From an uncultured Kordiimonas sp. (GTDB lineage Bacteria > Pseudomonadota > Alphaproteobacteria > Sphingomonadales > Kordiimonadaceae), in the NCBI GenBank assembly GCA_947503625.1, contig CANNEK010000004.1:124001-188000 (forward strand): 64,000 bases of DNA. Reading direction: 5' to 3'. Every line of letters begins with the position of its first letter. Positions within the stretch are counted from its first letter, which is position 1. Below the pieces are notes generated by a model. It saw only the letters and a list, made by a program, of their open reading frames with translations. It did not search any database and was not told where the DNA came from. Both the position numbers and the translations under genes were made by a program. Positions 1 through 64,000 of the stretch are shown here, piece after piece.

Positions 1-696
1 GGCCGTACGCAGGACAAAAACCTGTCGTATCTGGCAGAATGGTTGAATGAGGCTGGTATTCAAATGGCCGAGGCGCGCATCGTTCTGGATGTGCGTGATG
101 ATATAGTCCGGGCAGTCAATGAATTGAGGGCAAAACATGACTATGTTTTCACCACTGGCGGTATAGGACCAACACATGACGATATTACCGCTGAGTGTAT
201 GGCGGTGGCCTTTGGCCGCGAGTTAACGCTGCACCCTGAAGCTTTCAGGCGATTGGAAGAGCATTACGGCGCAGCCGAGTTTTCTGAAGCCAGGCAGCGT
301 ATGGCGCACACGCCTGAGGGGGCCGACCTTATTGATAATCCGGTGTCTATTGCTCCCGGGTTTCAGGTGGAAAACGTATTTGTGATGGCGGGTGTGCCCA
401 AAATCATGCAGGCAATGCTGGAAACTGTGCGGCCACGGCTAAAGGCGGGGCGCAAAATCTGGTCAAAGGCCCTGACAATTCATGCACCTGAAAGCCAGAT
501 GGCTGGCGTTTTGGCAGAAATTCAGGAGTCCCATGAAGGTACAAGCCTGGGAAGTTACCCTTTCTTCCGTGAGGGCAAAATAGGCACACAAATCGTTATT
601 CGTTCAGCAGATCAGGGTTTGATTGAGGCAGCACTTTCCAGTCTTGTGCGTTTTTGCGACGCAACAGGCTACGGGCATGATGCACCAAAGGAGTGA
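1..696 (+). CDS. CinA-like molybdopterin-binding domain protein (5' truncated)
   Basis: The reading frame is open from base 1, so the start lies outside the window; about 231 residues are visible. The visible part is a MoCF/MoaB-type domain of the CinA N-terminal family (COG1058): the stretch TTGGIGPTHDDIT is the family's substrate-binding signature and the opening residues GRTQDKN fit the conserved segment just before it. The C-terminal amidohydrolase domain of full-length CinA is absent, as in many short alphaproteobacterial homologues. CinA relatives act on pyridine nucleotides; this short form has no firm function. It ends about 130 bp before tRNA-Leu. Family assignment is secure, exact role is not. 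Confidence 0.85.
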   Translation, partial: GRTQDKNLSYLAEWLNEAGIQMAEARIVLDVRDDIVRAVNELRAKHDYVFTTGGIGPTHDDITAECMAVAFGRELTLHPEAFRRLEEHYGAAEFSEARQRMAHTPEGADLIDNPVSIAPGFQVENVFVMAGVPKIMQAMLETVRPRLKAGRKIWSKALTIHAPESQMAGVLAEIQESHEGTSLGSYPFFREGKIGTQIVIRSADQGLIEAALSSLVRFCDATGYGHDAPKE

Positions 697-767
697 GCTC
701 CTATAGTAGGCAAAATGCTCGAGCAGATATCTCGCTGTTTTCCATAGCCTATTGCATATTTTCATTA

Positions 768-795
768 TTGAATTCAGTTGCCAGTGCTATATAAC
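768..795 (+). promoter_or_regulatory. Possible promoter of tRNA-Leu
   Basis: A TTGAAT -35-like hexamer (768-773) lies 16 bases before TATAAC (790-795). It is followed, about 32 bases later, by the mature 5' end of tRNA-Leu. The spacing is acceptable for a housekeeping promoter. AT-rich sequence around it makes a chance match possible. Confidence 0.35.
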
Positions 796-827
796 CCGCT
801 GTGTCGATGCTGACATCTCCACCGTGT

Positions 828-915
828 GCCCGCATGATGGAATTGGTAGACATACAAGACTTAAAATCTTGAGGCCCTTGTGGCCGTGCCGGTTCGAGTC
901 CGGCTGCGGGTACCA
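828..915 (+). tRNA. tRNA-Leu (anticodon UAA)
   Basis: A complete class II tRNA. The acceptor strands GCCCGCA (828-834) and TGCGGGT (905-911) pair fully, with discriminator A and an encoded CCA end. The anticodon stem CAAGA/TCTTG encloses the loop CTTAAAA, giving anticodon TAA. A long variable arm follows, as required for leucine tRNAs, and the T-loop GTTCGAGTC is intact. A short T-run follows the CCA and may end transcription. Confidence 0.96.
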
Positions 916-960
916 TTTTTCAACACCATGCCAGTATGTTTTGCCGCCCTTGGAATTTGC

Positions 961-1488
961 TTAGCAATCAAGACTGCCGATCACTAACATTACGCGCAGA
1001 ACATCCTCTTTGGCGATCACGATTTCCTTTTCCGGATTAAACTGGTGAACAACCAGACTGTCTTCCTGCCAGTTTACAAATTGTTTGATAAAACCTTTAT
1101 GTTCTGTGGTCTCAACCAAAACATATCGGTTTTTTACGATTGAGCGCGTGGGGTGCACGTAAACAAGGTCGCCATTTTTGTACTTTGGCTTCATGGAATC
1201 GCCGCTGACAAATACAGCAAACGCATCATTAACACCCTGTAAATCAGCCGGACGAAATGTCCAGTCAATTGGATGTTCTTCAATTGAGACATTGCCGTCA
1301 TTGCCGCCCTGAGCACGCCCGCGCACCGGCAGGCAACGATCTTCGCTAAATGACGATGTTGATTGGATTCCGTTGCTGCTGCGTGACCTGTAGGCACGTT
1401 GCGCTCCCTGATAGTCGAACAGCACGGGGTCGGTCAGCGAGGTCGTTGGTTTCTGAGATTGGGAAAGCGGTTGGCGAGCAGGTTGCAT
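961..1488 (-). CDS. S24 (LexA-type) peptidase-domain protein lacking an HTH domain
   Basis: A 175-residue protein whose C-terminal half (about 68-172) is a LexA/UmuD/CI-type S24 peptidase fold. The catalytic serine is Ser98 in the GDSM motif and the lysine is Lys135 in GFIKQF; their spacing of 37 residues equals that of LexA. The sequence RAQGG (58-62) lies where the self-cleavage site normally sits. The N-terminal 60 residues are Ser/Gln/Arg-rich and show no helix-turn-helix, so this is not a conventional repressor. The ATG start has a GGAGA Shine-Dalgarno eight bases upstream, so a longer product is unlikely. It is transcribed away from the EAL gene. It could be a UmuD-like factor or a repressor relic. 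Confidence 0.8.
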   Translation of the reverse strand: MQPARQPLSQSQKPTTSLTDPVLFDYQGAQRAYRSRSSNGIQSTSSFSEDRCLPVRGRAQGGNDGNVSIEEHPIDWTFRPADLQGVNDAFAVFVSGDSMKPKYKNGDLVYVHPTRSIVKNRYVLVETTEHKGFIKQFVNWQEDSLVVHQFNPEKEIVIAKEDVLRVMLVIGSLDC

Positions 1489-1639
1489 CTAATGTTCTCC
1501 TTTTGTTCTTATTATACACAAAGGTGTTTTTCTGGAAACACAAAAGTGGGCGTCCTTAACCACTTTTAAAGGCTTTGAGCGCTAACCAGATGAAAGGTAA
1601 TGATTTTCGGCTTCGGGGGCGGCCGAAATCTGACGACAT

Positions 1640-3349
1640 GTGGAAGGACGCATCGGTTTGCCTCTGGATAGCAACGACCCGTTGGACGATCAGGCTGGTC
1701 TTACTGGTGAAGAACTGAACGCACAGGATAGCGATCTGCGGTCCTGGTTACCGTTGTTTGAAGGTCTCGCTCCGGCTTTTATAGAAGTTGACAACAAAGA
1801 CATCGTTACACGACTGCGCGGTGAGCCAGCCATGTTGCTGGGCGTGCCAGAAAATGAACTGTTGGCCAGTGTATTTCCCGACCTTATTCACGACCGGGAC
1901 AAGGCCCTTTGGAACCTCGTGAAAGAGCGGCTCAAAAAAAGCGCTTTTGTGGCGCCGTTCCCAATAAGGATTGTGCGGCAGGACCGGACGGTAAGTGCAG
2001 TCGAGATATCAATTGCCCGTGCTAAAACTTCAAGTGGCCTGCGTTTGCAGTTGGCGCTTGCCAGGTATCGCGGTCATCTAAATATTGATCAGGCGAAACG
2101 TCCGGCTTCCAGTCGGGCAAGGGAGTTCATAAAGGAAGATTTCGAAAACCTGTCCGAGCGTCTCGGGCGTTACGCCTCTGATGAAACTGAAAGTCCGGCA
2201 ATGACACTGTTGCGGCTGGCAGGCATCACGAGCCAGCCAGAAGACGGCAAAAGTTCAGGGGTCGAAGGTCTTTGGGCGACGTATAGACTTTTGAAAGATG
2301 CAGCATCTGAGAAAGCGGCCGAAGAAGCCGCCAAAGCCAAGCGAAAGGCTTTTGAAAATGGCGAGGGGCGTGCCAACGCTGTGTCTGCAGACGGTGACAA
2401 TATGAAATCCGCGGTACGCAGCGCGTATAAACAGAGCAATGACACAAATTACGTGACAGTGGCTGGAGACGATGGGATTTCCGAGGCTGAGGCTGTCAAG
2501 GCAGCTGTATATGCCATGAAGCAGGCGGCAAATTCGGAGCGTGCTGTCACGATGAAGGCGCTTACAGGCGGTTATGAACGGCGGCTGGAGAAAGTGCGCA
2601 ACCAACTCCGCGTATTTAAAAAAATCGTGGTACAGGAAAAGTTTGATATTGCACTGCAGCCAATCGTTAACTTGAAAGATGGCGTGGTCCATCATTTCGA
2701 GGCGTTGGCCAGGTTCGATAGCAATTTCTATTCAGGTTCGCCGTTTGAGTTTATGTGCTTTGCCGAAGATGTTGGCGTCATTCACGAATTCGACCTGGCC
2801 ATGACGATGAAGGTTGTGTCGCTGCTGAAAAGAGTCCGGCGTATCGGCTATGATACCAACATTGCAGTCAATATATCGGGTCGGTCTATTCAGTCGCACG
2901 CATTCCTGCGGCATTTCTTCAGAATACTTGAAGATTGCTCTGATGTTCGTGGGCAATTGAGTTTCGAGCTTACTGAATCCAGCCAGATCGATGATCTTGA
3001 AACTACCAACAGGGTATTGTCACGCATTCGGGACTTTGGTCACAAAGTGGCTCTCGACGATTTTGGGGCAGGGGCCGCCGGGCTGCAATATCTGCGTGTG
3101 CTCAAGGTGGACTATGTGAAAATCGATGGTGTTTACGTGCGTAGAGCACTTGAGGACAGCGAAAACCGGGCATTCCTTCGGTCTATATCTGACCTGTGCG
3201 CAGGCCTTGGTATTGAAACGATTGGTGAGTGCATAGAGGTTGACCTGCAGGAGCAATTCCTTTCATCCATCGGTGTCGGGTACGGCCAGGGGTGGCTGTA
3301 TGGCAAACCTCTGCCGGTAGATGAAGCGCTGACCAAATTTCTTGATTGA
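1640..3349 (+). CDS. EAL-domain protein with N-terminal PAS-like region
   Basis: Predicted cytoplasmic cyclic-di-GMP phosphodiesterase of 569 residues. Residues about 30-140 resemble a PAS sensor domain; 210-330 is an Ala/Lys-rich helical linker; the EAL domain covers about 325-565. All catalytic signatures can be read: EAL at 354-356, NISG, ELTES, DDFGAG, the KID lysine, a glutamate in GECIE (usually AEGVE) and the terminal GQGWLYGKP. No transmembrane segment is seen. The GTG start at 1640 lacks a close Shine-Dalgarno; a TTG at 1658, ten bases after AAGGA, is an alternative. It sits just upstream of flgK-flgL, which suggests a role in motility control, but that is inference. Confidence 0.88.
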   Translation: MEGRIGLPLDSNDPLDDQAGLTGEELNAQDSDLRSWLPLFEGLAPAFIEVDNKDIVTRLRGEPAMLLGVPENELLASVFPDLIHDRDKALWNLVKERLKKSAFVAPFPIRIVRQDRTVSAVEISIARAKTSSGLRLQLALARYRGHLNIDQAKRPASSRAREFIKEDFENLSERLGRYASDETESPAMTLLRLAGITSQPEDGKSSGVEGLWATYRLLKDAASEKAAEEAAKAKRKAFENGEGRANAVSADGDNMKSAVRSAYKQSNDTNYVTVAGDDGISEAEAVKAAVYAMKQAANSERAVTMKALTGGYERRLEKVRNQLRVFKKIVVQEKFDIALQPIVNLKDGVVHHFEALARFDSNFYSGSPFEFMCFAEDVGVIHEFDLAMTMKVVSLLKRVRRIGYDTNIAVNISGRSIQSHAFLRHFFRILEDCSDVRGQLSFELTESSQIDDLETTNRVLSRIRDFGHKVALDDFGAGAAGLQYLRVLKVDYVKIDGVYVRRALEDSENRAFLRSISDLCAGLGIETIGECIEVDLQEQFLSSIGVGYGQGWLYGKPLPVDEALTKFLD

Positions 3350-3417
3350 ACTCCCTGACTTCTTTTAATCGTATAGTTCTCGCGAGCTGCGGCTGGCCTG
3401 GCCTTGTTGTTGGTGGC

Positions 3418-3434
3418 TTGGCACGTGGATTGCT
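3418..3434 (+). promoter_or_regulatory. Sigma-54 (-24/-12) promoter upstream of flgK
   Basis: TTGGCACG (3418-3425), four bases, then TTGCT (3430-3434): an exact match to the RpoN consensus, with GG and GC elements separated by exactly ten bases. It is the only clear element in the 300-bp gap between the EAL gene and flgK, and would give a leader of about 205 bases. Late flagellar genes of alphaproteobacteria such as Caulobacter are often sigma-54 dependent and activated by FlbD-type enhancer-binding proteins. No such activator site was identified by eye. Confidence 0.8.
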
Positions 3435-3649
3435 TATTCAACTAATGAAATATCGATGCAATCGCCCTTTTCAGGTTGGATGGCTAATGAAACCATACGA
3501 TAACACATTGGAAATAAATAAGAAATTGACACATGTGAGTGCGCGCAGTCTGTACCGTGGGCAAAAGAATGCTGCATCAAATTTACCTTGTGTTCAGCCA
3601 TATCCGGCAATTGCTGCCACGCGTGTGTACCGTTTTGGCGAGGTAAGCA

Positions 3650-5764
3650 ATGTCGTTAAATAGTATCATATCCACATCGCTTTCAGGCCTGTTCACCAAT
3701 CAGGCCGCTATCCGTGTTACAGCGAACAATATCGCGAACGTGAACACCGAAAACTATGCGCGGGTGCGTGTTGGTACTGAAGCGGCCGTAGTACAAGGCA
3801 CATCTGCGGGTGTTAATATTTCTTCAATCGAGCGCGTTGTTGATGAATTTCTTGAGACCGCTCTTAGAACTTCAATTTCGAACACCGAAGAGTTTTCAGC
3901 TCAGCGCGAATTTCATGAGCGTTTTCAGGGAATTCTCGGTGATCCGGCGTCCGACAGCTCCCTTTCGGCACGCTTTGATCAATTCTTTAATTCGGTTGCA
4001 GACTTGACCCTTAACCCCGCTGACGTTTTGCGCCGCCAACAAACGATCAGCGAGCTCCAGAGCTTTCTTGATCAGGTTAAGGAAATTCAGGTTCAGATTC
4101 AAAACCTGCGGTCTGAAGCAAGCCAGCAAATGGCTGAGACGGTTCAGTCAATCAATGAAGAGCTTCAACGCATCGACGCTCTCAATCCCCTCATTGTTCG
4201 CCAACAGGCGCTTGGTCAGGAAGCAGGTGGTCTTGAAGGGCAACTGGCAAATTCTCTCGCAAATTTAAGTGAGTTGATTGACATTCGGGTGACGCGTGGT
4301 GAAAGCGGTCAGGTAACGGTTACAACGCAATCAGGCTATCCGCTTGTTGACAGTTCATTGTCCCAGCTGAGCTACAATGCACCCGGCACCGTTAGTTCAG
4401 ATACTTTCTTTCCCGCGGTTACCATAAACCGTGTGGACAACGATACGCTGGAGCCGATTTCAACAGAAGTAGACCTGACACCTAACATTCGCTCTGGGCG
4501 CATTGCAGGCCTTACAGAGATGCGTGATCGCCAGTTGGTAGACCTCTCTCTTTCGATTGGAGAGCTATCGGCGCGGCTTGCAGACGAGTTTAACGCTATC
4601 CAGAATAGCTTTATTTCTGTGCCACCCCCAAATTCCATGACAGGCGGTGCAACGCCTGTTGATGGCGCGCACGCGACAAACTTCTCCGGCGTTGTGTCTT
4701 TCGCGGTGGTTGATGACCAAAACCGCCTGGTTTCTTCAGCCACTGTGGATTTTGATGGTGCTGCCCCAGCAGATTTTGACGCACTTATTGCGCAGGTCAA
4801 TACTGATCTGGGCGGTGCCGGGACCTTGTCTCTCAACAACGGCGTTATGAGTTTTTCTGCCGCTACGTCAACAAATGGTGTGGTCATTTATGATGATGAA
4901 ACCACGCCAAGTGATCGTGGTGGCCGTGGGTTCAGCCATTTTTTTGGTATGAACAATCTCATTACGGCTGACAAGCCTGGCGTTTATGAAACAGGCCTTG
5001 ACGGAACGGAAGACCATAACCTGGCCGGTGGTGGTGCGATCAGTTTTCAGGTTGTCAATAGCAATGGTAGCGAGCTGGACACCGTAACGGTGTCGGTTAC
5101 CGGTACAACATTTCAGGATATGGTGGACGAGCTCAACAACGTTTCCGGACTTGGCGCCTATGTGACCTTCAGTCTCGACTCCAGCGGTGCTCTTACCTAT
5201 AGCGAGAACTCCGGCTTTGACGGCATTAATCTTCGTGTGCAGTCCGATACCACCGAAGTAGGCAGCAGTGGTTTGAGTTTTACTCGCACCTTCGGCATCG
5301 GTGATACTTTCACAGCGGACGCAGCAAAAAGCCTTCAGGTTCGCGAGGATATCCAGAATGACCCCAATTTGCTTGCGCTTGGCTCGTTTGATGTGACGGC
5401 TGCTGTTGGCGAGGTGGCGCTAACCAGCGGAGATCAGCGCGGTGCGCTTGCGTTGCAAAATATGGAGACAACGCTGGTTGGCTTTGAATCCGCCGGCGAA
5501 TTGCGATCAGGCAGTGTAACGCTCTCTCAGTATGTTGCGCGAATTCTTGGTAACGCCGGGCTCATGGCTCAAAGGGCTGAGAATTTTGAAGAAGACAATC
5601 AGGCGCTGCAGCAGGAAGTTTTCCAGCGCAACGCAGACGTGTCTGGCGTCAACATGGACGAAGAGTTGGCAAATCTGGTGGTCTATCAAAACGCCTACAA
5701 CGCGGCGGCCCGTATACTATCTAGCGTTCAGGAGCTGTATGACTCGCTCCTGAATGCTGTTTAA
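3650..5764 (+). CDS. flgK: Flagellar hook-associated protein 1 (FlgK)
   Basis: Secreted hook-filament junction protein of 704 residues. The N-terminus carries the rod/hook/HAP signature (SLSGLFTNQAAIRVTANNIA, residues 10-29). The C-terminus GVNMDEELANLVVYQNAYNAAAR and the final helix are typical of FlgK and pair with the N-terminal coiled coil. The central 350-560 region is a long insertion of beta-rich, Asp/Gly/Ser-rich sequence, so the protein is longer than the roughly 550 residues of enteric FlgK. A GAGGT ribosome site precedes the ATG. It is followed by flgL after 11 bases; both probably use the sigma-54 promoter at 3418. Confidence 0.95.
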   Translation: MSLNSIISTSLSGLFTNQAAIRVTANNIANVNTENYARVRVGTEAAVVQGTSAGVNISSIERVVDEFLETALRTSISNTEEFSAQREFHERFQGILGDPASDSSLSARFDQFFNSVADLTLNPADVLRRQQTISELQSFLDQVKEIQVQIQNLRSEASQQMAETVQSINEELQRIDALNPLIVRQQALGQEAGGLEGQLANSLANLSELIDIRVTRGESGQVTVTTQSGYPLVDSSLSQLSYNAPGTVSSDTFFPAVTINRVDNDTLEPISTEVDLTPNIRSGRIAGLTEMRDRQLVDLSLSIGELSARLADEFNAIQNSFISVPPPNSMTGGATPVDGAHATNFSGVVSFAVVDDQNRLVSSATVDFDGAAPADFDALIAQVNTDLGGAGTLSLNNGVMSFSAATSTNGVVIYDDETTPSDRGGRGFSHFFGMNNLITADKPGVYETGLDGTEDHNLAGGGAISFQVVNSNGSELDTVTVSVTGTTFQDMVDELNNVSGLGAYVTFSLDSSGALTYSENSGFDGINLRVQSDTTEVGSSGLSFTRTFGIGDTFTADAAKSLQVREDIQNDPNLLALGSFDVTAAVGEVALTSGDQRGALALQNMETTLVGFESAGELRSGSVTLSQYVARILGNAGLMAQRAENFEEDNQALQQEVFQRNADVSGVNMDEELANLVVYQNAYNAAARILSSVQELYDSLLNAV

Positions 5765-5775
5765 GGAGTAAACTG

Positions 5776-6696
5776 ATGGTTGGCAGAGTATCCAGTTTCG
5801 GTCAGCAGCAGCTGTTGATCCGCAGTATTATCGATAATCAGTCGAAATTGTTTGAATCCCAGCGCCAGGTTTCAACAGGTAAAAAAGCCGATGATTTCAA
5901 AGGGCTTGCCGGTGAAACCGGCACGATCCTCGGCGCGCGGTCTTTTAAAGGGCGCATCGAAACCTATCAGCAAACCATCGCCACCATTCGGGGCAAACTG
6001 GACGCCAATGACGTTCAGATTGGCGGAGTGCTTGACGGTATGGAGGATCTGAAGGAGAATATTCAAACTGTTCTGGCCAACGGGCAAGCCCAAGGGTTTG
6101 AGGAATTGCTGGAGCAGACCTTCCGGTTTACCGTGAACTCACTTAATACAAACTTTGACGGGACATACCTGTTTTCGGGTGCCGAAACCGGAACACAACC
6201 AGTCAACGTCAGCACGCTTGCTGAGCTGTCAGCTGCTCCTGCAACCGCTGATGTCTTCGATAACGCAGCAATAGCATTTGAGGCACGTATTGCTGATGGC
6301 GTTAACCTTGAGTTCGGGTTGCTCGCCAGTGACCTCGCTACCGGCGTATTTGACGAGTTGAGGGCGCTCTATGATCAGCACCAGCTTACCCCGTTCGAGG
6401 ACGAAATCGACCAAACTCAGTTCGATTTTCTTCAAAATAGTTTACAAACGTTGACCACCGCTATTGACGGCCTTCGTCGTGACCATGTTTCTAACGGTCT
6501 TGCTTTCGAGCGGTTGGAAGTTATTGACCAGCAACATGCCGACTCCACCCTTTTTCTGGAAACCTTTATTGCTGATCTGGAAGACGTGAATATCGCTGAA
6601 GCAGTCACCCGGTTGAACAACGACCAGGTTGCGCTTGAAGCGTCTTATCAGTCAATCAGTTCACTTAACCAGCTTACCCTTCTTCGCTTCCTATAG
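5776..6696 (+). CDS. flgL: Flagellar hook-associated protein 3 (FlgL)
   Basis: A 306-residue flagellin-like junction protein that links FlgK to the filament. The N-terminal helix has the flagellin/FlgL pattern (QRQVSTGKKADDF, about residues 29-41) and the C-terminus ends in the complementary coiled coil (VTRLNNDQVALEASYQSISS). TYLFSGAETGTQP, near residue 135, is the usual motif at the end of the first helical domain. AAGGAG lies seven bases before the ATG. It ends the flgK-flgL operon, with a hairpin terminator 90 bases downstream. Confidence 0.93.
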   Translation: MVGRVSSFGQQQLLIRSIIDNQSKLFESQRQVSTGKKADDFKGLAGETGTILGARSFKGRIETYQQTIATIRGKLDANDVQIGGVLDGMEDLKENIQTVLANGQAQGFEELLEQTFRFTVNSLNTNFDGTYLFSGAETGTQPVNVSTLAELSAAPATADVFDNAAIAFEARIADGVNLEFGLLASDLATGVFDELRALYDQHQLTPFEDEIDQTQFDFLQNSLQTLTTAIDGLRRDHVSNGLAFERLEVIDQQHADSTLFLETFIADLEDVNIAEAVTRLNNDQVALEASYQSISSLNQLTLLRFL

Positions 6697-6784
6697 GCTT
6701 TCGGGTCATGATTTTCGCTGTGTCGTGGACATGAAAATTGCATTGCATTTCCAACACGCGGCACTAGACTGACAACTAGTTGAT

Positions 6785-6819
6785 CCGGGCAATGTCTCTA
6801 AGCATTACGCCCGGTTTTT
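6785..6819 (+). terminator. Rho-independent terminator after flgL
   Basis: CCGGGC (6785-6790) pairs with GCCCGG (6809-6814); the stem can extend through AATG/CATT with a two-base bulge. Five Ts follow directly. It closes the flgKL unit but lies only 22 bases before the flavin reductase ATG, so it may also sit inside that gene's leader. Confidence 0.75.
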
Positions 6820-6841
6820 CGTTGTTAGCCGTGGGGCCTCA

Positions 6842-7333
6842 ATGTCAATAACGTCAGACGAGTTTAAACAGGGTATGCGCCGGCTTGGTGGTGCGGTGAA
6901 TATTGTCACGGCTAACTGTGAAGGTGTTTGGGCCGGGCTTACCGCGACAGCAGTAACCTCGCTCTCTGCTGAGCCCGCAAGATTGCTGGCCTGTGTCAAT
7001 CGGCAGGGGGCCACCTATGATATAATATCTCGTGGTCGCAGAATCTCTGTGAACGTGCTCGGTACGCAACATCAGGATCTGGCAATGAGATTTGCAGGCA
7101 TGACCAATGAACCGGAAACCGAGCGGTTTGTTGGCACCAGTTGGTCTGCTCAAGATGGCCGTGCGCCAATTCTGGATGACGCTTTGGTTGGTTTCGATTG
7201 TGACGTGGAGAGTATCCTTGACGTTGGAAGCCATGGGATTGTTATTGGGGTGATACGCTCTGTCTCGATTTCCAAAAACAGTAAGTTTTCGCCGTTGTTC
7301 TATGTAGATGGTTCGTGGGCATCAATTAAATAA
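6842..7333 (+). CDS. Flavin reductase family protein (NAD(P)H:flavin oxidoreductase)
   Basis: A 163-residue split-barrel flavin reductase of the HpaC/DIM6/NTAB type, which supplies reduced FMN or FAD to partner monooxygenases. Family features: the N-terminal FKQGMRRLGGAVNIVTA block, the flavin-binding GLTATAVTSLSAEPARLLACVNR stretch (about 30-52), and the closing SHGIVIGVI plus PLFYVDGSW. No partner monooxygenase is nearby, so the substrate pathway is unknown. The gene stands alone between a terminator and a long AT-rich gap. Confidence 0.88.
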   Translation: MSITSDEFKQGMRRLGGAVNIVTANCEGVWAGLTATAVTSLSAEPARLLACVNRQGATYDIISRGRRISVNVLGTQHQDLAMRFAGMTNEPETERFVGTSWSAQDGRAPILDDALVGFDCDVESILDVGSHGIVIGVIRSVSISKNSKFSPLFYVDGSWASIK

Positions 7334-7408
7334 TGCGGATTGACCGTCGGCATTGTTTTTGATCAGTTCTTTTGCAGAAAAATCTAAAAATTTACAAAAA
7401 AAACGACA

Positions 7409-7542
7409 ATATCGAATCGCAACATATAGACTCTGCGAATCATTCCGATTCGATATGTAGTGTTTTTAGCGACATTTACACAACCTAAGAGGAATCGATC
7501 TGAGGCCTTGGATGCTAAAGTATTGATTCTTTTTGATGAATC
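7409..7542 (+). promoter_or_regulatory. Dense cluster of GANTC (CcrM-type) sites with an 11-bp inverted repeat
   Basis: The 303-bp gap before the DUF2336 gene holds seven GANTC sequences within about 130 bp: 7414, 7429, 7437, 7447, 7492, 7525 and 7538. About one per 256 bp is expected by chance at even base composition. Four fall inside or between the arms of a perfect inverted repeat, ATATCGAATCG (7409-7419) and CGATTCGATAT (7446-7456). GANTC is the target of the cell-cycle methyltransferase CcrM in alphaproteobacteria and clusters in promoters it controls. A half-matching CtrA-like TTAA element is seen at 7549. Promoter hexamers were not resolved. Confidence 0.5.
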
Positions 7543-7636
7543 TGTATTCTTAAAGTTGCGTAATTAGGGACAAAGATGATTTCGCGGCCTATTGGTAATA
7601 AGTTCAATAGGCTGGAATGTTGCCGGGAGGCATCGG

Positions 7637-8755
7637 GTGGTCAGCAAAGAGCTGCAAGAACTGCTGCTGTTAGCAAAGGACAAATCGGGCGAGGCGCGGG
7701 CGCGTCTAGTAGAGAATATTACCGACTTGTTTCTGAGTGATGATGGGCGTCTAAGCGAGCATGAACGCGCGTTGATGTCGGATATTCTTGGCAAATTGGT
7801 CTCCCAGGTTGAAGCGGATATCAAGAAAGAACTGGCGCAGGCTTTATCGCAAAGTGATTTGGAGTTGCCCGATATTGTGCATCAACTTGCAAGTGATGCC
7901 GCTGAAATTGCGCGGCCACTTCTGGAAAAAAGCTCTCTGCTGAAAGATCCGGACCTTATCGAAATCATTAGGATGCGGACAGATGAGCATCGGATGGCTA
8001 TTGCCATGCGTGAGGAAGTGTCTGAGGGCGTTAGCAATGCACTTGTTGAATTCGGCAATGAGGATGTTATTGAAACGCTCCTGAATAACCACGATGCGGT
8101 GGTTAGCAAGCGCGCGATGGAATATCTGGTGGCAGAGTCCCGCCGTGTTGACCGATTTCAAGAGCCGCTTCTCAGGCGTGCCGATCTGCCGGGTGATCTC
8201 GCTTATCGAATGTACTGGTGGGTTTCCGCCGCTCTGCGTAAGAGCATTCTGACAAATTATCAGGTTGACCCGCTTGTATTCGAGCGCGCTGTCAGGCGTG
8301 CTGCCAGTGCAGCAATGGTTGACCAGAACGCTGAGCAGAGCACCTATGTAAAGGCGCAGCAGCTTGTCAGGCGGATGGCCGAAAGCGGAGAGCTTACAAT
8401 ACAGTTTTTACTTAACGCGCTTCGGCAGCAACGCGTTGCTGTTTTTGTTGCCGGCATGGGCGAGCTGGGCGGTATCAATTTCAAAACCGCCTGGCGTATT
8501 TTTTCTGATAAAGGTGGTGAGAGTTTTGCAATTCTTGCCAAAGCGGTTGGTGTGGAGCGCGCTCAATTCACAAACATATATTTGCTGGTTGTGCAGGCTC
8601 GTGAAGGTGGTGCGGCAAAGTCACCTGGTGTGATTAAGGAAATTTTGGCGTTGTTCGACGCAACCACGGAAGAAAATGCCCGTGGTGCATTGCAAGTCTG
8701 GCAGCGGGATAGCGCTTACCAGGAAGCAATCGAAGAACTTGATAAGGTTGGATAG
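7637..8755 (+). CDS. DUF2336 domain-containing protein
   Basis: A 372-residue, almost entirely helical soluble protein that matches DUF2336, a family largely restricted to alphaproteobacteria and of unknown function. Short HEAT-like helical pairs can be followed (for example EDVIETLLNNHDAVVSKRAME, residues about 135-156). The start chosen is GTG 7637, because GGGAGG lies seven bases upstream; a longer frame from TTG 7592 has no ribosome site. It is followed 44 bases later by a PAS histidine kinase in the same direction. Co-transcription and a signalling link are inferred from that spacing only. Confidence 0.82.
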   Translation: MVSKELQELLLLAKDKSGEARARLVENITDLFLSDDGRLSEHERALMSDILGKLVSQVEADIKKELAQALSQSDLELPDIVHQLASDAAEIARPLLEKSSLLKDPDLIEIIRMRTDEHRMAIAMREEVSEGVSNALVEFGNEDVIETLLNNHDAVVSKRAMEYLVAESRRVDRFQEPLLRRADLPGDLAYRMYWWVSAALRKSILTNYQVDPLVFERAVRRAASAAMVDQNAEQSTYVKAQQLVRRMAESGELTIQFLLNALRQQRVAVFVAGMGELGGINFKTAWRIFSDKGGESFAILAKAVGVERAQFTNIYLLVVQAREGGAAKSPGVIKEILALFDATTEENARGALQVWQRDSAYQEAIEELDKVG

Positions 8756-8799
8756 GGGGCATCGGTTAATTCTGGACCGGTGACGTAAGGAGCAGTTTT

Positions 8800-10500
8800 A
8801 TGGTGAAACGGACCTCGGGGGACAGAAAGGTTGTTGACCTTTCAGTGAGGCGCATGCGGCCATCAACATCAAAAGAGACGTTTGGTGCGGCAGTTGAGCG
8901 CAGCGCAGAACATGCGCTGCCAGCCAATGAACAGATTTTGGGTTTGCTAGCCAACATTCTGGTTGACGAGTCATTGCCGTTTTACGTTGCGGCCCTTGAT
9001 GGCACCGTGATGCACACCAATGATCACTACAACAAAATCGACGATTCCCTGGGCGATATGACGCTGGCGCCTGGCGCTGCCGACTGTGTCGGGCAGTTTC
9101 GCGTACCCTCTCTCAAGCCAGTGATTGATGACGTCCTGGCCAGCAACACCACGGTGCGCGCTGAAGAAATAGTATCGATCAATAGTCGGGACCGGGTATT
9201 TTTGGGACGCCACATTCCTATTCGCAATGAACGCCGTGAAGTTATTGCAATTGCTGGCACGTATGAAGATGTGACCATGCAAATACGGGGAATTGAAGAA
9301 GCCAATAAAACCCAGGCCCAGTTTCAGGATTTTGCGCGTGCCAGTTCAGACTGGTTTTTTGAATGTGATGCCGACTTAAGGGTGTCGTCACTCTCGGATC
9401 GTTTCACTGCGATTGTTGGTCAGCCGGCTTCGTTGTTTATTGGATCTCAGTTCGAACAGTTCGGACGTTTTGATACCAATATGGAAGGTCGTTTTGATGG
9501 TACACGGGCCCTGAAATCGAGAAAACCGTTTCGGGAACAGTTGTTTGTGGTTTCTGATCCAAGCGGTTCGGAACTGAAGTTCCATTTATCTGGCGTACCG
9601 GTTTTTGATAGAAAAACTGGTAATTTCGAGGGTTTCAGAGGCGTGGGCATGGATGTTACCAGCCTTTATGCACAGGCCGACGAACGTGAAGCCGCGAAAA
9701 ATAATCTGGAGACATTGTTCGCAGAGTTAACCCGTAAGAATATCGCGCTTGATGTCGCTACAGAGCAGGCGACAAGTGCCCTGCGTGCAAAAAATGAGTT
9801 TCTGGCTGCCATGAGCCACGAATTGAGAACACCACTAAATGCAATTATCGGGTTCGCAGAAGCCTTTACGCACCAGACATTTGGTGAATTGGATGATGCC
9901 TACGTAGAGTATTCCCGAGATATCAGAACGTCTGGCGAGCACTTGCTGGGATTGATTAACGATATTCTCGACGTTGCGGTTATCGAAGGCGGAGGTCTCT
10001 CTCTCCAGCTTGATCAAATTAGCGTTGCTGATCTAACGGCAAAGGCCGTTAACATGAATATTGATACTGCAAAGGCCAAGAAGCTCAACACATCGGGGCT
10101 GAATGTATCGTCCAACCTGAGCATATATGCTGATGAGCGCCGGGCGACGCAGATTTTGGTTAATCTGCTGTCAAACGCAATCAAGTTTACCCCTGAGGGC
10201 GGTGAGATTGGCATTGAAATGTCAGTTGAAGGTGATGCGTTGGCACTTACAGTTTGGGATACCGGGATTGGTGTTACCGCTGAGCAGCAACCTTATATTT
10301 TCGAGAAATTTCATCAGGTTACGGATCACATATACTCTCGTCGCCAGGAAGGAACCGGCCTTGGATTGCATATCTCGAGAGAACTGGCACGCAAGATGGA
10401 CGGTGATCTGACGGTTGAAAGTGAAGAAGGCAAGGGCAGCAGGTTTACTGTGACGTTACCGGTCTCTAACGGGCAAGCCAAAGACGCAGACTTTATTTAG
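8800..10500 (+). CDS. PAS-domain sensor histidine kinase (PleC/DivJ-like)
   Basis: A 566-residue cytoplasmic hybrid-less kinase with no membrane segment. Two PAS regions (about 55-165 and 175-290) precede a HisKA domain with phospho-acceptor His340 in FLAAMSHELRTPLNAIIGF, then a HATPase_c domain with N box (ILVNLLSNAIKFTP), G1 box (DTGIGV) and G2 box (GTGLGL). The sequence after the histidine (FGELDDAYVEYSRDIRTSG) has the form common in the alphaproteobacterial PleC/DivJ/PdhS group that feeds DivK/CtrA signalling. AAGGAG precedes the ATG. No cognate response regulator is adjacent. Confidence 0.9.
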   Translation: MVKRTSGDRKVVDLSVRRMRPSTSKETFGAAVERSAEHALPANEQILGLLANILVDESLPFYVAALDGTVMHTNDHYNKIDDSLGDMTLAPGAADCVGQFRVPSLKPVIDDVLASNTTVRAEEIVSINSRDRVFLGRHIPIRNERREVIAIAGTYEDVTMQIRGIEEANKTQAQFQDFARASSDWFFECDADLRVSSLSDRFTAIVGQPASLFIGSQFEQFGRFDTNMEGRFDGTRALKSRKPFREQLFVVSDPSGSELKFHLSGVPVFDRKTGNFEGFRGVGMDVTSLYAQADEREAAKNNLETLFAELTRKNIALDVATEQATSALRAKNEFLAAMSHELRTPLNAIIGFAEAFTHQTFGELDDAYVEYSRDIRTSGEHLLGLINDILDVAVIEGGGLSLQLDQISVADLTAKAVNMNIDTAKAKKLNTSGLNVSSNLSIYADERRATQILVNLLSNAIKFTPEGGEIGIEMSVEGDALALTVWDTGIGVTAEQQPYIFEKFHQVTDHIYSRRQEGTGLGLHISRELARKMDGDLTVESEEGKGSRFTVTLPVSNGQAKDADFI

Positions 10501-10526
10501 AAATAACAATCCCGATAAGGGACGGG

Positions 10527-10572
10527 GTATGAGCCTCTGTCGCCTATGGCGGTGGAGGCTCATACATTTTTT
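10527..10572. terminator. Strong hairpin terminator between histidine kinase and nadK
   Basis: GTATGAGCCTC (10527-10537) and GAGGCTCATAC (10555-10565) form a perfect 11-bp stem. The loop contains a second small hairpin, CGCC/GGCG. A six-base T run follows on the + strand, so it terminates the histidine kinase transcript. nadK converges from the other side and may use the same stem, though its own T tract is weak. Confidence 0.85.
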
Positions 10573-10584
10573 GCCCGCACATGG

Positions 10585-11343
10585 TTAGTGAACGAATTGT
10601 TCGTTGAAAATACGCTCCGCCAGTGAATGTTCGGCATCAAACATGACTCTGAGCTCACGGTCCCTTGCTTCTTCGATCAATACATGACGAACATCTCTCA
10701 CTTCGTGCATGTCTGCAACGGCGGAAACCGGCCTTTTTTGGGGTTGGCTTATCGTTAGCTCCACACTGACATCGTGTGGAAGTAAAGCACCTCGCCATCT
10801 GCGAGGTCTAAAAGCAGAGAGTGGTGTCAACGCCAGCAGGTCTGCACCTAACGGGATGATAGGGCCATGTGCAGACAGGTTGTAGGCTGTGCTACCTGCA
10901 GGGGTGGCAACCAGCACACCGTCTCCCACGAGTTCGGGAATACGGAGTTTTCCATCAATCGCGACCCGAAGGTGGGCTGCTTGGCGCGTTTCTCTCAGTA
11001 GAGACACTTCATTTACCGCCAGATGTTCAACAACTTCGCCATCGCAGCGGGTTGCCCGCATTCTGAGCGGGTGCAAAGTAAAGGTATCAGCGTCCGCAAT
11101 TCGTGCCTGCAGGTCGTTTTCGGAAAACTCGTTCATAAGGAAGCCAACCGTACCCTTGTTCATCCCGAATATCGGTTTGCCGAAGTCCATATAAGCGTGC
11201 AGGGTTTGTAGCATGAAGCCGTCGCCGCCCAGCGCGACGATAACGTCGGCTTCGCGGACGTCGACAGATTTCACTCTGTTTTTCAAGAGTTTGGCGGCTT
11301 TACTGGCGTCGCCAAACTCACTGGCAATGATCGAGATTTTCAT
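10585..11343 (-). CDS. nadK: NAD kinase
   Basis: Phosphorylates NAD to NADP. A 252-residue protein with the family signatures in order: GGDGFM (about residues 40-45), [13 protein letters not shown], and the ATP/NAD site [16 protein letters not shown] near 145-160. The C-terminus is short, as in other alphaproteobacterial enzymes. ATG 11343 is chosen because GGAG lies ten bases upstream; the longer frame starts with TTG and adds six residues. It follows moaA on the same strand after 83 bases, so a moaA-nadK transcript is possible. Confidence 0.94.
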
Positions 11344-11426
11344 AAATGCTTTGCTCTCCAATGGCTGGCAGTATAATCAAATCCTGCTACCATGCGAGTG
11401 CAAACTTATGGCCTAAAGCTTTCGGG

Positions 11427-12455
11427 TTATCCGCCAGTTTGGCTCATATGCCGGTTAACTTTACCGACCATTTGGCCGTTGCTCATCGCGAAATCATGTC
11501 CACGGGGTTTCAGTCCCATTGACTTGTCGAGGCATTCGTTGAGATTTGCATGCTTGTCTTCTGACCTTAGCGCAGCCCGCAGATCGATATGATCATCTTG
11601 CCCCAGGCACATGTATATCCGGCCGGTGCAAGTAACACGTACCCTGTTGCAACCATCACAAAAATTGTTGGTAAGAGGCGTGATCAGGCCAAGTTTGCTG
11701 TGGCTCCCGTTGATCGCGAAATACCGCGCAGGCCCGCCGGTGCGGTGTCCACTTGTGGTTAGGTCGAAGCGTTGCTCAAGGTTGGATTTTACCGCAGTAA
11801 GCGGTAAATAGCTGTCTTCACGTGCGCCTTCGATGTCGCCAAGTGGCATGGTTTCGATAAGAGTTATATCAAAATCTTTTGTTGTCGCCCAATGCACGAG
11901 CTCAGGGATTTCGGCCTCGTTAAAGTGACGCATGGCTACAGTGTTGATTTTCACACGGAGGCCCGCTTGCTTCGCGGCGTCTATGCCGGCGAGTACAGTT
12001 TCCAGCTTGTCGCGCCGACTGATATCTTGAAAGCGTTTGGCGTCCAGTGTGTCCAGCGACACATTGATGCGGCGAACCCCCGCACGATATAGATCACCCG
12101 CCATTTTCGGCAGTTGTGTGCCGTTGGTCGTGAGGGTGATTTCCTGCAGATTGCCTGACTTGACCCGTTCTCCAAGTGCCTCGATGAGCCACATGATGTT
12201 CTTACGAACCAGTGGCTCCCCGCCCGTCAGGCGGATACGGTTCACACCACGGGCAATAAACGCATCGCTTAGCTCCAGCATTTCCTCAAGCGTCAGAACG
12301 TCTGTTTTAGGAAGAAACACCATATCCTCGGCCATACAATAACGGCACCGCAGGTCACACCTGTCCGTCACCGACAGGCGCAAATAGGTTATCGTCCGAC
12401 CAAACTGATCGGTTAGCGGTGTTGCAGTGTGAGGTGTTGCGATTGGCATATCCAT
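11427..12455 (-). CDS. moaA: GTP 3',8-cyclase MoaA
   Basis: Radical-SAM enzyme that begins molybdenum cofactor synthesis by rearranging GTP. At 342 residues it is of usual length. The N-terminal cluster motif CDLRCRYC binds the SAM [4Fe-4S] cluster. The C-terminal cluster is coordinated by CDGC and a third Cys in RVTCTG. LTGGEP is the SAM-binding motif. The protein ends in Gly-Gly, a mark of active MoaA. Partner moaC/moaE genes are not in the window, but mocA-like, xdhC and modC genes are, so molybdoenzymes are expected. Confidence 0.95.
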   Translation of the reverse strand: MDMPIATPHTATPLTDQFGRTITYLRLSVTDRCDLRCRYCMAEDMVFLPKTDVLTLEEMLELSDAFIARGVNRIRLTGGEPLVRKNIMWLIEALGERVKSGNLQEITLTTNGTQLPKMAGDLYRAGVRRINVSLDTLDAKRFQDISRRDKLETVLAGIDAAKQAGLRVKINTVAMRHFNEAEIPELVHWATTKDFDITLIETMPLGDIEGAREDSYLPLTAVKSNLEQRFDLTTSGHRTGGPARYFAINGSHSKLGLITPLTNNFCDGCNRVRVTCTGRIYMCLGQDDHIDLRAALRSEDKHANLNECLDKSMGLKPRGHDFAMSNGQMVGKVNRHMSQTGG

Positions 12456-12547
12456 GGGAGCAATGTTGAGCGGATGTGCCTGATCGTCAAGACAATCTGG
12501 TTAAAATAAACCAATTGTTATTTGACTGGACCCTTTCTTGGCCCGCG

Positions 12548-12871
12548 CTAGCTTTCATCGTCAACAAAGGAACCCAAAAGTTGGCGCGCGGTTTCGGCTA
12601 TACGTTTGAATGTTGAGGCACTGGCTTTGAATTGCAATTCAGCCTGCTTGAGTTCAACAATTTGCTGAACGAGTACGCCATTCTTGCCATTAATAGGCAT
12701 TATAGAAGATGGAGGTGTTTGGGGCTGTTTGTTTTCTGACTGGTTTTGGGGGGTATTCGCCGGCAACGCATTTCGGTTAGCTGCAGACGTTACGATATCT
12801 ACCGCGACATCCGCGGCCCGTTTTTGCGCGCTGAACATCCCGCCGGACGCAATACTTAACGCTTGTATCAT
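12548..12871 (-). CDS. Mini flagellar rod/hook-type protein
   Basis: A 107-residue protein that looks like the two ends of a flagellar rod or hook subunit joined by a short Pro/Gln/Asn linker. The N-terminus (IQALSIASGGMFSAQKRAAD) follows the rod N-terminal pattern, and the C-terminus (VQQIVELKQAELQFKASAS plus a final helix) follows the rod C-terminal pattern. The usual beta-rich middle domain is missing. It has an AGGT ribosome site. The next gene on its strand is moaA, 92 bases on, and no flagellar gene adjoins it. It could be a FlgB/FlgC-like accessory subunit or an orphan relic. Confidence 0.7.
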   Translation of the reverse strand: MIQALSIASGGMFSAQKRAADVAVDIVTSAANRNALPANTPQNQSENKQPQTPPSSIMPINGKNGVLVQQIVELKQAELQFKASASTFKRIAETARQLLGSFVDDES

Positions 12872-12974
12872 GAGAATACCTGCCTTTGTTGCCCGACGAA
12901 GTTTATCCGGCTAGATTAAAAAATCGGTGAACGGACCGTTAAACTTTTACCCATTCGTAGTACGGAGTGTTGTC

Positions 12975-13607
12975 ATGGAACTGGACGTTGTCATTGATGT
13001 GGTTTGTCCCTGGTGTTTTGTTGGGAAACGGGAACTGGACGAGGCCCTCAACAGACGGCCAGGTGTCGTGACAAAGGTTCGATACCGTCCCTATCAGCTT
13101 TCGGCTGATACCCCACCGGAAGGAGTGGACAGAGCCGAGCACTATACCCGCAAGTTTGGTGATTCACCGGAATTCAGGGCGGCACGTGAGCATTTGCGGG
13201 CACGGGGTGAGGCGCTTGGTATCAATTTCGATTTCGAGAGCGAATGCCGCATCGCGAATACTCTGGATGCACATCGGCTCATCCGATGGGCCATGACGCC
13301 TGACGTGCAGGAGGAAATAGCTGAAGGTATCATGAAAGCCTACTTTGAGGATTGCGCGTTTATTGGAGATCGTGAGCTTCTGGCTGACATCGCGAAAAAA
13401 GCAGGTATGGATGCTGATCTGGTCAGGGATTTGTTAGCATCAGACAAAGACAAAGACCTGATTTCTGCAGAAGTTGCTCAGGCCCATCAGATGGGAATCC
13501 AAGGTGTGCCGATGTTTATCTTTAATGGAAAGTCAGGCGTGTCCGGTGCGCAGGAGGCTGACGTTCTCGTGAATGTTATTGATAAACTGGAAGCAGAAGC
13601 TGCATAG
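12975..13607 (+). CDS. DsbA-family oxidoreductase (FrnE / 2-hydroxychromene-2-carboxylate isomerase-like)
   Basis: A 210-residue thioredoxin-fold protein with a helical insertion, cytoplasmic because no signal peptide is present. The active site CPWC follows the first strand (VIDVVCPWCFVGKREL, residues about 5-20). The cis-proline loop GIQGVPMFIFNG lies near the C-terminus. The pattern fits FrnE-type DsbA relatives implicated in thiol and oxidative stress handling. ATG 12975 is chosen because GGAG lies seven bases upstream; a longer frame from 12927 has no ribosome site. A strong terminator follows. Confidence 0.9.
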   Translation: MELDVVIDVVCPWCFVGKRELDEALNRRPGVVTKVRYRPYQLSADTPPEGVDRAEHYTRKFGDSPEFRAAREHLRARGEALGINFDFESECRIANTLDAHRLIRWAMTPDVQEEIAEGIMKAYFEDCAFIGDRELLADIAKKAGMDADLVRDLLASDKDKDLISAEVAQAHQMGIQGVPMFIFNGKSGVSGAQEADVLVNVIDKLEAEAA

Positions 13608-13614
13608 CTGGTTT

Positions 13615-13643
13615 AAAAAAAAGGGCGGCGAACCGCCCTTTTT
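13615..13643. terminator. Bidirectional hairpin terminator
   Basis: GGGCGG (13623-13628), loop CGAA, CCGCCC (13633-13638), flanked by an A run on the left and five Ts on the right. It ends the FrnE-like gene on the + strand. The A tract would act as a T tract for the outer-membrane gene that converges from the right. Confidence 0.88.
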
Positions 13644-13739
13644 AATCACACCCGCAGACAATATACTTCCGGGTATGGTTTGCGCCGAGTGGGGAGGGAT
13701 CTGAGCAGAGTGCTCGGCGCTGGGATCTTGTTTCTGGTC

Positions 13740-14282
13740 CTAGAACCTCAAAAGCAAACCGCCCTTGGCCTGCCATTGTTCTTTGTCTGTGCCGTATGTG
13801 GTGTAGTCACCGCCAAGCCGGAAGCTAACACTTTCCGTCAGGGCTCGTTCAAACCCGCCGCCAAAACGCCAACCGCCGTCAGTGAAGCTGTCATCCTGGG
13901 TGCCCAGCGGGTCAAAGCTCGCTTGCGCATATCCAGCTTTTGCAAACAGTAGATTGTTGCCATCGCCAAAGGTTTTGCCCAACACAAGCGAGGTACTCCA
14001 TTCATAGTCGGCACTCAAACTGACAGCATTGTTTTTGTATCCACTGTCGCCAAATGTGCCCTCAATACCCATAACGAAGCCGCCATCCATTTGCTGGCGA
14101 TACCCGAGCACGCCGCCATAATATAAGCTACGGTCTCGTTTCACATCGCCTGCGAGTTTGGTCCAGTCGACGCCTGCCTCGATGCCACCGTACAGGCCGG
14201 TGAAAGGGGCTTGGTCTTGCGCTGCAACAGGGAGCGCCATAAGTGTTGAAAGTGCTGCTGCCGTAAGAAGTTTCGATTTCAT
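13740..14282 (-). CDS. Small outer-membrane beta-barrel protein
   Basis: A 180-residue protein with a clear signal peptide (about residues 1-21, ending LPVAAQ). Alternating short strands rich in Gly and aromatics follow (GLYGGIEAG, GGVLGYRQQMDGG, FRLGGDYTTYG), and the chain ends in Phe, as BAM substrates do. This fits an eight-stranded barrel of the OmpA/OmpX/porin-like type. GGAGG precedes the ATG. Its ligand or role cannot be told from sequence. Confidence 0.85.
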   Translation of the reverse strand: MKSKLLTAAALSTLMALPVAAQDQAPFTGLYGGIEAGVDWTKLAGDVKRDRSLYYGGVLGYRQQMDGGFVMGIEGTFGDSGYKNNAVSLSADYEWSTSLVLGKTFGDGNNLLFAKAGYAQASFDPLGTQDDSFTDGGWRFGGGFERALTESVSFRLGGDYTTYGTDKEQWQAKGGLLLRF

Positions 14283-14426
14283 TATAATAATCCTCCAAAT
14301 TCAGTGCCTTGTTCGCATATCCCTAAGGCGTGTTTGTTGGCGAACAGGTGTGAAACTGAACCCGGACTTGGGCGCTCTTGTGCACAGCACATGGCAGGAA
14401 GATGAAAAATTGTGGCGATTTATGGC

Positions 14427-14450
14427 CCGCTGCCCCAATTGAGGCAGCGG
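14427..14450 (-). terminator. Hairpin downstream of nhaA
   Basis: CCGCTGCC (14427-14434) and GGCAGCGG (14443-14450) form a perfect 8-bp stem with an 8-base loop, ten bases past the nhaA stop. No T tract follows on the minus strand. It may protect the transcript's 3' end rather than act as a standard intrinsic terminator. Confidence 0.4.
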
Positions 14451-14460
14451 AATCGGTAGT

Positions 14461-15636
14461 TTAAGGAGAAGTTGATAAAGCTTCTTTGCTGTCTGTGTTT
14501 GACGCACCGCGCAAAACCAGGCCTGCAAAGATAACGGACATTAAACTGGCCAACAGGATGCCAACCCGAACCTGTGCGATGCGTTCACCATCCTGGAAAG
14601 CGAGGCTGCCAATAAACAGGCTCATGGTGAAACCAATACCGGTAAGGTGCCCAGCGCCCCAGATATGGCGCATGGAAAGGCCCTCGGGTAACCTGGCACC
14701 GAAAACCCTGGCGGCTACAAAAGCCCCGATAAGAACGCCAACTGGTTTACCAATGACCAGCCCGAGCACGACGCCCATGCTGATTGGTTGGGCAATTGTA
14801 TTGAACCCGATTTCGCCCAGGGCCACGCCTGCATTCGCGAGGGCAAAAAATGGTAAAATGATATAGGCCACCGGATAGTGGAGGTTGAGCTCCATCTCTT
14901 CGAGAGGAGAATGGCCGTGCTTGTCTTTGCTTCCAGGTATTGCCAGTCCCACAGCAACTCCAGCCAAGGTTGCATGCACACCGGACTTGATCACGCAAAT
15001 CCATATAAAGACACCAACAAAGAGAAATGCAGATGTGTTCCTGACGCCAAACCTGTTCATCAAAAACAGAGCAACGCAGCCCGCAAGGCCAAGTGATAGC
15101 GAGAGGACTGACAGGTCCGAGGTATAGAACGCAGCAATGACAACAACCGCGCCCAAGTCATCAATGATGGCAACGGTCATGATGAAAATTTTGAGAGAGG
15201 CTGGCGCCTTGCTGGCCAATAATGCCAATATGCCAACAGCAAAGGCAATATCTGTAGCGGTCGGGACAGCCCAGCCTTCCATTGCTGCCGGGTCGCCCCA
15301 GTTGGGTAATATGTAAAAGAGCGCGGGCAACGCCATGCCGCCAACAGCTGCAAGTATAGGAAGCGCCACATTCTTCGGGTCTGATAGTGCTCCTGTCTGA
15401 ATCTCTTTTTTGACTTCAAGTCCAACCAGAAGGAAGAAAATGGCCATCCAGCCTTCGTTGATCCAAAGTAAGGCCGGTTTCGCAAGGCCGAACTCTCCAA
15501 CCGAGATAACCCCTTGAGTTTCCAGCAAAACGTCATAGTAAGGAGAAAAAACGGAGTTATTCCATAAGAGGGCGATGGCCGCTGCGGCTATAAGGAGTAT
15601 TCCTCCTAAAGCGTCCTTGGACAAATCCAGCTTCAT
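14461..15636 (-). CDS. nhaA: Na+/H+ antiporter NhaA
   Basis: Inner-membrane antiporter of 391 residues that expels Na+ in exchange for protons. About twelve hydrophobic segments can be traced. The family signatures are present: NEGWMAIFFLLVGLEVKKE near the N-terminus, the ion-binding double aspartate in IIDDLGAVVVIA, and GIGFTMSLFIGSLAF near the C-terminus. A GGGGAGG ribosome site precedes the ATG. It starts 80 bases after mfd on the same strand without an obvious terminator between them, so read-through is possible. The window also has nhaB, consistent with a saline habitat. Confidence 0.95.
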   Translation of the reverse strand: MKLDLSKDALGGILLIAAAAIALLWNNSVFSPYYDVLLETQGVISVGEFGLAKPALLWINEGWMAIFFLLVGLEVKKEIQTGALSDPKNVALPILAAVGGMALPALFYILPNWGDPAAMEGWAVPTATDIAFAVGILALLASKAPASLKIFIMTVAIIDDLGAVVVIAAFYTSDLSVLSLSLGLAGCVALFLMNRFGVRNTSAFLFVGVFIWICVIKSGVHATLAGVAVGLAIPGSKDKHGHSPLEEMELNLHYPVAYIILPFFALANAGVALGEIGFNTIAQPISMGVVLGLVIGKPVGVLIGAFVAARVFGARLPEGLSMRHIWGAGHLTGIGFTMSLFIGSLAFQDGERIAQVRVGILLASLMSVIFAGLVLRGASNTDSKEALSTSP

Positions 15637-15716
15637 GCAACCTCCCCAACTTTGTCTCAGAACATCGTTCGATACAAGCTAAAGCATAAATGCGGTATTG
15701 TCAGTCGGGTTTGTGG

Positions 15717-18700
15717 TTATGAAGACGAAGCGGATGCAGCGGATGCAACGCTGGCGAGTTTGCGGGTGATGGCCGCTACAGATTTCAGACGAGTATTCAC
15801 TTTGTCCATCCGGGCATAATAAACCAGTTTATGGTCAGGTCTCAGTTTCGCGGTGGTTCCTGTGGAGGAAATAAACTCCACCAAACCTGCCGGATTGGCG
15901 AACCTGTCGCCCCTGAAACTGATAACAAGCCCCTTTGGTCCAGCTTCCAGGCGGTCAATACCCGCTCGTTTACTGTGACCTTTGATAATCATAATGGCTG
16001 CAAGCTGCTTGACTTCTGAGGGCAGGGGGCCAAACCGGTCAATAAGTTCCGCACAGAAGGCATCAACGTCTTCACGGCTATCGAGGTCCGCCAGACGCCG
16101 ATATAGTGCCATGCGCTGTGTCAGGTCAGGTACATAACCTTCCGGTATCATGACTGTTGCGCCCAGATTGATTTGCGGCGACCAGTCGCTTTCAGAATAG
16201 TCATCTTCGCTGCCACCTGCGCGCGCTTCCACGACTGCTTCTTCAAGCATTTTCTGATAAAGCTCGACACCAACTTCGCGGATATGGCCAGATTGTTCAT
16301 CACCCAACAGGTTCCCGGCCCCGCGGATATCCATATCATGGCTTGCGATGGTGAAGCCTGCACCCAATGTGTCGAGTGCCTGGAGGACCTGCAGGCGCTT
16401 GTCGGCGTTTTCAGTCAGTTTGCGTTTCGCGGGCGTCGTCAGGTAAGCATATGCTCTGGTTTTTGACCGACCAACCCGACCGCGCAGCTGGTACATCTGC
16501 GCCAGACCAAACATATCAGCCCGATGTACTACCATTGTGTTAGCAGTTGGGATATCAATTCCGGATTCGATGATGGTGGTTGAGAGCAGCACGTCATAAC
16601 GGCCTTCGTAGAAAGCTGTCATAACATCTTCGATGGTTTTAGGCGGCATTTGCCCGTGGGCCATGATGAACTTAACTTCCGGCACCTCTTCTCGCAGGAA
16701 AGTCGCGGCTTCTTCCAGATCGGCAATGCGCGGGCACACATAAAAACTCTGGCCACCCCTGTAGTGCTCGCGCAGCAAAGCCTCGCGCACCACCAGTGGG
16801 TCAAACGGAAGGACAAACGTTCTTACAGCGAGGCGGTCTACCGGTGGCGTCGCAATAATTGACAGATCTCGGATACCGGACATGGCCATCTGCAAGGTGC
16901 GGGGAATTGGCGTGGCGGTGAGCGTGAGGACGTGCACGTTGGCCTTCAGTTCTTTCAGCTTTTCCTTGTGCGCGACACCGAAGTGTTGTTCTTCGTCCAC
17001 GACCAGAAGCCCCATATCTTTGAAGCCAACGTCTTTGGCAAGCAGGGCGTGAGTACCAATGACGATATCAATAGTGCCCGCCTGCATCTCGTCTTTTGTT
17101 GCTTTGCTTTCTTTTGCCGATACGAGCCGAGAGAGCTGTCCAACACGTACAGGAAGGCCTTTAAACCGGTCAGTAAAATTCAGATAGTGTTGGCGCGCAA
17201 GCAGTGTCGTTGGGGCAACAATGGCGACCTGATGTCCGGCCATTACAGCTAAAAAGGCAGCCCTAAGCGCTACTTCAGTTTTACCAAAACCAACATCGCC
17301 GCAAATCAGCCTGTCCATAGGCTTGCCAGAAGCCAGATCCGAAGCTACATCAGCGATGGCGCGCAACTGATCATCCGTTTCGGTAAACGGGAAGCGGGCG
17401 CAGAATTCGTCGTACATACCATCGGCAATGGTGATGCGTTGCCCTTCTTTGAGCGCTCGCTCAGCAGCCAGTTTGATCAACTGGTCTGCCATTTCGCGGA
17501 TGCGCTTTTTCATTTTAGCTTTGCGAGCCTGCCAGGCGACGCCACCAAGTTTGTCAAGCTGGCCACCCGCGTCTTCGCCGCCGTAACGAGACAGGATTTC
17601 AATGTTCTCTACTGGCACATAGAGTTTGTCACCGCCCAGATAACTCAGCAGCAGACAATCATGGCCTGCGCTGGATACGGTGATAGTTTCAAGCCCCTCA
17701 AATCGTCCAATGCCATGGCTGGCATGTACCACCAGGTCGCCGGGTGCAAGGGTGCTTGCTTCCTTCAGGAAGTTGTCTGCACGCTTGTTACGTCTGGATT
17801 TTCTTACAAGTCGGTCGCCGAGAACATCTTGTTCTGAAATAATTGCCAAATCGTCTGTTTCGAATCCGCTTTCAAGTGGTAACACTGTTACTGCGATGCC
17901 AGTTCTGGCCTCTGTTCTGATATCTTTCCAGCTTTCGGCGAAGCCCACGGGAGAAAGGTCGTGATCTTCCAGTACGCCCTTCATGCGGTCCGCTGCCCCG
18001 GCTGAATAGCTTGCAAAGACGACTCTTTTGTTCGCTTTTCTCAAAGACACAACATGATCGCGGACGGCATCGTAAACGTTAATGTCCTTGTTGTTACGCT
18101 CGGGTCCGAAGTTGCGCCCCTGACGCGCCCCAAAAGACACAACGTTGATCGCATCTGGCTCTTCGAAAGGCGTGAACTGTTTTGCGTTCAGATTCTCAAG
18201 GCATTTGCTCCATTCGGTTCTGGTCAAGTAGAGCGTGTCGGTTGGCACAGGTTTGTATGGCGGTGTTTGACGATCTCTGTTCTGACGCAGAATTTCCCAG
18301 GCTTCAGTGCGCGCGTCGTAATAGTCGCCAACCGCAGTTTGCCTCTCGCCCACAGCTTCTTCAGCTTGATGATCCAACGAAAGGAGCGGGTTTTTAACAT
18401 AGTCAAACAAGGTGACAAGTTCATCGTGAAACATCGGCAACCAATGCTCGGCGCCCTGGTATTTACGGCCTTCGCTAATAGATTCGTACAATAAGTCATC
18501 AGACCGCGCAGGGCCGAACGTTGCCACGTAGTTCTTTCGGAAACGGGTTATTGTGTCTGCGTCCAAAGCGTATTCGCTGGCGGGTTTCAGGTTTAGTGCG
18601 TCGGCAGTGCCGGTTGTGCGCTGGTCCAGTGGGTCAAACGTGCGGATTGTATCCAACTCGTCGCCAAAGAAGTCGAGCCGTAGCGGCGCTGCATACCCTG

Positions 18701-19232
18701 GAGGGAACAGGTCGATTAGCCCTCCGCGCACCGCAAACTCGCCGTGCTCCATGACCTGACCGGATCGATTGTAACCGTTTGCAGCCAGAAACTCCGTGAG
18801 CTGTTGCATGTCGACCTTGTCACCAGGCACTGCATGAAAACTGCCGGCAGCAACGGCTTCTTTGGTTGGCAGTCTCTGCAAGGCAGCATTGACAGTTGTA
18901 AGTACAAGCCGCGGACGTTTTTGTTTCGAAGAGGCCAAAGTCGAAAGAGCCGCCATTCGGCGGGCGATGATATCCGGTTGTGGGCCAACCCTGTCATAGG
19001 GCAGACAGTCCCATGCGGGCAGGGTAATAACCTCAAGCTTGGGCGCAAAAAAACGAACACCGGTTTCAAGCATGGCCAGGCGTGCATCGTCGCGAGCGAT
19101 ATGCAAGACAGCTTGTTTTTTGTCTGCAAAAGCACGTTCGGCGAGATTTGCCAAAAGCATGGTATCAAAGCCGCTGGGCACGCCTGCTACAGTCAGAGGC
19201 AGTTCACTGTTCAGAAGATCGTTTAAATTCAT
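15717..19232 (-). CDS. mfd: Transcription-repair coupling factor Mfd
   Basis: A 1171-residue DNA translocase that removes stalled RNA polymerase and recruits UvrA. Domain order matches the family. The UvrB-like N-terminal module includes PAWDCLPYDRVGPQPDIIARR. The CarD-like RNA-polymerase interaction domain (DLVVHASHGIGRFEGL) lies near residue 500. RecG-like helicase motifs follow: Walker A GDVGFGKTE, DEEQHFG, TATPIPRTL and LRGRVGRS. The TRCF C-terminal domain closes it. It lies next to sdhE and recG, a common alphaproteobacterial arrangement. Confidence 0.97.
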   Translation of the reverse strand: MNLNDLLNSELPLTVAGVPSGFDTMLLANLAERAFADKKQAVLHIARDDARLAMLETGVRFFAPKLEVITLPAWDCLPYDRVGPQPDIIARRMAALSTLASSKQKRPRLVLTTVNAALQRLPTKEAVAAGSFHAVPGDKVDMQQLTEFLAANGYNRSGQVMEHGEFAVRGGLIDLFPPGYAAPLRLDFFGDELDTIRTFDPLDQRTTGTADALNLKPASEYALDADTITRFRKNYVATFGPARSDDLLYESISEGRKYQGAEHWLPMFHDELVTLFDYVKNPLLSLDHQAEEAVGERQTAVGDYYDARTEAWEILRQNRDRQTPPYKPVPTDTLYLTRTEWSKCLENLNAKQFTPFEEPDAINVVSFGARQGRNFGPERNNKDINVYDAVRDHVVSLRKANKRVVFASYSAGAADRMKGVLEDHDLSPVGFAESWKDIRTEARTGIAVTVLPLESGFETDDLAIISEQDVLGDRLVRKSRRNKRADNFLKEASTLAPGDLVVHASHGIGRFEGLETITVSSAGHDCLLLSYLGGDKLYVPVENIEILSRYGGEDAGGQLDKLGGVAWQARKAKMKKRIREMADQLIKLAAERALKEGQRITIADGMYDEFCARFPFTETDDQLRAIADVASDLASGKPMDRLICGDVGFGKTEVALRAAFLAVMAGHQVAIVAPTTLLARQHYLNFTDRFKGLPVRVGQLSRLVSAKESKATKDEMQAGTIDIVIGTHALLAKDVGFKDMGLLVVDEEQHFGVAHKEKLKELKANVHVLTLTATPIPRTLQMAMSGIRDLSIIATPPVDRLAVRTFVLPFDPLVVREALLREHYRGGQSFYVCPRIADLEEAATFLREEVPEVKFIMAHGQMPPKTIEDVMTAFYEGRYDVLLSTTIIESGIDIPTANTMVVHRADMFGLAQMYQLRGRVGRSKTRAYAYLTTPAKRKLTENADKRLQVLQALDTLGAGFTIASHDMDIRGAGNLLGDEQSGHIREVGVELYQKMLEEAVVEARAGGSEDDYSESDWSPQINLGATVMIPEGYVPDLTQRMALYRRLADLDSREDVDAFCAELIDRFGPLPSEVKQLAAIMIIKGHSKRAGIDRLEAGPKGLVISFRGDRFANPAGLVEFISSTGTTAKLRPDHKLVYYARMDKVNTRLKSVAAITRKLASVASAASASSS

Positions 19233-19257
19233 TCCGGGTGCCTAATATCGTACGCCT

Positions 19258-19560
19258 TCAGCGTGCTTTCAAAACCATGAAATCAAGTTTTTGTAGGCGT
19301 TCCATCATCTCGCCCTCGAATTTTTCGGGTACATCAACACCATCTGTAATCCAATGGAGGATTTCATGATCCTGCTCTTCAAACAGGGCTTCAAACCATG
19401 CACAATCATTGGCGCTGAAAGACGAAACGTTAGCTTCGATGAAATTGCCAAAAATAAGATCAAGTTCTTTGATACCCCGATGCCAGGCACGAAACAGTAA
19501 CCGTCGTTTGCGGTTTTCAAGGTCAATTTTCTTGTGAGGATCGTAGCTAAGATCAGTCAT
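19258..19560 (-). CDS. sdhE: Succinate dehydrogenase assembly factor SdhE
   Basis: A small (100 residues) helical protein of the SdhE/Sdh5 family, which promotes covalent attachment of FAD to SdhA. The diagnostic RGxxE motif is seen as RGIKE within RKRRLLFRAWHRGIKELD, and the end WFEALFEEQDHEILHWITDG is typical. ATG 19560 gives the family's usual start (MTDLSYDP); the upstream frame would add 15 residues without a better ribosome site. It is 25 bases from mfd and diverges from recG. Confidence 0.88.
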   Translation of the reverse strand: MTDLSYDPHKKIDLENRKRRLLFRAWHRGIKELDLIFGNFIEANVSSFSANDCAWFEALFEEQDHEILHWITDGVDVPEKFEGEMMERLQKLDFMVLKAR

Positions 19561-19676
19561 CTTTTTCAGCCTGTCAAACACGCCCATTGGCGGGCGGCAC
19601 ACCATAAGCTATGGTCCTTTCAGGGAAAAGCGAAACTTTGCCTTTTTTTCAAGGAATTCCGGGGTATTGAGACGAA

Positions 19677-21761
19677 ATGCGACCAGAAGCATTATTTGAC
19701 TATTTTGCTGACGTGGAACGATTGCCGGGAATTGGCAAACGCAACAAAGTTGCGCTTGAGCGTCTGCTGGGTACACGACTGGTCGATCTATTGTTTCATT
19801 TGCCAAGTGGATTGGTCGACAGGCGCTACCGTCCCAAAGTCGCGGATGCTGTTTCGGGCGGGATTGTCACCCTTGAAGTGACGGTGGACGATCATTCCCC
19901 GAGCCACAATCGTCGCTCGCCGTACCGAGTCAGGTGTCACGATGAAACCGGTGAATTAATGCTTGTTTTCTTCAACCCGCGGGCGGACTGGCTGAACAAA
20001 CAGCTGCCAGTAGGTGAAACACGTATCATTAGTGGTAAACTGGAGGACTATCAGGGAAAGAAACAGATTACGCATCCTGATTATATGGTCTCACCTGAAA
20101 ACCCAAATGAGATGCCCGACCTTGAAACCGTTTATCCGTTAACTGCGGGTCTCTCGGGTAAAGTTTTGAGGAAAGCGGTGCAGGCCGCGTTGGAGGTCGT
20201 ACCTGACCTGCCAGAGTGGCTCGATAGTGCATTGATAAAACGAGACACCTTGCCCACGTTTACTGATGCCCTGAAAACAGTTCATGAACCGCAATCAATA
20301 GAGGATGTGGCGCCTTCTTCGCTCGCACGTCGCAGGCTTGCATGCGATGAGTTGCTCGCCACACAGTTGGCGTTGGCCATCGTGCGCGAGCGTACTCGAA
20401 GAAAGCGGGGCAGGGCGCTAAGGGGTAGCGGGGATATTGTTGAACGCATTCTCAAAGTACTACCTTATCAGTTGACTGGAGATCAGCAAACCGCGCTGCG
20501 TGAAATTGTCGGTGACCTGAAATCCGAAAAAGCCATGTTAAGGTTGATGCAGGGGGACGTGGGTAGCGGTAAAACGATCGTGGCTTTGCTGGCCATTGCG
20601 TCTGCGGTAGAGGCTGGCGTGCAAACTGCGCTGCTCGCGCCCACTGAAATACTCGCTCACCAGCACCTGGATACGATCGCGCCACTGGCAGAAACAGCTG
20701 GATTAAGGGTCGCGCTTTTAACCGGACGCAACAAGGGCAAACCGCGTGTAGCCCTCCTGGAGGCACTGGCCGCAGGCGAAATCGACCTCCTGATCGGCAC
20801 TCATGCCATCATCCAGCAAGATGTGAATTTCAGTGATCTCGGTTTCGCAATCATTGATGAACAGCACAGGTTCGGTGTGCAACAGCGCATGACATTGGCT
20901 TCAAAAGCTGAGCACGGTGTTGATGTGCTTGGTATGACAGCAACGCCCATTCCGCGCACGCTGACACTTACAGCCTACGGGGATATGGATGTCTCATTGA
21001 TCCGCGAAAAACCACCTGGCCGAAAACCGGTGGACACCAGAGTTGTCGCGCTGGAGAGGCTGTCTGACGTAATCGCTGGACTGGAGCGCGCGATGCACAC
21101 CGGTGCACGGGCCTACTGGGTCTGTCCTCTGGTCGAAGAAAGCGAGTTGCTTGATCTTGCGGCGGCAGAAGAACGCTATGGAACGCTAAAACACCTGTTC
21201 GGCGACCGTGTAGGGCTTGTTCACGGTAAGATGAAGGGCGCGGAAAAAGATGCAGTGATGGCCAAATTCCAATCCGGGGAAATCAGCATCCTTGTGTCGA
21301 CAACCGTGATTGAAGTTGGTGTCAATGTGCTGGAAGCAACCATTATGGTGATTGAACATGCCGAACGGTTCGGCCTGTCGCAGTTGCACCAGCTTCGTGG
21401 TCGTGTCGGTCGAGGCGACCAGAGATCAAGCTGTATTCTTCTCAGAGCCAATGAAGTCGGTGAGGTTGCCCGTGCGCGCCTTAAGATTATGCGCGAAACC
21501 GAAGACGGTTTTCTAATAGCGGAGGAAGACCTGCGACTTAGAGGTGGCGGTGAGGTTTTAGGCACCAAACAGTCCGGTCTGCCCGAGTTCAAGATGGTGG
21601 ACTTCACCGAGCATGCCGATTTGATTGAGCTGGCCCGCGATGACGCACGTATGATTGTGGCGAAAGATCCCGACCTGCAAAATGCACGAGGTGGCGCGCT
21701 CAGACATTTGCTCTATCTCTTTGAACGTGATGAAGGTGTGCGCCTGATGCAATCAGGCTAA
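19677..21761 (+). CDS. recG: ATP-dependent DNA helicase RecG
   Basis: A 694-residue branch-migration helicase that remodels stalled forks and Holliday junctions. The N-terminal wedge/OB domain includes PGIGKRNKVALERLL and LLFHLPSGLVDRRYRP. Superfamily-2 motifs follow: Walker A GDVGSGKT (about residue 295), TEILAHQH, the DEQHRFG box, TATPIPRTL, and motif VI HQLRGRVGRG. The C-terminal GTKQSG loop is conserved. The acyl-CoA carboxylase gene begins 16 bases after its stop, so they may be co-transcribed. Confidence 0.97.
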   Translation: MRPEALFDYFADVERLPGIGKRNKVALERLLGTRLVDLLFHLPSGLVDRRYRPKVADAVSGGIVTLEVTVDDHSPSHNRRSPYRVRCHDETGELMLVFFNPRADWLNKQLPVGETRIISGKLEDYQGKKQITHPDYMVSPENPNEMPDLETVYPLTAGLSGKVLRKAVQAALEVVPDLPEWLDSALIKRDTLPTFTDALKTVHEPQSIEDVAPSSLARRRLACDELLATQLALAIVRERTRRKRGRALRGSGDIVERILKVLPYQLTGDQQTALREIVGDLKSEKAMLRLMQGDVGSGKTIVALLAIASAVEAGVQTALLAPTEILAHQHLDTIAPLAETAGLRVALLTGRNKGKPRVALLEALAAGEIDLLIGTHAIIQQDVNFSDLGFAIIDEQHRFGVQQRMTLASKAEHGVDVLGMTATPIPRTLTLTAYGDMDVSLIREKPPGRKPVDTRVVALERLSDVIAGLERAMHTGARAYWVCPLVEESELLDLAAAEERYGTLKHLFGDRVGLVHGKMKGAEKDAVMAKFQSGEISILVSTTVIEVGVNVLEATIMVIEHAERFGLSQLHQLRGRVGRGDQRSSCILLRANEVGEVARARLKIMRETEDGFLIAEEDLRLRGGGEVLGTKQSGLPEFKMVDFTEHADLIELARDDARMIVAKDPDLQNARGGALRHLLYLFERDEGVRLMQSG

Positions 21762-21777
21762 CGGGAAAGGCCTCTTG

Positions 21778-23301
21778 ATGGCGTGGGACAAAGAGCTAGC
21801 AGAAAAGAAAAAACGCGAAGAGCTTGCCGAGAAGATGGGCGGTCAGGAAAAGGTTGCCCGGCAGCATTCCCGGGGCAAACTGGACGTGCGAGCTCGTGTG
21901 CTAAAGATGGCGGATGCTGGTAGTTTCCGCGAAATCGGGAAGCTTGCCGGCAAGGGCCACTATGACGGGGACGGCGAACTTGAGGGCTTCACTCCTGCCA
22001 ACTTCGTGTTTGGTAAAGCGACTGTAAACGGCGCGCCAGCAGTACTTTCGGGTGATGATTTTACTGTGCGGGGAGGTGCTGCCGATGCCGCCATATGGCG
22101 CAAAGGCATTCTGGCTGAGCAGATGGCCCATGAGTATGGGTTGCCGCTTATTCGGTTGATTGATGGTACTGGCGGTGGCGGTTCGGTTAAATCGCTTGAA
22201 GACATGGGGTTGACGTATGTGCCCTGGCTTCCTGGCTGGGAACATGTCGTCAAAAACCTTGAAACTGTACCGGTCGTTTCGCTTGCACTCGGGTCGGTGG
22301 CTGGCCTTGGCGCCGCTCGGGTTGTTGCAAGCCATTATAGCGTAATGGTTAAAGGTATGAGCCACATGTTTACCGCCGGCCCCGCTGTTGTTGCCGCCAT
22401 AGGAGAAAACCTCGATAAGGAAACGCTTGGCGGTGCCGACATTCACGCGCGCAACGGTGCGGTTGACGATGTAGTTGCCAGCGAAGAAGCTGCCTTCCAG
22501 GCGGCGCGCACCTTTCTTTCCTATTTGCCAACTGCCACTGGTAAAAAAGCAGCTCAGGTCGCTTGCTCGGACGGTGTTGAACGTCGAGACGAATTTCTAT
22601 TAAGCGCTGTGCCGGAAGATCGGCAAAAAGCATATTCCATGCGAAAAATACTGGCATCGGTGGTTGATAAGAACAGCCTGTTTGAAATGGGGAAGCTGTG
22701 GGGCAGGTCGGCGATCACGGCATTCGCAAGACTTGATGGCTGGCCAGTTGCAGTGTTGGCGTCTGATCCATCTCATTTAGGCGGCAGCTGGACCGCAGAC
22801 ACCGCGCGAAAAGTTGAGCGCTTTGTAAAGCTTGCCAATACGTTTGGCTTGCCTGTCGTGCATTTTGTCGATAATCCCGGTTTCATGATTGGACTGGATG
22901 CGGAAAAAGCGGCCACCATCCGGTTCGGTGTCGAAGCGCTGAATGGCATATACAAGTCAACGGTACCATGGGCAACGGTCATAATTCGTAAAGCTTACGG
23001 CGTTGCCGGTGCAGCCATGAGCGACCACACAAAGTTTCAGTATCGCTTTGCGTGGCCGTCAGGCGACTGGGGTAGTTTGCCGCTTGAAGGAGGTATCGAG
23101 GTTGCTTACAAGTCTGAGCTTGAAACGGCAGAGAACCCGGTATCACACCTCGCGGATATACGGGCGCGGCTTGATAAGGTCCGCAGCCCGTTCCGTACCG
23201 CCGAGGCCTTCATGATTGAAGACGTGATTGACCCGCGTGAGACCCGGCCTTTGTTATGCGAATTCGCAAATCTTGCACAGGCGCGGATGCAGGAGAATTA
23301 A
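21778..23301 (+). CDS. Acyl-CoA carboxylase, carboxyltransferase (beta) subunit
   Basis: A 507-residue carboxyltransferase of the PccB/MccB type, which moves CO2 from biotin to an acyl-CoA. It begins with the family's helical lead (RQHSRGKLDVRARV), then crotonase-like N and C halves: DGTGGGGSVKSLE and GLGAARVVASHYSVM in the first, and FVDNPGFMIGLDAEK and RKAYGVAGAAMS in the second. No biotin carboxylase subunit is nearby, so the substrate (propionyl, methylcrotonyl, geranyl or another) is undetermined. ATG 21778 follows AAAGG; an in-frame TTG lies just before it. It converges on the SRPBCC gene with a three-base gap. Confidence 0.88.
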   Translation: MAWDKELAEKKKREELAEKMGGQEKVARQHSRGKLDVRARVLKMADAGSFREIGKLAGKGHYDGDGELEGFTPANFVFGKATVNGAPAVLSGDDFTVRGGAADAAIWRKGILAEQMAHEYGLPLIRLIDGTGGGGSVKSLEDMGLTYVPWLPGWEHVVKNLETVPVVSLALGSVAGLGAARVVASHYSVMVKGMSHMFTAGPAVVAAIGENLDKETLGGADIHARNGAVDDVVASEEAAFQAARTFLSYLPTATGKKAAQVACSDGVERRDEFLLSAVPEDRQKAYSMRKILASVVDKNSLFEMGKLWGRSAITAFARLDGWPVAVLASDPSHLGGSWTADTARKVERFVKLANTFGLPVVHFVDNPGFMIGLDAEKAATIRFGVEALNGIYKSTVPWATVIIRKAYGVAGAAMSDHTKFQYRFAWPSGDWGSLPLEGGIEVAYKSELETAENPVSHLADIRARLDKVRSPFRTAEAFMIEDVIDPRETRPLLCEFANLAQARMQEN

Positions 23302-23304
23302 AAG

Positions 23305-23763
23305 TTATTCCGAACAGGCGGCCTTGAAGCATTCCTCGAACAGCATGTGCCAGCTCGAGCCATATCCACTGTACATCATGTCTGCTTTGTCGCCGTAACC
23401 TTCCCAATTACTGTGAACCAGCTCCACAACCGTTCGCGTGGCATCTACTGCTATGAATGTAACGGCAACAGTGCCTGACTGCTCAGGTGGTAGTCCCATG
23501 TGGAAATCCATGGCCAGGTATTCAAAAGGGTCATAGGCAGTGAAGGTTCCCCAGTGGTGTTCAGATCCGTCCGCACCAATTTCCACTACATGGCCTCCGG
23601 CGCGGCCATCAACCTCAATAGATTTTGCAGGTTTACCGGTCGCGTACATGGACATGGCCCGTTTGTCGAGCGGCCACCATTTGGTCATGTCTTTTGTAAA
23701 TACGGTAAAGGCTTTTTCCTGATTACACGGTACTTCGATGCGGTAGGAAAGGGGCTCAAGCAT
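23305..23763 (-). CDS. SRPBCC family protein (AHSA1-like)
   Basis: A 152-residue START/Bet v1-type fold of the Aha1-like group (SRPBCC). Features are the opening YRIEVPCNQEKAFTVFTKDMTKWWP, the beta stretch HHWGTFTAYDPFEYLAMDFH, and the closing long helix with W in HSNWEGYGDKADMM. It lies nine bases after an ArsR-type regulator on the same strand. This pairing recurs widely in bacteria and usually means co-regulation. The ligand is unknown. A TAGGAG ribosome site precedes the ATG. Confidence 0.87.
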   Translation of the reverse strand: MLEPLSYRIEVPCNQEKAFTVFTKDMTKWWPLDKRAMSMYATGKPAKSIEVDGRAGGHVVEIGADGSEHHWGTFTAYDPFEYLAMDFHMGLPPEQSGTVAVTFIAVDATRTVVELVHSNWEGYGDKADMMYSGYGSSWHMLFEECFKAACSE

Positions 23764-23772
23764 GTAAATCTC

Positions 23773-24084
23773 CTAATTTGTATTCATTTGTCTTGTAATT
23801 TCAGCGGCATAGGCACCAAGCGCATCTGACCAGAAGTTGTCCAGATAGCTGCGCAACACTTCAAGGCCTTCACGCTTGATAGAATATAGTCGGCGATTTC
23901 CTACAGCCTCGACGTTCACCAGGTGCGCTTGCTGAAGTACCTTCAGATGCTGCGAGACAGCTGGTCTGCTGACAGGTTGTGTCGCAGCGATCTGCTGAAC
24001 TGATTTGGGTTCATCCCGCAACGCTTCGAAAATGTGACGGCGGGTTGGGTCAGCAAGTGCGCCAAATACTTTTGTGTAAGTCAT
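23773..24084 (-). CDS. ArsR-family transcriptional regulator
   Basis: A 103-residue winged-helix repressor. The N-terminus TKVFGALADPTRRHIFEAL and the recognition region PVSRPAVSQHLKVLQQAHLVNVEAVGNRRLYSIK are classical for the ArsR/SmtB superfamily. No Cys-based metal site is visible, so it is of the non-metal subclass commonly paired with SRPBCC proteins. It is the first gene of a two-gene operon and starts directly next to a palindromic operator, which indicates autoregulation. Confidence 0.92.
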   Translation of the reverse strand: MTYTKVFGALADPTRRHIFEALRDEPKSVQQIAATQPVSRPAVSQHLKVLQQAHLVNVEAVGNRRLYSIKREGLEVLRSYLDNFWSDALGAYAAEITRQMNTN

Positions 24085-24085
24085 T

Positions 24086-24108
24086 ACTTACCGTAAGTAT
24101 ATACTTAC
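24086..24108 (-). promoter_or_regulatory. Palindromic operator of the ArsR/SRPBCC operon
   Basis: GTAAGTATATACTTAC (24093-24108) is a perfect 16-bp palindrome. A third half-site, ACTTAC (24086-24091), sits directly against it, so ACTTAC/GTAAGT/ACTTAC form two overlapping dyads. The array begins one base upstream of the ArsR start codon. Read on the minus strand, TATATA lies 17 bases after a weak TTTGCG, so the operator would cover the -10 and the ribosome site. The likely binder is the ArsR protein itself (inference). Confidence 0.7.
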
Positions 24109-24458
24109 CATTGAGTCAACCGCAAAGTACTAATATGCTAAAAAAGCAAATGGCCTCTTGTTTGAGTGTTTGGGTTTGCAATGGCGGTAATCTGCTAAGT
24201 ATATGAAATATAGTTAATTTGCGTTTGAGGTTGCTATTTGATGTGATCCATGACCTTATGCGCGTACAGATGCCGCGCGAAGATGACGAAGACCTCGTTG
24301 GCAGCGTTTGTTTAGAGAGGTGGCCTTGAAGGTTGCTGCTCTGTTTGGTGCCCAAGGCACCCGATATACGGCGGTTTTTCTACGCAAGCCCCCCCATTTG
24401 AGACGATCACATCATGGCCCTTATTAGGGTGTGTGTGGAATCTCTTGAAAGCAAATAA
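24109..24458. other. Intergenic region between ArsR and the RhlE helicase
   Basis: About 350 bp between divergent genes. Its left edge should carry the ArsR promoter and its right half the helicase promoter. No convincing open frame, tRNA or terminator was found, and no hexamer pair stands out for the helicase. Confidence 0.5.
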
Positions 24459-25835
24459 TTGACTAATTTTACTGACCTCGGCTTGGACGAGGCAATCGTT
24501 CGCGCTGTTTCCGATGCAGGCTATAGCGCTCCCACCCCCATTCAAAAAGCAGGTATTCCTGTATTGCTCGATGGGCATGATGTTATTGGCATCGCGCAAA
24601 CGGGCACCGGCAAAACTGCAGCTTTTGTACTACCGCTGCTACATAAAATACTGATGTCACACACAAGGCCTGAGGCCAACAGTTGCGGCGCGCTTATATT
24701 GGCGCCGACGCGAGAGCTGGCGGCCCAAATTCATGACAACATCCGGTTGTACGGAAAGTACCTGAATGTAACCTCCAGCCTCGTTGTTGGTGGCGTGAAG
24801 CCGCACAAACAAATCAAGGCGCTGGCAAGGGGGCTAGACATTCTTGTCGCCACACCGGGTCGGTTGGAAGATCACGAATCTACAGGCGCCGTCCGACTGG
24901 ATCAAACATCAGCTGTCGTGCTTGATGAAGCCGACCAGATGCTTGATATGGGCTTTATTCCGGCGATCCGGCGCATTCTTGGCAAACTTCCAAGCAAGCG
25001 CCAGACCATTTTGCTTTCGGCGACCATGCCAAAGCAAATTCGTGGTTTGGCCCATGACTTTCTATACAAACCACGCGAGATCGCTGTTACCCCGGTTTCA
25101 AAGCCGATTGAAAAAATCGAACAGCGCCTGATGTCGTCAGCTGGCCAAAACAAGCGCCAGATGCTGGTGGATATTCTGAATAACGAACCGATTGAGCGAG
25201 CCATCGTATTCTCACGTACCAAGCACGGTGCTAACAAGATCGCTCAGCATCTGGAGAAATCCGGGTTAACTGCTGCAGCAATTCATGGGAACAAGAGCCA
25301 GGGCCAACGCGTTAAAGCTCTTGCGGCGTTTAAGGATGGCTCTATCAAAACGCTTGTTGCAACAGACATTGCGGCGCGCGGTATTGACATTGATGATGTG
25401 TCTCATGTGATCAACATCGATCTGCCGGAAGTGCCTGAAGTTTATGTACACCGGATCGGCCGCACGGCTCGCGCGGGGAAAAGCGGCGTGGCCATTTCTT
25501 TTTGCAGTGAGACTGAGCTCGATCTCCTGAAGGCTATCGAAAAGCTGGTGGGGCGTATTGGTGGCACGCGCCCGGAGCCTGTTAAAGGTACGGAAACAGT
25601 TTCCACCAGCAAGAAACGGCCAAACCGCAACCGAAATAGGGGCGGGGGAGCACGAACCGCTTCAACACAAACCGATGCAACACCTCAGAATGCTGAAAAG
25701 AAGGGTAATGCGAAACCTGGTCAGCGCACAAAACGCCGGAACACAGGTAGTTCTCCGAGGCGTGCTGCCAATAACAACGCTCAGTCGGGCAGGCGCAATA
25801 CGAATAGCAGTTCCAGCAACAGGCGGTCAGCCTGA
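24459..25835 (+). CDS. rhlE: DEAD-box RNA helicase (RhlE-like)
   Basis: A 458-residue ATP-dependent RNA helicase. Motifs in order: Q motif (GYSAPTPIQKAGIP), Walker A AQTGTGKT, PTREL, TPGR, DEAD as LDEADQMLDMGF, SAT, then the second RecA domain with VATDIAARGIDID and HRIGRTARAG. The C-terminal 80 residues are a basic, disordered Arg/Asn/Gly/Ser-rich tail typical of RhlE-type helicases. The start must be TTG 24459: a stop codon immediately precedes it in frame, there is no ATG before motif Q, and the resulting MTNFTDLGL start is the family's normal N-terminus. The Cys-rich gene overlaps its stop by one base. Confidence 0.93.
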   Translation: MTNFTDLGLDEAIVRAVSDAGYSAPTPIQKAGIPVLLDGHDVIGIAQTGTGKTAAFVLPLLHKILMSHTRPEANSCGALILAPTRELAAQIHDNIRLYGKYLNVTSSLVVGGVKPHKQIKALARGLDILVATPGRLEDHESTGAVRLDQTSAVVLDEADQMLDMGFIPAIRRILGKLPSKRQTILLSATMPKQIRGLAHDFLYKPREIAVTPVSKPIEKIEQRLMSSAGQNKRQMLVDILNNEPIERAIVFSRTKHGANKIAQHLEKSGLTAAAIHGNKSQGQRVKALAAFKDGSIKTLVATDIAARGIDIDDVSHVINIDLPEVPEVYVHRIGRTARAGKSGVAISFCSETELDLLKAIEKLVGRIGGTRPEPVKGTETVSTSKKRPNRNRNRGGGARTASTQTDATPQNAEKKGNAKPGQRTKRRNTGSSPRRAANNNAQSGRRNTNSSSSNRRSA

Positions 25836-26650
25836 TGTTGAATAACAATAAAGAAGTAAAGGCTAAAGCCGCTTTTCAAGGGCCTGTTTTACTATCATTA
25901 CAAGCGCTGCTCTTTGTATTTCTGTTGGCAGTTACAGCTTCAACGGTAATGGCGCGCGAAAATACCCAATCTGTTCCTGAAAATGCCCATGCCAAACGGT
26001 TTGGCTCAGGTTGGGAGTGTGATCTCGGCTACCGGCAAACAGGATCAGAGTGTTCAGCCGTTATATTGCCTGCCAACGCTTATGCGACAAACAGGTCGTA
26101 CGGCGCCGGTTGGGAATGCATGCGCGGTTTCATCATTGATGACCTGGCATGCGTGGAGGTTGTTGTGCCGACGGATGGCTACTTGACCGCTAGTGGCGAT
26201 AGCTGGCGGTGCCTAAGAGGGTTTCGGGTCGAGCAAGATGCTTGCACCAAAATTGATCTGCCGGAAAACGCCTTTTTGTCTGACATGGCGAGCGGCCCAG
26301 GTTGGGAATGTGAAGTTACTTTCAAGCTGGTTGGTGCAGGCTGTACAGCTATTGTTGTGCCTGAGAACGCATATTTTGATAAATCGGCATACAACACAAG
26401 CTGGAAGTGCCTGAGAGGCTTTGAAAGTGTCGGTGATGTTTGCGAACGGATTGCCATTCCCGCAAACGCCTACCTGTCTTCAAATTCATATAGCAAAGGA
26501 TGGTCTTGCGAACGCGGTTTCCAGATGGATGACGAAATTTGCAGGCCTATTGTATTGCCAGAGAATGCGCATCTCGATCGGTCCGGAAACGACTGGACCT
26601 GTGGCCCTCAGTATCGACGTCGCAACAAGACATGTGAACGCATTAGTTGA
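25835..26650 (+). CDS. Secreted Cys-rich tandem-repeat protein, function unknown
   Basis: A 271-residue protein with an N-terminal hydrophobic segment (about 17-40, ending VMAREN) that should export or anchor it. The rest is seven tandem repeats of about 32 residues (residues about 48-271). The consensus is P-[ET]-N-A-[YHF], then GxGW-x-C-x-x-G-[FY], then about seven residues, C, and a hydrophobic end. Each unit has two cysteines, which suggests one disulfide per repeat in the periplasm. Similar repeats occur as appendages in other bacterial exported proteins, but I know of no assigned function. Its ATG overlaps the helicase TGA (TGATG), so translation may be coupled. It converges on the GNAT gene. 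Confidence 0.7.
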   Translation: MLNNNKEVKAKAAFQGPVLLSLQALLFVFLLAVTASTVMARENTQSVPENAHAKRFGSGWECDLGYRQTGSECSAVILPANAYATNRSYGAGWECMRGFIIDDLACVEVVVPTDGYLTASGDSWRCLRGFRVEQDACTKIDLPENAFLSDMASGPGWECEVTFKLVGAGCTAIVVPENAYFDKSAYNTSWKCLRGFESVGDVCERIAIPANAYLSSNSYSKGWSCERGFQMDDEICRPIVLPENAHLDRSGNDWTCGPQYRRRNKTCERIS

Positions 26651-26680
26651 ACGAAATATCGGCTGGTGTCCAAGGTGCCA

Positions 26681-27826
26681 CTAGTCGATTTTCTTTTCGT
26701 AAACACGATAGGTTTTGTAGACCTTGCAGCCAATCTCTTCGAGGATTGAACGCATGCCATCATTATCTTCCAGTATCCAGCCAAGTTCCCCCCAGTAAGC
26801 TCCACGTTTTTCCACGTGCTGGCGGCTGACATCAATCATCCACATTGACATCGCTGCCCCCAGGGGTCCGCGCTGGAATTTTTTCCGAACTCCCATCAAC
26901 GGCACACGACACCTGTTTTCCTTGCCGTTCAACATTCTGTAGGCAAGCTTGAATATGCCGAAAGGGAACAAGTTTCCGTTCAGATCACTTATCTTGTGAT
27001 TGACATCCGGGATCGTCAGCATGAAAGCCACGGGTTCACCGTCATATTCACAGATATAGGTTCGATACGGTTTCACTACCGGTTTGAGGCTTTTGGCACC
27101 GTGCTCTACTTCTTTTTCTGTGAAAGGCACATAACCCCAGTTATCCGACCATGCCTCATTATAAATATCGAGAACGACTGCGACCTCTTCATCGAAGCGT
27201 TTCATATCGATAGGACGCATGGATACCCGTTTGTTCTTTTGCGCCATTTTGACGATACGCATCGCCCGGTCAGGCATCGGAATCGTCAGGTCCAGAGAAT
27301 AGGCGAACATATCTTTGGTTTTGTCGAAACCGTCGGCCTTGAGCCAACTGTCATATTCGGGTCTGCCATGAGGCATCATCACGCAGGGCGGTGTATCGAA
27401 GCCGTCAACCAGAGTGCCGACTTCTTCGGCGCTTGAGAGCGACCAGGGTCCTTGCATGCGCTTCATACCTTTGCTCTTCAACCACATTCCAGCGGTAGAT
27501 AGGAGGTGTTCTGCAACAGCATCGTCGGTCGCTTCAAAAAAACCAAAATGGCCTAAATCGGGGCCCCACTTTTCCTGCGCAAGCTGGTCTACCTGTGCAC
27601 TGATTCTGCCAACAAGCCGACCATTGCGTTCTGCTATCCACATCGCGACGTCGGCATGCTCAAAATACGGGTTTTTGTCGGCGCGAAGCGCATCCATACG
27701 CTCCATCATCAACGGCTGAACCCAGTTTGGGTCGTCAGCGTAAACAGTACGTGTCACATTGACAAAATCTTTGAGGTCTCTGTTGTTGCTGACTTGGCGC
27801 AGCATGACGTCTGATGGCGCTGACAC
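26681..27826 (-). CDS. GNAT-fold N-acyltransferase, candidate bacterial ceramide synthase
   Basis: About 381 residues with a GNAT-like fold. The N-terminal part has the pattern FVNVTRTVYADDPNWVQPLMMERM; the middle holds AMWIAERNGRLVGRISAQVDQ and a GPWSLSSAEEVGTLVDGFDTPP loop; the C-terminal half is a second acetyltransferase-like lobe (CEYDGEPVAFMLTIPDVN). In Caulobacter the bacterial ceramide synthase belongs to this acyltransferase class and is linked to serine palmitoyltransferase, so the same role (N-acylation of 3-ketosphinganine) is proposed from context. The GTG start at 27826 has GGGA nearby; ATG 27805 is the alternative. It is the last gene of a minus-strand run with the desaturase, flippase and lptGF. 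Confidence 0.68.
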   Translation of the reverse strand: MSAPSDVMLRQVSNNRDLKDFVNVTRTVYADDPNWVQPLMMERMDALRADKNPYFEHADVAMWIAERNGRLVGRISAQVDQLAQEKWGPDLGHFGFFEATDDAVAEHLLSTAGMWLKSKGMKRMQGPWSLSSAEEVGTLVDGFDTPPCVMMPHGRPEYDSWLKADGFDKTKDMFAYSLDLTIPMPDRAMRIVKMAQKNKRVSMRPIDMKRFDEEVAVVLDIYNEAWSDNWGYVPFTEKEVEHGAKSLKPVVKPYRTYICEYDGEPVAFMLTIPDVNHKISDLNGNLFPFGIFKLAYRMLNGKENRCRVPLMGVRKKFQRGPLGAAMSMWMIDVSRQHVEKRGAYWGELGWILEDNDGMRSILEEIGCKVYKTYRVYEKKID

Positions 27827-27935
27827 GTGTGCATTCCCGCTTGGTGGTTGTCTTAAGCTGTCTTGGATAGACAATTGACCAGTTTTTGCAAGGTTGTTTG
27901 ACGTATCTGGATGTATGTAGCCAGTCAAAAGTGAG

Positions 27936-29042
27936 CTAGGTCTGTTGTGCAGCTTTAGATTCCCGCCAAAGCTGTACGACGGCGGCCCACAGGCTTTTTC
28001 TGCTGGCTGCGAGATAAAGCCGATTATCTGGCAGTCCATTTTTCAGTAGAAAATAAGCTTTCTCAAGCGAATGATAGGGCATACCGGGAAACAGGTGATG
28101 TGTTGCGTGAAAGCGAAGGCCGACGGGGGCCCAGAGGCTCGAGATATATCGATTGCCGGGAACATCAACACTGTCGAGGAATTCTTCCTGCTGCGTCATA
28201 CGCTCGCGGCCACCGTTTCTGTAGGCATGTGCAGCAAGTGTACGCAGGCCATTCAAAACAAAAATTGCGAAAGTAACCACATACCAGACGCCAAAAAACA
28301 AGAGCGGCAGGATATCAAAATAAAACAGCGCAAACGCAGTGTAAGCGTATAGGCCGGTTAATGTGTCTTCTATAAGCCAGCTTGCCTCCTGATCTTTTTT
28401 AGGGAGAGGGCGCACATAGGCGAAGTCGATAACAAGGCTGCTGGCGCGCTGCCAGATATAGTTGCGGAAGCGCTTGTTAAGTAGCGTAAGGGGCATCAGA
28501 ACCGAGTATCGGGCAACGAGCAGCGGTGGCACGATAAAAGCCTGCACGATGAAGGCAATAATTTTCCAGGGCTTATCTACCGCGAATGGCAGATACTCTC
28601 CGTCTTCTGCGGTACCATAGTGTTGCGGTTTGTGATGATCGATATGAACATCAGCATAAGTGTATGCTGGCACCATCATGGGCATGCCACAGGTTGCGTT
28701 CCAGAAGCGACGGAACCACGTGAATGTTCCCTTGCGGAAATGAGCAAGTTCATGGATGAAAATGACCGAGCGATAGAGCGCAAGTGTTGCTATAATAATT
28801 GCGATGACTTGTGCAATTGACGCTATCGGCGTTAGAACGGCAGTTGCGACCGCCGCCCAGCCGATGATTGTACTTATGGAAAAGTCTGTCCAGTATATCC
28901 GTGCATCCGGTTTCCAAAGGTCACGAACCAGACGGCGTGCTTCTTTGAGCGGGAAGTTCTCCGCCTCGGGGTGTGCACCTGATTTCACGGCGGCTTTCAT
29001 GCCGCCGTCTATCTGTTCTTTTTTCAGTGCAACTTGCATCAT
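27936..29042 (-). CDS. Membrane fatty-acid desaturase/hydroxylase family protein
   Basis: A 368-residue membrane di-iron enzyme. The three histidine boxes are HELAH (about residue 97), HIDHH (about 133) and HATHH (about 305), separated by hydrophobic spans as expected for the desaturase superfamily. The protein would insert a double bond or hydroxyl into an acyl or sphingoid chain. Position between the ceramide-synthase candidate and the flippase suggests the substrate is the sphingolipid; this is inference. A double ATG follows AGGTGAG; the first is used. A 69-base gap separates it from the flippase gene. Confidence 0.88.
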   Translation of the reverse strand: MMQVALKKEQIDGGMKAAVKSGAHPEAENFPLKEARRLVRDLWKPDARIYWTDFSISTIIGWAAVATAVLTPIASIAQVIAIIIATLALYRSVIFIHELAHFRKGTFTWFRRFWNATCGMPMMVPAYTYADVHIDHHKPQHYGTAEDGEYLPFAVDKPWKIIAFIVQAFIVPPLLVARYSVLMPLTLLNKRFRNYIWQRASSLVIDFAYVRPLPKKDQEASWLIEDTLTGLYAYTAFALFYFDILPLLFFGVWYVVTFAIFVLNGLRTLAAHAYRNGGRERMTQQEEFLDSVDVPGNRYISSLWAPVGLRFHATHHLFPGMPYHSLEKAYFLLKNGLPDNRLYLAASRKSLWAAVVQLWRESKAAQQT

Positions 29043-29111
29043 TTTGTTTTCTCACCTGAGTGGCGCATTGGCTTTGTATTCAGTGTCGATACGATGGCTT
29101 AAGTTTCGGTA

Positions 29112-30665
29112 TTATCCAAACTTTCCGCTTAGAAACCGTCCGAGCTTGCCTAAGGCAGCAGCATCGTCTGTTTTAAGGCCAAAACGAACCAGTAAAAGTA
29201 GTGCGACAATAAGCCCGAATATGGCGGTTATAAGGCCCATCGGAGATGGAAGGTCAGGGCCAAAATCAGCAAAAACAACGATAAGAACCGCAGACATAAG
29301 CGAAATAAGGAGTGGTTTCAAGATGTCGGCGGTGTAGGGAAATAGCTTGAACAGAAAAACTGCCTGAAAAAAAGCGAGGTAGGCGGTAATGTTCAAACCA
29401 ATTGCTGCAGCGATTGCTGCGCCTGTAACGCCGTTTTCCGGGATTTGTACCCAGCCAAGCCAAACGAAAACAGTTAAACCAATTACGCCGTTTAATGGCG
29501 GTAACGAGCGGTGCCCCAGCATTTCCACAATAGAGAAAGATGGCCCGCTTGCAGCCTCCAGAACGCGGCCAGCCACAAGAATGGCGATTGCCGCTGCTGC
29601 AGCTTGAAATTCGGGTTCAAGCGCTGACAATATATCGCTCCGCGCGAGATACAGCGCCGCACCGAAGGGTAGGGCAAGGCATACCGACATCCGGGTAGCG
29701 TACGCATACATATGTTCAAGTCTGTGCTTGTCGCCCTTGCCGTCTTTTTCTGCAGCAAGGGGTGCCATGACATACTCGAAGGCTAGCCTGACCACCTGTA
29801 GAGCGCTGGCAAGTTTTCTGGCGACTGAATAGTAGCCACCTGCCGCCGCACCTGCTGCGCCGGGTAACATGAAGTTCAGCAGCATTACGGGAAACTCGCT
29901 AAACAGTTTCTTGATCAGGTTCGATGGCATAACAGAGAAGCCATACTTCCTCATGTCTCTAGCTATTGTCCCCGTCAGGGGTGCACGCAGGACAGCGCGA
30001 AAGTCATAGTGGCGCGCAACAAGCCTGACAGCCAGACAGGCGGCCAAAATTACGCTAAGCAAGTGCGCTAAGAAAAGTCCGTAAGTATCTAAACCAATAG
30101 CAAAAAATATAACCGCTGCTACCAGACGCAGTCCCTGTTCATAGAAAATTCTTACCCGAATTTCTGGGCCGAATTTTCGGCGCGCGCGAATGGCTGCTGT
30201 GCCAACTTCAACGGTAGTCCAGAACGGTAAAACCCAAACATAGAGCCGGATTACATCGGTCAGGTGTTTCTGGTCAGCGCTACCAACATTGATAAAGGAT
30301 GAAATAGACGGCGCGTAGTAGGTGCCGATGGCAGCAAAGACGACGGCGATCAGGAAGCTTAGTTTAAGCGCAAAACCTGCTACATCAGCTTCCTGGTCTT
30401 TTGCAACACGAGGCACGAACCGCTGCAAGGTTGTCGTCATCGCAGCGTCGGACAGGGCTGTGGTGACTTTTACATAGCTCCAGAGAACTGCAAAAAGTCC
30501 GAAGGTTTCCGCACCGTAAGCCCATGTGAACACGACAACAGAGACAGCTTCAATAAGAGCGCCCAATCGTCCAAGGAAGGCAAGGCCAGCTCCGCCGGCA
30601 ACCTGGCGAATATCACTGGCTGTTTCTTCCGGCTTGGATTGTCTTTTTTGTTCAGGCTGCGCCAT
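29112..30665 (-). CDS. Polysaccharide/lipid flippase of the MOP (Wzx-like) superfamily
   Basis: A 517-residue integral membrane protein with about twelve to fourteen hydrophobic segments and the layout of Wzx-type exporters (for example VAGGAGLAFLGRLGALIEAVSVVVF at the start and PGAAGAAAGGYYSVARKLASALQ in the middle). Such proteins flip lipid-linked material across the inner membrane. The ATG at 30665 overlaps the lptG stop by one base (TGATG); a TTG one codon upstream is not needed. Translational coupling to lptG and the sphingolipid context suggest a sphingolipid or glyco-sphingolipid substrate (inference). Confidence 0.82.
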   Translation of the reverse strand: MAQPEQKRQSKPEETASDIRQVAGGAGLAFLGRLGALIEAVSVVVFTWAYGAETFGLFAVLWSYVKVTTALSDAAMTTTLQRFVPRVAKDQEADVAGFALKLSFLIAVVFAAIGTYYAPSISSFINVGSADQKHLTDVIRLYVWVLPFWTTVEVGTAAIRARRKFGPEIRVRIFYEQGLRLVAAVIFFAIGLDTYGLFLAHLLSVILAACLAVRLVARHYDFRAVLRAPLTGTIARDMRKYGFSVMPSNLIKKLFSEFPVMLLNFMLPGAAGAAAGGYYSVARKLASALQVVRLAFEYVMAPLAAEKDGKGDKHRLEHMYAYATRMSVCLALPFGAALYLARSDILSALEPEFQAAAAAIAILVAGRVLEAASGPSFSIVEMLGHRSLPPLNGVIGLTVFVWLGWVQIPENGVTGAAIAAAIGLNITAYLAFFQAVFLFKLFPYTADILKPLLISLMSAVLIVVFADFGPDLPSPMGLITAIFGLIVALLLLVRFGLKTDDAAALGKLGRFLSGKFG

Positions 30666-31849
30666 CAAGCTTCCGGCGCTGACGGAATTGCAATTGTCGG
30701 AGCCTGTTTTTTACGGGCGCGTCGTTGCGGTTTACCTTCTTCCGTATAGAAGATAACCGTGTAACCAACGAGCAGGAATAGAAAGAAGGGTGCCCAGGCT
30801 GCCAGAAATGGCGGAGCAACACCAAATTCACCCATAGCCAGCATGAAGTTGTCTGCAACGAAAAAGCTGAAACCCAACGCCATTCCAAAAACCAACCTGA
30901 TAACAAGGTTACCCGTACGCGAAACGCCAAATGCAGCCACGGCCGCGAGGAGTGGCATTAGGAGAGTTGAGGCTGGCGCGGCTATTTTCTGAAGAAAACT
31001 GGACATCAAACGGTCAGTTGACAAACCTTCCTCTTCAAGTCGTTTCATCGAACGCCATAGTGTGGGCAATGACACCTGATCTGCTTTGACAGTAAGTGCA
31101 AGGAAGCGTTCAGGGCGCGTTGGAATGGCCCATGGTACTGACGGCGTTACAGACAAAACGTGGGAATTCGCATCAAACCGCCGGACTTCATGCAATGTCC
31201 AGTTGCCTTCCTGATACCAGGCGAAATCTGCTTTAACCATCGCCTGCACCTTACCGAGTTCGTCCCGTTCAAATATCGAGACCTGGTCCAGAACGACCCG
31301 GTTTCGCACAGTGCTGACAGACTCAACCAGAACGATGCTGTTTCCCTCTCTCAACCACGTTCGCCCGGCGAGATTGTTGTTTTCGGGCAGGTCAATCGCA
31401 TAGTCATTATCCTGCCAGTACTCCAAATCGGCATTCGCCCTGGTGACAATCGTTTCGTTGAACAGAAAATGGGTAACCCCGATCAGTAACGATGCAATGC
31501 CGAGCGGCAACAGGATACGATGCGCGGAAAGGCCACTAGCCTTCATCACTGTTACTTCACTGCTTTGGTTAAGTGTGGCGAGTGTCAGCAGGGTAGCCAG
31601 CAAGGCTGCAAAGGGCGCAAACTGGCTGACCAGTTGGGGGGCACGCATGCTCACATAGGATATGATAGATATCCAGGTCGCTCCCTGAGCTGCCATTATG
31701 TCGTCAGCGGTCGCAAGCAGATCAAGCATTTGCAAGACGACTGTCAGGCCTATAAGGATGCCGAAAAAACGGCTGAGGTGCATTTTCACCATGTAGCGCG
31801 CCAGTGTGCGTGAAGGCACCAGCAATCGTCTGGCGGCGCGCACAATCAT
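30665..31849 (-). CDS. lptG: LptG-like permease (YjgP/YjgQ family)
   Basis: A 394-residue permease with three N-terminal and three C-terminal transmembrane helices flanking a periplasmic beta-jellyroll (about 100-290). Features are the LARYMVKMHLSRFFGILIGL entry helix, the coupling helix region SSEVTVMKASGLSAHRILLPLG, and WLREGNSIVLVESV in the jellyroll. LptG normally pairs with LptF and the LptB ATPase to extract LPS. Here it sits in a ceramide locus, so it may be a paralogue devoted to sphingolipid export. It overlaps lptF by four bases (ATGA). Confidence 0.85.
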   Translation of the reverse strand: MIVRAARRLLVPSRTLARYMVKMHLSRFFGILIGLTVVLQMLDLLATADDIMAAQGATWISIISYVSMRAPQLVSQFAPFAALLATLLTLATLNQSSEVTVMKASGLSAHRILLPLGIASLLIGVTHFLFNETIVTRANADLEYWQDNDYAIDLPENNNLAGRTWLREGNSIVLVESVSTVRNRVVLDQVSIFERDELGKVQAMVKADFAWYQEGNWTLHEVRRFDANSHVLSVTPSVPWAIPTRPERFLALTVKADQVSLPTLWRSMKRLEEEGLSTDRLMSSFLQKIAAPASTLLMPLLAAVAAFGVSRTGNLVIRLVFGMALGFSFFVADNFMLAMGEFGVAPPFLAAWAPFFLFLLVGYTVIFYTEEGKPQRRARKKQAPTIAIPSAPEA

Positions 31850-33057
31850 GGTTGATCTCCCAACCCAAACATTTTCCGGCCAAGGCGCTTGATTGGCCCA
31901 GCCACGGTGGACACAGCCTTGTCGATATATGCAAGGGGTTCGCCGCCCGCTTTAAAGGCTGAAACCCTGAAGAAAAACAGGCTTATGAAAGCGAAAACGG
32001 CAAACAGGGCCCAAATCGTGAGGTATGGTGATGCACCGCCTTTAACGGCAGTTTCCATGCCCTCCATCAATTCGTTGTAAACGATCAGCAGGGACAAGCC
32101 GATGACGATGCCTGTACCCCTTCCTGTTCTTTTATTGGTGATGCCCATTGGGATGGCCAGAAATGGCAAAATGAAAAATGACAGGCTATGCATTAATCGC
32201 CAGTGAAAGTTTCCCTGAAAAGCCGCTCTTTCTTCAATGGAGTTAAGAGGGTTTCCCATTTCTACAAACAATTCAGGAAATGTCATCTCCAGTTCCTGGC
32301 CGCCGCGCTCTCTAAAAACCTCCCTTTGAGGCAGTTTGATTGTCAAATCCTGCCGTTCGAAGCTGAGGACACGGGGTTTGTTTTGGCTTTCGTTCAGGTC
32401 TACCAGCACACCATTGAAGAGCCGAAGGAGGATTGTTTGATCGTCGTCTGTCGCAAAAAAGCCACCCCTTTCTGCCGTTACAGCAATACTACTGCGTTCA
32501 TCGCGGCGTTCCAGAAAAATACCAGCAAGTTCAGCACCTTGATTGCGAGATTCTTCTATCATCAAAGTAATTTCATCGCCAATTTCGACAAACTCCCCCA
32601 CCCTGATACTTGCGCCCAGGGCGCCGCTTCGCAGGTCAAAAACCAAACCGCGATATGCATAGCGACTATGTGGTTGAACCCAGCCGACCAAAATCGTGTT
32701 CACTATCGCCAGAAATGCGGCGAGCATCAAAAGAGGTCTAACCAGCTGTGGCAGGCTTGTTCCAGAAGAAGTTATCGCGTCATATTCGCTTGAAAGCGAT
32801 ATCTTGCGGAAGGCTACCAGCACTCCTAGTAACAGGCCGACAGGCAAGGCAAGCCCCATATAGTGGGGTGTCAGATTGGCGAGCATGCGAAACACAACTT
32901 CAACGGGCCCACCCTGATTGACGACAAAGTCGAACAGCTTGAGCATGCGTTCCAGAATCAACAGTAATGCGGCGACGCCTAATGTCAGGAACATTGGCGT
33001 TAGTACCTGTTTTAGTACATAGCGATCAATACGCGTCAGGATGGGGCTAATGGTCAT
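31846..33057 (-). CDS. lptF: LptF-like permease (YjgP/YjgQ family)
   Basis: A 403-residue partner of the LptG-like protein. It opens with IDRYVLKQVLTPMFLTLGVAALLLILERMLKL, has the coupling region ISLSSEYDAITSSGTSLPQLVRPLL, a periplasmic jellyroll (about 130-270), and C-terminal helices including FFILPFLAIPMGITNKRTGR. It is the first gene of the minus-strand run lptF-lptG-flippase-desaturase-GNAT. No lptA, lptB, lptC or lptD is in the window. The region 33058-33239 between it and the DUF2141 gene should carry divergent promoters. Confidence 0.86.
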   Translation of the reverse strand: MTISPILTRIDRYVLKQVLTPMFLTLGVAALLLILERMLKLFDFVVNQGGPVEVVFRMLANLTPHYMGLALPVGLLLGVLVAFRKISLSSEYDAITSSGTSLPQLVRPLLMLAAFLAIVNTILVGWVQPHSRYAYRGLVFDLRSGALGASIRVGEFVEIGDEITLMIEESRNQGAELAGIFLERRDERSSIAVTAERGGFFATDDDQTILLRLFNGVLVDLNESQNKPRVLSFERQDLTIKLPQREVFRERGGQELEMTFPELFVEMGNPLNSIEERAAFQGNFHWRLMHSLSFFILPFLAIPMGITNKRTGRGTGIVIGLSLLIVYNELMEGMETAVKGGASPYLTIWALFAVFAFISLFFFRVSAFKAGGEPLAYIDKAVSTVAGPIKRLGRKMFGLGDQP

Positions 33058-33239
33058 AGCTTGCCGCTACACTGGTTCAGCGCTTGTTTCAAGAGGCATT
33101 TAAGGATATTCCCAGCATTAGTAGTGGAGAAAAAAGGCATAGTTTCTTCAAATCGCAATAATTTGAGTCATAATTTTGCCACCATCAAGCGGCTATCTCA
33201 GCCATATTGATCATTCGTTTGTCTAACATGGAGGGCTAC

Positions 33240-33818
33240 ATGCCTGCGAATTATGGACTGAATACGGCAAAGGTCAATTCTGTCTTTGGGACAGCGTTGG
33301 TTGTTGCCATTGGTCTATTAACAACGACCAGAGTTGTCGCAGATGATGTGCCAACGAAAATCGATGGATCAAACGTCGCAGGCACTGGATGTGTTGCCGG
33401 GCCTGGCGAGGCCGCAATTGAGGTTTCGGTGGAAAACCTCCAGACTCGGGAGGGGCAGGTTCGTGCCCAAATCTATAGCTCAGACCCAGATGAATTCCTG
33501 GAAAAAGGTAAAAAACTGGTGCGTGTTGACCTTCCTATTGAGGAGGACGGCGAGCCGGTTCTGTGCGTTCCTTTACCGTCGCCGGGCACATATGCGCTGG
33601 TCGTGATGCATGACAAAAACGCGAATGGCCGCGCGGACTTTTTCTCCGAAGGCTTCGGTTTTTCGAATAACCCCAAGTTGTCTCTGGGTCCACCTGATGG
33701 TGAAGAGGTTATGTTTACTGCCTCTGCAGGTGTCAGCAAGCACGAGATCGAACTCAATTATATCTTTGGTGGTGACGAGGAAAAGAAAAACAAACGCCGA
33801 AAGCTAAAGAGACGCTGA
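33240..33818 (+). CDS. DUF2141 domain-containing exported protein
   Basis: A 192-residue exported protein: a signal peptide spans about residues 1-36, ending near RVVADD, followed by a beta-sandwich of the DUF2141 family. Family hallmarks are GQVRAQIYSSDPDEFLEKGKK and the Asp-rich loop MHDKNANGRADFFSEGFGFSNN. The C-terminus is very basic (KKNKRRKLKRR). ATG 33240 is chosen for its GGAGGG site; the longer TTG frame has none. It has its own terminator. I recall a gene at this position being required for anionic ceramide phosphoglycerate formation in Caulobacter; that should be checked. Confidence 0.82.
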   Translation: MPANYGLNTAKVNSVFGTALVVAIGLLTTTRVVADDVPTKIDGSNVAGTGCVAGPGEAAIEVSVENLQTREGQVRAQIYSSDPDEFLEKGKKLVRVDLPIEEDGEPVLCVPLPSPGTYALVVMHDKNANGRADFFSEGFGFSNNPKLSLGPPDGEEVMFTASAGVSKHEIELNYIFGGDEEKKNKRRKLKRR

Positions 33819-33870
33819 TATTGAAATTCAGACGATATGCGAGTATGCATGCCGACAGATACAGCAGGGT

Positions 33871-33897
33871 ACGGGGCCGGATTGGTCCCGTTTCTTT
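33871..33897 (+). terminator. Rho-independent terminator after the DUF2141 gene
   Basis: ACGGGGCC (33871-33878) pairs with GGTCCCGT (33884-33891) through one G-T wobble, with a 5-base loop, then TTTCTTT. It separates the DUF2141 transcript from the kinase operon, which must therefore have a promoter in 33898-33952 or be reached by read-through. Confidence 0.78.
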
Positions 33898-33952
33898 ATG
33901 AAGGCGTTCGGTTTCCTATAGTTTACCGTGTGCGGTTGGAGTTTCTGCATTC

Positions 33953-34954
33953 ATGCAGGTCGAAAAACATACTGTCGAAAGTGGTGCAACTGTCCCCTTG
34001 GTGGTGATGATATCCAATCCGCTCAGCACGACCAATGCCAAATCTCTGGATGATATCCGGGCGATAGTGAATTCAAGTGCGAATGTCGTGCATTATGAAC
34101 TTGACGGCATTGAAAGCCTCAAGGATGCACTTGAATTGTTTTCCCGGGCTAATCCGGCCATGTTGGTCATTAACGGCGGAGACGGGACGATCGGCGCAGC
34201 ACTGGCATCGCTTCTTTATAACAACCCGTTTGACGTAATTCCTCCAATTGCTTTCTTGCCCGGCGGAAAAACCAACATGACCGCCGCCGATTTGGGTTTC
34301 AAAGGAAAACCAACCAGAGTCCTTAAAAAGCTTCTGAAATTGGCGCAGACAGGAGAAATTCCAAACTCTTTGACACGGCGCCATCTGATTGAGATGGATC
34401 TGGGGGATGGCTCAACACCTAAAGTTGGTACTTTTTTTGGGACTGCGGGCATTGTTCGGGGAATTTTTTGGTGCCGGGAAAACGCGTATGCCAAAGGGCT
34501 GCCGAACGCGGTTGCCCACATCTGGTCTGCGTACAAGTTAATTACGTCTGCCCTTGGCCTTTCTCGCACGAAAGGCCTTATGATATCAGAACCCATGTCT
34601 ATTACCGTACCCGGTAGCGCACGCATTAAGGGACGCTATTCCATTGTGATGGTGACGACGCTTAATAAATTGCTGTTTGGCGTCAAGCCTTATGGGCGCG
34701 ACGGCAGCGGCGGATTAAGGTTCTCGGCGTTTGAGGCTGGCCCGGGGACGCTGGTACGTTCTTTCTTTGGCCTGATTTCAAAAAGGTTTGGCAACAGCTA
34801 TATCAAAGGCTTGCACGTTCGTAAAAGTAATCAGGTCCGGGTTGAAGGCACTGACCCCGTGACGCTTGATGGTGAGATTTATCAGCCAATACCTGATAGA
34901 CCTGTTGTTCTCAAAGGCGACAGGTCTCTTTCGTTTGTGTCGCTAAAAAAATGA
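33953..34954 (+). CDS. cpgB: LCB5-type lipid kinase, candidate ceramide kinase
   Basis: A 333-residue cytoplasmic kinase of the diacylglycerol/sphingosine-kinase fold. The nucleotide-binding signature is NGGDGT (Gly75-Gly76-Asp77-Gly78), followed by PGGKTNMTAADLG, which replaces the usual GTGNDFA loop, and the C-terminal VTLDGEIYQP turn. The altered loop fits the distinct bacterial ceramide-kinase clade described from Caulobacter (CpgB). Its position beside spt supports phosphorylation of ceramide rather than diacylglycerol. The symbol is by family and context. Its stop overlaps the next start (ATGA), so the two proteins are probably made together. Confidence 0.75.
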   Translation: MQVEKHTVESGATVPLVVMISNPLSTTNAKSLDDIRAIVNSSANVVHYELDGIESLKDALELFSRANPAMLVINGGDGTIGAALASLLYNNPFDVIPPIAFLPGGKTNMTAADLGFKGKPTRVLKKLLKLAQTGEIPNSLTRRHLIEMDLGDGSTPKVGTFFGTAGIVRGIFWCRENAYAKGLPNAVAHIWSAYKLITSALGLSRTKGLMISEPMSITVPGSARIKGRYSIVMVTTLNKLLFGVKPYGRDGSGGLRFSAFEAGPGTLVRSFFGLISKRFGNSYIKGLHVRKSNQVRVEGTDPVTLDGEIYQPIPDRPVVLKGDRSLSFVSLKK

Positions 34955-35940
34955 ACAGCCAACGCACGAAAAATGACGTCGCGGACACCGCGACTATCTC
35001 GTCTGACAAAGCATTGGTAGACTTTGTGCTGGCGGAATGGGACAGAGAAATTCCAGAGGCGGTAACTGCGGCAGCTGACGACATTACAGCGCGTTATGGA
35101 GATGCTGTGCTCGGCGTCTTGTTTTATGGCTCGTGTTTGCGAACAGGCGAGATCGAGGACAAAATACTCGACTTTTATGTGGTCGTTGAAGACTATCATT
35201 TGGCCTATCAAAATCGCTGGCTTGCTTTGGCAAATCAGATTTTGCCGCCAAATGTATTTTATCACGAAATCGATGTAGACGGTATGACAGTCCGATCAAA
35301 ATATGCTGTTGTCTCCGCAGCTGATTTGCGCTTTCGAGCAAGCGCCGCCTGCATGAACGTTTCTATCTGGGCACGCTTCTGCCAGCCCTGCATGTTGGTT
35401 CGACCCAGGTCAGACGCAGCTAAGGCGGAAATCTCCATAGATGTAGCTGCAGCTATATGCACCATGCTTAGCAATCTGCTGGAACTCAAACCGTGGGCCA
35501 CCAGTTCACGCGATCTTTGGGTTGCTGCATTCGAAGAAACCTATGCAGCCGAATTGCGTTCTGAGAGGGGAGGAAAGGGGTTGGAGATATACCTTCTGGA
35601 CCAGTCCCGTTATGATGAATTGACGCCAATTGCCCTTAATGTACTAGGAATTCCGGAACAAGCACGAGACTCGTCCCCGCCAGCTACGCAACCATCAAGA
35701 ACCGATAATTTTCAGGCGAAGTTTTCGTGGGCCATGCGCCGAACCAATGGAAAGCTTGTCAGTTTCCTCAGGCTGGTAAAGGCATCTATGACGTTTGATG
35801 GTGGTATCGATTATCTCGCATGGAAAATCCGCAGGCACTCGGGTGTCGATGTCGAGATAAAGGATTGGATGCGCAAACATCCCATTATTGCAGGGGTTGT
35901 ACTGTTCTGGAACCTGCGGAAAAAAGGCGCATTTCGCTAA
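34951..35940 (+). CDS. Tam41/Mmp37-like CTP:phospholipid cytidylyltransferase
   Basis: A 329-residue protein with a nucleotidyltransferase core like mitochondrial Tam41, which makes CDP-diacylglycerol from phosphatidate. The Gly-Ser pair is Gly60-Ser61 in LFYGSCLRTG. The metal-binding aspartate is Asp74 in ILDFYVVVEDYHLAYQNRW, and the third segment is VFYHEIDVDGMTVRSKYAVVS. Only one acidic residue is obvious in the DhD position, as Tyr occupies the second. The C-terminal helical domain is divergent. Coupled to the lipid kinase by a four-base overlap, it could convert ceramide 1-phosphate to CDP-ceramide; this step is inferred. It converges on spt with a 15-base gap. Confidence 0.65.
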   Translation: MNSQRTKNDVADTATISSDKALVDFVLAEWDREIPEAVTAAADDITARYGDAVLGVLFYGSCLRTGEIEDKILDFYVVVEDYHLAYQNRWLALANQILPPNVFYHEIDVDGMTVRSKYAVVSAADLRFRASAACMNVSIWARFCQPCMLVRPRSDAAKAEISIDVAAAICTMLSNLLELKPWATSSRDLWVAAFEETYAAELRSERGGKGLEIYLLDQSRYDELTPIALNVLGIPEQARDSSPPATQPSRTDNFQAKFSWAMRRTNGKLVSFLRLVKASMTFDGGIDYLAWKIRRHSGVDVEIKDWMRKHPIIAGVVLFWNLRKKGAFR

Positions 35941-35955
35941 CACGCCTTCAGTTTG

Positions 35956-37155
35956 CTAATCAATATTCAGGCCGACAATCTCAGCCGTACGTTTGAAGCG
36001 AGCTATGATTTCACTGATTTGCTCACTTGTATGCTGAGCGCACACGCTGATTCTCAGCAGGAACATGCCGGCTGGCGTTGCAGGCGGCGCAGCCATGTTG
36101 GCATAAACGCCCTCGAACAAAAGAGTTTCCCAAAACCGTGTGCCTATCATTACATCAGGCAGGTGAACCGCAATGATCGGGCTCTCGGCCTCGTCGGTAC
36201 ACATGTTGAAGCCTGCTTTTTTCAGGCCCGTATGCAGTTGACGGGCATTTTCCCAAAGATGGGCGCGCCTGTTACCACTGCGCCTGATCGCCTCGATAGA
36301 CTTGGTGGCTGAAGCCACCACGCTTGGTGGCAGGCTGGCGGTAAAAATGTAGGGACGGCTGACAAACCGCAGAACGTCGAACTTTGGGTGGCTGGAAACA
36401 GCGAACCCACCAACGGTGCCAACCGATTTGGAGAATGTGCCGACATAAAAATCGACCATATGTTCGACACCCAACTCTTCGGCAACACCACGACCGTTTT
36501 CACCGGAAAACCCCATTGAATGGGCCTCATCAACCAGCGTCATACAGCCATATTTTTTTCCGACCTCCAGCAATTCCTTGAGTGGGGCGGCATCACCCAG
36601 CATCGAATAGATGCCTTCCACGACAAGGAGTTTGCCCGCATCCTCAGGTAGCCGCTTCAAACGGCGTTCAAGGTTTTCCGCGTCATTGTGCTTGAAGCGA
36701 ACGATGGTTGCGTTGCCCATTGAGCATCCGTCATAGATAGAGGCATGACTGTCGGCATCTATAATAACATAATCGTCTTTTCCGCCGAGAGCTGAAATCA
36801 TGCCCAGGTTGGCCTGATAGCCTGTGGAGAAGACCATGCAGTGTTCCATGCCGTAAAAGTCTGCGATTGTTGCTTCAAGGGCCTTGTGACCACCATAGGT
36901 GCCATTAAGGACACGAGAGCCTGTGGTGCCTGTACCAAAGTCGTCAAGCGCGGTTTTGGCGGCTTCCAGAGCTTCCTCGTTAAAGGTCATGCCCATATAA
37001 TTGTTTGTGCCCGCCAAGATTGTGTGACGACCACTTATGACTGCCTCTGTCTCAGAGATCACTTCATCGATAACAACTTTGAAAGGATCGGCCTTTTCAA
37101 ATGGTAGCGACGCGCGCAAGTCGACAATCGAGTCAAATTTATCAAGTAAATCCAC
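35956..37155 (-). CDS. spt: Serine palmitoyltransferase
   Basis: A 399-residue PLP enzyme of the alpha-oxoamine synthase family; Spt condenses serine with an acyl thioester to give 3-ketosphinganine. Signatures are NNYMGMTFNE, GTGTTGSRVLNGTYGGHKALE, DADSHASIYDG, VDEAHSMGFSGENGRG and the PLP lysine Lys243 in GTFSKSVGTVGG. KBL and ALAS relatives share this fold, but the adjacent dedicated ACP, ceramide reductase-like SDR and acyl-ACP synthetase point to Spt. It begins with GTG eight bases after the acpR stop; TAGGA of that stop region supplies the ribosome site. Confidence 0.88.
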   Translation of the reverse strand: MDLLDKFDSIVDLRASLPFEKADPFKVVIDEVISETEAVISGRHTILAGTNNYMGMTFNEEALEAAKTALDDFGTGTTGSRVLNGTYGGHKALEATIADFYGMEHCMVFSTGYQANLGMISALGGKDDYVIIDADSHASIYDGCSMGNATIVRFKHNDAENLERRLKRLPEDAGKLLVVEGIYSMLGDAAPLKELLEVGKKYGCMTLVDEAHSMGFSGENGRGVAEELGVEHMVDFYVGTFSKSVGTVGGFAVSSHPKFDVLRFVSRPYIFTASLPPSVVASATKSIEAIRRSGNRRAHLWENARQLHTGLKKAGFNMCTDEAESPIIAVHLPDVMIGTRFWETLLFEGVYANMAAPPATPAGMFLLRISVCAQHTSEQISEIIARFKRTAEIVGLNID

Positions 37156-37163
37156 GGGAGTTC

Positions 37164-37409
37164 CTAGTTTTCGCCAACAATTTTTTCGACAGCATCCGCA
37201 ACCTGACCAACTGTTTCGAGATCAGGGAGCATGTTCAGAGGCAGGACAATATCAAACTCGTCCTCAATTTCTGCCACCAGGTCCATTACCGTCAAACTGT
37301 CCAGTTCAAGATCAACTGCAAAAGTGGTTTGCGGCGCCAGCTCAGCATCCTTTTTATTAAGTGGAGCTATCAAACCGTATATCGTTTCCAGAGTTTTTGC
37401 CTGCGCCAT
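37164..37409 (-). CDS. acpR: Acyl carrier protein dedicated to sphingolipid synthesis
   Basis: An 81-residue acidic carrier protein. The phosphopantetheine site is Ser39 in ELDSLTVMDL, followed by VAEIEDEFDIVLPLNML, the usual second helix. It lies directly upstream of spt in the same operon, and in Caulobacter a dedicated ACP (AcpR) in the same place delivers the acyl chain to Spt. A GGCGGA site precedes the ATG. The symbol rests on gene order. Confidence 0.87.
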   Translation of the reverse strand: MAQAKTLETIYGLIAPLNKKDAELAPQTTFAVDLELDSLTVMDLVAEIEDEFDIVLPLNMLPDLETVGQVADAVEKIVGEN

Positions 37410-37485
37410 TTTATCCGCCCATGTTGTTGTGTGTACTTCAGTTCAAAGTACGTTGATATGCTCTCTTATATCTGTATGACCGTCA

Positions 37486-38442
37486 TCATAAAAGGTCATT
37501 TTTCCGATACCAGCCGAGCGTGTCTTCTAGGCCGGATTTAAGGTCAAATTGTGGTGACCATTTGGCGTGTTGGAAACGTCTTGGTTCCTTTACCGTCCAA
37601 TCCGGGTGGCACAGATATCTTGCAGTCGAAAGCGTTAGCATAAAAGGGCGACCAAGCCCCCGGGCGAGCAGGTCATTGAGGGCTCCAATGGCACCCAGAG
37701 CAACAAAAGGAACAGGAATAACCCGTATTTTACTTCGCTCTGCGCCGGGCAGTGACCTTGCTACATCCCGAATATCATAGCCGCCAGTTTTTCCGTCATC
37801 AATCTCGACAATGGCTTGCTTGTTGCTTTTGTCACAAAGAGCCACCAGCGCGGACGCCAGATCCGCAGCATGTATCATTGAAAAGCGATTGGTTCTGCCA
37901 CCTGGTGCTGGCAGCATGCCAAATCTGGTGGCTTTGAAAAGCTTCAGAATTTCCTTGTCACCCGGACCATAAATTGCGGGAGGACGGATAATAGTCCATG
38001 AAAAATCCCATTTGCGCGCCGTGAGCAGCATCTCTGTACCCGCTTTGCTTGCGCCGTAATGTGAAAGGCGTGGCTCGCGCGCAGCAAGGCTTGATACATG
38101 GATGACATGATCAACCCCTGAAGCTTGTGCCGTTTTAAAAAGGGTTTTGCTACCCGCAACGTTCACGTCAAAGAAGGCGTCCCGGTTTATCGCTTTTGTC
38201 AGACCGGCCAGATGAATGAGGCAAGTACAATTTTCGGTGAGAGCAGTAAGGCTGGCTTCATCGTCCAGCGATCCTTCAACCCAGGTCAGGCCTTCAACAT
38301 CCTGCTGCGGGCGTCTTGTTAGCGCTTTTACCTGAAAACCTTCTTTTGTCAGAGCATGGAGCAGGTGCCCGCCAACAAATCCGGTTGCACCGGTGAGCGC
38401 TATCACTTCACCGTTTTCATTCTTTTTTGTAGTTGTCGGCAT
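37486..38442 (-). CDS. cerR: NAD-dependent epimerase/SDR, candidate ceramide reductase
   Basis: A 318-residue extended short-chain dehydrogenase. The cofactor loop TGATGFVGGHL is at residues about 18-28 and the catalytic Tyr/Lys are in HYGASKAG. The active-site serine region is HVSSLAA, and WTIIRPPAIYGPGD is typical of the epimerase group. In Caulobacter the enzyme in this slot (CerR) reduces the 3-keto group of oxidised ceramide. Substrate is inferred from operon position between aasR and acpR. GAGG precedes the ATG, and aasR is 13 bases upstream. Confidence 0.82.
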   Translation of the reverse strand: MPTTTKKNENGEVIALTGATGFVGGHLLHALTKEGFQVKALTRRPQQDVEGLTWVEGSLDDEASLTALTENCTCLIHLAGLTKAINRDAFFDVNVAGSKTLFKTAQASGVDHVIHVSSLAAREPRLSHYGASKAGTEMLLTARKWDFSWTIIRPPAIYGPGDKEILKLFKATRFGMLPAPGGRTNRFSMIHAADLASALVALCDKSNKQAIVEIDDGKTGGYDIRDVARSLPGAERSKIRVIPVPFVALGAIGALNDLLARGLGRPFMLTLSTARYLCHPDWTVKEPRRFQHAKWSPQFDLKSGLEDTLGWYRKNDLL

Positions 38443-38455
38443 TGTTGCCTCGCGG

Positions 38456-40204
38456 CTAGCTGGCGATCGCTTGTAGATGGCCAGACATATACTGATTACG
38501 TGCCTTGGTTCTGCTTAGCTTGCCAGAGGATGTTCTGGGCAGTGACTTAGGCGGCACGAGCTCAATTATGCAGTTAACTCCTGTTTCAGACTGAATTTGC
38601 TTCTTCAGCGCGTCAATCAACAGCAGCCGTTCCGAAGCATCTGAAATACGGCATTGTGCCAGGATAAGAGGTGTTTCTTCAGAGTTTTCACCCGGCACAG
38701 AAATTGCAGCAACATCGCCTTTTTTAAGGCCTTCAACCTGTTCAGCAGCCCACTCGATATCCTGAGGCCAATGGTTGCGACCATTCACAATAATCATATC
38801 CTTGGCGCGGCCAACAATGTAAATGCAGCTGTCTTTCATGTAACCCATGTCACCGGTATCAAGCCAGCCTTCAGGGCTGAGAACTTCGCGGGTCGTTTCG
38901 GGATCGTTAAAATATTCGCGCATAACGGATGTGCCGCGCAGATAAACCCGACCAACTTTACGGTCCGGCAAAGGAATGTCGCCTTCATCGCGAATCTCGA
39001 TTTCGTACTCGGGAAGCAGGCGGCCACAATTTACAACCTCCCGCATGCGGCTTTCGCCAGAGCCATTCACCAAAACGTGGCGATCACCTGTTAGGGCGGC
39101 CTCTTCAATCAAATCAACCTCGATGCCTTTTCCTACTTCACCGAAGCTGACACCCAAGGTACATTCCGCAAGGCCGTAACTCGGCAAGAACGCGTTATAT
39201 GAGAAGCCGATTTGGCCAAAGGTCTGCTGGAATTCTTTCATGACATCCGGGCGGATCATCTCGGCGCCGATGCCGGCAACCCGGACACTGGAGAGATCAA
39301 GTCCTTCCATGGCGCTGGCACGCATCGCTGCGCGGCGGGTGCAGATGTCAAAACCAAATGTTGGGCTATAGGTAATTGTGCCCTTGTTCCCGCTCAAAAC
39401 CCGAAGCCAGCTTAATGGCCGTCTCGCAAATTCCTCGGTTGGGATAAAGTCCACAGATATCTGGCAGGTAAGTGTCGTCAGCAGTGTTCCAACCAAGCCC
39501 ATGTCATGATAAAATGGCAACCATGAAACGCACCGATCATTTTCCTCAAGCTTGACACCATGATAACCCATGCCGTGGGTGTTGGCGAGCAACGAGCGGT
39601 GCGTCACAGATACTCCGTGAGGGAAGCGGGTACTGCCTGAAGAATACTGCAGATAGGCAAGGTCGTCCGGGGTTGGCAAAACAGGTTCGCCGTTACCCTC
39701 CGAATTCATGAACGCGTTGATGTCACCTTTGAAGGTTAGCTCCAGGCCGTCAGTCGCCTGAGCTGAAATTTCATCCATGAAAGATGGCGCCATCAAGCCG
39801 TTTGCCTTACAGCTCTCCATCTGCATACGCAGTTGAGAAACATAACCCTCTTTTCCACCAAAAGATGTTGGAAGCGGCAGGGGTACAGGCAGGACGCTGG
39901 CATACTGGCAACCGACAAAAAAGCTAACGAAGTTGGCGCTGGTTTCGGCGATCAAGGCAATCCGGTCGCCTTTTTTAAAACCCATGCCCACAAGTTTGCG
40001 GCCAATTGTCTCCGCGCGGTCGCGCACTTCAGCCCAGGTGATGGTTTCCATGACATCACCGCGGGCGTTATAAAAGTTGGCACCGCGCACGCCTTTTGCC
40101 GCATATTCGATTGCGTCAACAAGCGTATCAAAGTCTGAAAAGCGTCTTTCAAGAGACGGATCTAAAGTCGGTGTAACCACTGTCTGCACGTTGGAATCGA
40201 CCAT
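38456..40204 (-). CDS. aasR: Fatty acyl-AMP ligase / acyl-ACP synthetase
   Basis: A 582-residue AMP-forming enzyme of the FAAL type. The P-loop-like SSGSTRFPHGVSVTHRSLLAN, SWLPFYHDMGLVG, TGDMGYMKDSCIYIVGRAKDMI and the C-terminal lysine region RTSSGKLSRTKAR are all present. It would load a fatty acid on the neighbouring acyl carrier protein for Spt or ceramide synthase, like AasR of Caulobacter. It is the first gene of the aasR-cerR-acpR-spt operon. The 268-bp region 40205-40472 must hold its promoter and that of the divergent aminotransferase; no clear hexamers were identified there. Confidence 0.87.
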   Translation of the reverse strand: MVDSNVQTVVTPTLDPSLERRFSDFDTLVDAIEYAAKGVRGANFYNARGDVMETITWAEVRDRAETIGRKLVGMGFKKGDRIALIAETSANFVSFFVGCQYASVLPVPLPLPTSFGGKEGYVSQLRMQMESCKANGLMAPSFMDEISAQATDGLELTFKGDINAFMNSEGNGEPVLPTPDDLAYLQYSSGSTRFPHGVSVTHRSLLANTHGMGYHGVKLEENDRCVSWLPFYHDMGLVGTLLTTLTCQISVDFIPTEEFARRPLSWLRVLSGNKGTITYSPTFGFDICTRRAAMRASAMEGLDLSSVRVAGIGAEMIRPDVMKEFQQTFGQIGFSYNAFLPSYGLAECTLGVSFGEVGKGIEVDLIEEAALTGDRHVLVNGSGESRMREVVNCGRLLPEYEIEIRDEGDIPLPDRKVGRVYLRGTSVMREYFNDPETTREVLSPEGWLDTGDMGYMKDSCIYIVGRAKDMIIVNGRNHWPQDIEWAAEQVEGLKKGDVAAISVPGENSEETPLILAQCRISDASERLLLIDALKKQIQSETGVNCIIELVPPKSLPRTSSGKLSRTKARNQYMSGHLQAIAS

Positions 40205-40472
40205 AATTACCCCAGGGCTGTTTCGGTACTAGCCTAAAAAACAACACGACAACAATGGTTTATAACACTGTTGTCAGCAAAAACTATACAAAAAAACACA
40301 CGTTTAAAAGCCAGAAAATACTTGCATTTGGCCCCGTTTAGACAGTTCATAACTGTCCCATCGCACGCTTGATTATTACGGCTGGATTACAATCTGCTGA
40401 TCATATTCGCAAGACAAATTTATCCAACCAAGTGTGAGAAACAGGCAATTAGACGAGGATTGCGGCTAAAAA

Positions 40473-41669
40473 ATGACATATGTACCCTTGGGATTGGACC
40501 CCGAAGCACTGGCAACAGTCCGCGAACAGACATCGGGAATTTTGGACCGAATTCATTTGGATAACTGTGGTTCGGCGCTCATGCCAGATCCTGTCGCTGA
40601 TGTAATAAGGCGTGCTTTTGAACGTGATGTCGCATTTGGCGGCTATGTGGCCCAGGAGCAACAGGCTGATAACCTGGACGCAACATACAAATCGCTGACA
40701 AGGCTATTTGGGGGCACGGTTGATGATTATGCTTTTGTAGGCAGTGCGGTCGATGGCTGGACCAAAGCTTTCTACAGTATACCATTTGGCGCGGGTGATA
40801 ATATCATCACTGCTTACAACGAATACTGCAGCAACTTTGTCGCCTATCTTCAGATGAGAGAGCGGGCAGGGATTGATATCAGGGTTGCGGCTCAGGCACC
40901 GACTGGAGGTATCGATCTGGGTCATCTGGAGTCTTTGATTGATGATCGAACCAAACTGATTTCTATTAGTCATATGCCTTCCTCGAGCGGTGAGATAAAT
41001 CAGGTTAAAGACGTGGGCACAATCGCTAGGAAAGCGGGCGTTCTGTTTCAGCTTGATGCTTGCCAGTCAGCCGGGCACATCCCGGTGAATGTTGACGATA
41101 TAGGGTGCGACATCATGACAGGCACTGCGCGCAAGTTTTTGCGAGGGCCAAGGGGTATCGGTTTCTTGTATGTTAACCAGGCAGCACGAGAACAGATGGA
41201 GCCCGTGGTTTTAACCAACCAGGCAGCAGAGTGGAGCAGCCGGGATGCGTACACATTGCGCAGCGATGCCAGGGTTTTTGAGGCTTGGGAGCGCAGCGTT
41301 GTCAACCAACTCGGTTTTGGTGCGGCGATTGACTATTTGTTGGAGCTGGGAGTGGAAAAGGCGACGACCCAGATTGCGCAGAATGCTGGATATCTGCGCG
41401 CCGCGCTTGCCAACCTTCCCAACGTTCGGGTGGCTTGTCCGTCAGGCGCAAGCTCCGCGATCATTACATTAAATGTTCTGGGTAAAAGCCCTTCGGAAGT
41501 GAAAGCTGATCTGGAACGACAGAGCATTGCTGTACAGATCGCCAGTGTGGTGCATACGCGCCTGGACCTGGAGGACCGCGGAATCGATAGCGCGGTGCGT
41601 GTATCCCCTCACTATTACAACAATAAAGAAGATTTGGATGCGTTTTTGACGGCAGTGGAAACCCTGTAA
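40473..41669 (+). CDS. Class V aminotransferase / cysteine-desulfurase-like PLP enzyme
   Basis: A 398-residue fold-type I PLP enzyme. It opens with IHLDNCGSALMP, followed by the YNEYCSNFVAYL strand, ISISHMPSSSGEINQVKDVG, and LDACQSAGHIPVNV. The PLP lysine lies in GTARKFLRGPRGIGFLYV. It resembles the isopenicillin-N-epimerase/EgtE-like branch rather than IscS, because no catalytic Cys loop is visible. Substrate is unknown. It diverges from the aasR-spt operon and is followed one base later by recX; any link to sphingolipids is speculative. Confidence 0.82.
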   Translation: MTYVPLGLDPEALATVREQTSGILDRIHLDNCGSALMPDPVADVIRRAFERDVAFGGYVAQEQQADNLDATYKSLTRLFGGTVDDYAFVGSAVDGWTKAFYSIPFGAGDNIITAYNEYCSNFVAYLQMRERAGIDIRVAAQAPTGGIDLGHLESLIDDRTKLISISHMPSSSGEINQVKDVGTIARKAGVLFQLDACQSAGHIPVNVDDIGCDIMTGTARKFLRGPRGIGFLYVNQAAREQMEPVVLTNQAAEWSSRDAYTLRSDARVFEAWERSVVNQLGFGAAIDYLLELGVEKATTQIAQNAGYLRAALANLPNVRVACPSGASSAIITLNVLGKSPSEVKADLERQSIAVQIASVVHTRLDLEDRGIDSAVRVSPHYYNNKEDLDAFLTAVETL

Positions 41670-41670
41670 A

Positions 41671-42276
41671 ATGACTGACGACCATGAAGCTGGAGAATCT
41701 GCAAAAGTGGAAACTAAGCCGGCAAAAAAAAAGAAGGTTTCTGCAGCGTATCTTGAACGCGCGGCCTTTCATTATCTGGGCCGTTTCAATAGTTCAGAGA
41801 AAAACCTTCATAGTGTACTGGTTCGGAAGATAAGGCGCCGGAACGAAAACCACAGCGCGCCCAGTGGGGAACAGTTGGCGTGGGTCTCGGACGTTGTGTC
41901 CAAATGTGTGCGATATGGATATGTCAATGACGAGGCATATGCCAAACAGCGCACGGAGACTATGATACGCCGCGGTAAACCTCTCAGGGCGATGCGGCAA
42001 GACTTGCGCCATAAGGGAATTGATAGCGATCTGATTGAGTCTGCTCTCGCGGCCTTGGGAGAAGAAAGTGGCGCTGACACCGACAGGATTGCTGCAGCCG
42101 CTTACATCAAGCGCAGAAGATTTGGCGCATTCCGAAGAACTATCGAAAACCGGGAGGCGTTATCCGCGAAGCAGGAAAAGGAGTTGGCAGCGATGGCTCG
42201 GGCTGGTTTTGAGTATACGCTGTCGAGCGAATTGTTGTCCATGGAGATGGAGGAAATTAGCGAGCTGTTGGTTTAA
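41671..42276 (+). CDS. recX: RecX family regulatory protein
   Basis: A 201-residue helical protein of the RecX family, which modulates RecA filaments. Motifs are AYLERAAFHYLGRFNSSEKNL, GYVNDEAYAKQRTETMIRRGKPLRAMRQDL and KGIDSDLIESAL. A basic N-terminal extension (about 25 residues, KPAKKKKVS) is present, as in other alphaproteobacterial members. It is not next to recA. It lies one base after the class V aminotransferase, so they are probably co-transcribed, and its 3' end overlaps the convergent molybdenum gene by 20 bases. Confidence 0.85.
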   Translation: MTDDHEAGESAKVETKPAKKKKVSAAYLERAAFHYLGRFNSSEKNLHSVLVRKIRRRNENHSAPSGEQLAWVSDVVSKCVRYGYVNDEAYAKQRTETMIRRGKPLRAMRQDLRHKGIDSDLIESALAALGEESGADTDRIAAAAYIKRRRFGAFRRTIENREALSAKQEKELAAMARAGFEYTLSSELLSMEMEEISELLV

Positions 42277-43855
42277 CGCCAAATTGAGCAAGCATTTCCG
42301 GCGTGTCCAGATCGATAAGAATTCCGGGGTCCTGAACCGGTACTTCAATAATTTTTTCTCTATGATGATACATCACATTTCTGCCGCCAACGTCACCCGA
42401 CAAGCGAGATAATTCCGGTATGAATTTACTGTCCCACAAAACGGGATGGCCTCGTTTTCCGTTGAAGGTCGGCACTATGATAGCGCTACTGTTCTGTGTT
42501 TTTGCCGTTGCCATGAGAGCCTTTAGCGTTGCAGGCTGTACAAAGGGCATATCAGCCAGACAAATGAATACATAGTCGCTCTCGGGCCGTATCGCGCTGA
42601 TGCCCTCAGCGATACTGCTACCCATGCCAGATTTAAAATCCTTGTTGTGAACAACGTCAACAGCCAGGCCTTTTGTGCAGGCTTCGATTTTTTCGCGTGC
42701 ATCACCTGTCACCACCACTGTATTCATCGCTCCCGCACTTTCAATGGCTGACAGTGTCGCGGAGATGACCGGTGTATCGCCGATCAAAGAAAGTAACTTG
42801 TGAGCGCTTTCCGCTCTGGTCGATCGACCTGCGGCGAGCACAATAGCGGCAAAACCGGGCGAATCGCTGCCCTTTGAGAACGCATTGTCCGTTCGCGGAA
42901 CACGTCTGCCGACAGGTTCTTTGAGCAATCCGCCGGTCCCCATGGAGGCTATGATATCTTTGTCGAGTTTTAGTTTTGCTGCGTATCTCTGCAGAACCCA
43001 GTCAAAGCCATTGAGGGAAGGCGAACGGGCGCATCCCGGCAGTCCGATAACCATTTTTGTGCCAAGCGCTCCAAGCATCAGCAGGTTACCGGGGTCTGCC
43101 GGCATTCCCAATTTTTCGATCGAGCCTCCCGCTGAAAGCAAGGCCGCGGGCAGAGTGTCGCGGATATCGCTGATAGCTGAAGCACCTAGCATCAAAATTA
43201 AATCTGCGTTGGTTTTCGCCGATGAGTGAAGCATGTTTGTGACGTCGGTGACGGTATGCAGAACTTGATATGATGAGACGATGTTACCCTTTACGCTGTT
43301 GATCCGTTTCTCAAGAACAGTTCGCGTCTTTTCGGTCATGTCATTGCCGCTTGAAATCAGGGCAGCTTCGAACGGCATGAATTCGGCAACACGACATTTT
43401 TCAAGGCTATCTGTATCTTGCAGCACTGACTTTGCAACGCCATACGGAACAAGTTTGATCGTTGCCACAAGTTGGCCCGTGTGCACGACCGAAAATGGCC
43501 GAAGGGACGCAGCAGAGAAAGCGTCGTCAAGGGTGTTTAGGTCGTCTATTGCCTGGTGCGGAATAAAAATACCGTCAACGTTAGAGATCAGGTTGGCGCG
43601 TCCGCGACCCTCAAGAGTAACCGCAAGGTTGTCGCCGCAAATCAATTTAGCCGCCACTTTTGCCGCAGTATCTTCGTCATAGTCGTGCTCGTCCAGACGA
43701 AAAACCTGCACAGACGTTACTCCTGACTGAAGCAAGTCATCAATGATTTCCTCAGACAGAATAGTGCCTTTTGCCAGTCGTCTGGAGCCACACGCCACGC
43801 TATGCGCAAGCGACCAACCAAAAGAGGCTTCAACGCTTCTCTCTTCAAACTGCAT
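42257..43855 (-). CDS. Fused molybdopterin-binding domain / MocA-type cytidylyltransferase
   Basis: A 532-residue fusion. Residues about 1-330 are a MoeA/MogA-like molybdopterin-binding module (SSGNDMTEKTRTVLEKRI, LILMLGASAISD, IGLPGCARSPSLNGFDW). Residues about 340-532 are a MobA/MocA-like nucleotidyltransferase with AAIVLAAGRSTRAE (the pyrophosphorylase loop), CLADMPFVQPATL and KRGHPVLWD. MocA enzymes make the cytosine dinucleotide form of the molybdenum cofactor used by xanthine-oxidase-family enzymes. The xdhC gene 18 bases upstream on the same strand fits this. No molybdo-hydroxylase structural gene is in the window. Confidence 0.85.
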   Translation of the reverse strand: MQFEERSVEASFGWSLAHSVACGSRRLAKGTILSEEIIDDLLQSGVTSVQVFRLDEHDYDEDTAAKVAAKLICGDNLAVTLEGRGRANLISNVDGIFIPHQAIDDLNTLDDAFSAASLRPFSVVHTGQLVATIKLVPYGVAKSVLQDTDSLEKCRVAEFMPFEAALISSGNDMTEKTRTVLEKRINSVKGNIVSSYQVLHTVTDVTNMLHSSAKTNADLILMLGASAISDIRDTLPAALLSAGGSIEKLGMPADPGNLLMLGALGTKMVIGLPGCARSPSLNGFDWVLQRYAAKLKLDKDIIASMGTGGLLKEPVGRRVPRTDNAFSKGSDSPGFAAIVLAAGRSTRAESAHKLLSLIGDTPVISATLSAIESAGAMNTVVVTGDAREKIEACTKGLAVDVVHNKDFKSGMGSSIAEGISAIRPESDYVFICLADMPFVQPATLKALMATAKTQNSSAIIVPTFNGKRGHPVLWDSKFIPELSRLSGDVGGRNVMYHHREKIIEVPVQDPGILIDLDTPEMLAQFGVKPTAR

Positions 43856-43873
43856 GAGGTTTTACCAGATTTA

Positions 43874-44827
43874 TCAAAGGCTTCTTGCTTCCCTAATAAT
43901 CTCTGCCAGAATTGAGACCGCAATTTCAGCCGGCGTCGCCGCGCTAATGTCAAGCCCCACAGGGCCATGAATGCGGCCTGTGTCTTTTGGGCTAAAACCC
44001 AATTCAGACAATCGTTTTAGCCTTGCCGAGTGGGTTTTTTTGCTGCCCAGGCATCCAATATAGAATGGATTGGACTTCAATGCTTCCGCGAGTGCGGCGT
44101 CATCAAGCTTCGGGTCGTGGGTTAACGTTACCACTGCGGTTGTTGGCCCGGCGACATGCTTTCTGAAAAAATCGTCAGGCCATTCCGAGATCAGCTCGAC
44201 TCCGGAAAATGACCGTTCTTCGGTGAAGGCGGCCCGTGGATCAATCACCCGAACCTTGAAGTCGCACTCTGAGGCCATCAAAGCCAGATGCTGGGCAATG
44301 TGGACGGCACCTATAATGTCCAGACACAACGGCGGAATCAATGGCACGACAAACTGGCCCCCCTGTTTTGCGGGCACAGGCTTTTTGGACGGTGATCCCA
44401 ATTCAAGAATATGGATGCTGCTTGTGTCGTTACCAAATGCAAGTTCGCAAGTCTTGTTATTTGACTGCAAGTCCAGCGCGTGCATCAGCGGGGTGATGTC
44501 ATTGGCCTTAAGTACCAACAGCCAAACATTGATTTCGCCGCCACAGGCCAACCCCACTTCCCAGGCTTGTTCAGATGCAACAGAAAAAGATAGTTCCTTT
44601 GAGTGCGGGCCATCTTTGTCTGCCTCAATCAGGTTGATGGCTTCCGCAATGACCGAGCCTTCCACGCACCCGCCGGAAACTGATCCCTCGAATACACCGT
44701 CATCCCGGATAACCATCAGGCTTCCTGCCCGCCGCGGAGCTGACCCCCATGTTTTGGCAACCACCGCCAATACAATCGCGTGGTTGCCCTTTAGCCAGGT
44801 TACAGCTGTTTTCAATTCTCGCGACAT
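43874..44827 (-). CDS. xdhC: XdhC/CoxI family molybdoenzyme maturation factor
   Basis: A 317-residue chaperone that inserts sulfurated molybdenum cofactor into xanthine dehydrogenase or CO-dehydrogenase-type enzymes. The N-terminal XdhC_CoxI domain has GSAPRRAGSLMVIRDDG, GSVSGGCVEGSV and a GLACGGEINVW cysteine loop. The C-terminal Rossmann-like half includes VRVIDPRAAFTEERSF, TLTHDPKLDDAAL and YIGCLGSKKTHSARLKRL. It is the first gene of an xdhC-mocA-like operon. A 280-bp gap separates it from the divergent nhaB. Confidence 0.92.
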   Translation of the reverse strand: MSRELKTAVTWLKGNHAIVLAVVAKTWGSAPRRAGSLMVIRDDGVFEGSVSGGCVEGSVIAEAINLIEADKDGPHSKELSFSVASEQAWEVGLACGGEINVWLLVLKANDITPLMHALDLQSNNKTCELAFGNDTSSIHILELGSPSKKPVPAKQGGQFVVPLIPPLCLDIIGAVHIAQHLALMASECDFKVRVIDPRAAFTEERSFSGVELISEWPDDFFRKHVAGPTTAVVTLTHDPKLDDAALAEALKSNPFYIGCLGSKKTHSARLKRLSELGFSPKDTGRIHGPVGLDISAATPAEIAVSILAEIIREARSL

Positions 44828-45107
44828 TGCAAACTTACCATTTAGAAGTTTTTGATTACACAGTCCGCAACAATAAAGCCGGTTTTTACCCTAACAAGGC
44901 GAATATTAGTTTAGAGACGAAATTGTACCAAGAATTGGCGACTTTGATTTCAAAATGAGATACGGTCAGGCGTTGTTTTGACTTTTACGTTCAAAAATCA
45001 GACCTGTATTTTCTTTCCAAATCTTCCGGGGTCTTGATTTGCCCGTGTTAGCTGGCTAGAAGCTTGCAGGAATAGAAAACGTGAACCTTCCACTATAGGG
45101 GACATAC

Positions 45108-46694
45108 ATGGCACTTTTCGCAAACCCGGCGGGAAGAAACTTTCTCGGTAATTCGGCAGATTGGTACAAGATGACCATTCTGACATTTCTTATCATCAAC
45201 CCGATCCTGTTTTTTACAGTCGGTGGCTACATTTCAGGCTGGGTTTTGGTGCTCGAGTTTATTTTCACGCTGGCAATGGCACTGAAGTGTTACCCTTTGC
45301 AACCTGGTGGTTTGCTGGCGTTTCAGGCGGTGCTGATAGGGATGACCAGTCCCGAAACAGTGATGCATGAAGTCGAAACCGGTCTTGAGGTTATCCTGCT
45401 GCTCGTGTTCATGGTTGCGGGTATTTACTTCATGAAAAGCATGCTGCTTTTCCTCTTCACCAAGCTGGTAGTGAATGTTCGCAACAAGGTGATTCTATCG
45501 CTGGTCTTTTCCTTCGCGGCCGCATTTCTATCAGCATTTCTGGATGCTCTGACGGTTACCGCCGTGGTGATCGCGATCTCGGTTGGCTTCTATTCGATCT
45601 ACCACAAAGTGGCGTCGGGCAAAGACTTCCATCAGGATCATGATCACTTGCATGATCAGAGCCTGGATAAACTAGGTGCGGAAGACCTTGAAGCCTTTCG
45701 GGCCTTTTTACGCAGCCTGATGATGCATGCGGCGGTCGGCACTGCGCTTGGCGGTGTTATGACCATTGTAGGCGAACCCCAAAACCTCCTTATTGGTGAA
45801 GAAGCTGGTTGGGAATTTATTGAGTTCTTCCTACGGATGTCACCGGTAACATTACCGGTTTTCGTTGTCGGCCTTACGACTTGCGTATTGCTCGAGACAA
45901 CGGGCAAATTTGGATATGGCGCAAAAATACCCGAAAAAGTTATGAACATTCTGGCAGATTATGACGCTTATGAAAGTGGCCGTCGGACAGCACAAGACAA
46001 AGCTGCGCTGGTTGCTCAAGGCCTTGTGGGCGTTTGGTTGATTATTGGTTTGATGTTCCACCTCGCGGAAGTTGGCCTGATTGGCTTGTCTGTTATCGTG
46101 TTGGCGACCGTGTTCACCGGCGTTACTGAGGAACATCAGATCGGGCACGCTTTCGAAGAAGCCCTGCCATTCACTGCATTGCTGGTTGTTTTCTTCTCGG
46201 TTGTTGGAGTGATCGCTGATCAGGGCCTTTTCGCGCCCGTTACCAATTTTGTATTGAGCCTGGAAGGCTCGAACCAGATTTCCATGCTCTATATGGCAAA
46301 TGGCGTGTTATCGGCAATTTCGGACAACGTCTTTGTCGCGACGGTCTATATCAGTGAAATGGGCAAGGCGCTCGCTGAAGGTGCGATCACCCGGGACACG
46401 TACGACCTGATGGCAGTTGCAATCAATACCGGTACCAATATTCCGTCGGTTGCGACACCGAACGGGCAGGCGGCGTTCCTGTTTCTTCTGACTTCTGCTC
46501 TCGCGCCGTTGATCCGGCTTTCGTACATGAAGATGGTCGTGATGGCGTTTCCGTACGCTATCACGATGGCGATAACAGGGTATTTCGCCGTTGCTTACCT
46601 GTTGGAGCCGCTGACTCAGGATTTGTATGATGCACACCTTATTGAGCATCATACGGCGTTGCCAGGGGCTGATGCTGTAAAATCTGGTCACTAA
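45108..46694 (+). CDS. nhaB: Na+/H+ antiporter NhaB
   Basis: A 528-residue inner-membrane antiporter. The N-terminus ([25 protein letters not shown]) and the helices [24 protein letters not shown] and [22 protein letters not shown] are diagnostic for NhaB. About twelve membrane segments can be counted. NhaB complements NhaA in Na+ extrusion, mostly near neutral pH in enterics. An AGGGGA site precedes the ATG, and an intrinsic terminator follows. The 280-bp upstream gap showed no other gene. Confidence 0.95.
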
Positions 46695-46744
46695 ACTAAG
46701 GCTTATTATTGGAAAAATACACCTCTAAACAAGAGGTTGCTGAT

Positions 46745-46782
46745 CGGCACTCGTGACAAAATAGTTGCGGGTGCCGTTTTTT
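46745..46782 (+). terminator. Rho-independent terminator after nhaB
   Basis: CGGCACTCG (46745-46753) pairs with CGGGTGCCG (46768-46776), nine pairs with one G-T, and a 14-base loop. Six Ts follow. It ends the nhaB transcript and leaves the cold-shock gene with its own promoter in the next 65 bases. Confidence 0.82.
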
Positions 46783-46847
46783 ATGACTAGCATATCTCAA
46801 TTGTACCAATGTTTGAGCAGGTTCAGCGTTTCTGAAGGGGGAAACTT

Positions 46848-47399
46848 ATGGACGGCCGCAGTTTGTCGGATGCTGATGATATGGCTGAAAGTGTTAGTCA
46901 TAAAATCGCAGGTAAAGTAAAGTGGTTTGACGCTGTTAAGGGTTACGGCTTTGTTGTTCCGGAGGATAGCGGGACAGATGTATTGCTGCACTTTTCGGTG
47001 TTGAGAGACGTAGGTCGAAGGTCTGTACCTGAAGGCACGACGGTTATATGTGATGCCGTGGCTCGTGATAAGGGACGTCAGGCAACAATCGTTCATTCGC
47101 TGGATTTGTCTACAGCGGTTGCTCCCGAAGACATTGGAAGGTCATCCTTCTCCCATCCCGGAATGGATGTTGACGTTTCGCCCGAATTTGAAGACGTCGT
47201 GGTGAAATGGTTTAACCGGACAAAAGGGTACGGTTTTGTATCACGCGGCGAGGGAACACAGGATATCTTTATCCACATTGAAACACTTCGCCGCGCTGGA
47301 CTAACCGACCTTGAGCCGACGCAGGAAGTGCGCGTCCGAATAGGAACGGGGGAGCGTGGCCCGCTGGTTGCCCAGATAGCTCTTCCCGGGGACGCGTGA
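46848..47399 (+). CDS. Double cold-shock-domain protein
   Basis: A 183-residue nucleic-acid-binding protein with two cold-shock domains. The first (about 22-85) carries [18 protein letters not shown], with RNP-2-like VLLHFSV. The second (about 115-180) carries [18 protein letters not shown] and DIFIHIETL. Each retains the aromatic RNA-binding surface (KGYGFV and F/H-rich strand). Tandem arrangement is a known alphaproteobacterial variant of CspA proteins. AGGGGGA precedes the ATG. Confidence 0.92.
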
Positions 47400-47445
47400 T
47401 ATAATCTTGCTTCGTTGTTTCATGCATGTTGTTGAAAGTATCAGT

Positions 47446-47946
47446 ATGAATATCCTGTTGTTTCGCCAGAGGCTGCCCGTTTTGCAGCCTCTTTTTTTGT
47501 TTTTTGCGCTTGCTGGTTTCCTTGCCTCTTTTTCCAGTCCCGTAGGTGCACAACAGCAAAAGCTGCCTGTTGAAGCCGTCAAAGTTGTTACTGCAGACGG
47601 TAGCGAGCATGTGTTTCAGAGCGAAATGGCCCTAACACCCGGTCAGCAGGCACAAGGTATGATGTTTCGCACGCAAATGGGCCCCGATGAAGGGATGTTG
47701 TTCGTGTTTCCGCAGGTAAGGCGGGCCTCATTCTGGATGCGGAATACGCTGATTCCGCTGGATATGTTGTTTGTTCGTGCCAACGGACGTATTGCCAACA
47801 TTATCGAGAATGTGGCGCCCGAAACAGATACCTCCCGCAGATCCACAGGCAAGGTAAAAGCGGTGTTCGAAATCCCTGGGGGACGGGCAGCAGAGTTAGG
47901 CATCAAGAGCGGTGACCTTGTTGTTCATCCCGCTTTCGGCGGCTGA
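47446..47946 (+). CDS. DUF192 family exported protein
   Basis: A 166-residue protein with a signal peptide (about 1-35, ending SSPVGAQQ) and a DUF192 beta-barrel. Family motifs are GQQAQGMMFRTQMGPDEGMLFVFP, RRASFWMRNTLIPLDMLFV and VFEIPGGRAAELGIKSGDLV. The function of DUF192 is not settled. ATG 47446 is chosen as it gives a clean signal peptide; ATG 47422 and a TTG at 47407 are upstream options. It overlaps the thioesterase start by one base (TGATG). Confidence 0.87.
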   Translation: MNILLFRQRLPVLQPLFLFFALAGFLASFSSPVGAQQQKLPVEAVKVVTADGSEHVFQSEMALTPGQQAQGMMFRTQMGPDEGMLFVFPQVRRASFWMRNTLIPLDMLFVRANGRIANIIENVAPETDTSRRSTGKVKAVFEIPGGRAAELGIKSGDLVVHPAFGG

Positions 47947-48398
47947 TGACCAGGTTTCCTGAACCAAAACGCGCTACAGCTGAAATGGTTGCTGCGGCCG
48001 CTCCTCCCGAGGGATACGATAGCATTCTTTCCACGTCGCCGTTTGGTTGGGAAAACGGACCCGTTTTTGAACGGAAAGTCGATAGTGGCGTGCAGCGCGG
48101 TTTTCGTGTTGCTGCTCGTCACATAAATGCTGGCGGCGCTTTACACGGTGGTATGGTCATGACCTTTGCTGATATTTTGCTGGCAACCGCAGTCCACACA
48201 GTGACAGAACCACCGTTTGTTACCATCCGCCTGACTACGGACTTTATCGCACCAGCGTTTGAAGGTGATTGGGTCGAGGGTACCGCAACCGCAGAATCGC
48301 CGGAAGACGGTATTATAGCTGTACGGGGTATAATTACGACCAGCGAGAGAACAATCGCGTCTGCTCAAGGCCTTTTCAAGGCGATTGTACGTTCCTGA
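47946..48398 (+). CDS. PaaI-type hotdog thioesterase
   Basis: A 150-residue single hotdog-fold protein of the PaaI group, which hydrolyses acyl- or aryl-CoA thioesters. The active-site segment [25 protein letters not shown] (about 59-83) contains the conserved HGG plus an acidic residue on the central helix. [21 protein letters not shown] is the usual strand pair. It is translationally coupled to the DUF192 gene. Substrate is unknown. Confidence 0.88.
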
Positions 48399-48439
48399 GT
48401 AGTAAATCCGTTTTTTTTTAGGGGTAGTCGATTTTTCGC

Positions 48440-48468
48440 TTGCGTGGGCGCAAGCCAGAAACTATACC
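48440..48468 (+). promoter_or_regulatory. Promoter of tRNA-Pro
   Basis: TTGCGT (48440-48445), 17 bases, TATACC (48463-48468); the predicted start is about five bases before the tRNA. The -35 and spacer contain a 7-bp inverted repeat, GCTTGCG/CGCAAGC (48438-48455), that could form a hairpin on the DNA but is upstream of the transcript. Confidence 0.6.
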
Positions 48469-48479
48469 GTGCTCCGCGT

Positions 48480-48556
48480 CGGGGAGTGGCGCAGCCTGGT
48501 AGCGCACCTGTTTTGGGTACAGGGGGTCGCAAGTTCGAATCTTGTCTCCCCGACCA
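48480..48556 (+). tRNA. tRNA-Pro (anticodon UGG)
   Basis: Complete 77-base tRNA. The acceptor CGGGGAG (48480-48486) pairs with CTCCCCG (48546-48552), then discriminator A and encoded CCA. The anticodon stem CCTGT/ACAGG has loop TTTGGGT, anticodon TGG. The D-loop GCAGCCTGGTAGCGC and T-loop GTTCGAATC are intact. Confidence 0.97.
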
Positions 48557-48576
48557 GTTATTCTGGTAGGAATATC

Positions 48577-48612
48577 AAGGGGCTTGGCCGCCAGGGCCGA
48601 GCCCTTTTCTTT
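48577..48612 (+). terminator. Rho-independent terminator after tRNA-Pro
   Basis: GGGCTTGGCC (48580-48589) pairs with GGCCGAGCCC (48595-48604) with one G-T wobble and a 5-base loop; AAG/TTT extend the base. TTTTCTTT follows. It closes the single-gene tRNA unit. Confidence 0.85.
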
Positions 48613-48752
48613 ATCTAGGGCATCTGGAGTTTTCCTTCATTTTTTTGGCGGATTTTTCATTTTCTTTACCAGATAGTTGGTATAATGTGCCGATCCGCAG
48701 CCCAAACATAATGCTGCATCTTGAAAACTATACTGTTTGGAAGGTCGACGCC

Positions 48753-49031
48753 GTGAAAGCACGTATTTATCAGCCAGCAAAAAACGCGATGCAGTCTGGC
48801 ACCGCAGGCACGCATGATTGGATACTTGAATTCGAGCCGGAAAAAGGCAAAACCATCGACAGTGTTATGGGTTGGACCGGGTCAAGCGATATGCGCGGGC
48901 AGGTGAAATTGAAGTTTGATACTCTCGATGAAGCCAAAGCCTACGCCGAACGCAACAAGTTGCCATTTGATGTGAAACCGATTCACCGTAAACGCCGGAA
49001 CCTCCAAGCTTACGCCGATAATTTCAAATAG
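48753..49031 (+). CDS. NADH dehydrogenase (complex I) accessory subunit, NDUFS4-like
   Basis: A 92-residue protein of the ETC complex I subunit conserved region family, homologous to mitochondrial NDUFS4 (18 kDa subunit) and found in alphaproteobacteria. Signatures: ARIYQPAKNAMQSGTAGTHDWILEFEPE, MGWTGSSDMRGQVKLKFDT, EAKAYAERNKLPFDV and the end AYADNFK. GTG 48753 is chosen because GGAAGG lies eight bases upstream and it gives the family's normal N-terminus; the longer frame from 48645 adds unrelated residues. tRNA-Arg begins nine bases after the stop. Confidence 0.92.
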   Translation: MKARIYQPAKNAMQSGTAGTHDWILEFEPEKGKTIDSVMGWTGSSDMRGQVKLKFDTLDEAKAYAERNKLPFDVKPIHRKRRNLQAYADNFK

Positions 49032-49039
49032 GAAAATGC

Positions 49040-49116
<77 letters not shown>

Positions 49117-49183
49117 TTCCTTCTGACTGACGAAAGATCAATCTTCCGGTCGCCAAAGTACCTGTCGCCATCAACGTTTCTGT

Positions 49184-49981
49184 TTATCGGGCGAAGGTCT
49201 CGGGATCATCCGACAGTGTCGCCAGCCAGGAAATCAGCGCGGCACGGTCTTCCGGGCGAACCAACTGCCTGAACGCCCGGTGGCTGCCCTGATCAAATTC
49301 CTTGGTTGCCATAAAGAAATTATTCAAATTTTCAGGCGTCCACAAGCCTTCGCGGCGCATAAGCCTCTCGCTATAGTCAAAGCCGTCCGCGCTGGCGATT
49401 GGTCGCCCAACGACCCCCCAGAGGTTCGGGCCGATTTTATTCCCGATACCCTCACTGATCGTGTGACAAACGATGCAGGGACGGGCCACTTGCGCGCCGC
49501 GATCGGTTGCATTGCGCTCAAGAAGCGCTTCAAAGGTGGTTGGAACAGTCTCTGTGGATCCAGGGTTGGTCTTGAGCCATTTTATCAGGTCTCTGCGCAT
49601 ATGAGGGCTTGTCAGGCCCGGAAAAGGCATGTGGTTTCCGGGCACCGCAAGCTTGGGCCTTGCAATGTAACGGTTCAGGGCGTTTTCGTCCCAAACACCG
49701 GATTTGGACCTCAAGCCGTGGCTGTAGGAATAGTCCTTCAGGGAGGCGACTTCCCGACCAAAGATTCCGTGCAGATTGGGCCCGAATTTGTGCTCGCCTC
49801 CTTTGTCAATAGTATGGCAGTCCGTGCAGAGATCAAAAGCTGCCCGGCCGCGACGCATTGTCTCCGACACCGCAGAATCGGAAGACAGGGCGATGGAGGC
49901 ATCCGCAATAGCTAAACACATAAGGAAGATTGCCAAACACATCTGTGCAGGGGAAACAGATCGCAAGTTGGGGAAGACCAC
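49184..49981 (-). CDS. Exported diheme cytochrome c with one degenerate haem site
   Basis: A 265-residue protein with a hydrophobic export signal (about 14-32) and two class I cytochrome c domains. Haem site 1 is CTDCH (52-56) with axial Met118 in PGNHMPFPGL. Haem site 2 is CIVCH (169-173); the matching segment reads QGSHRAFRQL, so Arg235 stands where the axial Met is expected. Each domain also has the KFGPNL/KIGPNL loop of the cytochrome c2/c-550 type. The GTG start at 49981 follows GAGG; ATG 49942 is an alternative that keeps a shorter signal. No oxidase or dehydrogenase is adjacent. Confidence 0.85.
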   Translation of the reverse strand: MVFPNLRSVSPAQMCLAIFLMCLAIADASIALSSDSAVSETMRRGRAAFDLCTDCHTIDKGGEHKFGPNLHGIFGREVASLKDYSYSHGLRSKSGVWDENALNRYIARPKLAVPGNHMPFPGLTSPHMRRDLIKWLKTNPGSTETVPTTFEALLERNATDRGAQVARPCIVCHTISEGIGNKIGPNLWGVVGRPIASADGFDYSERLMRREGLWTPENLNNFFMATKEFDQGSHRAFRQLVRPEDRAALISWLATLSDDPETFAR

Positions 49982-50339
49982 TCAAAACCTCGTTCAAACT
50001 CTGTCTGACAGGTCGGCGATCAGTGACCACAGTCTGTCAGGAAGCTAACGACACCCCAATGCATCAAAACACTCCATAACAAGGGCTTAAGGAGATTTAC
50101 AGCTTTTTCCTGCTACATGAGCAAGTCCTATTGAAAAGCACAATTAGAACAAGAAAAATACACGAATAAAGGTCTCTCTGGTTAGCATCGTCAGGCAGTA
50201 ATGATTGATGGGCCTTCAATGTGTCGTATGCCTCAAATTGATCAAATTTTTGCTTATCATTTACAGCTTGTTGAATTGTCTGCCATAATATTTCTGCATG
50301 GTGGTGGCCACGCTTGGGGCGTTGACTAGGGGTTTTATA
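49982..50339. other. Intergenic region before the M10 peptidase gene
   Basis: About 360 bp, AT-rich towards the right. A TAATAT -10-like element is present near 50286 but without a well-placed -35. No open frame, RNA gene or terminator was recognised. Confidence 0.4.
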
Positions 50340-52298
50340 ATGACTGATGGCGTTTCAGGCGTAGATGCGATTGCGCAATCGGAAGACATTGGTGCTTCTG
50401 GTAATGAGACAACTGATAGCTTGCTAACCGGTGTTCGCTGGCGCAGCGACACTGGGTCAGACACAACCACAATCAGTTTCAGCTTCGCTAACGCAAACAG
50501 CCAATATAGTACAGACCCGGTAGGCGGCTACGATACCGAAGGACAAGAGCCTCATACTGGGCTTGCGAGCATATCGAGTAATGCCCAGGGCTTTTTTCTG
50601 TCGATGCTTGCCAACCTGGAAAGTTTTTCAAATCTTGAATTTACCCAGGTGGCAGATAGCGGAGACAGCGCTGGAACGATCCGGACGGCATTTACCGGGC
50701 TTCAGGATGAAGACGCTGTTGCCTGGGCCTATCTGCCTGGCAATTATCAGGCGGCTGGCGATATCTGGATATTATCGGCCAACCATAGCGAAGATGATGT
50801 GGATTTTGGCCACACGCTATTGCACGAACTCGGCCATGCGCTTGGGTTGAAGCACTCGTTCGAAACTGAAGGGGGGTTCCCGGCAATTGCGTCCTCGCTT
50901 GAGGGTGTTGACTTTACCGTCATGTCCTACAGTGTCTCTGGTCGTTTTCCCAACGCACAATGGGCCGATCTATGGCCGCAAACCTATATGTATGCTGACA
51001 TTCTGGCGATCCAGTATCTTTACGGTGTTGATACCGAAACGACAGCCGGCACAGACACGTATGTTTACGATCAATCCGAACGTCACTATGTCACCGTTTG
51101 GGACTACGGCGGGACAGATACGCTTGGCGTCTCTGGAAGTTCTGATGTGAAACTGGACTTGCGGCCGGGCAGTTGGAGCAACGTAGGCACAACGATCAGG
51201 TACCAGGACACCAACGGCGTTTTCTTTGAAGATAAAGACACTGTTTATATAACACCTGACACGGTGATTGAGCACGCTTACGGTGCGGAGGGTGACGATA
51301 CGGTCACCGGTAACGCAGCTTCCAATGAGCTTCGGGGTAACGGTGGCGACGATGTTCTTTCTGGCGGTGAAGGGGCGGACCTGGTTGTTGGCGGTGCTGG
51401 CGATGACGTTGCTGTTGGTGGTGATGGTAACGATACGCTGTGGGCCGGTGCAGGGGATGCCGGTGATGATGTGAGCGCTGGCGGTGCCGGCGATGATGTT
51501 ATGGGCGGCAGTGCCGGGGACGACCTGTTGATTGGTGGCGGGCTGGATGACGGCGCGACACGGCAGCTTGTTTCAGAGAACGGGTCTGCTTCTGACGACG
51601 GGAACGATACCCTGTTTGGTGGTGCTGGTGACGATACGCTTCTTGGAGGTGGCTGGGACGACAATGTCAGCGACAATGGCCGTTATGATGAGGGGGAAGC
51701 TGTTACCAGTGGCACGGGTGAAGACAGGATATGGTCCGGTAGTGGCGATGATCTGGTTGTTGCTGCGGCAGGTGATGATGTTCTGGGAGGCGGCATTGGC
51801 GATGACACGATCGAAGCCGGTGGCGGAGACGATATCATCTACGGCGGTAGAGACGCTGGTGACACCGGTTTGAATGATGTTCTTCATGGTGGTGCCGGGG
51901 GTGATACGGTGTTTGGGGGTGCTGGCAACGATATGGTCACCGGTGGTGCTGGCAATGACAATCTGTTTTCCGGAGCAGGCACCGACACCGTTGATGGCGG
52001 CGCGGGCAATGACACCCTCTGGGGTGGCGCTGGTGATGACCGGTTCACTGGCGGTTCGGGAGATGATCTGTTTGTTTTCTCTGCCGGGCACGGTGATGAT
52101 ACGGTGACAGACTTCAGTTTAGCGGACGATACCCTTCAGCTGGATGAAACAACGACTGACTTCACTTCTGCGGCAGATGTTACTGCAGCGGCATCCATAT
52201 CGGGTGGCAATCTGGTGATTGACCTTGGTGGCGGTGACAGCCTGACCCTCGAAGGCCTTTCCATCGCCGATATCAACCTGATGACATTGGTGTTGTAA
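50340..52298 (+). CDS. Serralysin-like M10 metalloprotease with RTX repeats
   Basis: A 652-residue secreted zinc protease. The metzincin motif HELGHALGLKH (His162, Glu163, His166, His172) and the Met-turn VMSYSV define an M10/serralysin catalytic domain. From about residue 325 glycine-rich nonapeptide calcium repeats (GGxGxDxx) form a parallel beta-roll, followed by a C-terminal segment ending MTLVL typical of type I secretion signals. No N-terminal signal peptide exists, as expected. ATG 50340 follows AGGGG; a longer ATG frame at 50298 has no ribosome site. Its C-terminal third is almost identical to that of the protein at 54492. No type I transporter gene is in the window. Confidence 0.92.
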   Translation: MTDGVSGVDAIAQSEDIGASGNETTDSLLTGVRWRSDTGSDTTTISFSFANANSQYSTDPVGGYDTEGQEPHTGLASISSNAQGFFLSMLANLESFSNLEFTQVADSGDSAGTIRTAFTGLQDEDAVAWAYLPGNYQAAGDIWILSANHSEDDVDFGHTLLHELGHALGLKHSFETEGGFPAIASSLEGVDFTVMSYSVSGRFPNAQWADLWPQTYMYADILAIQYLYGVDTETTAGTDTYVYDQSERHYVTVWDYGGTDTLGVSGSSDVKLDLRPGSWSNVGTTIRYQDTNGVFFEDKDTVYITPDTVIEHAYGAEGDDTVTGNAASNELRGNGGDDVLSGGEGADLVVGGAGDDVAVGGDGNDTLWAGAGDAGDDVSAGGAGDDVMGGSAGDDLLIGGGLDDGATRQLVSENGSASDDGNDTLFGGAGDDTLLGGGWDDNVSDNGRYDEGEAVTSGTGEDRIWSGSGDDLVVAAAGDDVLGGGIGDDTIEAGGGDDIIYGGRDAGDTGLNDVLHGGAGGDTVFGGAGNDMVTGGAGNDNLFSGAGTDTVDGGAGNDTLWGGAGDDRFTGGSGDDLFVFSAGHGDDTVTDFSLADDTLQLDETTTDFTSAADVTAAASISGGNLVIDLGGGDSLTLEGLSIADINLMTLVL

Positions 52299-52318
52299 TA
52301 TCAGATATTCAAAAGGCC
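51325..52318 (+). repeat. 994-bp direct repeat, copy A (RTX module)
   Basis: Aligns without gaps to 55906-56899 at an offset of 4581 bases. By reading both copies I count about ten single-base differences (about 99% identity), four of which change an amino acid. It covers the RTX repeats, the C-terminal secretion region, the stop codon and 20 bases beyond, ending inside what is a terminator stem in copy B. Confidence 0.95.
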
Positions 52319-52402
52319 AGAGCTTACGACATGGTCATATCTACAACCAGACTTCGTCCCAGCAACGTTGACGGCTCAGGTTATTTTTGAAAAACAGTAT
52401 TT

Positions 52403-53464
52403 ATGTTGATGTTCGAAGTTTTGATCCGTTTCCCGGCCGCTGTGTTAGCTGTGGTAATGGCATTGCTAATTGCGTTTGGCCCGGCAAAGCCCCTGACGGC
52501 TCGTATTGCCGGAGCATTACTATTGAGCATCGCTGCTATGCTTTTATCAACAGCGCCCGGGCCAATTCGATTACCTAGGGATATTGTTTACACCCTTTAC
52601 ATTTTGAGCACACCGATTGTGCCACTGATTTGGTGGTTCGGCCTGTCCATTGTCAGTGATGGTTTCAAACTCAAATGGATGCATTGGATTTTGTTTTCGT
52701 TTTATGTTGTTTTGGACAGCGCTCGATTGATTGCCATTTTTTCTGGAAATGAAGCTCATTTTCCCGGTGAGCTGGTTGGTAATCTACTTTGGGGTTACGC
52801 CTATGGCTTAATGATACATCTGTTTGTCGTATCTTTCATGGGAATGGGGGAAGACCTGGTAAACAGCAGGCGTATTTTTCGTGTTGTTTTGGCTTTCTTC
52901 TTGATAGCCGTTGAAGCAACGACGCTTGCGATTGGCCATTTCTGGTCGGCAAGCAACCCCGGTCTGGCTCCATTGCTGAACACTTCAATTGCGGCGGCGT
53001 TGGTGCTTGGTGCCTGTCTTGGGTTGCTACGCTTCAAGGCGGACGCACTGTCATTTAAAATATCGGCTGCTAACTCGGGTAAAAAGCAGGAAATTGATCC
53101 GAAGTTTCAACTGTTAAACGATCGCCTTGATCAATTGATGATCGGTGAGCAGCTATACCAGGAACAGGGTTTGACGATCAAACGACTTGCTGACCAAATG
53201 CAGGCACCTGAGCATCAGGTACGGGCATTGATCAATCAGATACTTGGTTTCAGGAATTTTTCTTCGTTTTTGAACACGTACCGAATCGCATATGCAAAAG
53301 ATCGCCTGAAAGATATATCGCAGGCAAATGTTCTGGTCCTCACCATTGCGATGGATGCTGGGTATGCATCTCTATCCAGTTTTAATCGTGCCTTCCGTGA
53401 TTGCGAAAACGAAACGCCATCTGATTTTCGGTCTCGCGCTTTTGGTATTGCTGAGCGCGAATAA
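52403..53464 (+). CDS. Membrane-anchored AraC-family transcriptional regulator
   Basis: A 353-residue protein. The N-terminal 220 residues hold six to seven hydrophobic segments. The C-terminal 110 residues are an AraC helix-turn-helix domain (GLTIKRLADQMQAPEHQVRALINQ and LTIAMDAGYASLSSFNRAFRDCENETPSDFR). This 7TM-AraC layout senses a membrane or extracellular cue. It lies between the two RTX genes and upstream of the sulfotransferase, so it may control them (inference). Confidence 0.88.
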   Translation: MLMFEVLIRFPAAVLAVVMALLIAFGPAKPLTARIAGALLLSIAAMLLSTAPGPIRLPRDIVYTLYILSTPIVPLIWWFGLSIVSDGFKLKWMHWILFSFYVVLDSARLIAIFSGNEAHFPGELVGNLLWGYAYGLMIHLFVVSFMGMGEDLVNSRRIFRVVLAFFLIAVEATTLAIGHFWSASNPGLAPLLNTSIAAALVLGACLGLLRFKADALSFKISAANSGKKQEIDPKFQLLNDRLDQLMIGEQLYQEQGLTIKRLADQMQAPEHQVRALINQILGFRNFSSFLNTYRIAYAKDRLKDISQANVLVLTIAMDAGYASLSSFNRAFRDCENETPSDFRSRAFGIAERE

Positions 53465-53572
53465 AAAAAACTCCTCAATTTCGAAAATGACCGGCATTTT
53501 TTAAAACTGCGCGGAGTTCTGTCGCGATTTTTGTTCAAGTCTCCCCAATAGAATTTTTGGGGAAGCCAAGCA

Positions 53573-54466
53573 GTGAAAAATGAAACTTTGTCGACATCGA
53601 TGCGGGTTTTCCCTGACCGCAGGTTCCATTTTATCTCTGGTATGCCCAGGTCGGGCTCCACTCTTCTTTCAGCTGTCCTGAAACAGAACCCGAGTTTTCA
53701 CGCAAGCATAACAAGTCCGGTTGCCGCAATGGCAAAAAACCTGATTAACTGTTTCAGTGTCGGCAGTGAATTGGCGGCACTTGTCGATAACGAACAGCGC
53801 CGAAGCCTACTGAAAGGGCTATTTGAAAACTACTATGCGAGTTTGCCGGCATCGATCTCGGAAGTGTTTGATACCAGTCGAAGCTGGACGGCTCATCTTG
53901 GTCTGCTGAACAGCCTTTTTCCAAACGTGAAAGTGGTTTGTTGTGTTCGAAACGTTGCCTGGATTATGGATAGTCTGGAACGGCAGTATCAGAAAAATGC
54001 CCTGGAAAATACGGGTCTCTTTCAATCGGACGCCGAGCGCAGTTCTTTGTTCACCCGGCTAGAAACCCTTGCGAAGCCTACGCGAATGGTTGGGTTTCCG
54101 CTGGCGGCATTGCAGGAGGCCATGTATGGGCCTCATGCAAGTAATCTGCTGATCGTCGAGTATGACAAGCTGGTTTCAAACCCTGAAGCGGTTTTGACAC
54201 AACTCTACAAATTTTTTGAACTTCCGCATTTTCTCCATGATTTTGAGTGCGTTGAATTTGAAGCAGCTACTTTCGATAGTCAGCTGGGTATTAAAGGCTT
54301 GCACACCGTTCATCGGAAAATAGAACCAAGGCCACGGGCAAGCATATTGCCGCCCGACCTTTTTTTAAAATATTCGGGTTTCAGCTTTTGGGAAGCTTTC
54401 CGGAAAAACCAGTCCAGTAAATCGACATCAATATGCCCGGTGCATAACGGCGTACTGGCTTCATAG
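53573..54466 (+). CDS. Sulfotransferase family protein
   Basis: A 297-residue PAPS-dependent sulfotransferase. The 5'-phosphosulfate loop is FISGMPRSGSTLLSAVL (about 19-35). The 3'-phosphate-binding segment is KVVCCVRNVAWIMDSLERQ, and LLIVEYDKLVSNPEAVLTQLYKFFELP is a typical family stretch. GTG 53573 follows GGGGAAG and lies 108 bases past the AraC gene; an ATG at 53600 is an alternative. The FG-GAP/RTX gene starts 25 bases after its stop, so these two are likely one transcript. Acceptor substrate is unknown. Confidence 0.88.
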   Translation: MKNETLSTSMRVFPDRRFHFISGMPRSGSTLLSAVLKQNPSFHASITSPVAAMAKNLINCFSVGSELAALVDNEQRRSLLKGLFENYYASLPASISEVFDTSRSWTAHLGLLNSLFPNVKVVCCVRNVAWIMDSLERQYQKNALENTGLFQSDAERSSLFTRLETLAKPTRMVGFPLAALQEAMYGPHASNLLIVEYDKLVSNPEAVLTQLYKFFELPHFLHDFECVEFEAATFDSQLGIKGLHTVHRKIEPRPRASILPPDLFLKYSGFSFWEAFRKNQSSKSTSICPVHNGVLAS

Positions 54467-54491
54467 AAAACAGCAGAAGGAACAACATAGT

Positions 54492-56879
54492 ATGCCACAA
54501 CTTACAGGACTTGACAGCAGTCTGACGATAGATCGCGGCGTCACATCATTTATCGATACTGAACTGACATTTACGGATGTGCAAGGCAACTTGAACGGTG
54601 GGTCAATAATCCTTTCAGGGTTAGCGGTAGGAGACACAATCACTGTCCTAAACGAAGGCACTGGTGCAGGTCAGGTAGGATTCTCGACTGCAACCGGCGC
54701 GGTCAGTTTCGCCGGTGTTCAAATCGGCACCTTAACCAGCACCAATGGCTCGACTGTGAGGATATCACTGAACGGAAATGCCACCGAAAACGCCGTAGAG
54801 GAGGTTTTGCAGTCTTTGCAAATCACGGTTCCAACCGACACGTCTTTTGAAAGTCGCACGCTGTCCATCCAAATTACCGATGGGGCTGGCAATGGTTTGG
54901 GAAATTCTGCCTCTTTTACCAGAATTGCGGGGTCGGGCGATCCATTCAGCGGCCAGCAGGTTGGAAACTTTCCGGCCCCGACATTCGTGGATTTAGACAA
55001 TGACGGTGACTTGGATGTCTTTGTTGGCAATTTTTCCGGGACCATCGACTATTTTCGCAACGATGGATCAGCCTCCGATCCCGTTTTTGTGGAAGTGGGG
55101 GGAGCTGGCAATCCATTGCAATTGGTTGACGTAGCGATGGCAACACCGGCTTTCGTGGACATCGATGCGGACGGTGACCTGGACGTGTTTGTTGGTACCC
55201 GAGGTGGCACGGTCGATTTCTTTCGCAATAACGGAACAGCATCCGATCCCAGTTTCAGCCGCGTTGACGGAAGCGGAAATCCGCTGACGGGCATCGATGT
55301 TGGCAGCTATGCGGCACCAAAATTCGCCGATCTGGATAATGATGGTGATATGGATGCTTTTATCGGCGAATACTTGGGTACTGTTCGGTACTTCTTGAAC
55401 GAAGGTACAAACACAAACCCAATTTTCAAAGCCGTCGAAGGATCGGGTAACCCGTTTAATGGCGTGGATATCGGTTTCGTGCCACGTATGCAGTTTTTGG
55501 ACTATGACGGTGATGGCGACACCGATGTTTTTATGGGTGAAGGCTATGGCCCTATGTTCTATTTCCGGAATGACGGAACGGTATCCAACCCATCTTTTGT
55601 ACAAACCACCGGTTCGGCAAACCCTTTCAACGGCGTTGACCTTGATTTCGATCTTGCGCCGGCTATCGCAGATATCGATAACGATGGCGATTTTGATGCG
55701 ATAATCGGAAACAGCATAGGATCCCTTCAACCAGGCACCGGGACTTTGACTTTCTTCGAAGGCGAGGGAGCGAGCACCAGTGTGATTACCATTAACGCTG
55801 TAGCGGCTCCACTCGTTGTAAAGGCGGCAGATGATCCAAACGGTAACGATGACAGTATTTCAGGTACAGTTTTCGGCGATACGATCGAAGGCGGCGGCGG
55901 ATCTGATGAGCTTCGGGGTAACGGTGGCGATGATGTTCTTTCTGGCGGTGAAGGGGCGGACCTGGTTGTTGGCGGTGCTGGCGATGACGTTGCTGTTGGT
56001 GGTGATGGTAACGATACGCTGTGGGCCGGTGCAGGGGATGCCGGTGATGATGTGAGCGCTGGCGGTGCCGGCGATGATGTTATGGGCGGCAGTGCCGGGG
56101 ACGACCTGTTGATTGGTGGCGGGCTGGATGACGGCGCAACACGGCAGCTTGTTTCAGAGAACGGGTCTGCTTCTGACGACGGGAATGATACCCTGTTTGG
56201 TGGTGCTGGTGACGATACGCTTCTGGGTGGTGGCTGGGACGACAATGTCAGCGACAATGGCCGTTATGATGAGGGGGAAGCTATTACCAGTGGCACGGGT
56301 GAAGACAGGATATGGTCCGGTGGTGGCGATGATCTGGTTGTTGCTGCGGCAGGTGATGATGTTCTGGGAGGCGGCATTGGCGATGACACGATCGAAGCCG
56401 GTGGCGGAGACGATATCATCTACGGCGGTAGAGACGCTGGTGACACCGGTTTGAATGATGTTCTTCATGGTGGTGCCGGGGGTGATACGGTGTTTGGAGG
56501 TGCTGGCAACGATATGGTCACCGGTGGTGCTGGCAATGACAATCTGTTTTCCGGAGCAGGCACCGACACCGTTGATGGCGGCGCGGGCAATGACACCCTC
56601 TGGGGTGGCGCTGGTGATGACCGGTTCACTGGCGGTTCGGGAGATGATCTGTTTGTTTTCTCTGCCGGGCACGGTGATGATACGGTGACAGACTTCAGTG
56701 TAGCGGACGATACCCTTCAGCTGGATGAAACAACGACTGACTTCACTTCTGCGGCAGATGTTACTGCAGCGGCATCCCTATCGGGTGGCAATCTGGTGAT
56801 TGACCTTGGTGGCGGTGACAGCCTGACCCTCGAAGGCCTTTCCATCGCCGATATCAACCTGATGACATTGGTGTTGTAA
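54492..56879 (+). CDS. FG-GAP/VCBS and RTX repeat secreted protein
   Basis: A 795-residue protein without signal peptide. Residues about 1-150 look like a beta-sandwich of cadherin/DUF type. Residues about 155-430 hold five FG-GAP/VCBS repeats of about 53 residues, each with a Ca-binding D-x-[DN]-x-DGD-x-D loop (FVDLDNDGDLDVFVG). From about 475 glycine-rich RTX repeats and the C-terminal secretion segment follow, nearly identical to the M10 protease. It is probably exported by the same type I system and may be an adhesin or matrix protein. No catalytic motif was found. Confidence 0.88.
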   Translation: MPQLTGLDSSLTIDRGVTSFIDTELTFTDVQGNLNGGSIILSGLAVGDTITVLNEGTGAGQVGFSTATGAVSFAGVQIGTLTSTNGSTVRISLNGNATENAVEEVLQSLQITVPTDTSFESRTLSIQITDGAGNGLGNSASFTRIAGSGDPFSGQQVGNFPAPTFVDLDNDGDLDVFVGNFSGTIDYFRNDGSASDPVFVEVGGAGNPLQLVDVAMATPAFVDIDADGDLDVFVGTRGGTVDFFRNNGTASDPSFSRVDGSGNPLTGIDVGSYAAPKFADLDNDGDMDAFIGEYLGTVRYFLNEGTNTNPIFKAVEGSGNPFNGVDIGFVPRMQFLDYDGDGDTDVFMGEGYGPMFYFRNDGTVSNPSFVQTTGSANPFNGVDLDFDLAPAIADIDNDGDFDAIIGNSIGSLQPGTGTLTFFEGEGASTSVITINAVAAPLVVKAADDPNGNDDSISGTVFGDTIEGGGGSDELRGNGGDDVLSGGEGADLVVGGAGDDVAVGGDGNDTLWAGAGDAGDDVSAGGAGDDVMGGSAGDDLLIGGGLDDGATRQLVSENGSASDDGNDTLFGGAGDDTLLGGGWDDNVSDNGRYDEGEAITSGTGEDRIWSGGGDDLVVAAAGDDVLGGGIGDDTIEAGGGDDIIYGGRDAGDTGLNDVLHGGAGGDTVFGGAGNDMVTGGAGNDNLFSGAGTDTVDGGAGNDTLWGGAGDDRFTGGSGDDLFVFSAGHGDDTVTDFSVADDTLQLDETTTDFTSAADVTAAASLSGGNLVIDLGGGDSLTLEGLSIADINLMTLVL

Positions 56880-56899
56880 TATCAGATATTCAAAAGGCC
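55906..56899 (+). repeat. 994-bp direct repeat, copy B (RTX module)
   Basis: Partner of 51325-52318. The left boundary falls at the start of the RTX repeats in both genes and the right boundary at GGCC in the terminator stem. Two unrelated genes lie between the copies, so deletion by recombination between the copies would fuse the M10 protease to the same C-terminus and drop the AraC and sulfotransferase genes. Confidence 0.95.
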
Positions 56900-56934
56900 G
56901 CCTTCTTATCGGGAAGGCGGCCTCATTGTTTTTT
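56896..56934. terminator. Rho-independent terminator after the FG-GAP/RTX gene
   Basis: GGCCGCCTTC (56896-56905) and GAAGGCGGCC (56913-56922) form a perfect 10-bp stem with a 7-base loop; a T-rich tract ending in six Ts follows. The convergent pepF gene ends 21 bases further and may share it. Confidence 0.88.
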
Positions 56935-56955
56935 CAAAGCTTCTTTTGGCGGAGA

Positions 56956-58848
56956 TTATTTCCCCATTCGATCCAGAATGGTTTCTGCTTCGTCCATCAA
57001 ACGGTTCATGCGGTTGATCAGCGTGTTGTAAGGTTGCTTGGTTGTAAGGTCCACGCCGGCTTTTTTCAGAAGCGGATGGGGGTACTCTGATCCACCTGCT
57101 TTCAAGGTGTTGATGTAATCGTCTCGCGCGGTTTCATCGCCCGCCAACATGCGTTCCGCGAACATGGTGCCACCGGAGATGCTGGTCGCATACTGGTATA
57201 CATAAAAATTGAAATAGAAATGCGGGATGTAGGCCCATTCAATGGCATACGCCGGGTCAATCGTCATCACACCTTCATCATGCCCGTGGTATTTTTTCAG
57301 CAGTTCAAGGTATAATTCCGTCATCCGGCGGCCAGAAAGGGCTTCGCCTGCTTCAGCCAGCTCATGAATCCTGAGCTCAAATTCAGCAAACATGGTTTGC
57401 CGGAAAAAGGTGCCGCGGATGCCTTCCAGTGCACGGTCTATGTAATACAGGCGTTCTTCATCAGTAAGGTCTTTCGCCAGCATGAACTCCTGCAAAAGAA
57501 CCTCGTTGGTTGTAGACGCCAGCTCGGCCGTGAAGGTGGTGTAACTATATGTTTCGTATGGATTGTTTTTCCGGGCTAACAGCGTGTGCACAGCGTGCCC
57601 CCACTCGTGCGAGAAGGTGCTGACGTCTTCAAAACCCTTGTTATAGTTCAACAAAACGTACGGATGTACATCATACCCCCCACCCTGCATATAGGCCCCG
57701 GAACGTTTGCCCGGTTGCGGATACACGTGCATCCAGTCAGCGTTTAGCCCCTCTTTCAAGAGCGTCAGATATTCCTCACCAAACGGCTCCAGAGAAACAA
57801 GGGTCAGTTCCTTGGCATCTTCTACCGAAAACTCTTTTTCCAGGCGGGTGGTCTCGGGATAGATGTCGTAATAGTGTAGATCGGGCAGCCCCATGATGCG
57901 CTGACGAAGTTTTAAATAACGATGCATGGATGGGAGATTGTCATTCGCCGCTTTTACCAGGGCACGGTATACCTCTGTTGGCACATTGCTATTGGAAACA
58001 GCCTGCTCGAGCGAATTTGAATATCCACGAGATTTTGATGAGAAAATGTGAGTGCGAACAAGAGTGTCCAGCGTTTGGCCGAATGGCGCCTCATAAGTTT
58101 TCCACGTGTTCCAGAACGCGTCGAAAACTCTTTTGCGATCTTCGCGGTTCTGTACGGCTCGATACCGGCTATAAGCTGCCTGGTCCAGCGTGATAACCTG
58201 TTCGCTGGAAAGCGTGACTTTGGGCCAAGGAATCGCCGCTGTGCTTAGCAGGCTATAAATTCGCTGCGGCCCACCAAGAACCTCACCCGCATTCGCAAGG
58301 ACACCCTCTGCTTCGTTTCCAAGCGTATATTGTTTCTGACGCAGAATATCGCGCAACTGAAAGGCGTGTTTTTCAAGGCCAGGTTCTTCAGAGATAAACT
58401 GTTCGATCTTTTCAGCACCCACAGACAAAACTTCGGGCGCGATGAAAGACGTTTGCTGTCCAAGGGCCGCAAACATTGTGCGGGCCAAACTCAGCTTTTC
58501 CTGCCCCTCGGCATTGCGCAAGTCTTCATCACCAACGAGAGAGGCATATATAAAAACGCGCGCTCCTTCCTTGTTGATTTTTGAGATTGCGTCAAACGCG
58601 GTCAGCAGGCTTTGTGCGCTGTTTCCAAGAGTACCCTGAAATTGATCAATGGTTTTGATCTGCTCGTTCAATCTCTCACGTTCCGCATTCCACGAATCCA
58701 GTGTAGGATATAGGTCTGTAAGGTCCCACGATATCTGTTCACTGTCGCTGGACTGTGCCGTTGCGGCTATATTGGAAATGCCAATGCCCGATACGAAACC
58801 AGCAATGGCAATAACCGATAACGCATATTTGAATTTCCCAATATTCAT
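56956..58848 (-). CDS. pepF: Exported oligoendopeptidase F (M3 family)
   Basis: A 630-residue zinc endopeptidase. The metal site HEWGH lies in TFSHEWGHAVHTLL, with the downstream glutamate in TTFTAELASTTNEVLL. SWDLTDLYPTLDSWNAER is the classical PepF start, here preceded by a signal peptide (about 1-32, ending IAATAQSS), so it acts in the periplasm rather than the cytoplasm. Closing regions YHGHDEGVMTIDPAYAIEWAYIPHFYFNFYVYQYA are conserved. A GGAGGAG site precedes the ATG. Confidence 0.94.
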   Translation of the reverse strand: MNIGKFKYALSVIAIAGFVSGIGISNIAATAQSSDSEQISWDLTDLYPTLDSWNAERERLNEQIKTIDQFQGTLGNSAQSLLTAFDAISKINKEGARVFIYASLVGDEDLRNAEGQEKLSLARTMFAALGQQTSFIAPEVLSVGAEKIEQFISEEPGLEKHAFQLRDILRQKQYTLGNEAEGVLANAGEVLGGPQRIYSLLSTAAIPWPKVTLSSEQVITLDQAAYSRYRAVQNREDRKRVFDAFWNTWKTYEAPFGQTLDTLVRTHIFSSKSRGYSNSLEQAVSNSNVPTEVYRALVKAANDNLPSMHRYLKLRQRIMGLPDLHYYDIYPETTRLEKEFSVEDAKELTLVSLEPFGEEYLTLLKEGLNADWMHVYPQPGKRSGAYMQGGGYDVHPYVLLNYNKGFEDVSTFSHEWGHAVHTLLARKNNPYETYSYTTFTAELASTTNEVLLQEFMLAKDLTDEERLYYIDRALEGIRGTFFRQTMFAEFELRIHELAEAGEALSGRRMTELYLELLKKYHGHDEGVMTIDPAYAIEWAYIPHFYFNFYVYQYATSISGGTMFAERMLAGDETARDDYINTLKAGGSEYPHPLLKKAGVDLTTKQPYNTLINRMNRLMDEAETILDRMGK

Positions 58849-59148
58849 CAGTGTTCTCCTCCGTCGATACTTTCTTGTGCTTGTTCACCAAACATTAAGC
58901 AGATCAAAGCAACTATGGCAACGCTCGCTGCTTTGATGCGGTGCCGAATTTGTGACGTAAATATTGGTTTCCCCGAAAAGCTATTTTGGGTACGTTCATG
59001 CCAGTCGGTATTTGATAAAATGTTATTGGCGAACTGCAACTGCGATGCGGCAGGAGGAAATGGTTTTGCGATTGATGTCTGACTCCGGCCTTTAGGTCGT
59101 CAGGTGATCGCAGGATACCATGTCTTTTGGGGAGGATGGTTGACTTAA
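58849..59148. other. Divergent intergenic region, pepF / cupredoxin operon
   Basis: Exactly 300 bp between divergent start codons. A TTG-initiated 63-codon frame on the minus strand (58848-59039) lacks a ribosome site and is not believed. GGGGAGGA at 59129 is the likely ribosome site of the cupredoxin gene, though 12 or more bases from its ATG. No promoter pair was resolved. Confidence 0.4.
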
Positions 59149-59817
59149 ATGGCTAGGGTCCAGGTGAAATCTGCACTGAAAACCACTTTTTTGTTGTTTG
59201 CTCTGACAATTGCGGTGTGCAATCACGCATTTGCTGGCGACATTAGGGTGACTGTCACGAACACATCTGGAGAGCCCCTCGAGCATGCAATTGTTGCGCT
59301 TACTCCGAAATTTTCTTTACAAAACAAGCCTGTAATGGGATCGGATGCTGTGATGCGGCAACAGAATACTCTGTTTGCGCCGTTTGTACTGCCGGTTCAG
59401 GTCGGGACGAGTGTCAGTTTTCCAAATCTCGACGAGTCTCGACACCATGTTTATTCCTTTTCCAAGGCAAAGCGTTTTGAGTTAAGGCTTTATGGTAAAG
59501 ACGAGACCAATTCCATTAGTTTTGAGCAGCCTGGCGTGGTTGCGCTGGGCTGTAATATTCACGATAATATGCTGGCGTACGTTTATGTAACCGAAGCCCC
59601 CATTTTTTTGAAAACCGACACAACAGGCAGTGTTTTGTTTGAAGGGTTGGAAGTCGGTGCATATGAAGTTGAAGCCTGGCACCCAGGTGTAAGAAAAAAA
59701 GGTTCGCCTGAGCCCACAACTATCATGATAGCAAATGTTAATGATGGGTATGAAATTGCCCTTCAAATGAGAAGAGTGTGGGGCGAGCAACGCGCGCCTG
59801 CGGAAGACCAGTATTGA
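59149..59817 (+). CDS. Cupredoxin-like 'methylamine utilization' family protein
   Basis: A 222-residue periplasmic protein: signal peptide about 1-29 (ending NHAFAGD), then a cupredoxin-type beta-sandwich. Candidate copper ligands lie in RHHVYSFS (His) and in GCNIHDNMLAYVYV (Cys, His, Met), the spacing of a type 1 copper site. Relatives are annotated as methylamine utilization proteins, but no methylamine dehydrogenase genes are present. The GGDEF/EAL gene starts one base after its stop, suggesting this protein feeds a signal to it (inference). Confidence 0.75.
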   Translation: MARVQVKSALKTTFLLFALTIAVCNHAFAGDIRVTVTNTSGEPLEHAIVALTPKFSLQNKPVMGSDAVMRQQNTLFAPFVLPVQVGTSVSFPNLDESRHHVYSFSKAKRFELRLYGKDETNSISFEQPGVVALGCNIHDNMLAYVYVTEAPIFLKTDTTGSVLFEGLEVGAYEVEAWHPGVRKKGSPEPTTIMIANVNDGYEIALQMRRVWGEQRAPAEDQY

Positions 59818-59818
59818 T

Positions 59819-62152
59819 ATGGCGAAACTTCGTTTCCAAACGAAATTGACGATAGTCTATCTTGCTCTGTTCCTTGCAGTGCAAAGCGTCGTTATTCTGT
59901 CGATCTACACTTCTGTAACACAAAATGTACGTGACCAAATTCAGGGGCAACTGGTTTCATCGGGTCGCATAGTTGATCGGTTAATCCGTGATCGTGCTGA
60001 AGTCTTCGGCGAACGTGCCGTTGATATGTCCAAAGAATTTGGCTTCAGGCAAGCGGTTGCGACGCAGGATGCGCCTACGATCGAGAGCGCGCTACAAAAT
60101 CAGAGTAGCAGGCTAAGTGCGGACGCAGCGTTTGTTATCGACCTGGATGATCAGCTTGTTGCCGGTGTTGGTGCTCCTGCGCCGATCCAGCATGCGACAA
60201 CGCTGTCGAGTGACATTAAGCAGGTTGTTGAAGACGAGGGATTTGCTTCATTTTTTGTAGAGCTCGATGGCGCCGTTTATGAGGTCGTTGTTGCGCCAAT
60301 TGCGGCACCGGTAACAATTGGCTGGATCGGACTTGCCTTGGAACTGGACCGTGATGCTGTTCTCGAATTTAAGGAATTGGCACCAATTGATCTGGAAATT
60401 GCCATTCTCTCCAGAAAGGCAGATGCAACAGTTGTCGCAACGTCAACAGCGGACGCGGAAGCGCTTTCCAGTTTCCTGGATGGACAGGAATCTGTACTAA
60501 CAATGTTGGATTATGATGCAGTTTTTGGTGGTCAGGATTACATGTTTCGTCGCTTTCCGCTGAACAACAGCTTCTCCGGCGACAGCGCGATAGACCTGAT
60601 GCTGTATTATTCAGTCGACGCGGGCCTGACACCGTTTCAGTCATTGGTGGTTGCATTGATATCCATTCTTTCCGTTGGTTTGGTTTTGCTGTTCATTGGC
60701 AGCGTCGTGGTATCTCGCGGCATCACGCGGCCTCTGAGGTCGCTTGCCCGTGCTGCTCAGAAAATATCTGATGGTGACTACCAGGAAGTAATCGCGCCAG
60801 CCAAGGACGAAGAGATTTCTCGCTTGACGGGCAGTTTCAATCAGATGGTAACGGCGGTTCGCGAACGGGAAGAACGGATTACGTACCAAGCATGCCATGA
60901 CGGCGATTCAGGTCTGCCAAACCGTGTTTTCTTTGAGGAAAAAATTGCACCCAAAATAAAAGGTATGGTGCCGTTTTCCCTTGGTGTGGTTGAGATACAA
61001 AATATCTCCGAGATGCGCGCAGTATTGTCACAAGAGCATATGACCGACCTTGCGAAAGCAGTGGCCCACAGGCTAAACCGGATCAGCATCAGCTATCTGT
61101 CTCAGCTCTCTCCTGATAGTTTCGTATTTGCGCATTTCGATACGGAGAGTGCCAGGGATTGCTGCGCTATGATTGTGAGCAGTTTTTCAGAGCCAATGCC
61201 AGTTGGTGATTTTATGCTTGATCTTCGTGTCAGTGTCGGTGTCACCAATTTCCCCACGGATGGACATGATATATCGGGTCTTCTGCGCCATGCCAACTCG
61301 GCGTTGGACGGCGCCAGGGTTTCGGAGGATTGTTTCAGTTGGTACGATGCCGACCTCAGTGCGGCCCAGAAAGACAAGGTTTCGATGATGAGTGATCTGC
61401 GCGAAGCGTTGGCCGTTGGTGAAGTCAAATTTGCCTATCAACCGAAACTGGATATTGCGAGCGGCAAAATTGCTTCAGTCGAGGCACTGATGCGCTGGAT
61501 CAGCCCAACACGCGGGTTTGTGCCACCAGACGACTTCATCTCGATGGCCGAGAAAACGGGTGATATTCGTCGTCTCACCGATTGGGCGCTGGAAACCGCA
61601 GTAAAACAGATCGCTGACTGGAGGGCGAACGGCACCGATCTGGCTGTCGCTGTTAACCTGTCTACAAACGATTTGATGAATAGCAATTTGCCCAAACAGA
61701 TACTGGAGTTGCTTAAAAAGTACGGTGTGCCAGCTTCATTACTCAAGCTGGAGGTGACAGAGAGTGCGGTGATGCATGATATGTCCCGTGCCCTTGATGT
61801 TCTGAATATGCTCAGTGCGATGGGGTTGTCGCTCTCAATTGATGATTATGGCACGGGTTACAGTTCACTCAGTTACATCAAAAGCCTGCCAGTTAGCGAA
61901 ATCAAAATTGACAAGTCATTTATCCTGAAACTTGCAGAAGATGAAGAGGACCGGATTCTGGTTCGCTCTACCATAGAGTTGGCGCACAATCTTGGTATGC
62001 AGGTAACAGCAGAGGGTGTCGAGGACGAAGAGTCAGTCGCTCTTTTAAGAGAGTATGGTTGCAATACACTTCAAGGCTATCATATTTGTCGACCCATCCC
62101 GAGCGATGAACTCGTTGAATTCCTTAAAGAGTTTGAGCATGCGGCTGAATAG
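59819..62152 (+). CDS. Membrane HAMP-GGDEF-EAL protein, probable c-di-GMP phosphodiesterase
   Basis: A 777-residue inner-membrane signalling protein. Helix 1 (about 8-33), a periplasmic Cache-like sensor (about 34-275), helix 2 (about 276-302), HAMP (about 303-355), GGDEF-fold (about 365-520), EAL (about 525-770). The GGDEF signature is replaced by SPDSF (431-435), so it should not make c-di-GMP. The EAL site is intact: EAL at 555-557, NLSTND, LEVTES, IDDYGTG, KIDKSF, AEGVED and LQGYHICRP. It is the middle gene of a three-gene operon with a cupredoxin-like protein and an outer-membrane barrel. Confidence 0.9.
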   Translation: MAKLRFQTKLTIVYLALFLAVQSVVILSIYTSVTQNVRDQIQGQLVSSGRIVDRLIRDRAEVFGERAVDMSKEFGFRQAVATQDAPTIESALQNQSSRLSADAAFVIDLDDQLVAGVGAPAPIQHATTLSSDIKQVVEDEGFASFFVELDGAVYEVVVAPIAAPVTIGWIGLALELDRDAVLEFKELAPIDLEIAILSRKADATVVATSTADAEALSSFLDGQESVLTMLDYDAVFGGQDYMFRRFPLNNSFSGDSAIDLMLYYSVDAGLTPFQSLVVALISILSVGLVLLFIGSVVVSRGITRPLRSLARAAQKISDGDYQEVIAPAKDEEISRLTGSFNQMVTAVREREERITYQACHDGDSGLPNRVFFEEKIAPKIKGMVPFSLGVVEIQNISEMRAVLSQEHMTDLAKAVAHRLNRISISYLSQLSPDSFVFAHFDTESARDCCAMIVSSFSEPMPVGDFMLDLRVSVGVTNFPTDGHDISGLLRHANSALDGARVSEDCFSWYDADLSAAQKDKVSMMSDLREALAVGEVKFAYQPKLDIASGKIASVEALMRWISPTRGFVPPDDFISMAEKTGDIRRLTDWALETAVKQIADWRANGTDLAVAVNLSTNDLMNSNLPKQILELLKKYGVPASLLKLEVTESAVMHDMSRALDVLNMLSAMGLSLSIDDYGTGYSSLSYIKSLPVSEIKIDKSFILKLAEDEEDRILVRSTIELAHNLGMQVTAEGVEDEESVALLREYGCNTLQGYHICRPIPSDELVEFLKEFEHAAE

Positions 62153-63419
62153 AGTTTGCCGCTATGCGGTACTAATTGCATTGTTGGCTGGTGCATGGAC
62201 GCCAAATCCTGCTGTCGCGCAAAACGATGGGCCCACAGTGGATTTCGAGCTATTTACGGATGTTCGACTTGGTATCACGGACGGCGAGCCAACCTGGCTT
62301 GATGACTGGCTTGGGAAAGGTCGTTTTGGTGGTAAGCTAAACGGTGATGCACGTGCGGATCTCGAAATTGCTGAAGTTGCTGCACTTTTCGATGTGGAGT
62401 TTAACTGGGAGTGGTCTGCTTTTGTCCACGCCAAGTATGATGAAACACAAGACGGTCCCGTCGATATTGTTGAAGCATATTTAAAGTATGCGCCGTCGCC
62501 CACATCCCGCACACGCTATAGCGTCAGGGCCGGGCTGTTTTTCCCGCATATCTCTCGAGAGAATGTCGGTATCGCCTGGACGAGCCCTTACACAATAACG
62601 CCGTCCGCGATCAATTCCTGGATAGGCGAAGAAATCAGAACTTTAGGCCTGGAGGCGAAAGCCAGTATTCGCGGTGAAACCAGCCAGTTGGACCTGACGG
62701 CTGCAGTGTTTGGGTTCAATGACCCCGCCGGGACATTGCTCGCTTTCCGTGGTTGGGCGCTTAATGATGTCAAGGGAACGGCCTTCTCACAGCTGCCACT
62801 GGCACGACTGCCACAGATAGGCCTGAACAGCACTTTTGTAGCGCAACCCTTCTGGGTAGAACCTGTGGCCGAAATTGACAATCGGGTGGGTTTCTACGGC
62901 TCGGTTGACTGGACGTATGCCAGAAACTGGAAAGTCGGTGCTTTCTATTATGATAATCGCGGCGACCCCAATGTGGTCAAACAAGAGCAATATGGCTGGG
63001 ACACAAGGTTTTGGAACTTTTATGTTGAGGGTGATGCGCTGGCAGACATTCATCTGATTGCCCAATATATGACAGGTAATACTCGGATGGGCAGATTGAT
63101 TCCAAGCACTGGAACCCGCTACATAGACATGGATTTTGATTCTGCTTTTGTACTGGCCAGTCGCAAGTTCGGTCCGCATCGTGTTTCAACCAGGTTTGAC
63201 TGGTTTGAGACCACAGACCATGCTTTTGTAAGGCGCGACAACAATAATGAAGCCGGTATTTCAGTGACAGCAGCATACTCGCTGGAACTCAGCCGCAAAG
63301 ACACGTTACTCGCCGAGTATCTCTATATTGATAGCAAACGACCAGCCCGCCAGCTCATTGGCTTCGACCCAGACCAAAAACAGAGCATATTCCAGATTGC
63401 TTATCGAAGACGTTTTTAG
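62139..63419 (+). CDS. Outer-membrane beta-barrel (porin-like) protein
   Basis: A 426-residue protein with a signal peptide (about 1-27, ending NPAVAQ). Alternating amphipathic strands follow, such as WSAFVHAKYDET, SRTRYSVRAGLFFP, WKVGAFYYDNRGD and HRVSTRFDWFET, and the chain ends with a terminal Phe (IAYRRRF), as barrel proteins do. ATG 62139 overlaps the EAL gene by 14 bases, which implies translational coupling; a longer frame from 62055 lacks a signal peptide start. No conserved porin family could be named. Its stop overlaps the convergent modC stop by four bases. Confidence 0.8.
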   Translation: MRLNRVCRYAVLIALLAGAWTPNPAVAQNDGPTVDFELFTDVRLGITDGEPTWLDDWLGKGRFGGKLNGDARADLEIAEVAALFDVEFNWEWSAFVHAKYDETQDGPVDIVEAYLKYAPSPTSRTRYSVRAGLFFPHISRENVGIAWTSPYTITPSAINSWIGEEIRTLGLEAKASIRGETSQLDLTAAVFGFNDPAGTLLAFRGWALNDVKGTAFSQLPLARLPQIGLNSTFVAQPFWVEPVAEIDNRVGFYGSVDWTYARNWKVGAFYYDNRGDPNVVKQEQYGWDTRFWNFYVEGDALADIHLIAQYMTGNTRMGRLIPSTGTRYIDMDFDSAFVLASRKFGPHRVSTRFDWFETTDHAFVRRDNNNEAGISVTAAYSLELSRKDTLLAEYLYIDSKRPARQLIGFDPDQKQSIFQIAYRRRF

Positions 63420-64000
63420 TGGTTCGACGTAGGCGCGGGTATCACGTCTTTGACGGATACAGCTTTGATAAGAGCATATACCTTGTCATTTAGCTTCAAC
63501 TCTAGGCGTGATAAACTGTGACGGGTAATCTTGCTTGTTAGCACGTTGTCCGAATCCTCTAACTGCATGTCCACAAAGACGTTCTTGTCTTCTTCTCTAA
63601 TAGCCATAATGGTTGCGGCAATCTGGTTGAGGATGCTTATGTCAATTGATTTCTGTCTGGCCAGCGAAATGTCCGAGGCGAAGATGCGTAAGGTCACGTC
63701 GCTGCCAACAGTTTCGCCGCTATCCGGAAGTAGTATTATGGAACCGCTTGCGTCCGCTTCCAGCAGGTTGTTGGACTTGCCGGTTATTCTCGCCGTTAAC
63801 AGCTGACCGGCATCAGCAAGGCCAAGTAAAGAAGCACATTCCTGTGCCAGAATAACCTGCTCCAGTGTGCCGGTGGCGACGGTTTTTCCGGGTGCCATTA
63901 GAACTGCATTGTCCGCAACAGCGAGCATATCTTCCAGATGATGTGTTATAAACAGGACAGGCGTTCCCGCGGTTCGATTAATAGTTTTTATCAGGAGCAA
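63416..64000 (-). CDS. modC: Molybdate ABC transporter ATP-binding protein ModC (3' part)
   Basis: The frame runs off the window; 194 C-terminal codons are visible. The ABC H-loop is in LFITHHLEDMLAVAD. The tail has a TOBE/MOP-type molybdate-binding domain with the ModC-specific linker FASDISLARQKSIDISILNQI. Walker A and B lie outside the window. ModC powers molybdate uptake, consistent with moaA, the MocA-type fusion and xdhC in the window. Confidence 0.88.
   Translation of the reverse strand: MLLIKTINRTAGTPVLFITHHLEDMLAVADNAVLMAPGKTVATGTLEQVILAQECASLLGLADAGQLLTARITGKSNNLLEADASGSIILLPDSGETVGSDVTLRIFASDISLARQKSIDISILNQIAATIMAIREEDKNVFVDMQLEDSDNVLTSKITRHSLSRLELKLNDKVYALIKAVSVKDVIPAPTSNH

What the first reader, a model, noticed from the sequence alone, without database searches (positions are those of the whole stretch)
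26681..40204. Apparently complete anionic-sphingolipid locus in twelve genes
Seen: GNAT acyltransferase, desaturase, flippase, LptG, LptF, DUF2141, lipid kinase, Tam41-like transferase, Spt, ACP, SDR and acyl-AMP ligase lie side by side in four transcription units. Known: Caulobacter makes ceramide with Spt, AcpR, CerR, AasR and an acyltransferase (bCerS), and anionic ceramide phosphoglycerate with a ceramide kinase and two further genes. Inference: this organism makes, charges and exports a ceramide lipid, and the gene order preserves the whole pathway including steps that are poorly defined.
Basis: partly seen in the sequence, partly recalled or inferred. Interest (0 to 1): 0.75.

Follow-up and report, generated by a model that had tools for sequence, protein, structure and literature searches.

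The report
Sphingolipid factory with its own exporter
A marine-type bacterium that seems to have lost the ability to make lipopolysaccharide keeps, in one stretch of DNA, the genes to build a sphingolipid together with the only inner-membrane export pump of its kind found in its genome, so this lipid probably coats the cell instead.

Summary

The larger point lies outside the finding. LpxC is over its cut-off in 0 of 60 genomes of the order, while LptD, LptC, LptA and LptB are kept. The genome's only LptF/LptG pair is the one in this locus, of the sphingolipid-type subfamily. The other type is missing from between pepA and lptD, where it sits in two genomes that carry both. Best reading: the Lpt bridge of this LPS-free lineage exports sphingolipid. 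Synthesis is a known kind; the Lpt system left with only a sphingolipid-type pair is a new variant and makes the open transport question testable. Nothing was tested at the bench.

The parts
26681..27808 (-). CerS-like GNAT N-acyltransferase (longest ORF 26681-28039; start probably near 27808)
   Evidence: Acetyltransf_1 just under cut-off; orthologues in 59 of 80 CpgC loci, 77-88% identity in L031-L035. The CerS name rests on gene order.
27936..29042 (-). Membrane desaturase/hydroxylase (PF00487), probable ceramide acyl hydroxylase
   Evidence: 101.8 bits; three His boxes read by eye; the same slot holds a PF04116 fatty acid hydroxylase in 13 of 34 loci.
29112..30668 (-). Flippase-like membrane protein (CC_1166-like by role proposed in Caulobacter)
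   Evidence: MatE under cut-off; orthologues in 26 of 80 loci.
30665..31849 (-). LptG of the sphingolipid type (LptG2)
   Evidence: PF03739 228 bits; TIGR04408 LptG 285 bits, cut-off 240; DD opposite K40-K41 in the family alignment.
31846..33057 (-). LptF of the sphingolipid type (LptF2)
   Evidence: PF03739 216 bits; the tree puts it among cluster-linked LptF, apart from non-cluster LptF; E opposite K317.
33207..33818 (+). DUF2141 protein with a likely signal peptide (by eye), divergent from LptF2; role unknown
   Evidence: 83 bits; in 26 of 52 loci that hold CerS, CerK and CpgC; model pLDDT 80, no clear fold match.
33953..34954 (+). CerK/CpgB-like ceramide kinase, GGDG motif
   Evidence: DAGK_cat 48 bits; GGDG in the translation; next to CpgC; in 70 of 80 loci.
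34951..35940 (+). CpgC-like nucleotidyltransferase with the Tam41 fold
35956..37155 (-). Spt, serine palmitoyltransferase
   Evidence: 551 bits to 2x8u; NF047599 601 bits, cut-off 500.
37164..37409 (-). AcpR, dedicated acyl carrier protein, DSL motif
   Evidence: PP-binding 47 bits; DSL in the translation.
37486..38442 (-). CerR-like extended SDR reductase
   Evidence: Epimerase 85 bits; in 43 of 80 loci.
38456..40204 (-). AasR-like fatty acyl-AMP/acyl-ACP ligase
   Evidence: AMP-binding 188 bits; NF006624 fatty acyl-AMP ligase 793 bits, cut-off 600.

Best explanation
The locus builds a ceramide lipid and pumps it outward. AasR loads a fatty acid on AcpR; Spt condenses it with serine; CerS and CerR complete the ceramide; the desaturase-like enzyme probably hydroxylates it; CerK phosphorylates it; CpgC, a Tam41-fold enzyme, probably uses CTP to make CDP-ceramide, which receives an acceptor by an unidentified step. 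The flippase-like protein and the sphingolipid-type LptF/LptG, working with LptB, LptC, LptA and LptD encoded elsewhere, then move the lipid to the outer membrane. Because the lineage lacks LpxC and the genome has no second LptF/LptG pair, this lipid most likely stands in for lipopolysaccharide and the Lpt bridge carries it instead. Shown by sequence or model: gene content, order, the Tam41 fold, no LpxC over the cut-off, no CpgA, the single LptF/LptG pair and its subfamily. Inferred: every enzyme activity, the CDP-ceramide step, the cargo of Lpt, the lipid's place in the membrane.
For: Gene set and order. Spt identity. CpgC fold. LpxC over its cut-off in 0 of 60 genomes of the order and 0 of 15 of the family, while the E. 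coli and Caulobacter vibrioides controls ring. PF03739: exactly two in the genome, both here. LptD in 15 of 15 family genomes; lptC-lptA-lptB-rpoN and lptD-surA-pdxA rows in this genome. pepA lies 225 bp from lptD with no lptFG between, whereas G444 and G451 have pepA, lptF, lptG, lptD in a row. The LptF tree sets the 6 non-cluster rows apart from the other 44, the window's among the latter. In Caulobacter, LptC2/F2/G2 and a flippase were proposed as sphingolipid transporters and transport was called unknown (PMC11324152).
Against: No lipid was measured. The branch that sets the non-cluster LptF apart has support 83, not 95, and some of its rows are long. NCBIfam names this LptG an LPS permease above its cut-off. 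Genomes outside the order with CpgC clusters (two Dongia, G093, G131, G186) also have only two LptF/G genes; they were not tested for LpxC, so the sphingolipid-type pair might carry LPS there. Loss of K34 and R136 is not special: the 5 non-cluster LptG rows have D34 (4 of 5) and E136 (5 of 5), and K40E/K41E is harmless in E. coli (PMC5548808). The register of the window's DD at 40-41 rests on the family alignment; a pairwise alignment puts it three residues earlier. LpxC was the only lipid A gene tested.
Confidence: 0.7

Rival explanations
1. The locus makes ceramide phosphoglycerate as in Caulobacter: CpgC itself (or CpgC with an unlinked enzyme) attaches glycerate, with no free CDP-ceramide intermediate.
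For: In Caulobacter CC_1161 and CC_1160 are required for CPG, while CC_1159, CC_1158, CC_1153 and CC_1152 act in making CPG2 (PMC11324152). CerK-CpgC is the only head-group pair recognised in the window locus, and the genome's two PF01066 proteins match PgsA and PssA models.
Against: The Tam41 fold points to CTP chemistry on a phospholipid; the authors themselves call direct attachment energetically not very favourable.
Confidence: 0.4
2. The sphingolipid-type LptF/LptG carries some other surface glycolipid, such as a glycosphingolipid made by unlinked glycosyltransferases, and not the phospho-ceramide lipid.
For: 19 of 60 genomes of the order have no CpgC match, and none of the 60 has LpxC over the cut-off, so those 19 must coat the cell otherwise; sphingolipids functionally replace LPS in sphingomonads (PMC11087976 passage).
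Against: In the window and in the short-type loci the pair lies between the flippase and the CerK-CpgC block.
Confidence: 0.2
3. The organism does make LPS with a lipid A pathway that the LpxC profile misses, and this LptF/LptG is its ordinary LPS pair that happens to lie next to ceramide genes.
For: LptD, LptA, LptB and LptC are kept; NCBIfam calls the LptG an LPS permease.
Against: 0 of 60 genomes over the cut-off with ringing controls; the LptF is of the cluster-linked subfamily and the pair is missing at the pepA-lptD site.
Confidence: 0.07

Closest known systems
Caulobacter crescentus CC_1168-CC_1152 phosphosphingolipid cluster (PMC11324152)
   Same: Ceramide genes, kinase, CpgC, flippase, LptF2 and LptG2 as the paper describes them; no Caulobacter sequence was compared directly
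   Different: Here no CpgA, CpgD, CC_1153, CC_1158 or LptC2 in the locus; a desaturase-like gene and DUF2141 are inside it; no LpxC, so Lpt should have no LPS to carry
Sphingomonadales clusters (Sphingosinicella L057 and L106, Parasphingopyxis L084, Pacificimonas L104)
   Same: Same short architecture (L104 without the flippase); the L104 and L106 genomes have only two LptF/G genes, both in the cluster
   Different: The slot next to CerS holds PF04116 (L084, L104) or nothing recognised (L057, L106); identity mostly 35-66%
Tam41 CDP-DAG synthase (7ecd, 6ig4)
   Same: Fold over most of the chain
   Different: 14-15% identity, no Pfam match, lies in ceramide loci
LPS export system LptB2FGC-A-D
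   Same: LptF/LptG family; LptC, A, B and D present
   Different: Non-cluster LptF/LptG missing at its usual site, LpxC absent, several LPS-contact residues changed

Membership tests
Proteobacterial ceramide pathway (Spt, AcpR, AasR, CerR, CerS) | Spt is closer to serine palmitoyltransferase than to KBL, ALAS or BioF | tested here: met
   551 bits to SPT 2x8u, 234 to KBL 1fc4, 184 to ALAS 7x98; NF047599 above cut-off (601 of 500), NF047603 613 bits under its 670. No tree was built.
Proteobacterial ceramide pathway (Spt, AcpR, AasR, CerR, CerS) | AcpR with DSL motif and acyl-AMP ligase in one block with Spt | tested here: met
   block 35956-40204.
Proteobacterial ceramide pathway (Spt, AcpR, AasR, CerR, CerS) | CerS and CerR orthologues | tested here: inconclusive
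   Assigned by gene order; Pfam weak or general; no Caulobacter sequence was at hand.
Ceramide (di)phosphoglycerate pathway | CerK and CpgC | tested here: inconclusive
   GGDG kinase and a Tam41-fold CpgC candidate side by side; named by place and fold, not by comparison with the Caulobacter proteins.
Ceramide (di)phosphoglycerate pathway | CpgA, needed for CPG2 | tested here: not met
   Model A2: no match in the genome; over 370 bits in 10 of 60 of the order, 0 of 14 of the family.
Ceramide (di)phosphoglycerate pathway | CpgD, needed for CPG2 | tested here: not met
   Best hit in the genome 41.8 bits over 70 residues.
Ceramide (di)phosphoglycerate pathway | CC_1153 and CC_1158 relatives | not tested
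   Not seen in the locus (and gene map); not searched in the rest of the genome.
Tam41 | Fold of the CTP-binding catalytic part | tested here: met
Tam41 | Pfam sequence family match | tested here: not met
   No Pfam family at E 0.05. So: works like Tam41 by fold; not filed as a member.
Tam41 | CTP:phospholipid cytidylyltransferase activity | not testable with these tools
   Needs purified protein.
LPS exporter LptF/LptG | PF03739 family | tested here: met
LPS exporter LptF/LptG | LPS as cargo (lipid A synthesis present) | tested here: not met
   LpxC 0 of 60 over cut-off, 0 of 15; other lipid A genes not tested.
LPS exporter LptF/LptG | Groups with the LptF of the pepA-lptD site | tested here: not met
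   Tree of 50 rows, non-cluster rows apart at support 83; profile scores 357-565 for cluster rows, 150-197 for the six non-cluster rows.

The most novel reading that the evidence does not exclude
A natural LPS-free lineage in which the whole Lpt bridge has become a sphingolipid export machine, with a subfamily of LptF/LptG whose lip has exchanged basic residues for acidic ones; and in which CpgC makes CDP-ceramide that the ordinary phospholipid synthases PgsA or PssA use, so that one set of enzymes puts head groups on both glycerolipids and sphingolipids.
Probability: 0.25. Interest if true: 0.82.

Novelty: new variant of a known kind. Interest (0 to 1): 0.62.

Why it matters
How bacterial sphingolipids reach the outer membrane is stated to be unknown (PMC11324152; PMC11087976 passage). 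In Caulobacter the question is confounded, because LptF2/LptG2 are there described as second versions beside the LPS ones. Here LpxC is gone and one LptF/LptG pair remains, tied to the sphingolipid genes, so the cargo of Lpt can be tested in one organism. The Tam41 fold of CpgC gives a concrete, assayable activity for a step whose mechanism is described as unidentified (PMC12275187). CTP-type activation by CC_1161 had already been suggested from a domain match (PMC11324152).

Tried and rejected
Spt as 2-amino-3-ketobutyrate ligase or ALAS: rejected by scores; no tree was built.

LPS-phosphate contact loss as proof of another cargo: weakened. The cryo-EM contacts are K34, K62, R133, R136 (LptG) and R33 (LptF) for one phosphate, K40 (LptG) and K317 (LptF) for the other (PMC6744409 passage). 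In the family alignments the window has D, Q, E, Q, K and D, E at these places. But the 5 non-cluster LptG rows also lack K34 and R136, K40E/K41E does no harm in E. coli, and the pairwise alignment puts the window's DD three residues earlier than the family alignment does, so the register there is unsure. What separates the groups is position 40/41: R in 4 of 5 and 5 of 5 non-cluster rows (two of the five are near-identical, from one genus); D at 40 in 47 of 77 and D or E at 41 in 54 of 77 other rows, or 45 and 53 of 75 without two rows of G450 not shown to be in a cluster. LptF 317 is E in 37 of 63 cluster rows and in 0 of 5 non-cluster rows, of which one is R and none K; 11 of the 63 cluster rows have K or R. 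I keep it as a signature, not as proof. L227 (G450) was left out of the residue counts.

Flippase type and diphosphoglycerate type as exclusive at genome level: rejected. Within loci they do not meet (0 both, 25 flippase only, 23 CpgA only, 4 neither, of 52; the genomes are related, so the p-value printed there is not meaningful), but G399, G401 and G406 have a flippase-type cluster and a CpgA elsewhere.

CC_1157 of Caulobacter may be the HIT-like protein found between LptF2 and the phosphoesterase in other clusters (its HIT match is under the cut-off), and not DUF2141; untested, as no Caulobacter sequence was fetched. CpgC against PDB by sequence: only 9xbd_E at E 0.041. CerK against PDB by sequence: nothing. 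Literature: one search listed one paper (PMC11324152), none, two (PMC11324152 and a soil study); one search listed 15 of 6,475 papers with two of its three terms, none of the 15 holding 'Kordiimonas'. None of the listed ones, as far as seen, treats LPS loss with Lpt kept in this order; the library lacks most subscription journals, so this is no proof that nothing is in print.
Full report
Observation. All twelve genes are present with the stated families, two of them only by matches under the cut-off and one by its model, in three strand blocks: 26681-33057 minus (CerS, desaturase-like, flippase-like, LptG, LptF), 33207-35940 plus (DUF2141, CerK, CpgC), 35956-40204 minus (Spt, AcpR, CerR, AasR). 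Upstream are a DEAD-box helicase and a 271-aa ORF without a clear family; downstream a class V aminotransferase, RecX and a MocA-like protein. The window lies in a 4.07 Mb genome of 11 contigs. Its nearest named relative by CpgC is an uncultured Kordiimonas (73%, L031), so it is most likely a kordiimonad.

Synteny. One scan of named genomes with a CpgC alignment (A1) kept the best 80 of at least 579 matching stretches. Two architectures appear. The short one, in Kordiimonadales, Iodidimonas and many Sphingomonadales loci, is that of the window. The long one, in Dongia and other alphaproteobacteria, Nitrospirota, Desulfobacterota and some gammaproteobacteria, lacks the flippase and adds some or all of CpgA (PF01066), a CpgD-like and a CC_1153-like nucleotidyltransferase, a metallophosphoesterase and a HIT-like protein (domains checked on one or two representatives each; the HIT match is under its cut-off). 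Of 52 loci that hold CerS, CerK and CpgC, 25 have the flippase and no CpgA, 23 CpgA and no flippase, 4 neither (L091, L099, L102, L104), none both. Of 60 genomes of the GTDB order, 41 have CpgC, including 14 of 14 of the window's family. CpgA over 370 bits occurs in 10 of 60 and 0 of those 14; all 10 also have CpgD at 170 bits or more, which 11 of 60 reach. The window's genome has neither at that strength. So, by these genes, the locus can at most make the first head-group stage.

Hydroxylase slot. Between CerS and the flippase, 34 loci hold a PF00487 gene in 4, a PF04116 fatty acid hydroxylase in 13 and no recognised gene in 17. Three genomes are held under two names (L039/L167, L041/L168, L047/L161), so these are 31 genomes: 4, 12 and 15. 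In L035, L045, L056 and L057 the gap is over 400 bp and may hold something. The window has PF00487. The two are never in one of the 52 loci. PF00487 genes also lie near other sphingolipid clusters at other places: L041 and L160 between RecX and MocA, L159 beside CerS, L060 after CpgC. In Caulobacter an unlinked DesA-type gene, CC_0202, is reported to hydroxylate the amide-linked chain (PMC11324152). Swapping of two different membrane oxygenase families in one slot supports ceramide hydroxylation for both; it is inference.

Export. PF03739 has exactly two matches in the genome, both here. Of 15 family genomes, 10 have exactly two, G440 one, G423 and G442 three, G435 four and G441 five (some on contig ends). 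The extra LptF copies of G435, G423 and G441 group with the cluster-linked type; G442's was not examined. LpxC over its cut-off: 0 of 15 and 0 of 60 (one partial 20.8-bit hit under the cut-off in G429); E. coli and Caulobacter vibrioides controls ring. LptD: 15 of 15. LptC: 12 of 15, present here in an lptC-lptA-lptB-rpoN row.

The lost pair. Of 16 genomes examined, six have four PF03739 matches (G175, G271, G095, G444, G450, G451), nine have two, and G446 two plus one under the cut-off. In G444 (Pelagibius marinus) and G451 the non-cluster pair lies between pepA and lptD; in G175 the gene after LptG is surA, and G271 looks the same by eye. For G095 and G450 the neighbours of the non-cluster copies were not identified as such. 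In the window's genome pepA (57% to the Pelagibius one) is 225 bp from lptD with nothing between. A profile of cluster LptF, trained on cluster rows, scores cluster-linked LptF at 357-565, the three extra copies of the family at 336-422, and the six non-cluster LptF at 150-197 bits. A tree of 50 LptF rows sets those six on one side of a branch with support 83 (quick method; G450's and two others are long). So the most likely history is that the ordinary pair was lost and the sphingolipid-type pair kept. Whether the six genomes with both pairs have LpxC was not tested.

Residues. At the LptG lip, non-cluster rows have R at 40 (4 of 5) and 41 (5 of 5); other rows have D at 40 (47 of 77) and D or E at 41 (54 of 77); the window has DD (45 and 53 of 75 after dropping two unplaced rows). 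The register of the window there differs by three residues in the pairwise alignment. In LptF, position 317 is E in the window and 37 of 63 cluster rows, in 0 of 5 non-cluster rows. These are places that contact LPS in the cryo-EM structure (PMC6744409), but mutation of 40/41 is tolerated in E. coli (PMC5548808).

DUF2141. It is divergent from LptF2 in the window and present in 22 of 25 flippase loci; it also occurs near LptF2 in loci without the flippase (L052, L089, L102, L104 among the 52, and L097). Association with export is likely; function is open.

Literature seen. PMC11324152: sections 4, 8 (first of two parts), 9 and 13, and passages. PMC12275187: abstract with the start of its introduction, and discussion. 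PMC11087976, PMC10331486, PMC5548808, PMC6744409: passages. PMC9386255: searched for terms, none found. PMC13228409: listing only.

Verdict. The biosynthetic part is a new member of a known kind, in the short form without diphosphoglycerate genes. An LPS-free lineage left with only a sphingolipid-type Lpt pair, next to the lipid genes, is a new variant that makes sphingolipid transport directly testable.

Noticed in passing
L049, L082, L089, L097, L098 and others (17 loci): A HIT-like protein (match under the cut-off) recurs in the long-type clusters, in several of them between LptF2 and the metallophosphoesterase, the place where Caulobacter has CC_1157, which the paper calls probably unrelated.
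   Followed up: partly
L051, L055, L073, L074, L075 and L153: Two CpgA-type CDP-alcohol transferases in one cluster; one may use CDP-ceramide and the other CDP-glycerate.
   Followed up: no
G443, G445 (Dongia), G093, G131, G186: CpgC clusters in genomes outside the order with only two LptF/LptG genes: possible further LPS losses, or LPS carried by the sphingolipid-type pair.
   Followed up: no
window 33207-33818: DUF2141 proteins of most kordiimonad rows end in a strongly basic tail (KKRRKLKRR type), which the sphingomonad rows and Iodidimonas lack.
   Followed up: no
window 50298-52298 and 54492-56879, plus strand: Two proteins with RTX calcium-binding repeats, one with weak metallopeptidase matches and one with FG-GAP repeats.
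   Followed up: no
window 42257-43855, minus strand: MocA-like nucleotidyltransferase with about 330 extra N-terminal residues; in relatives a gene that looks like XdhC by eye lies next to it.
   Followed up: no
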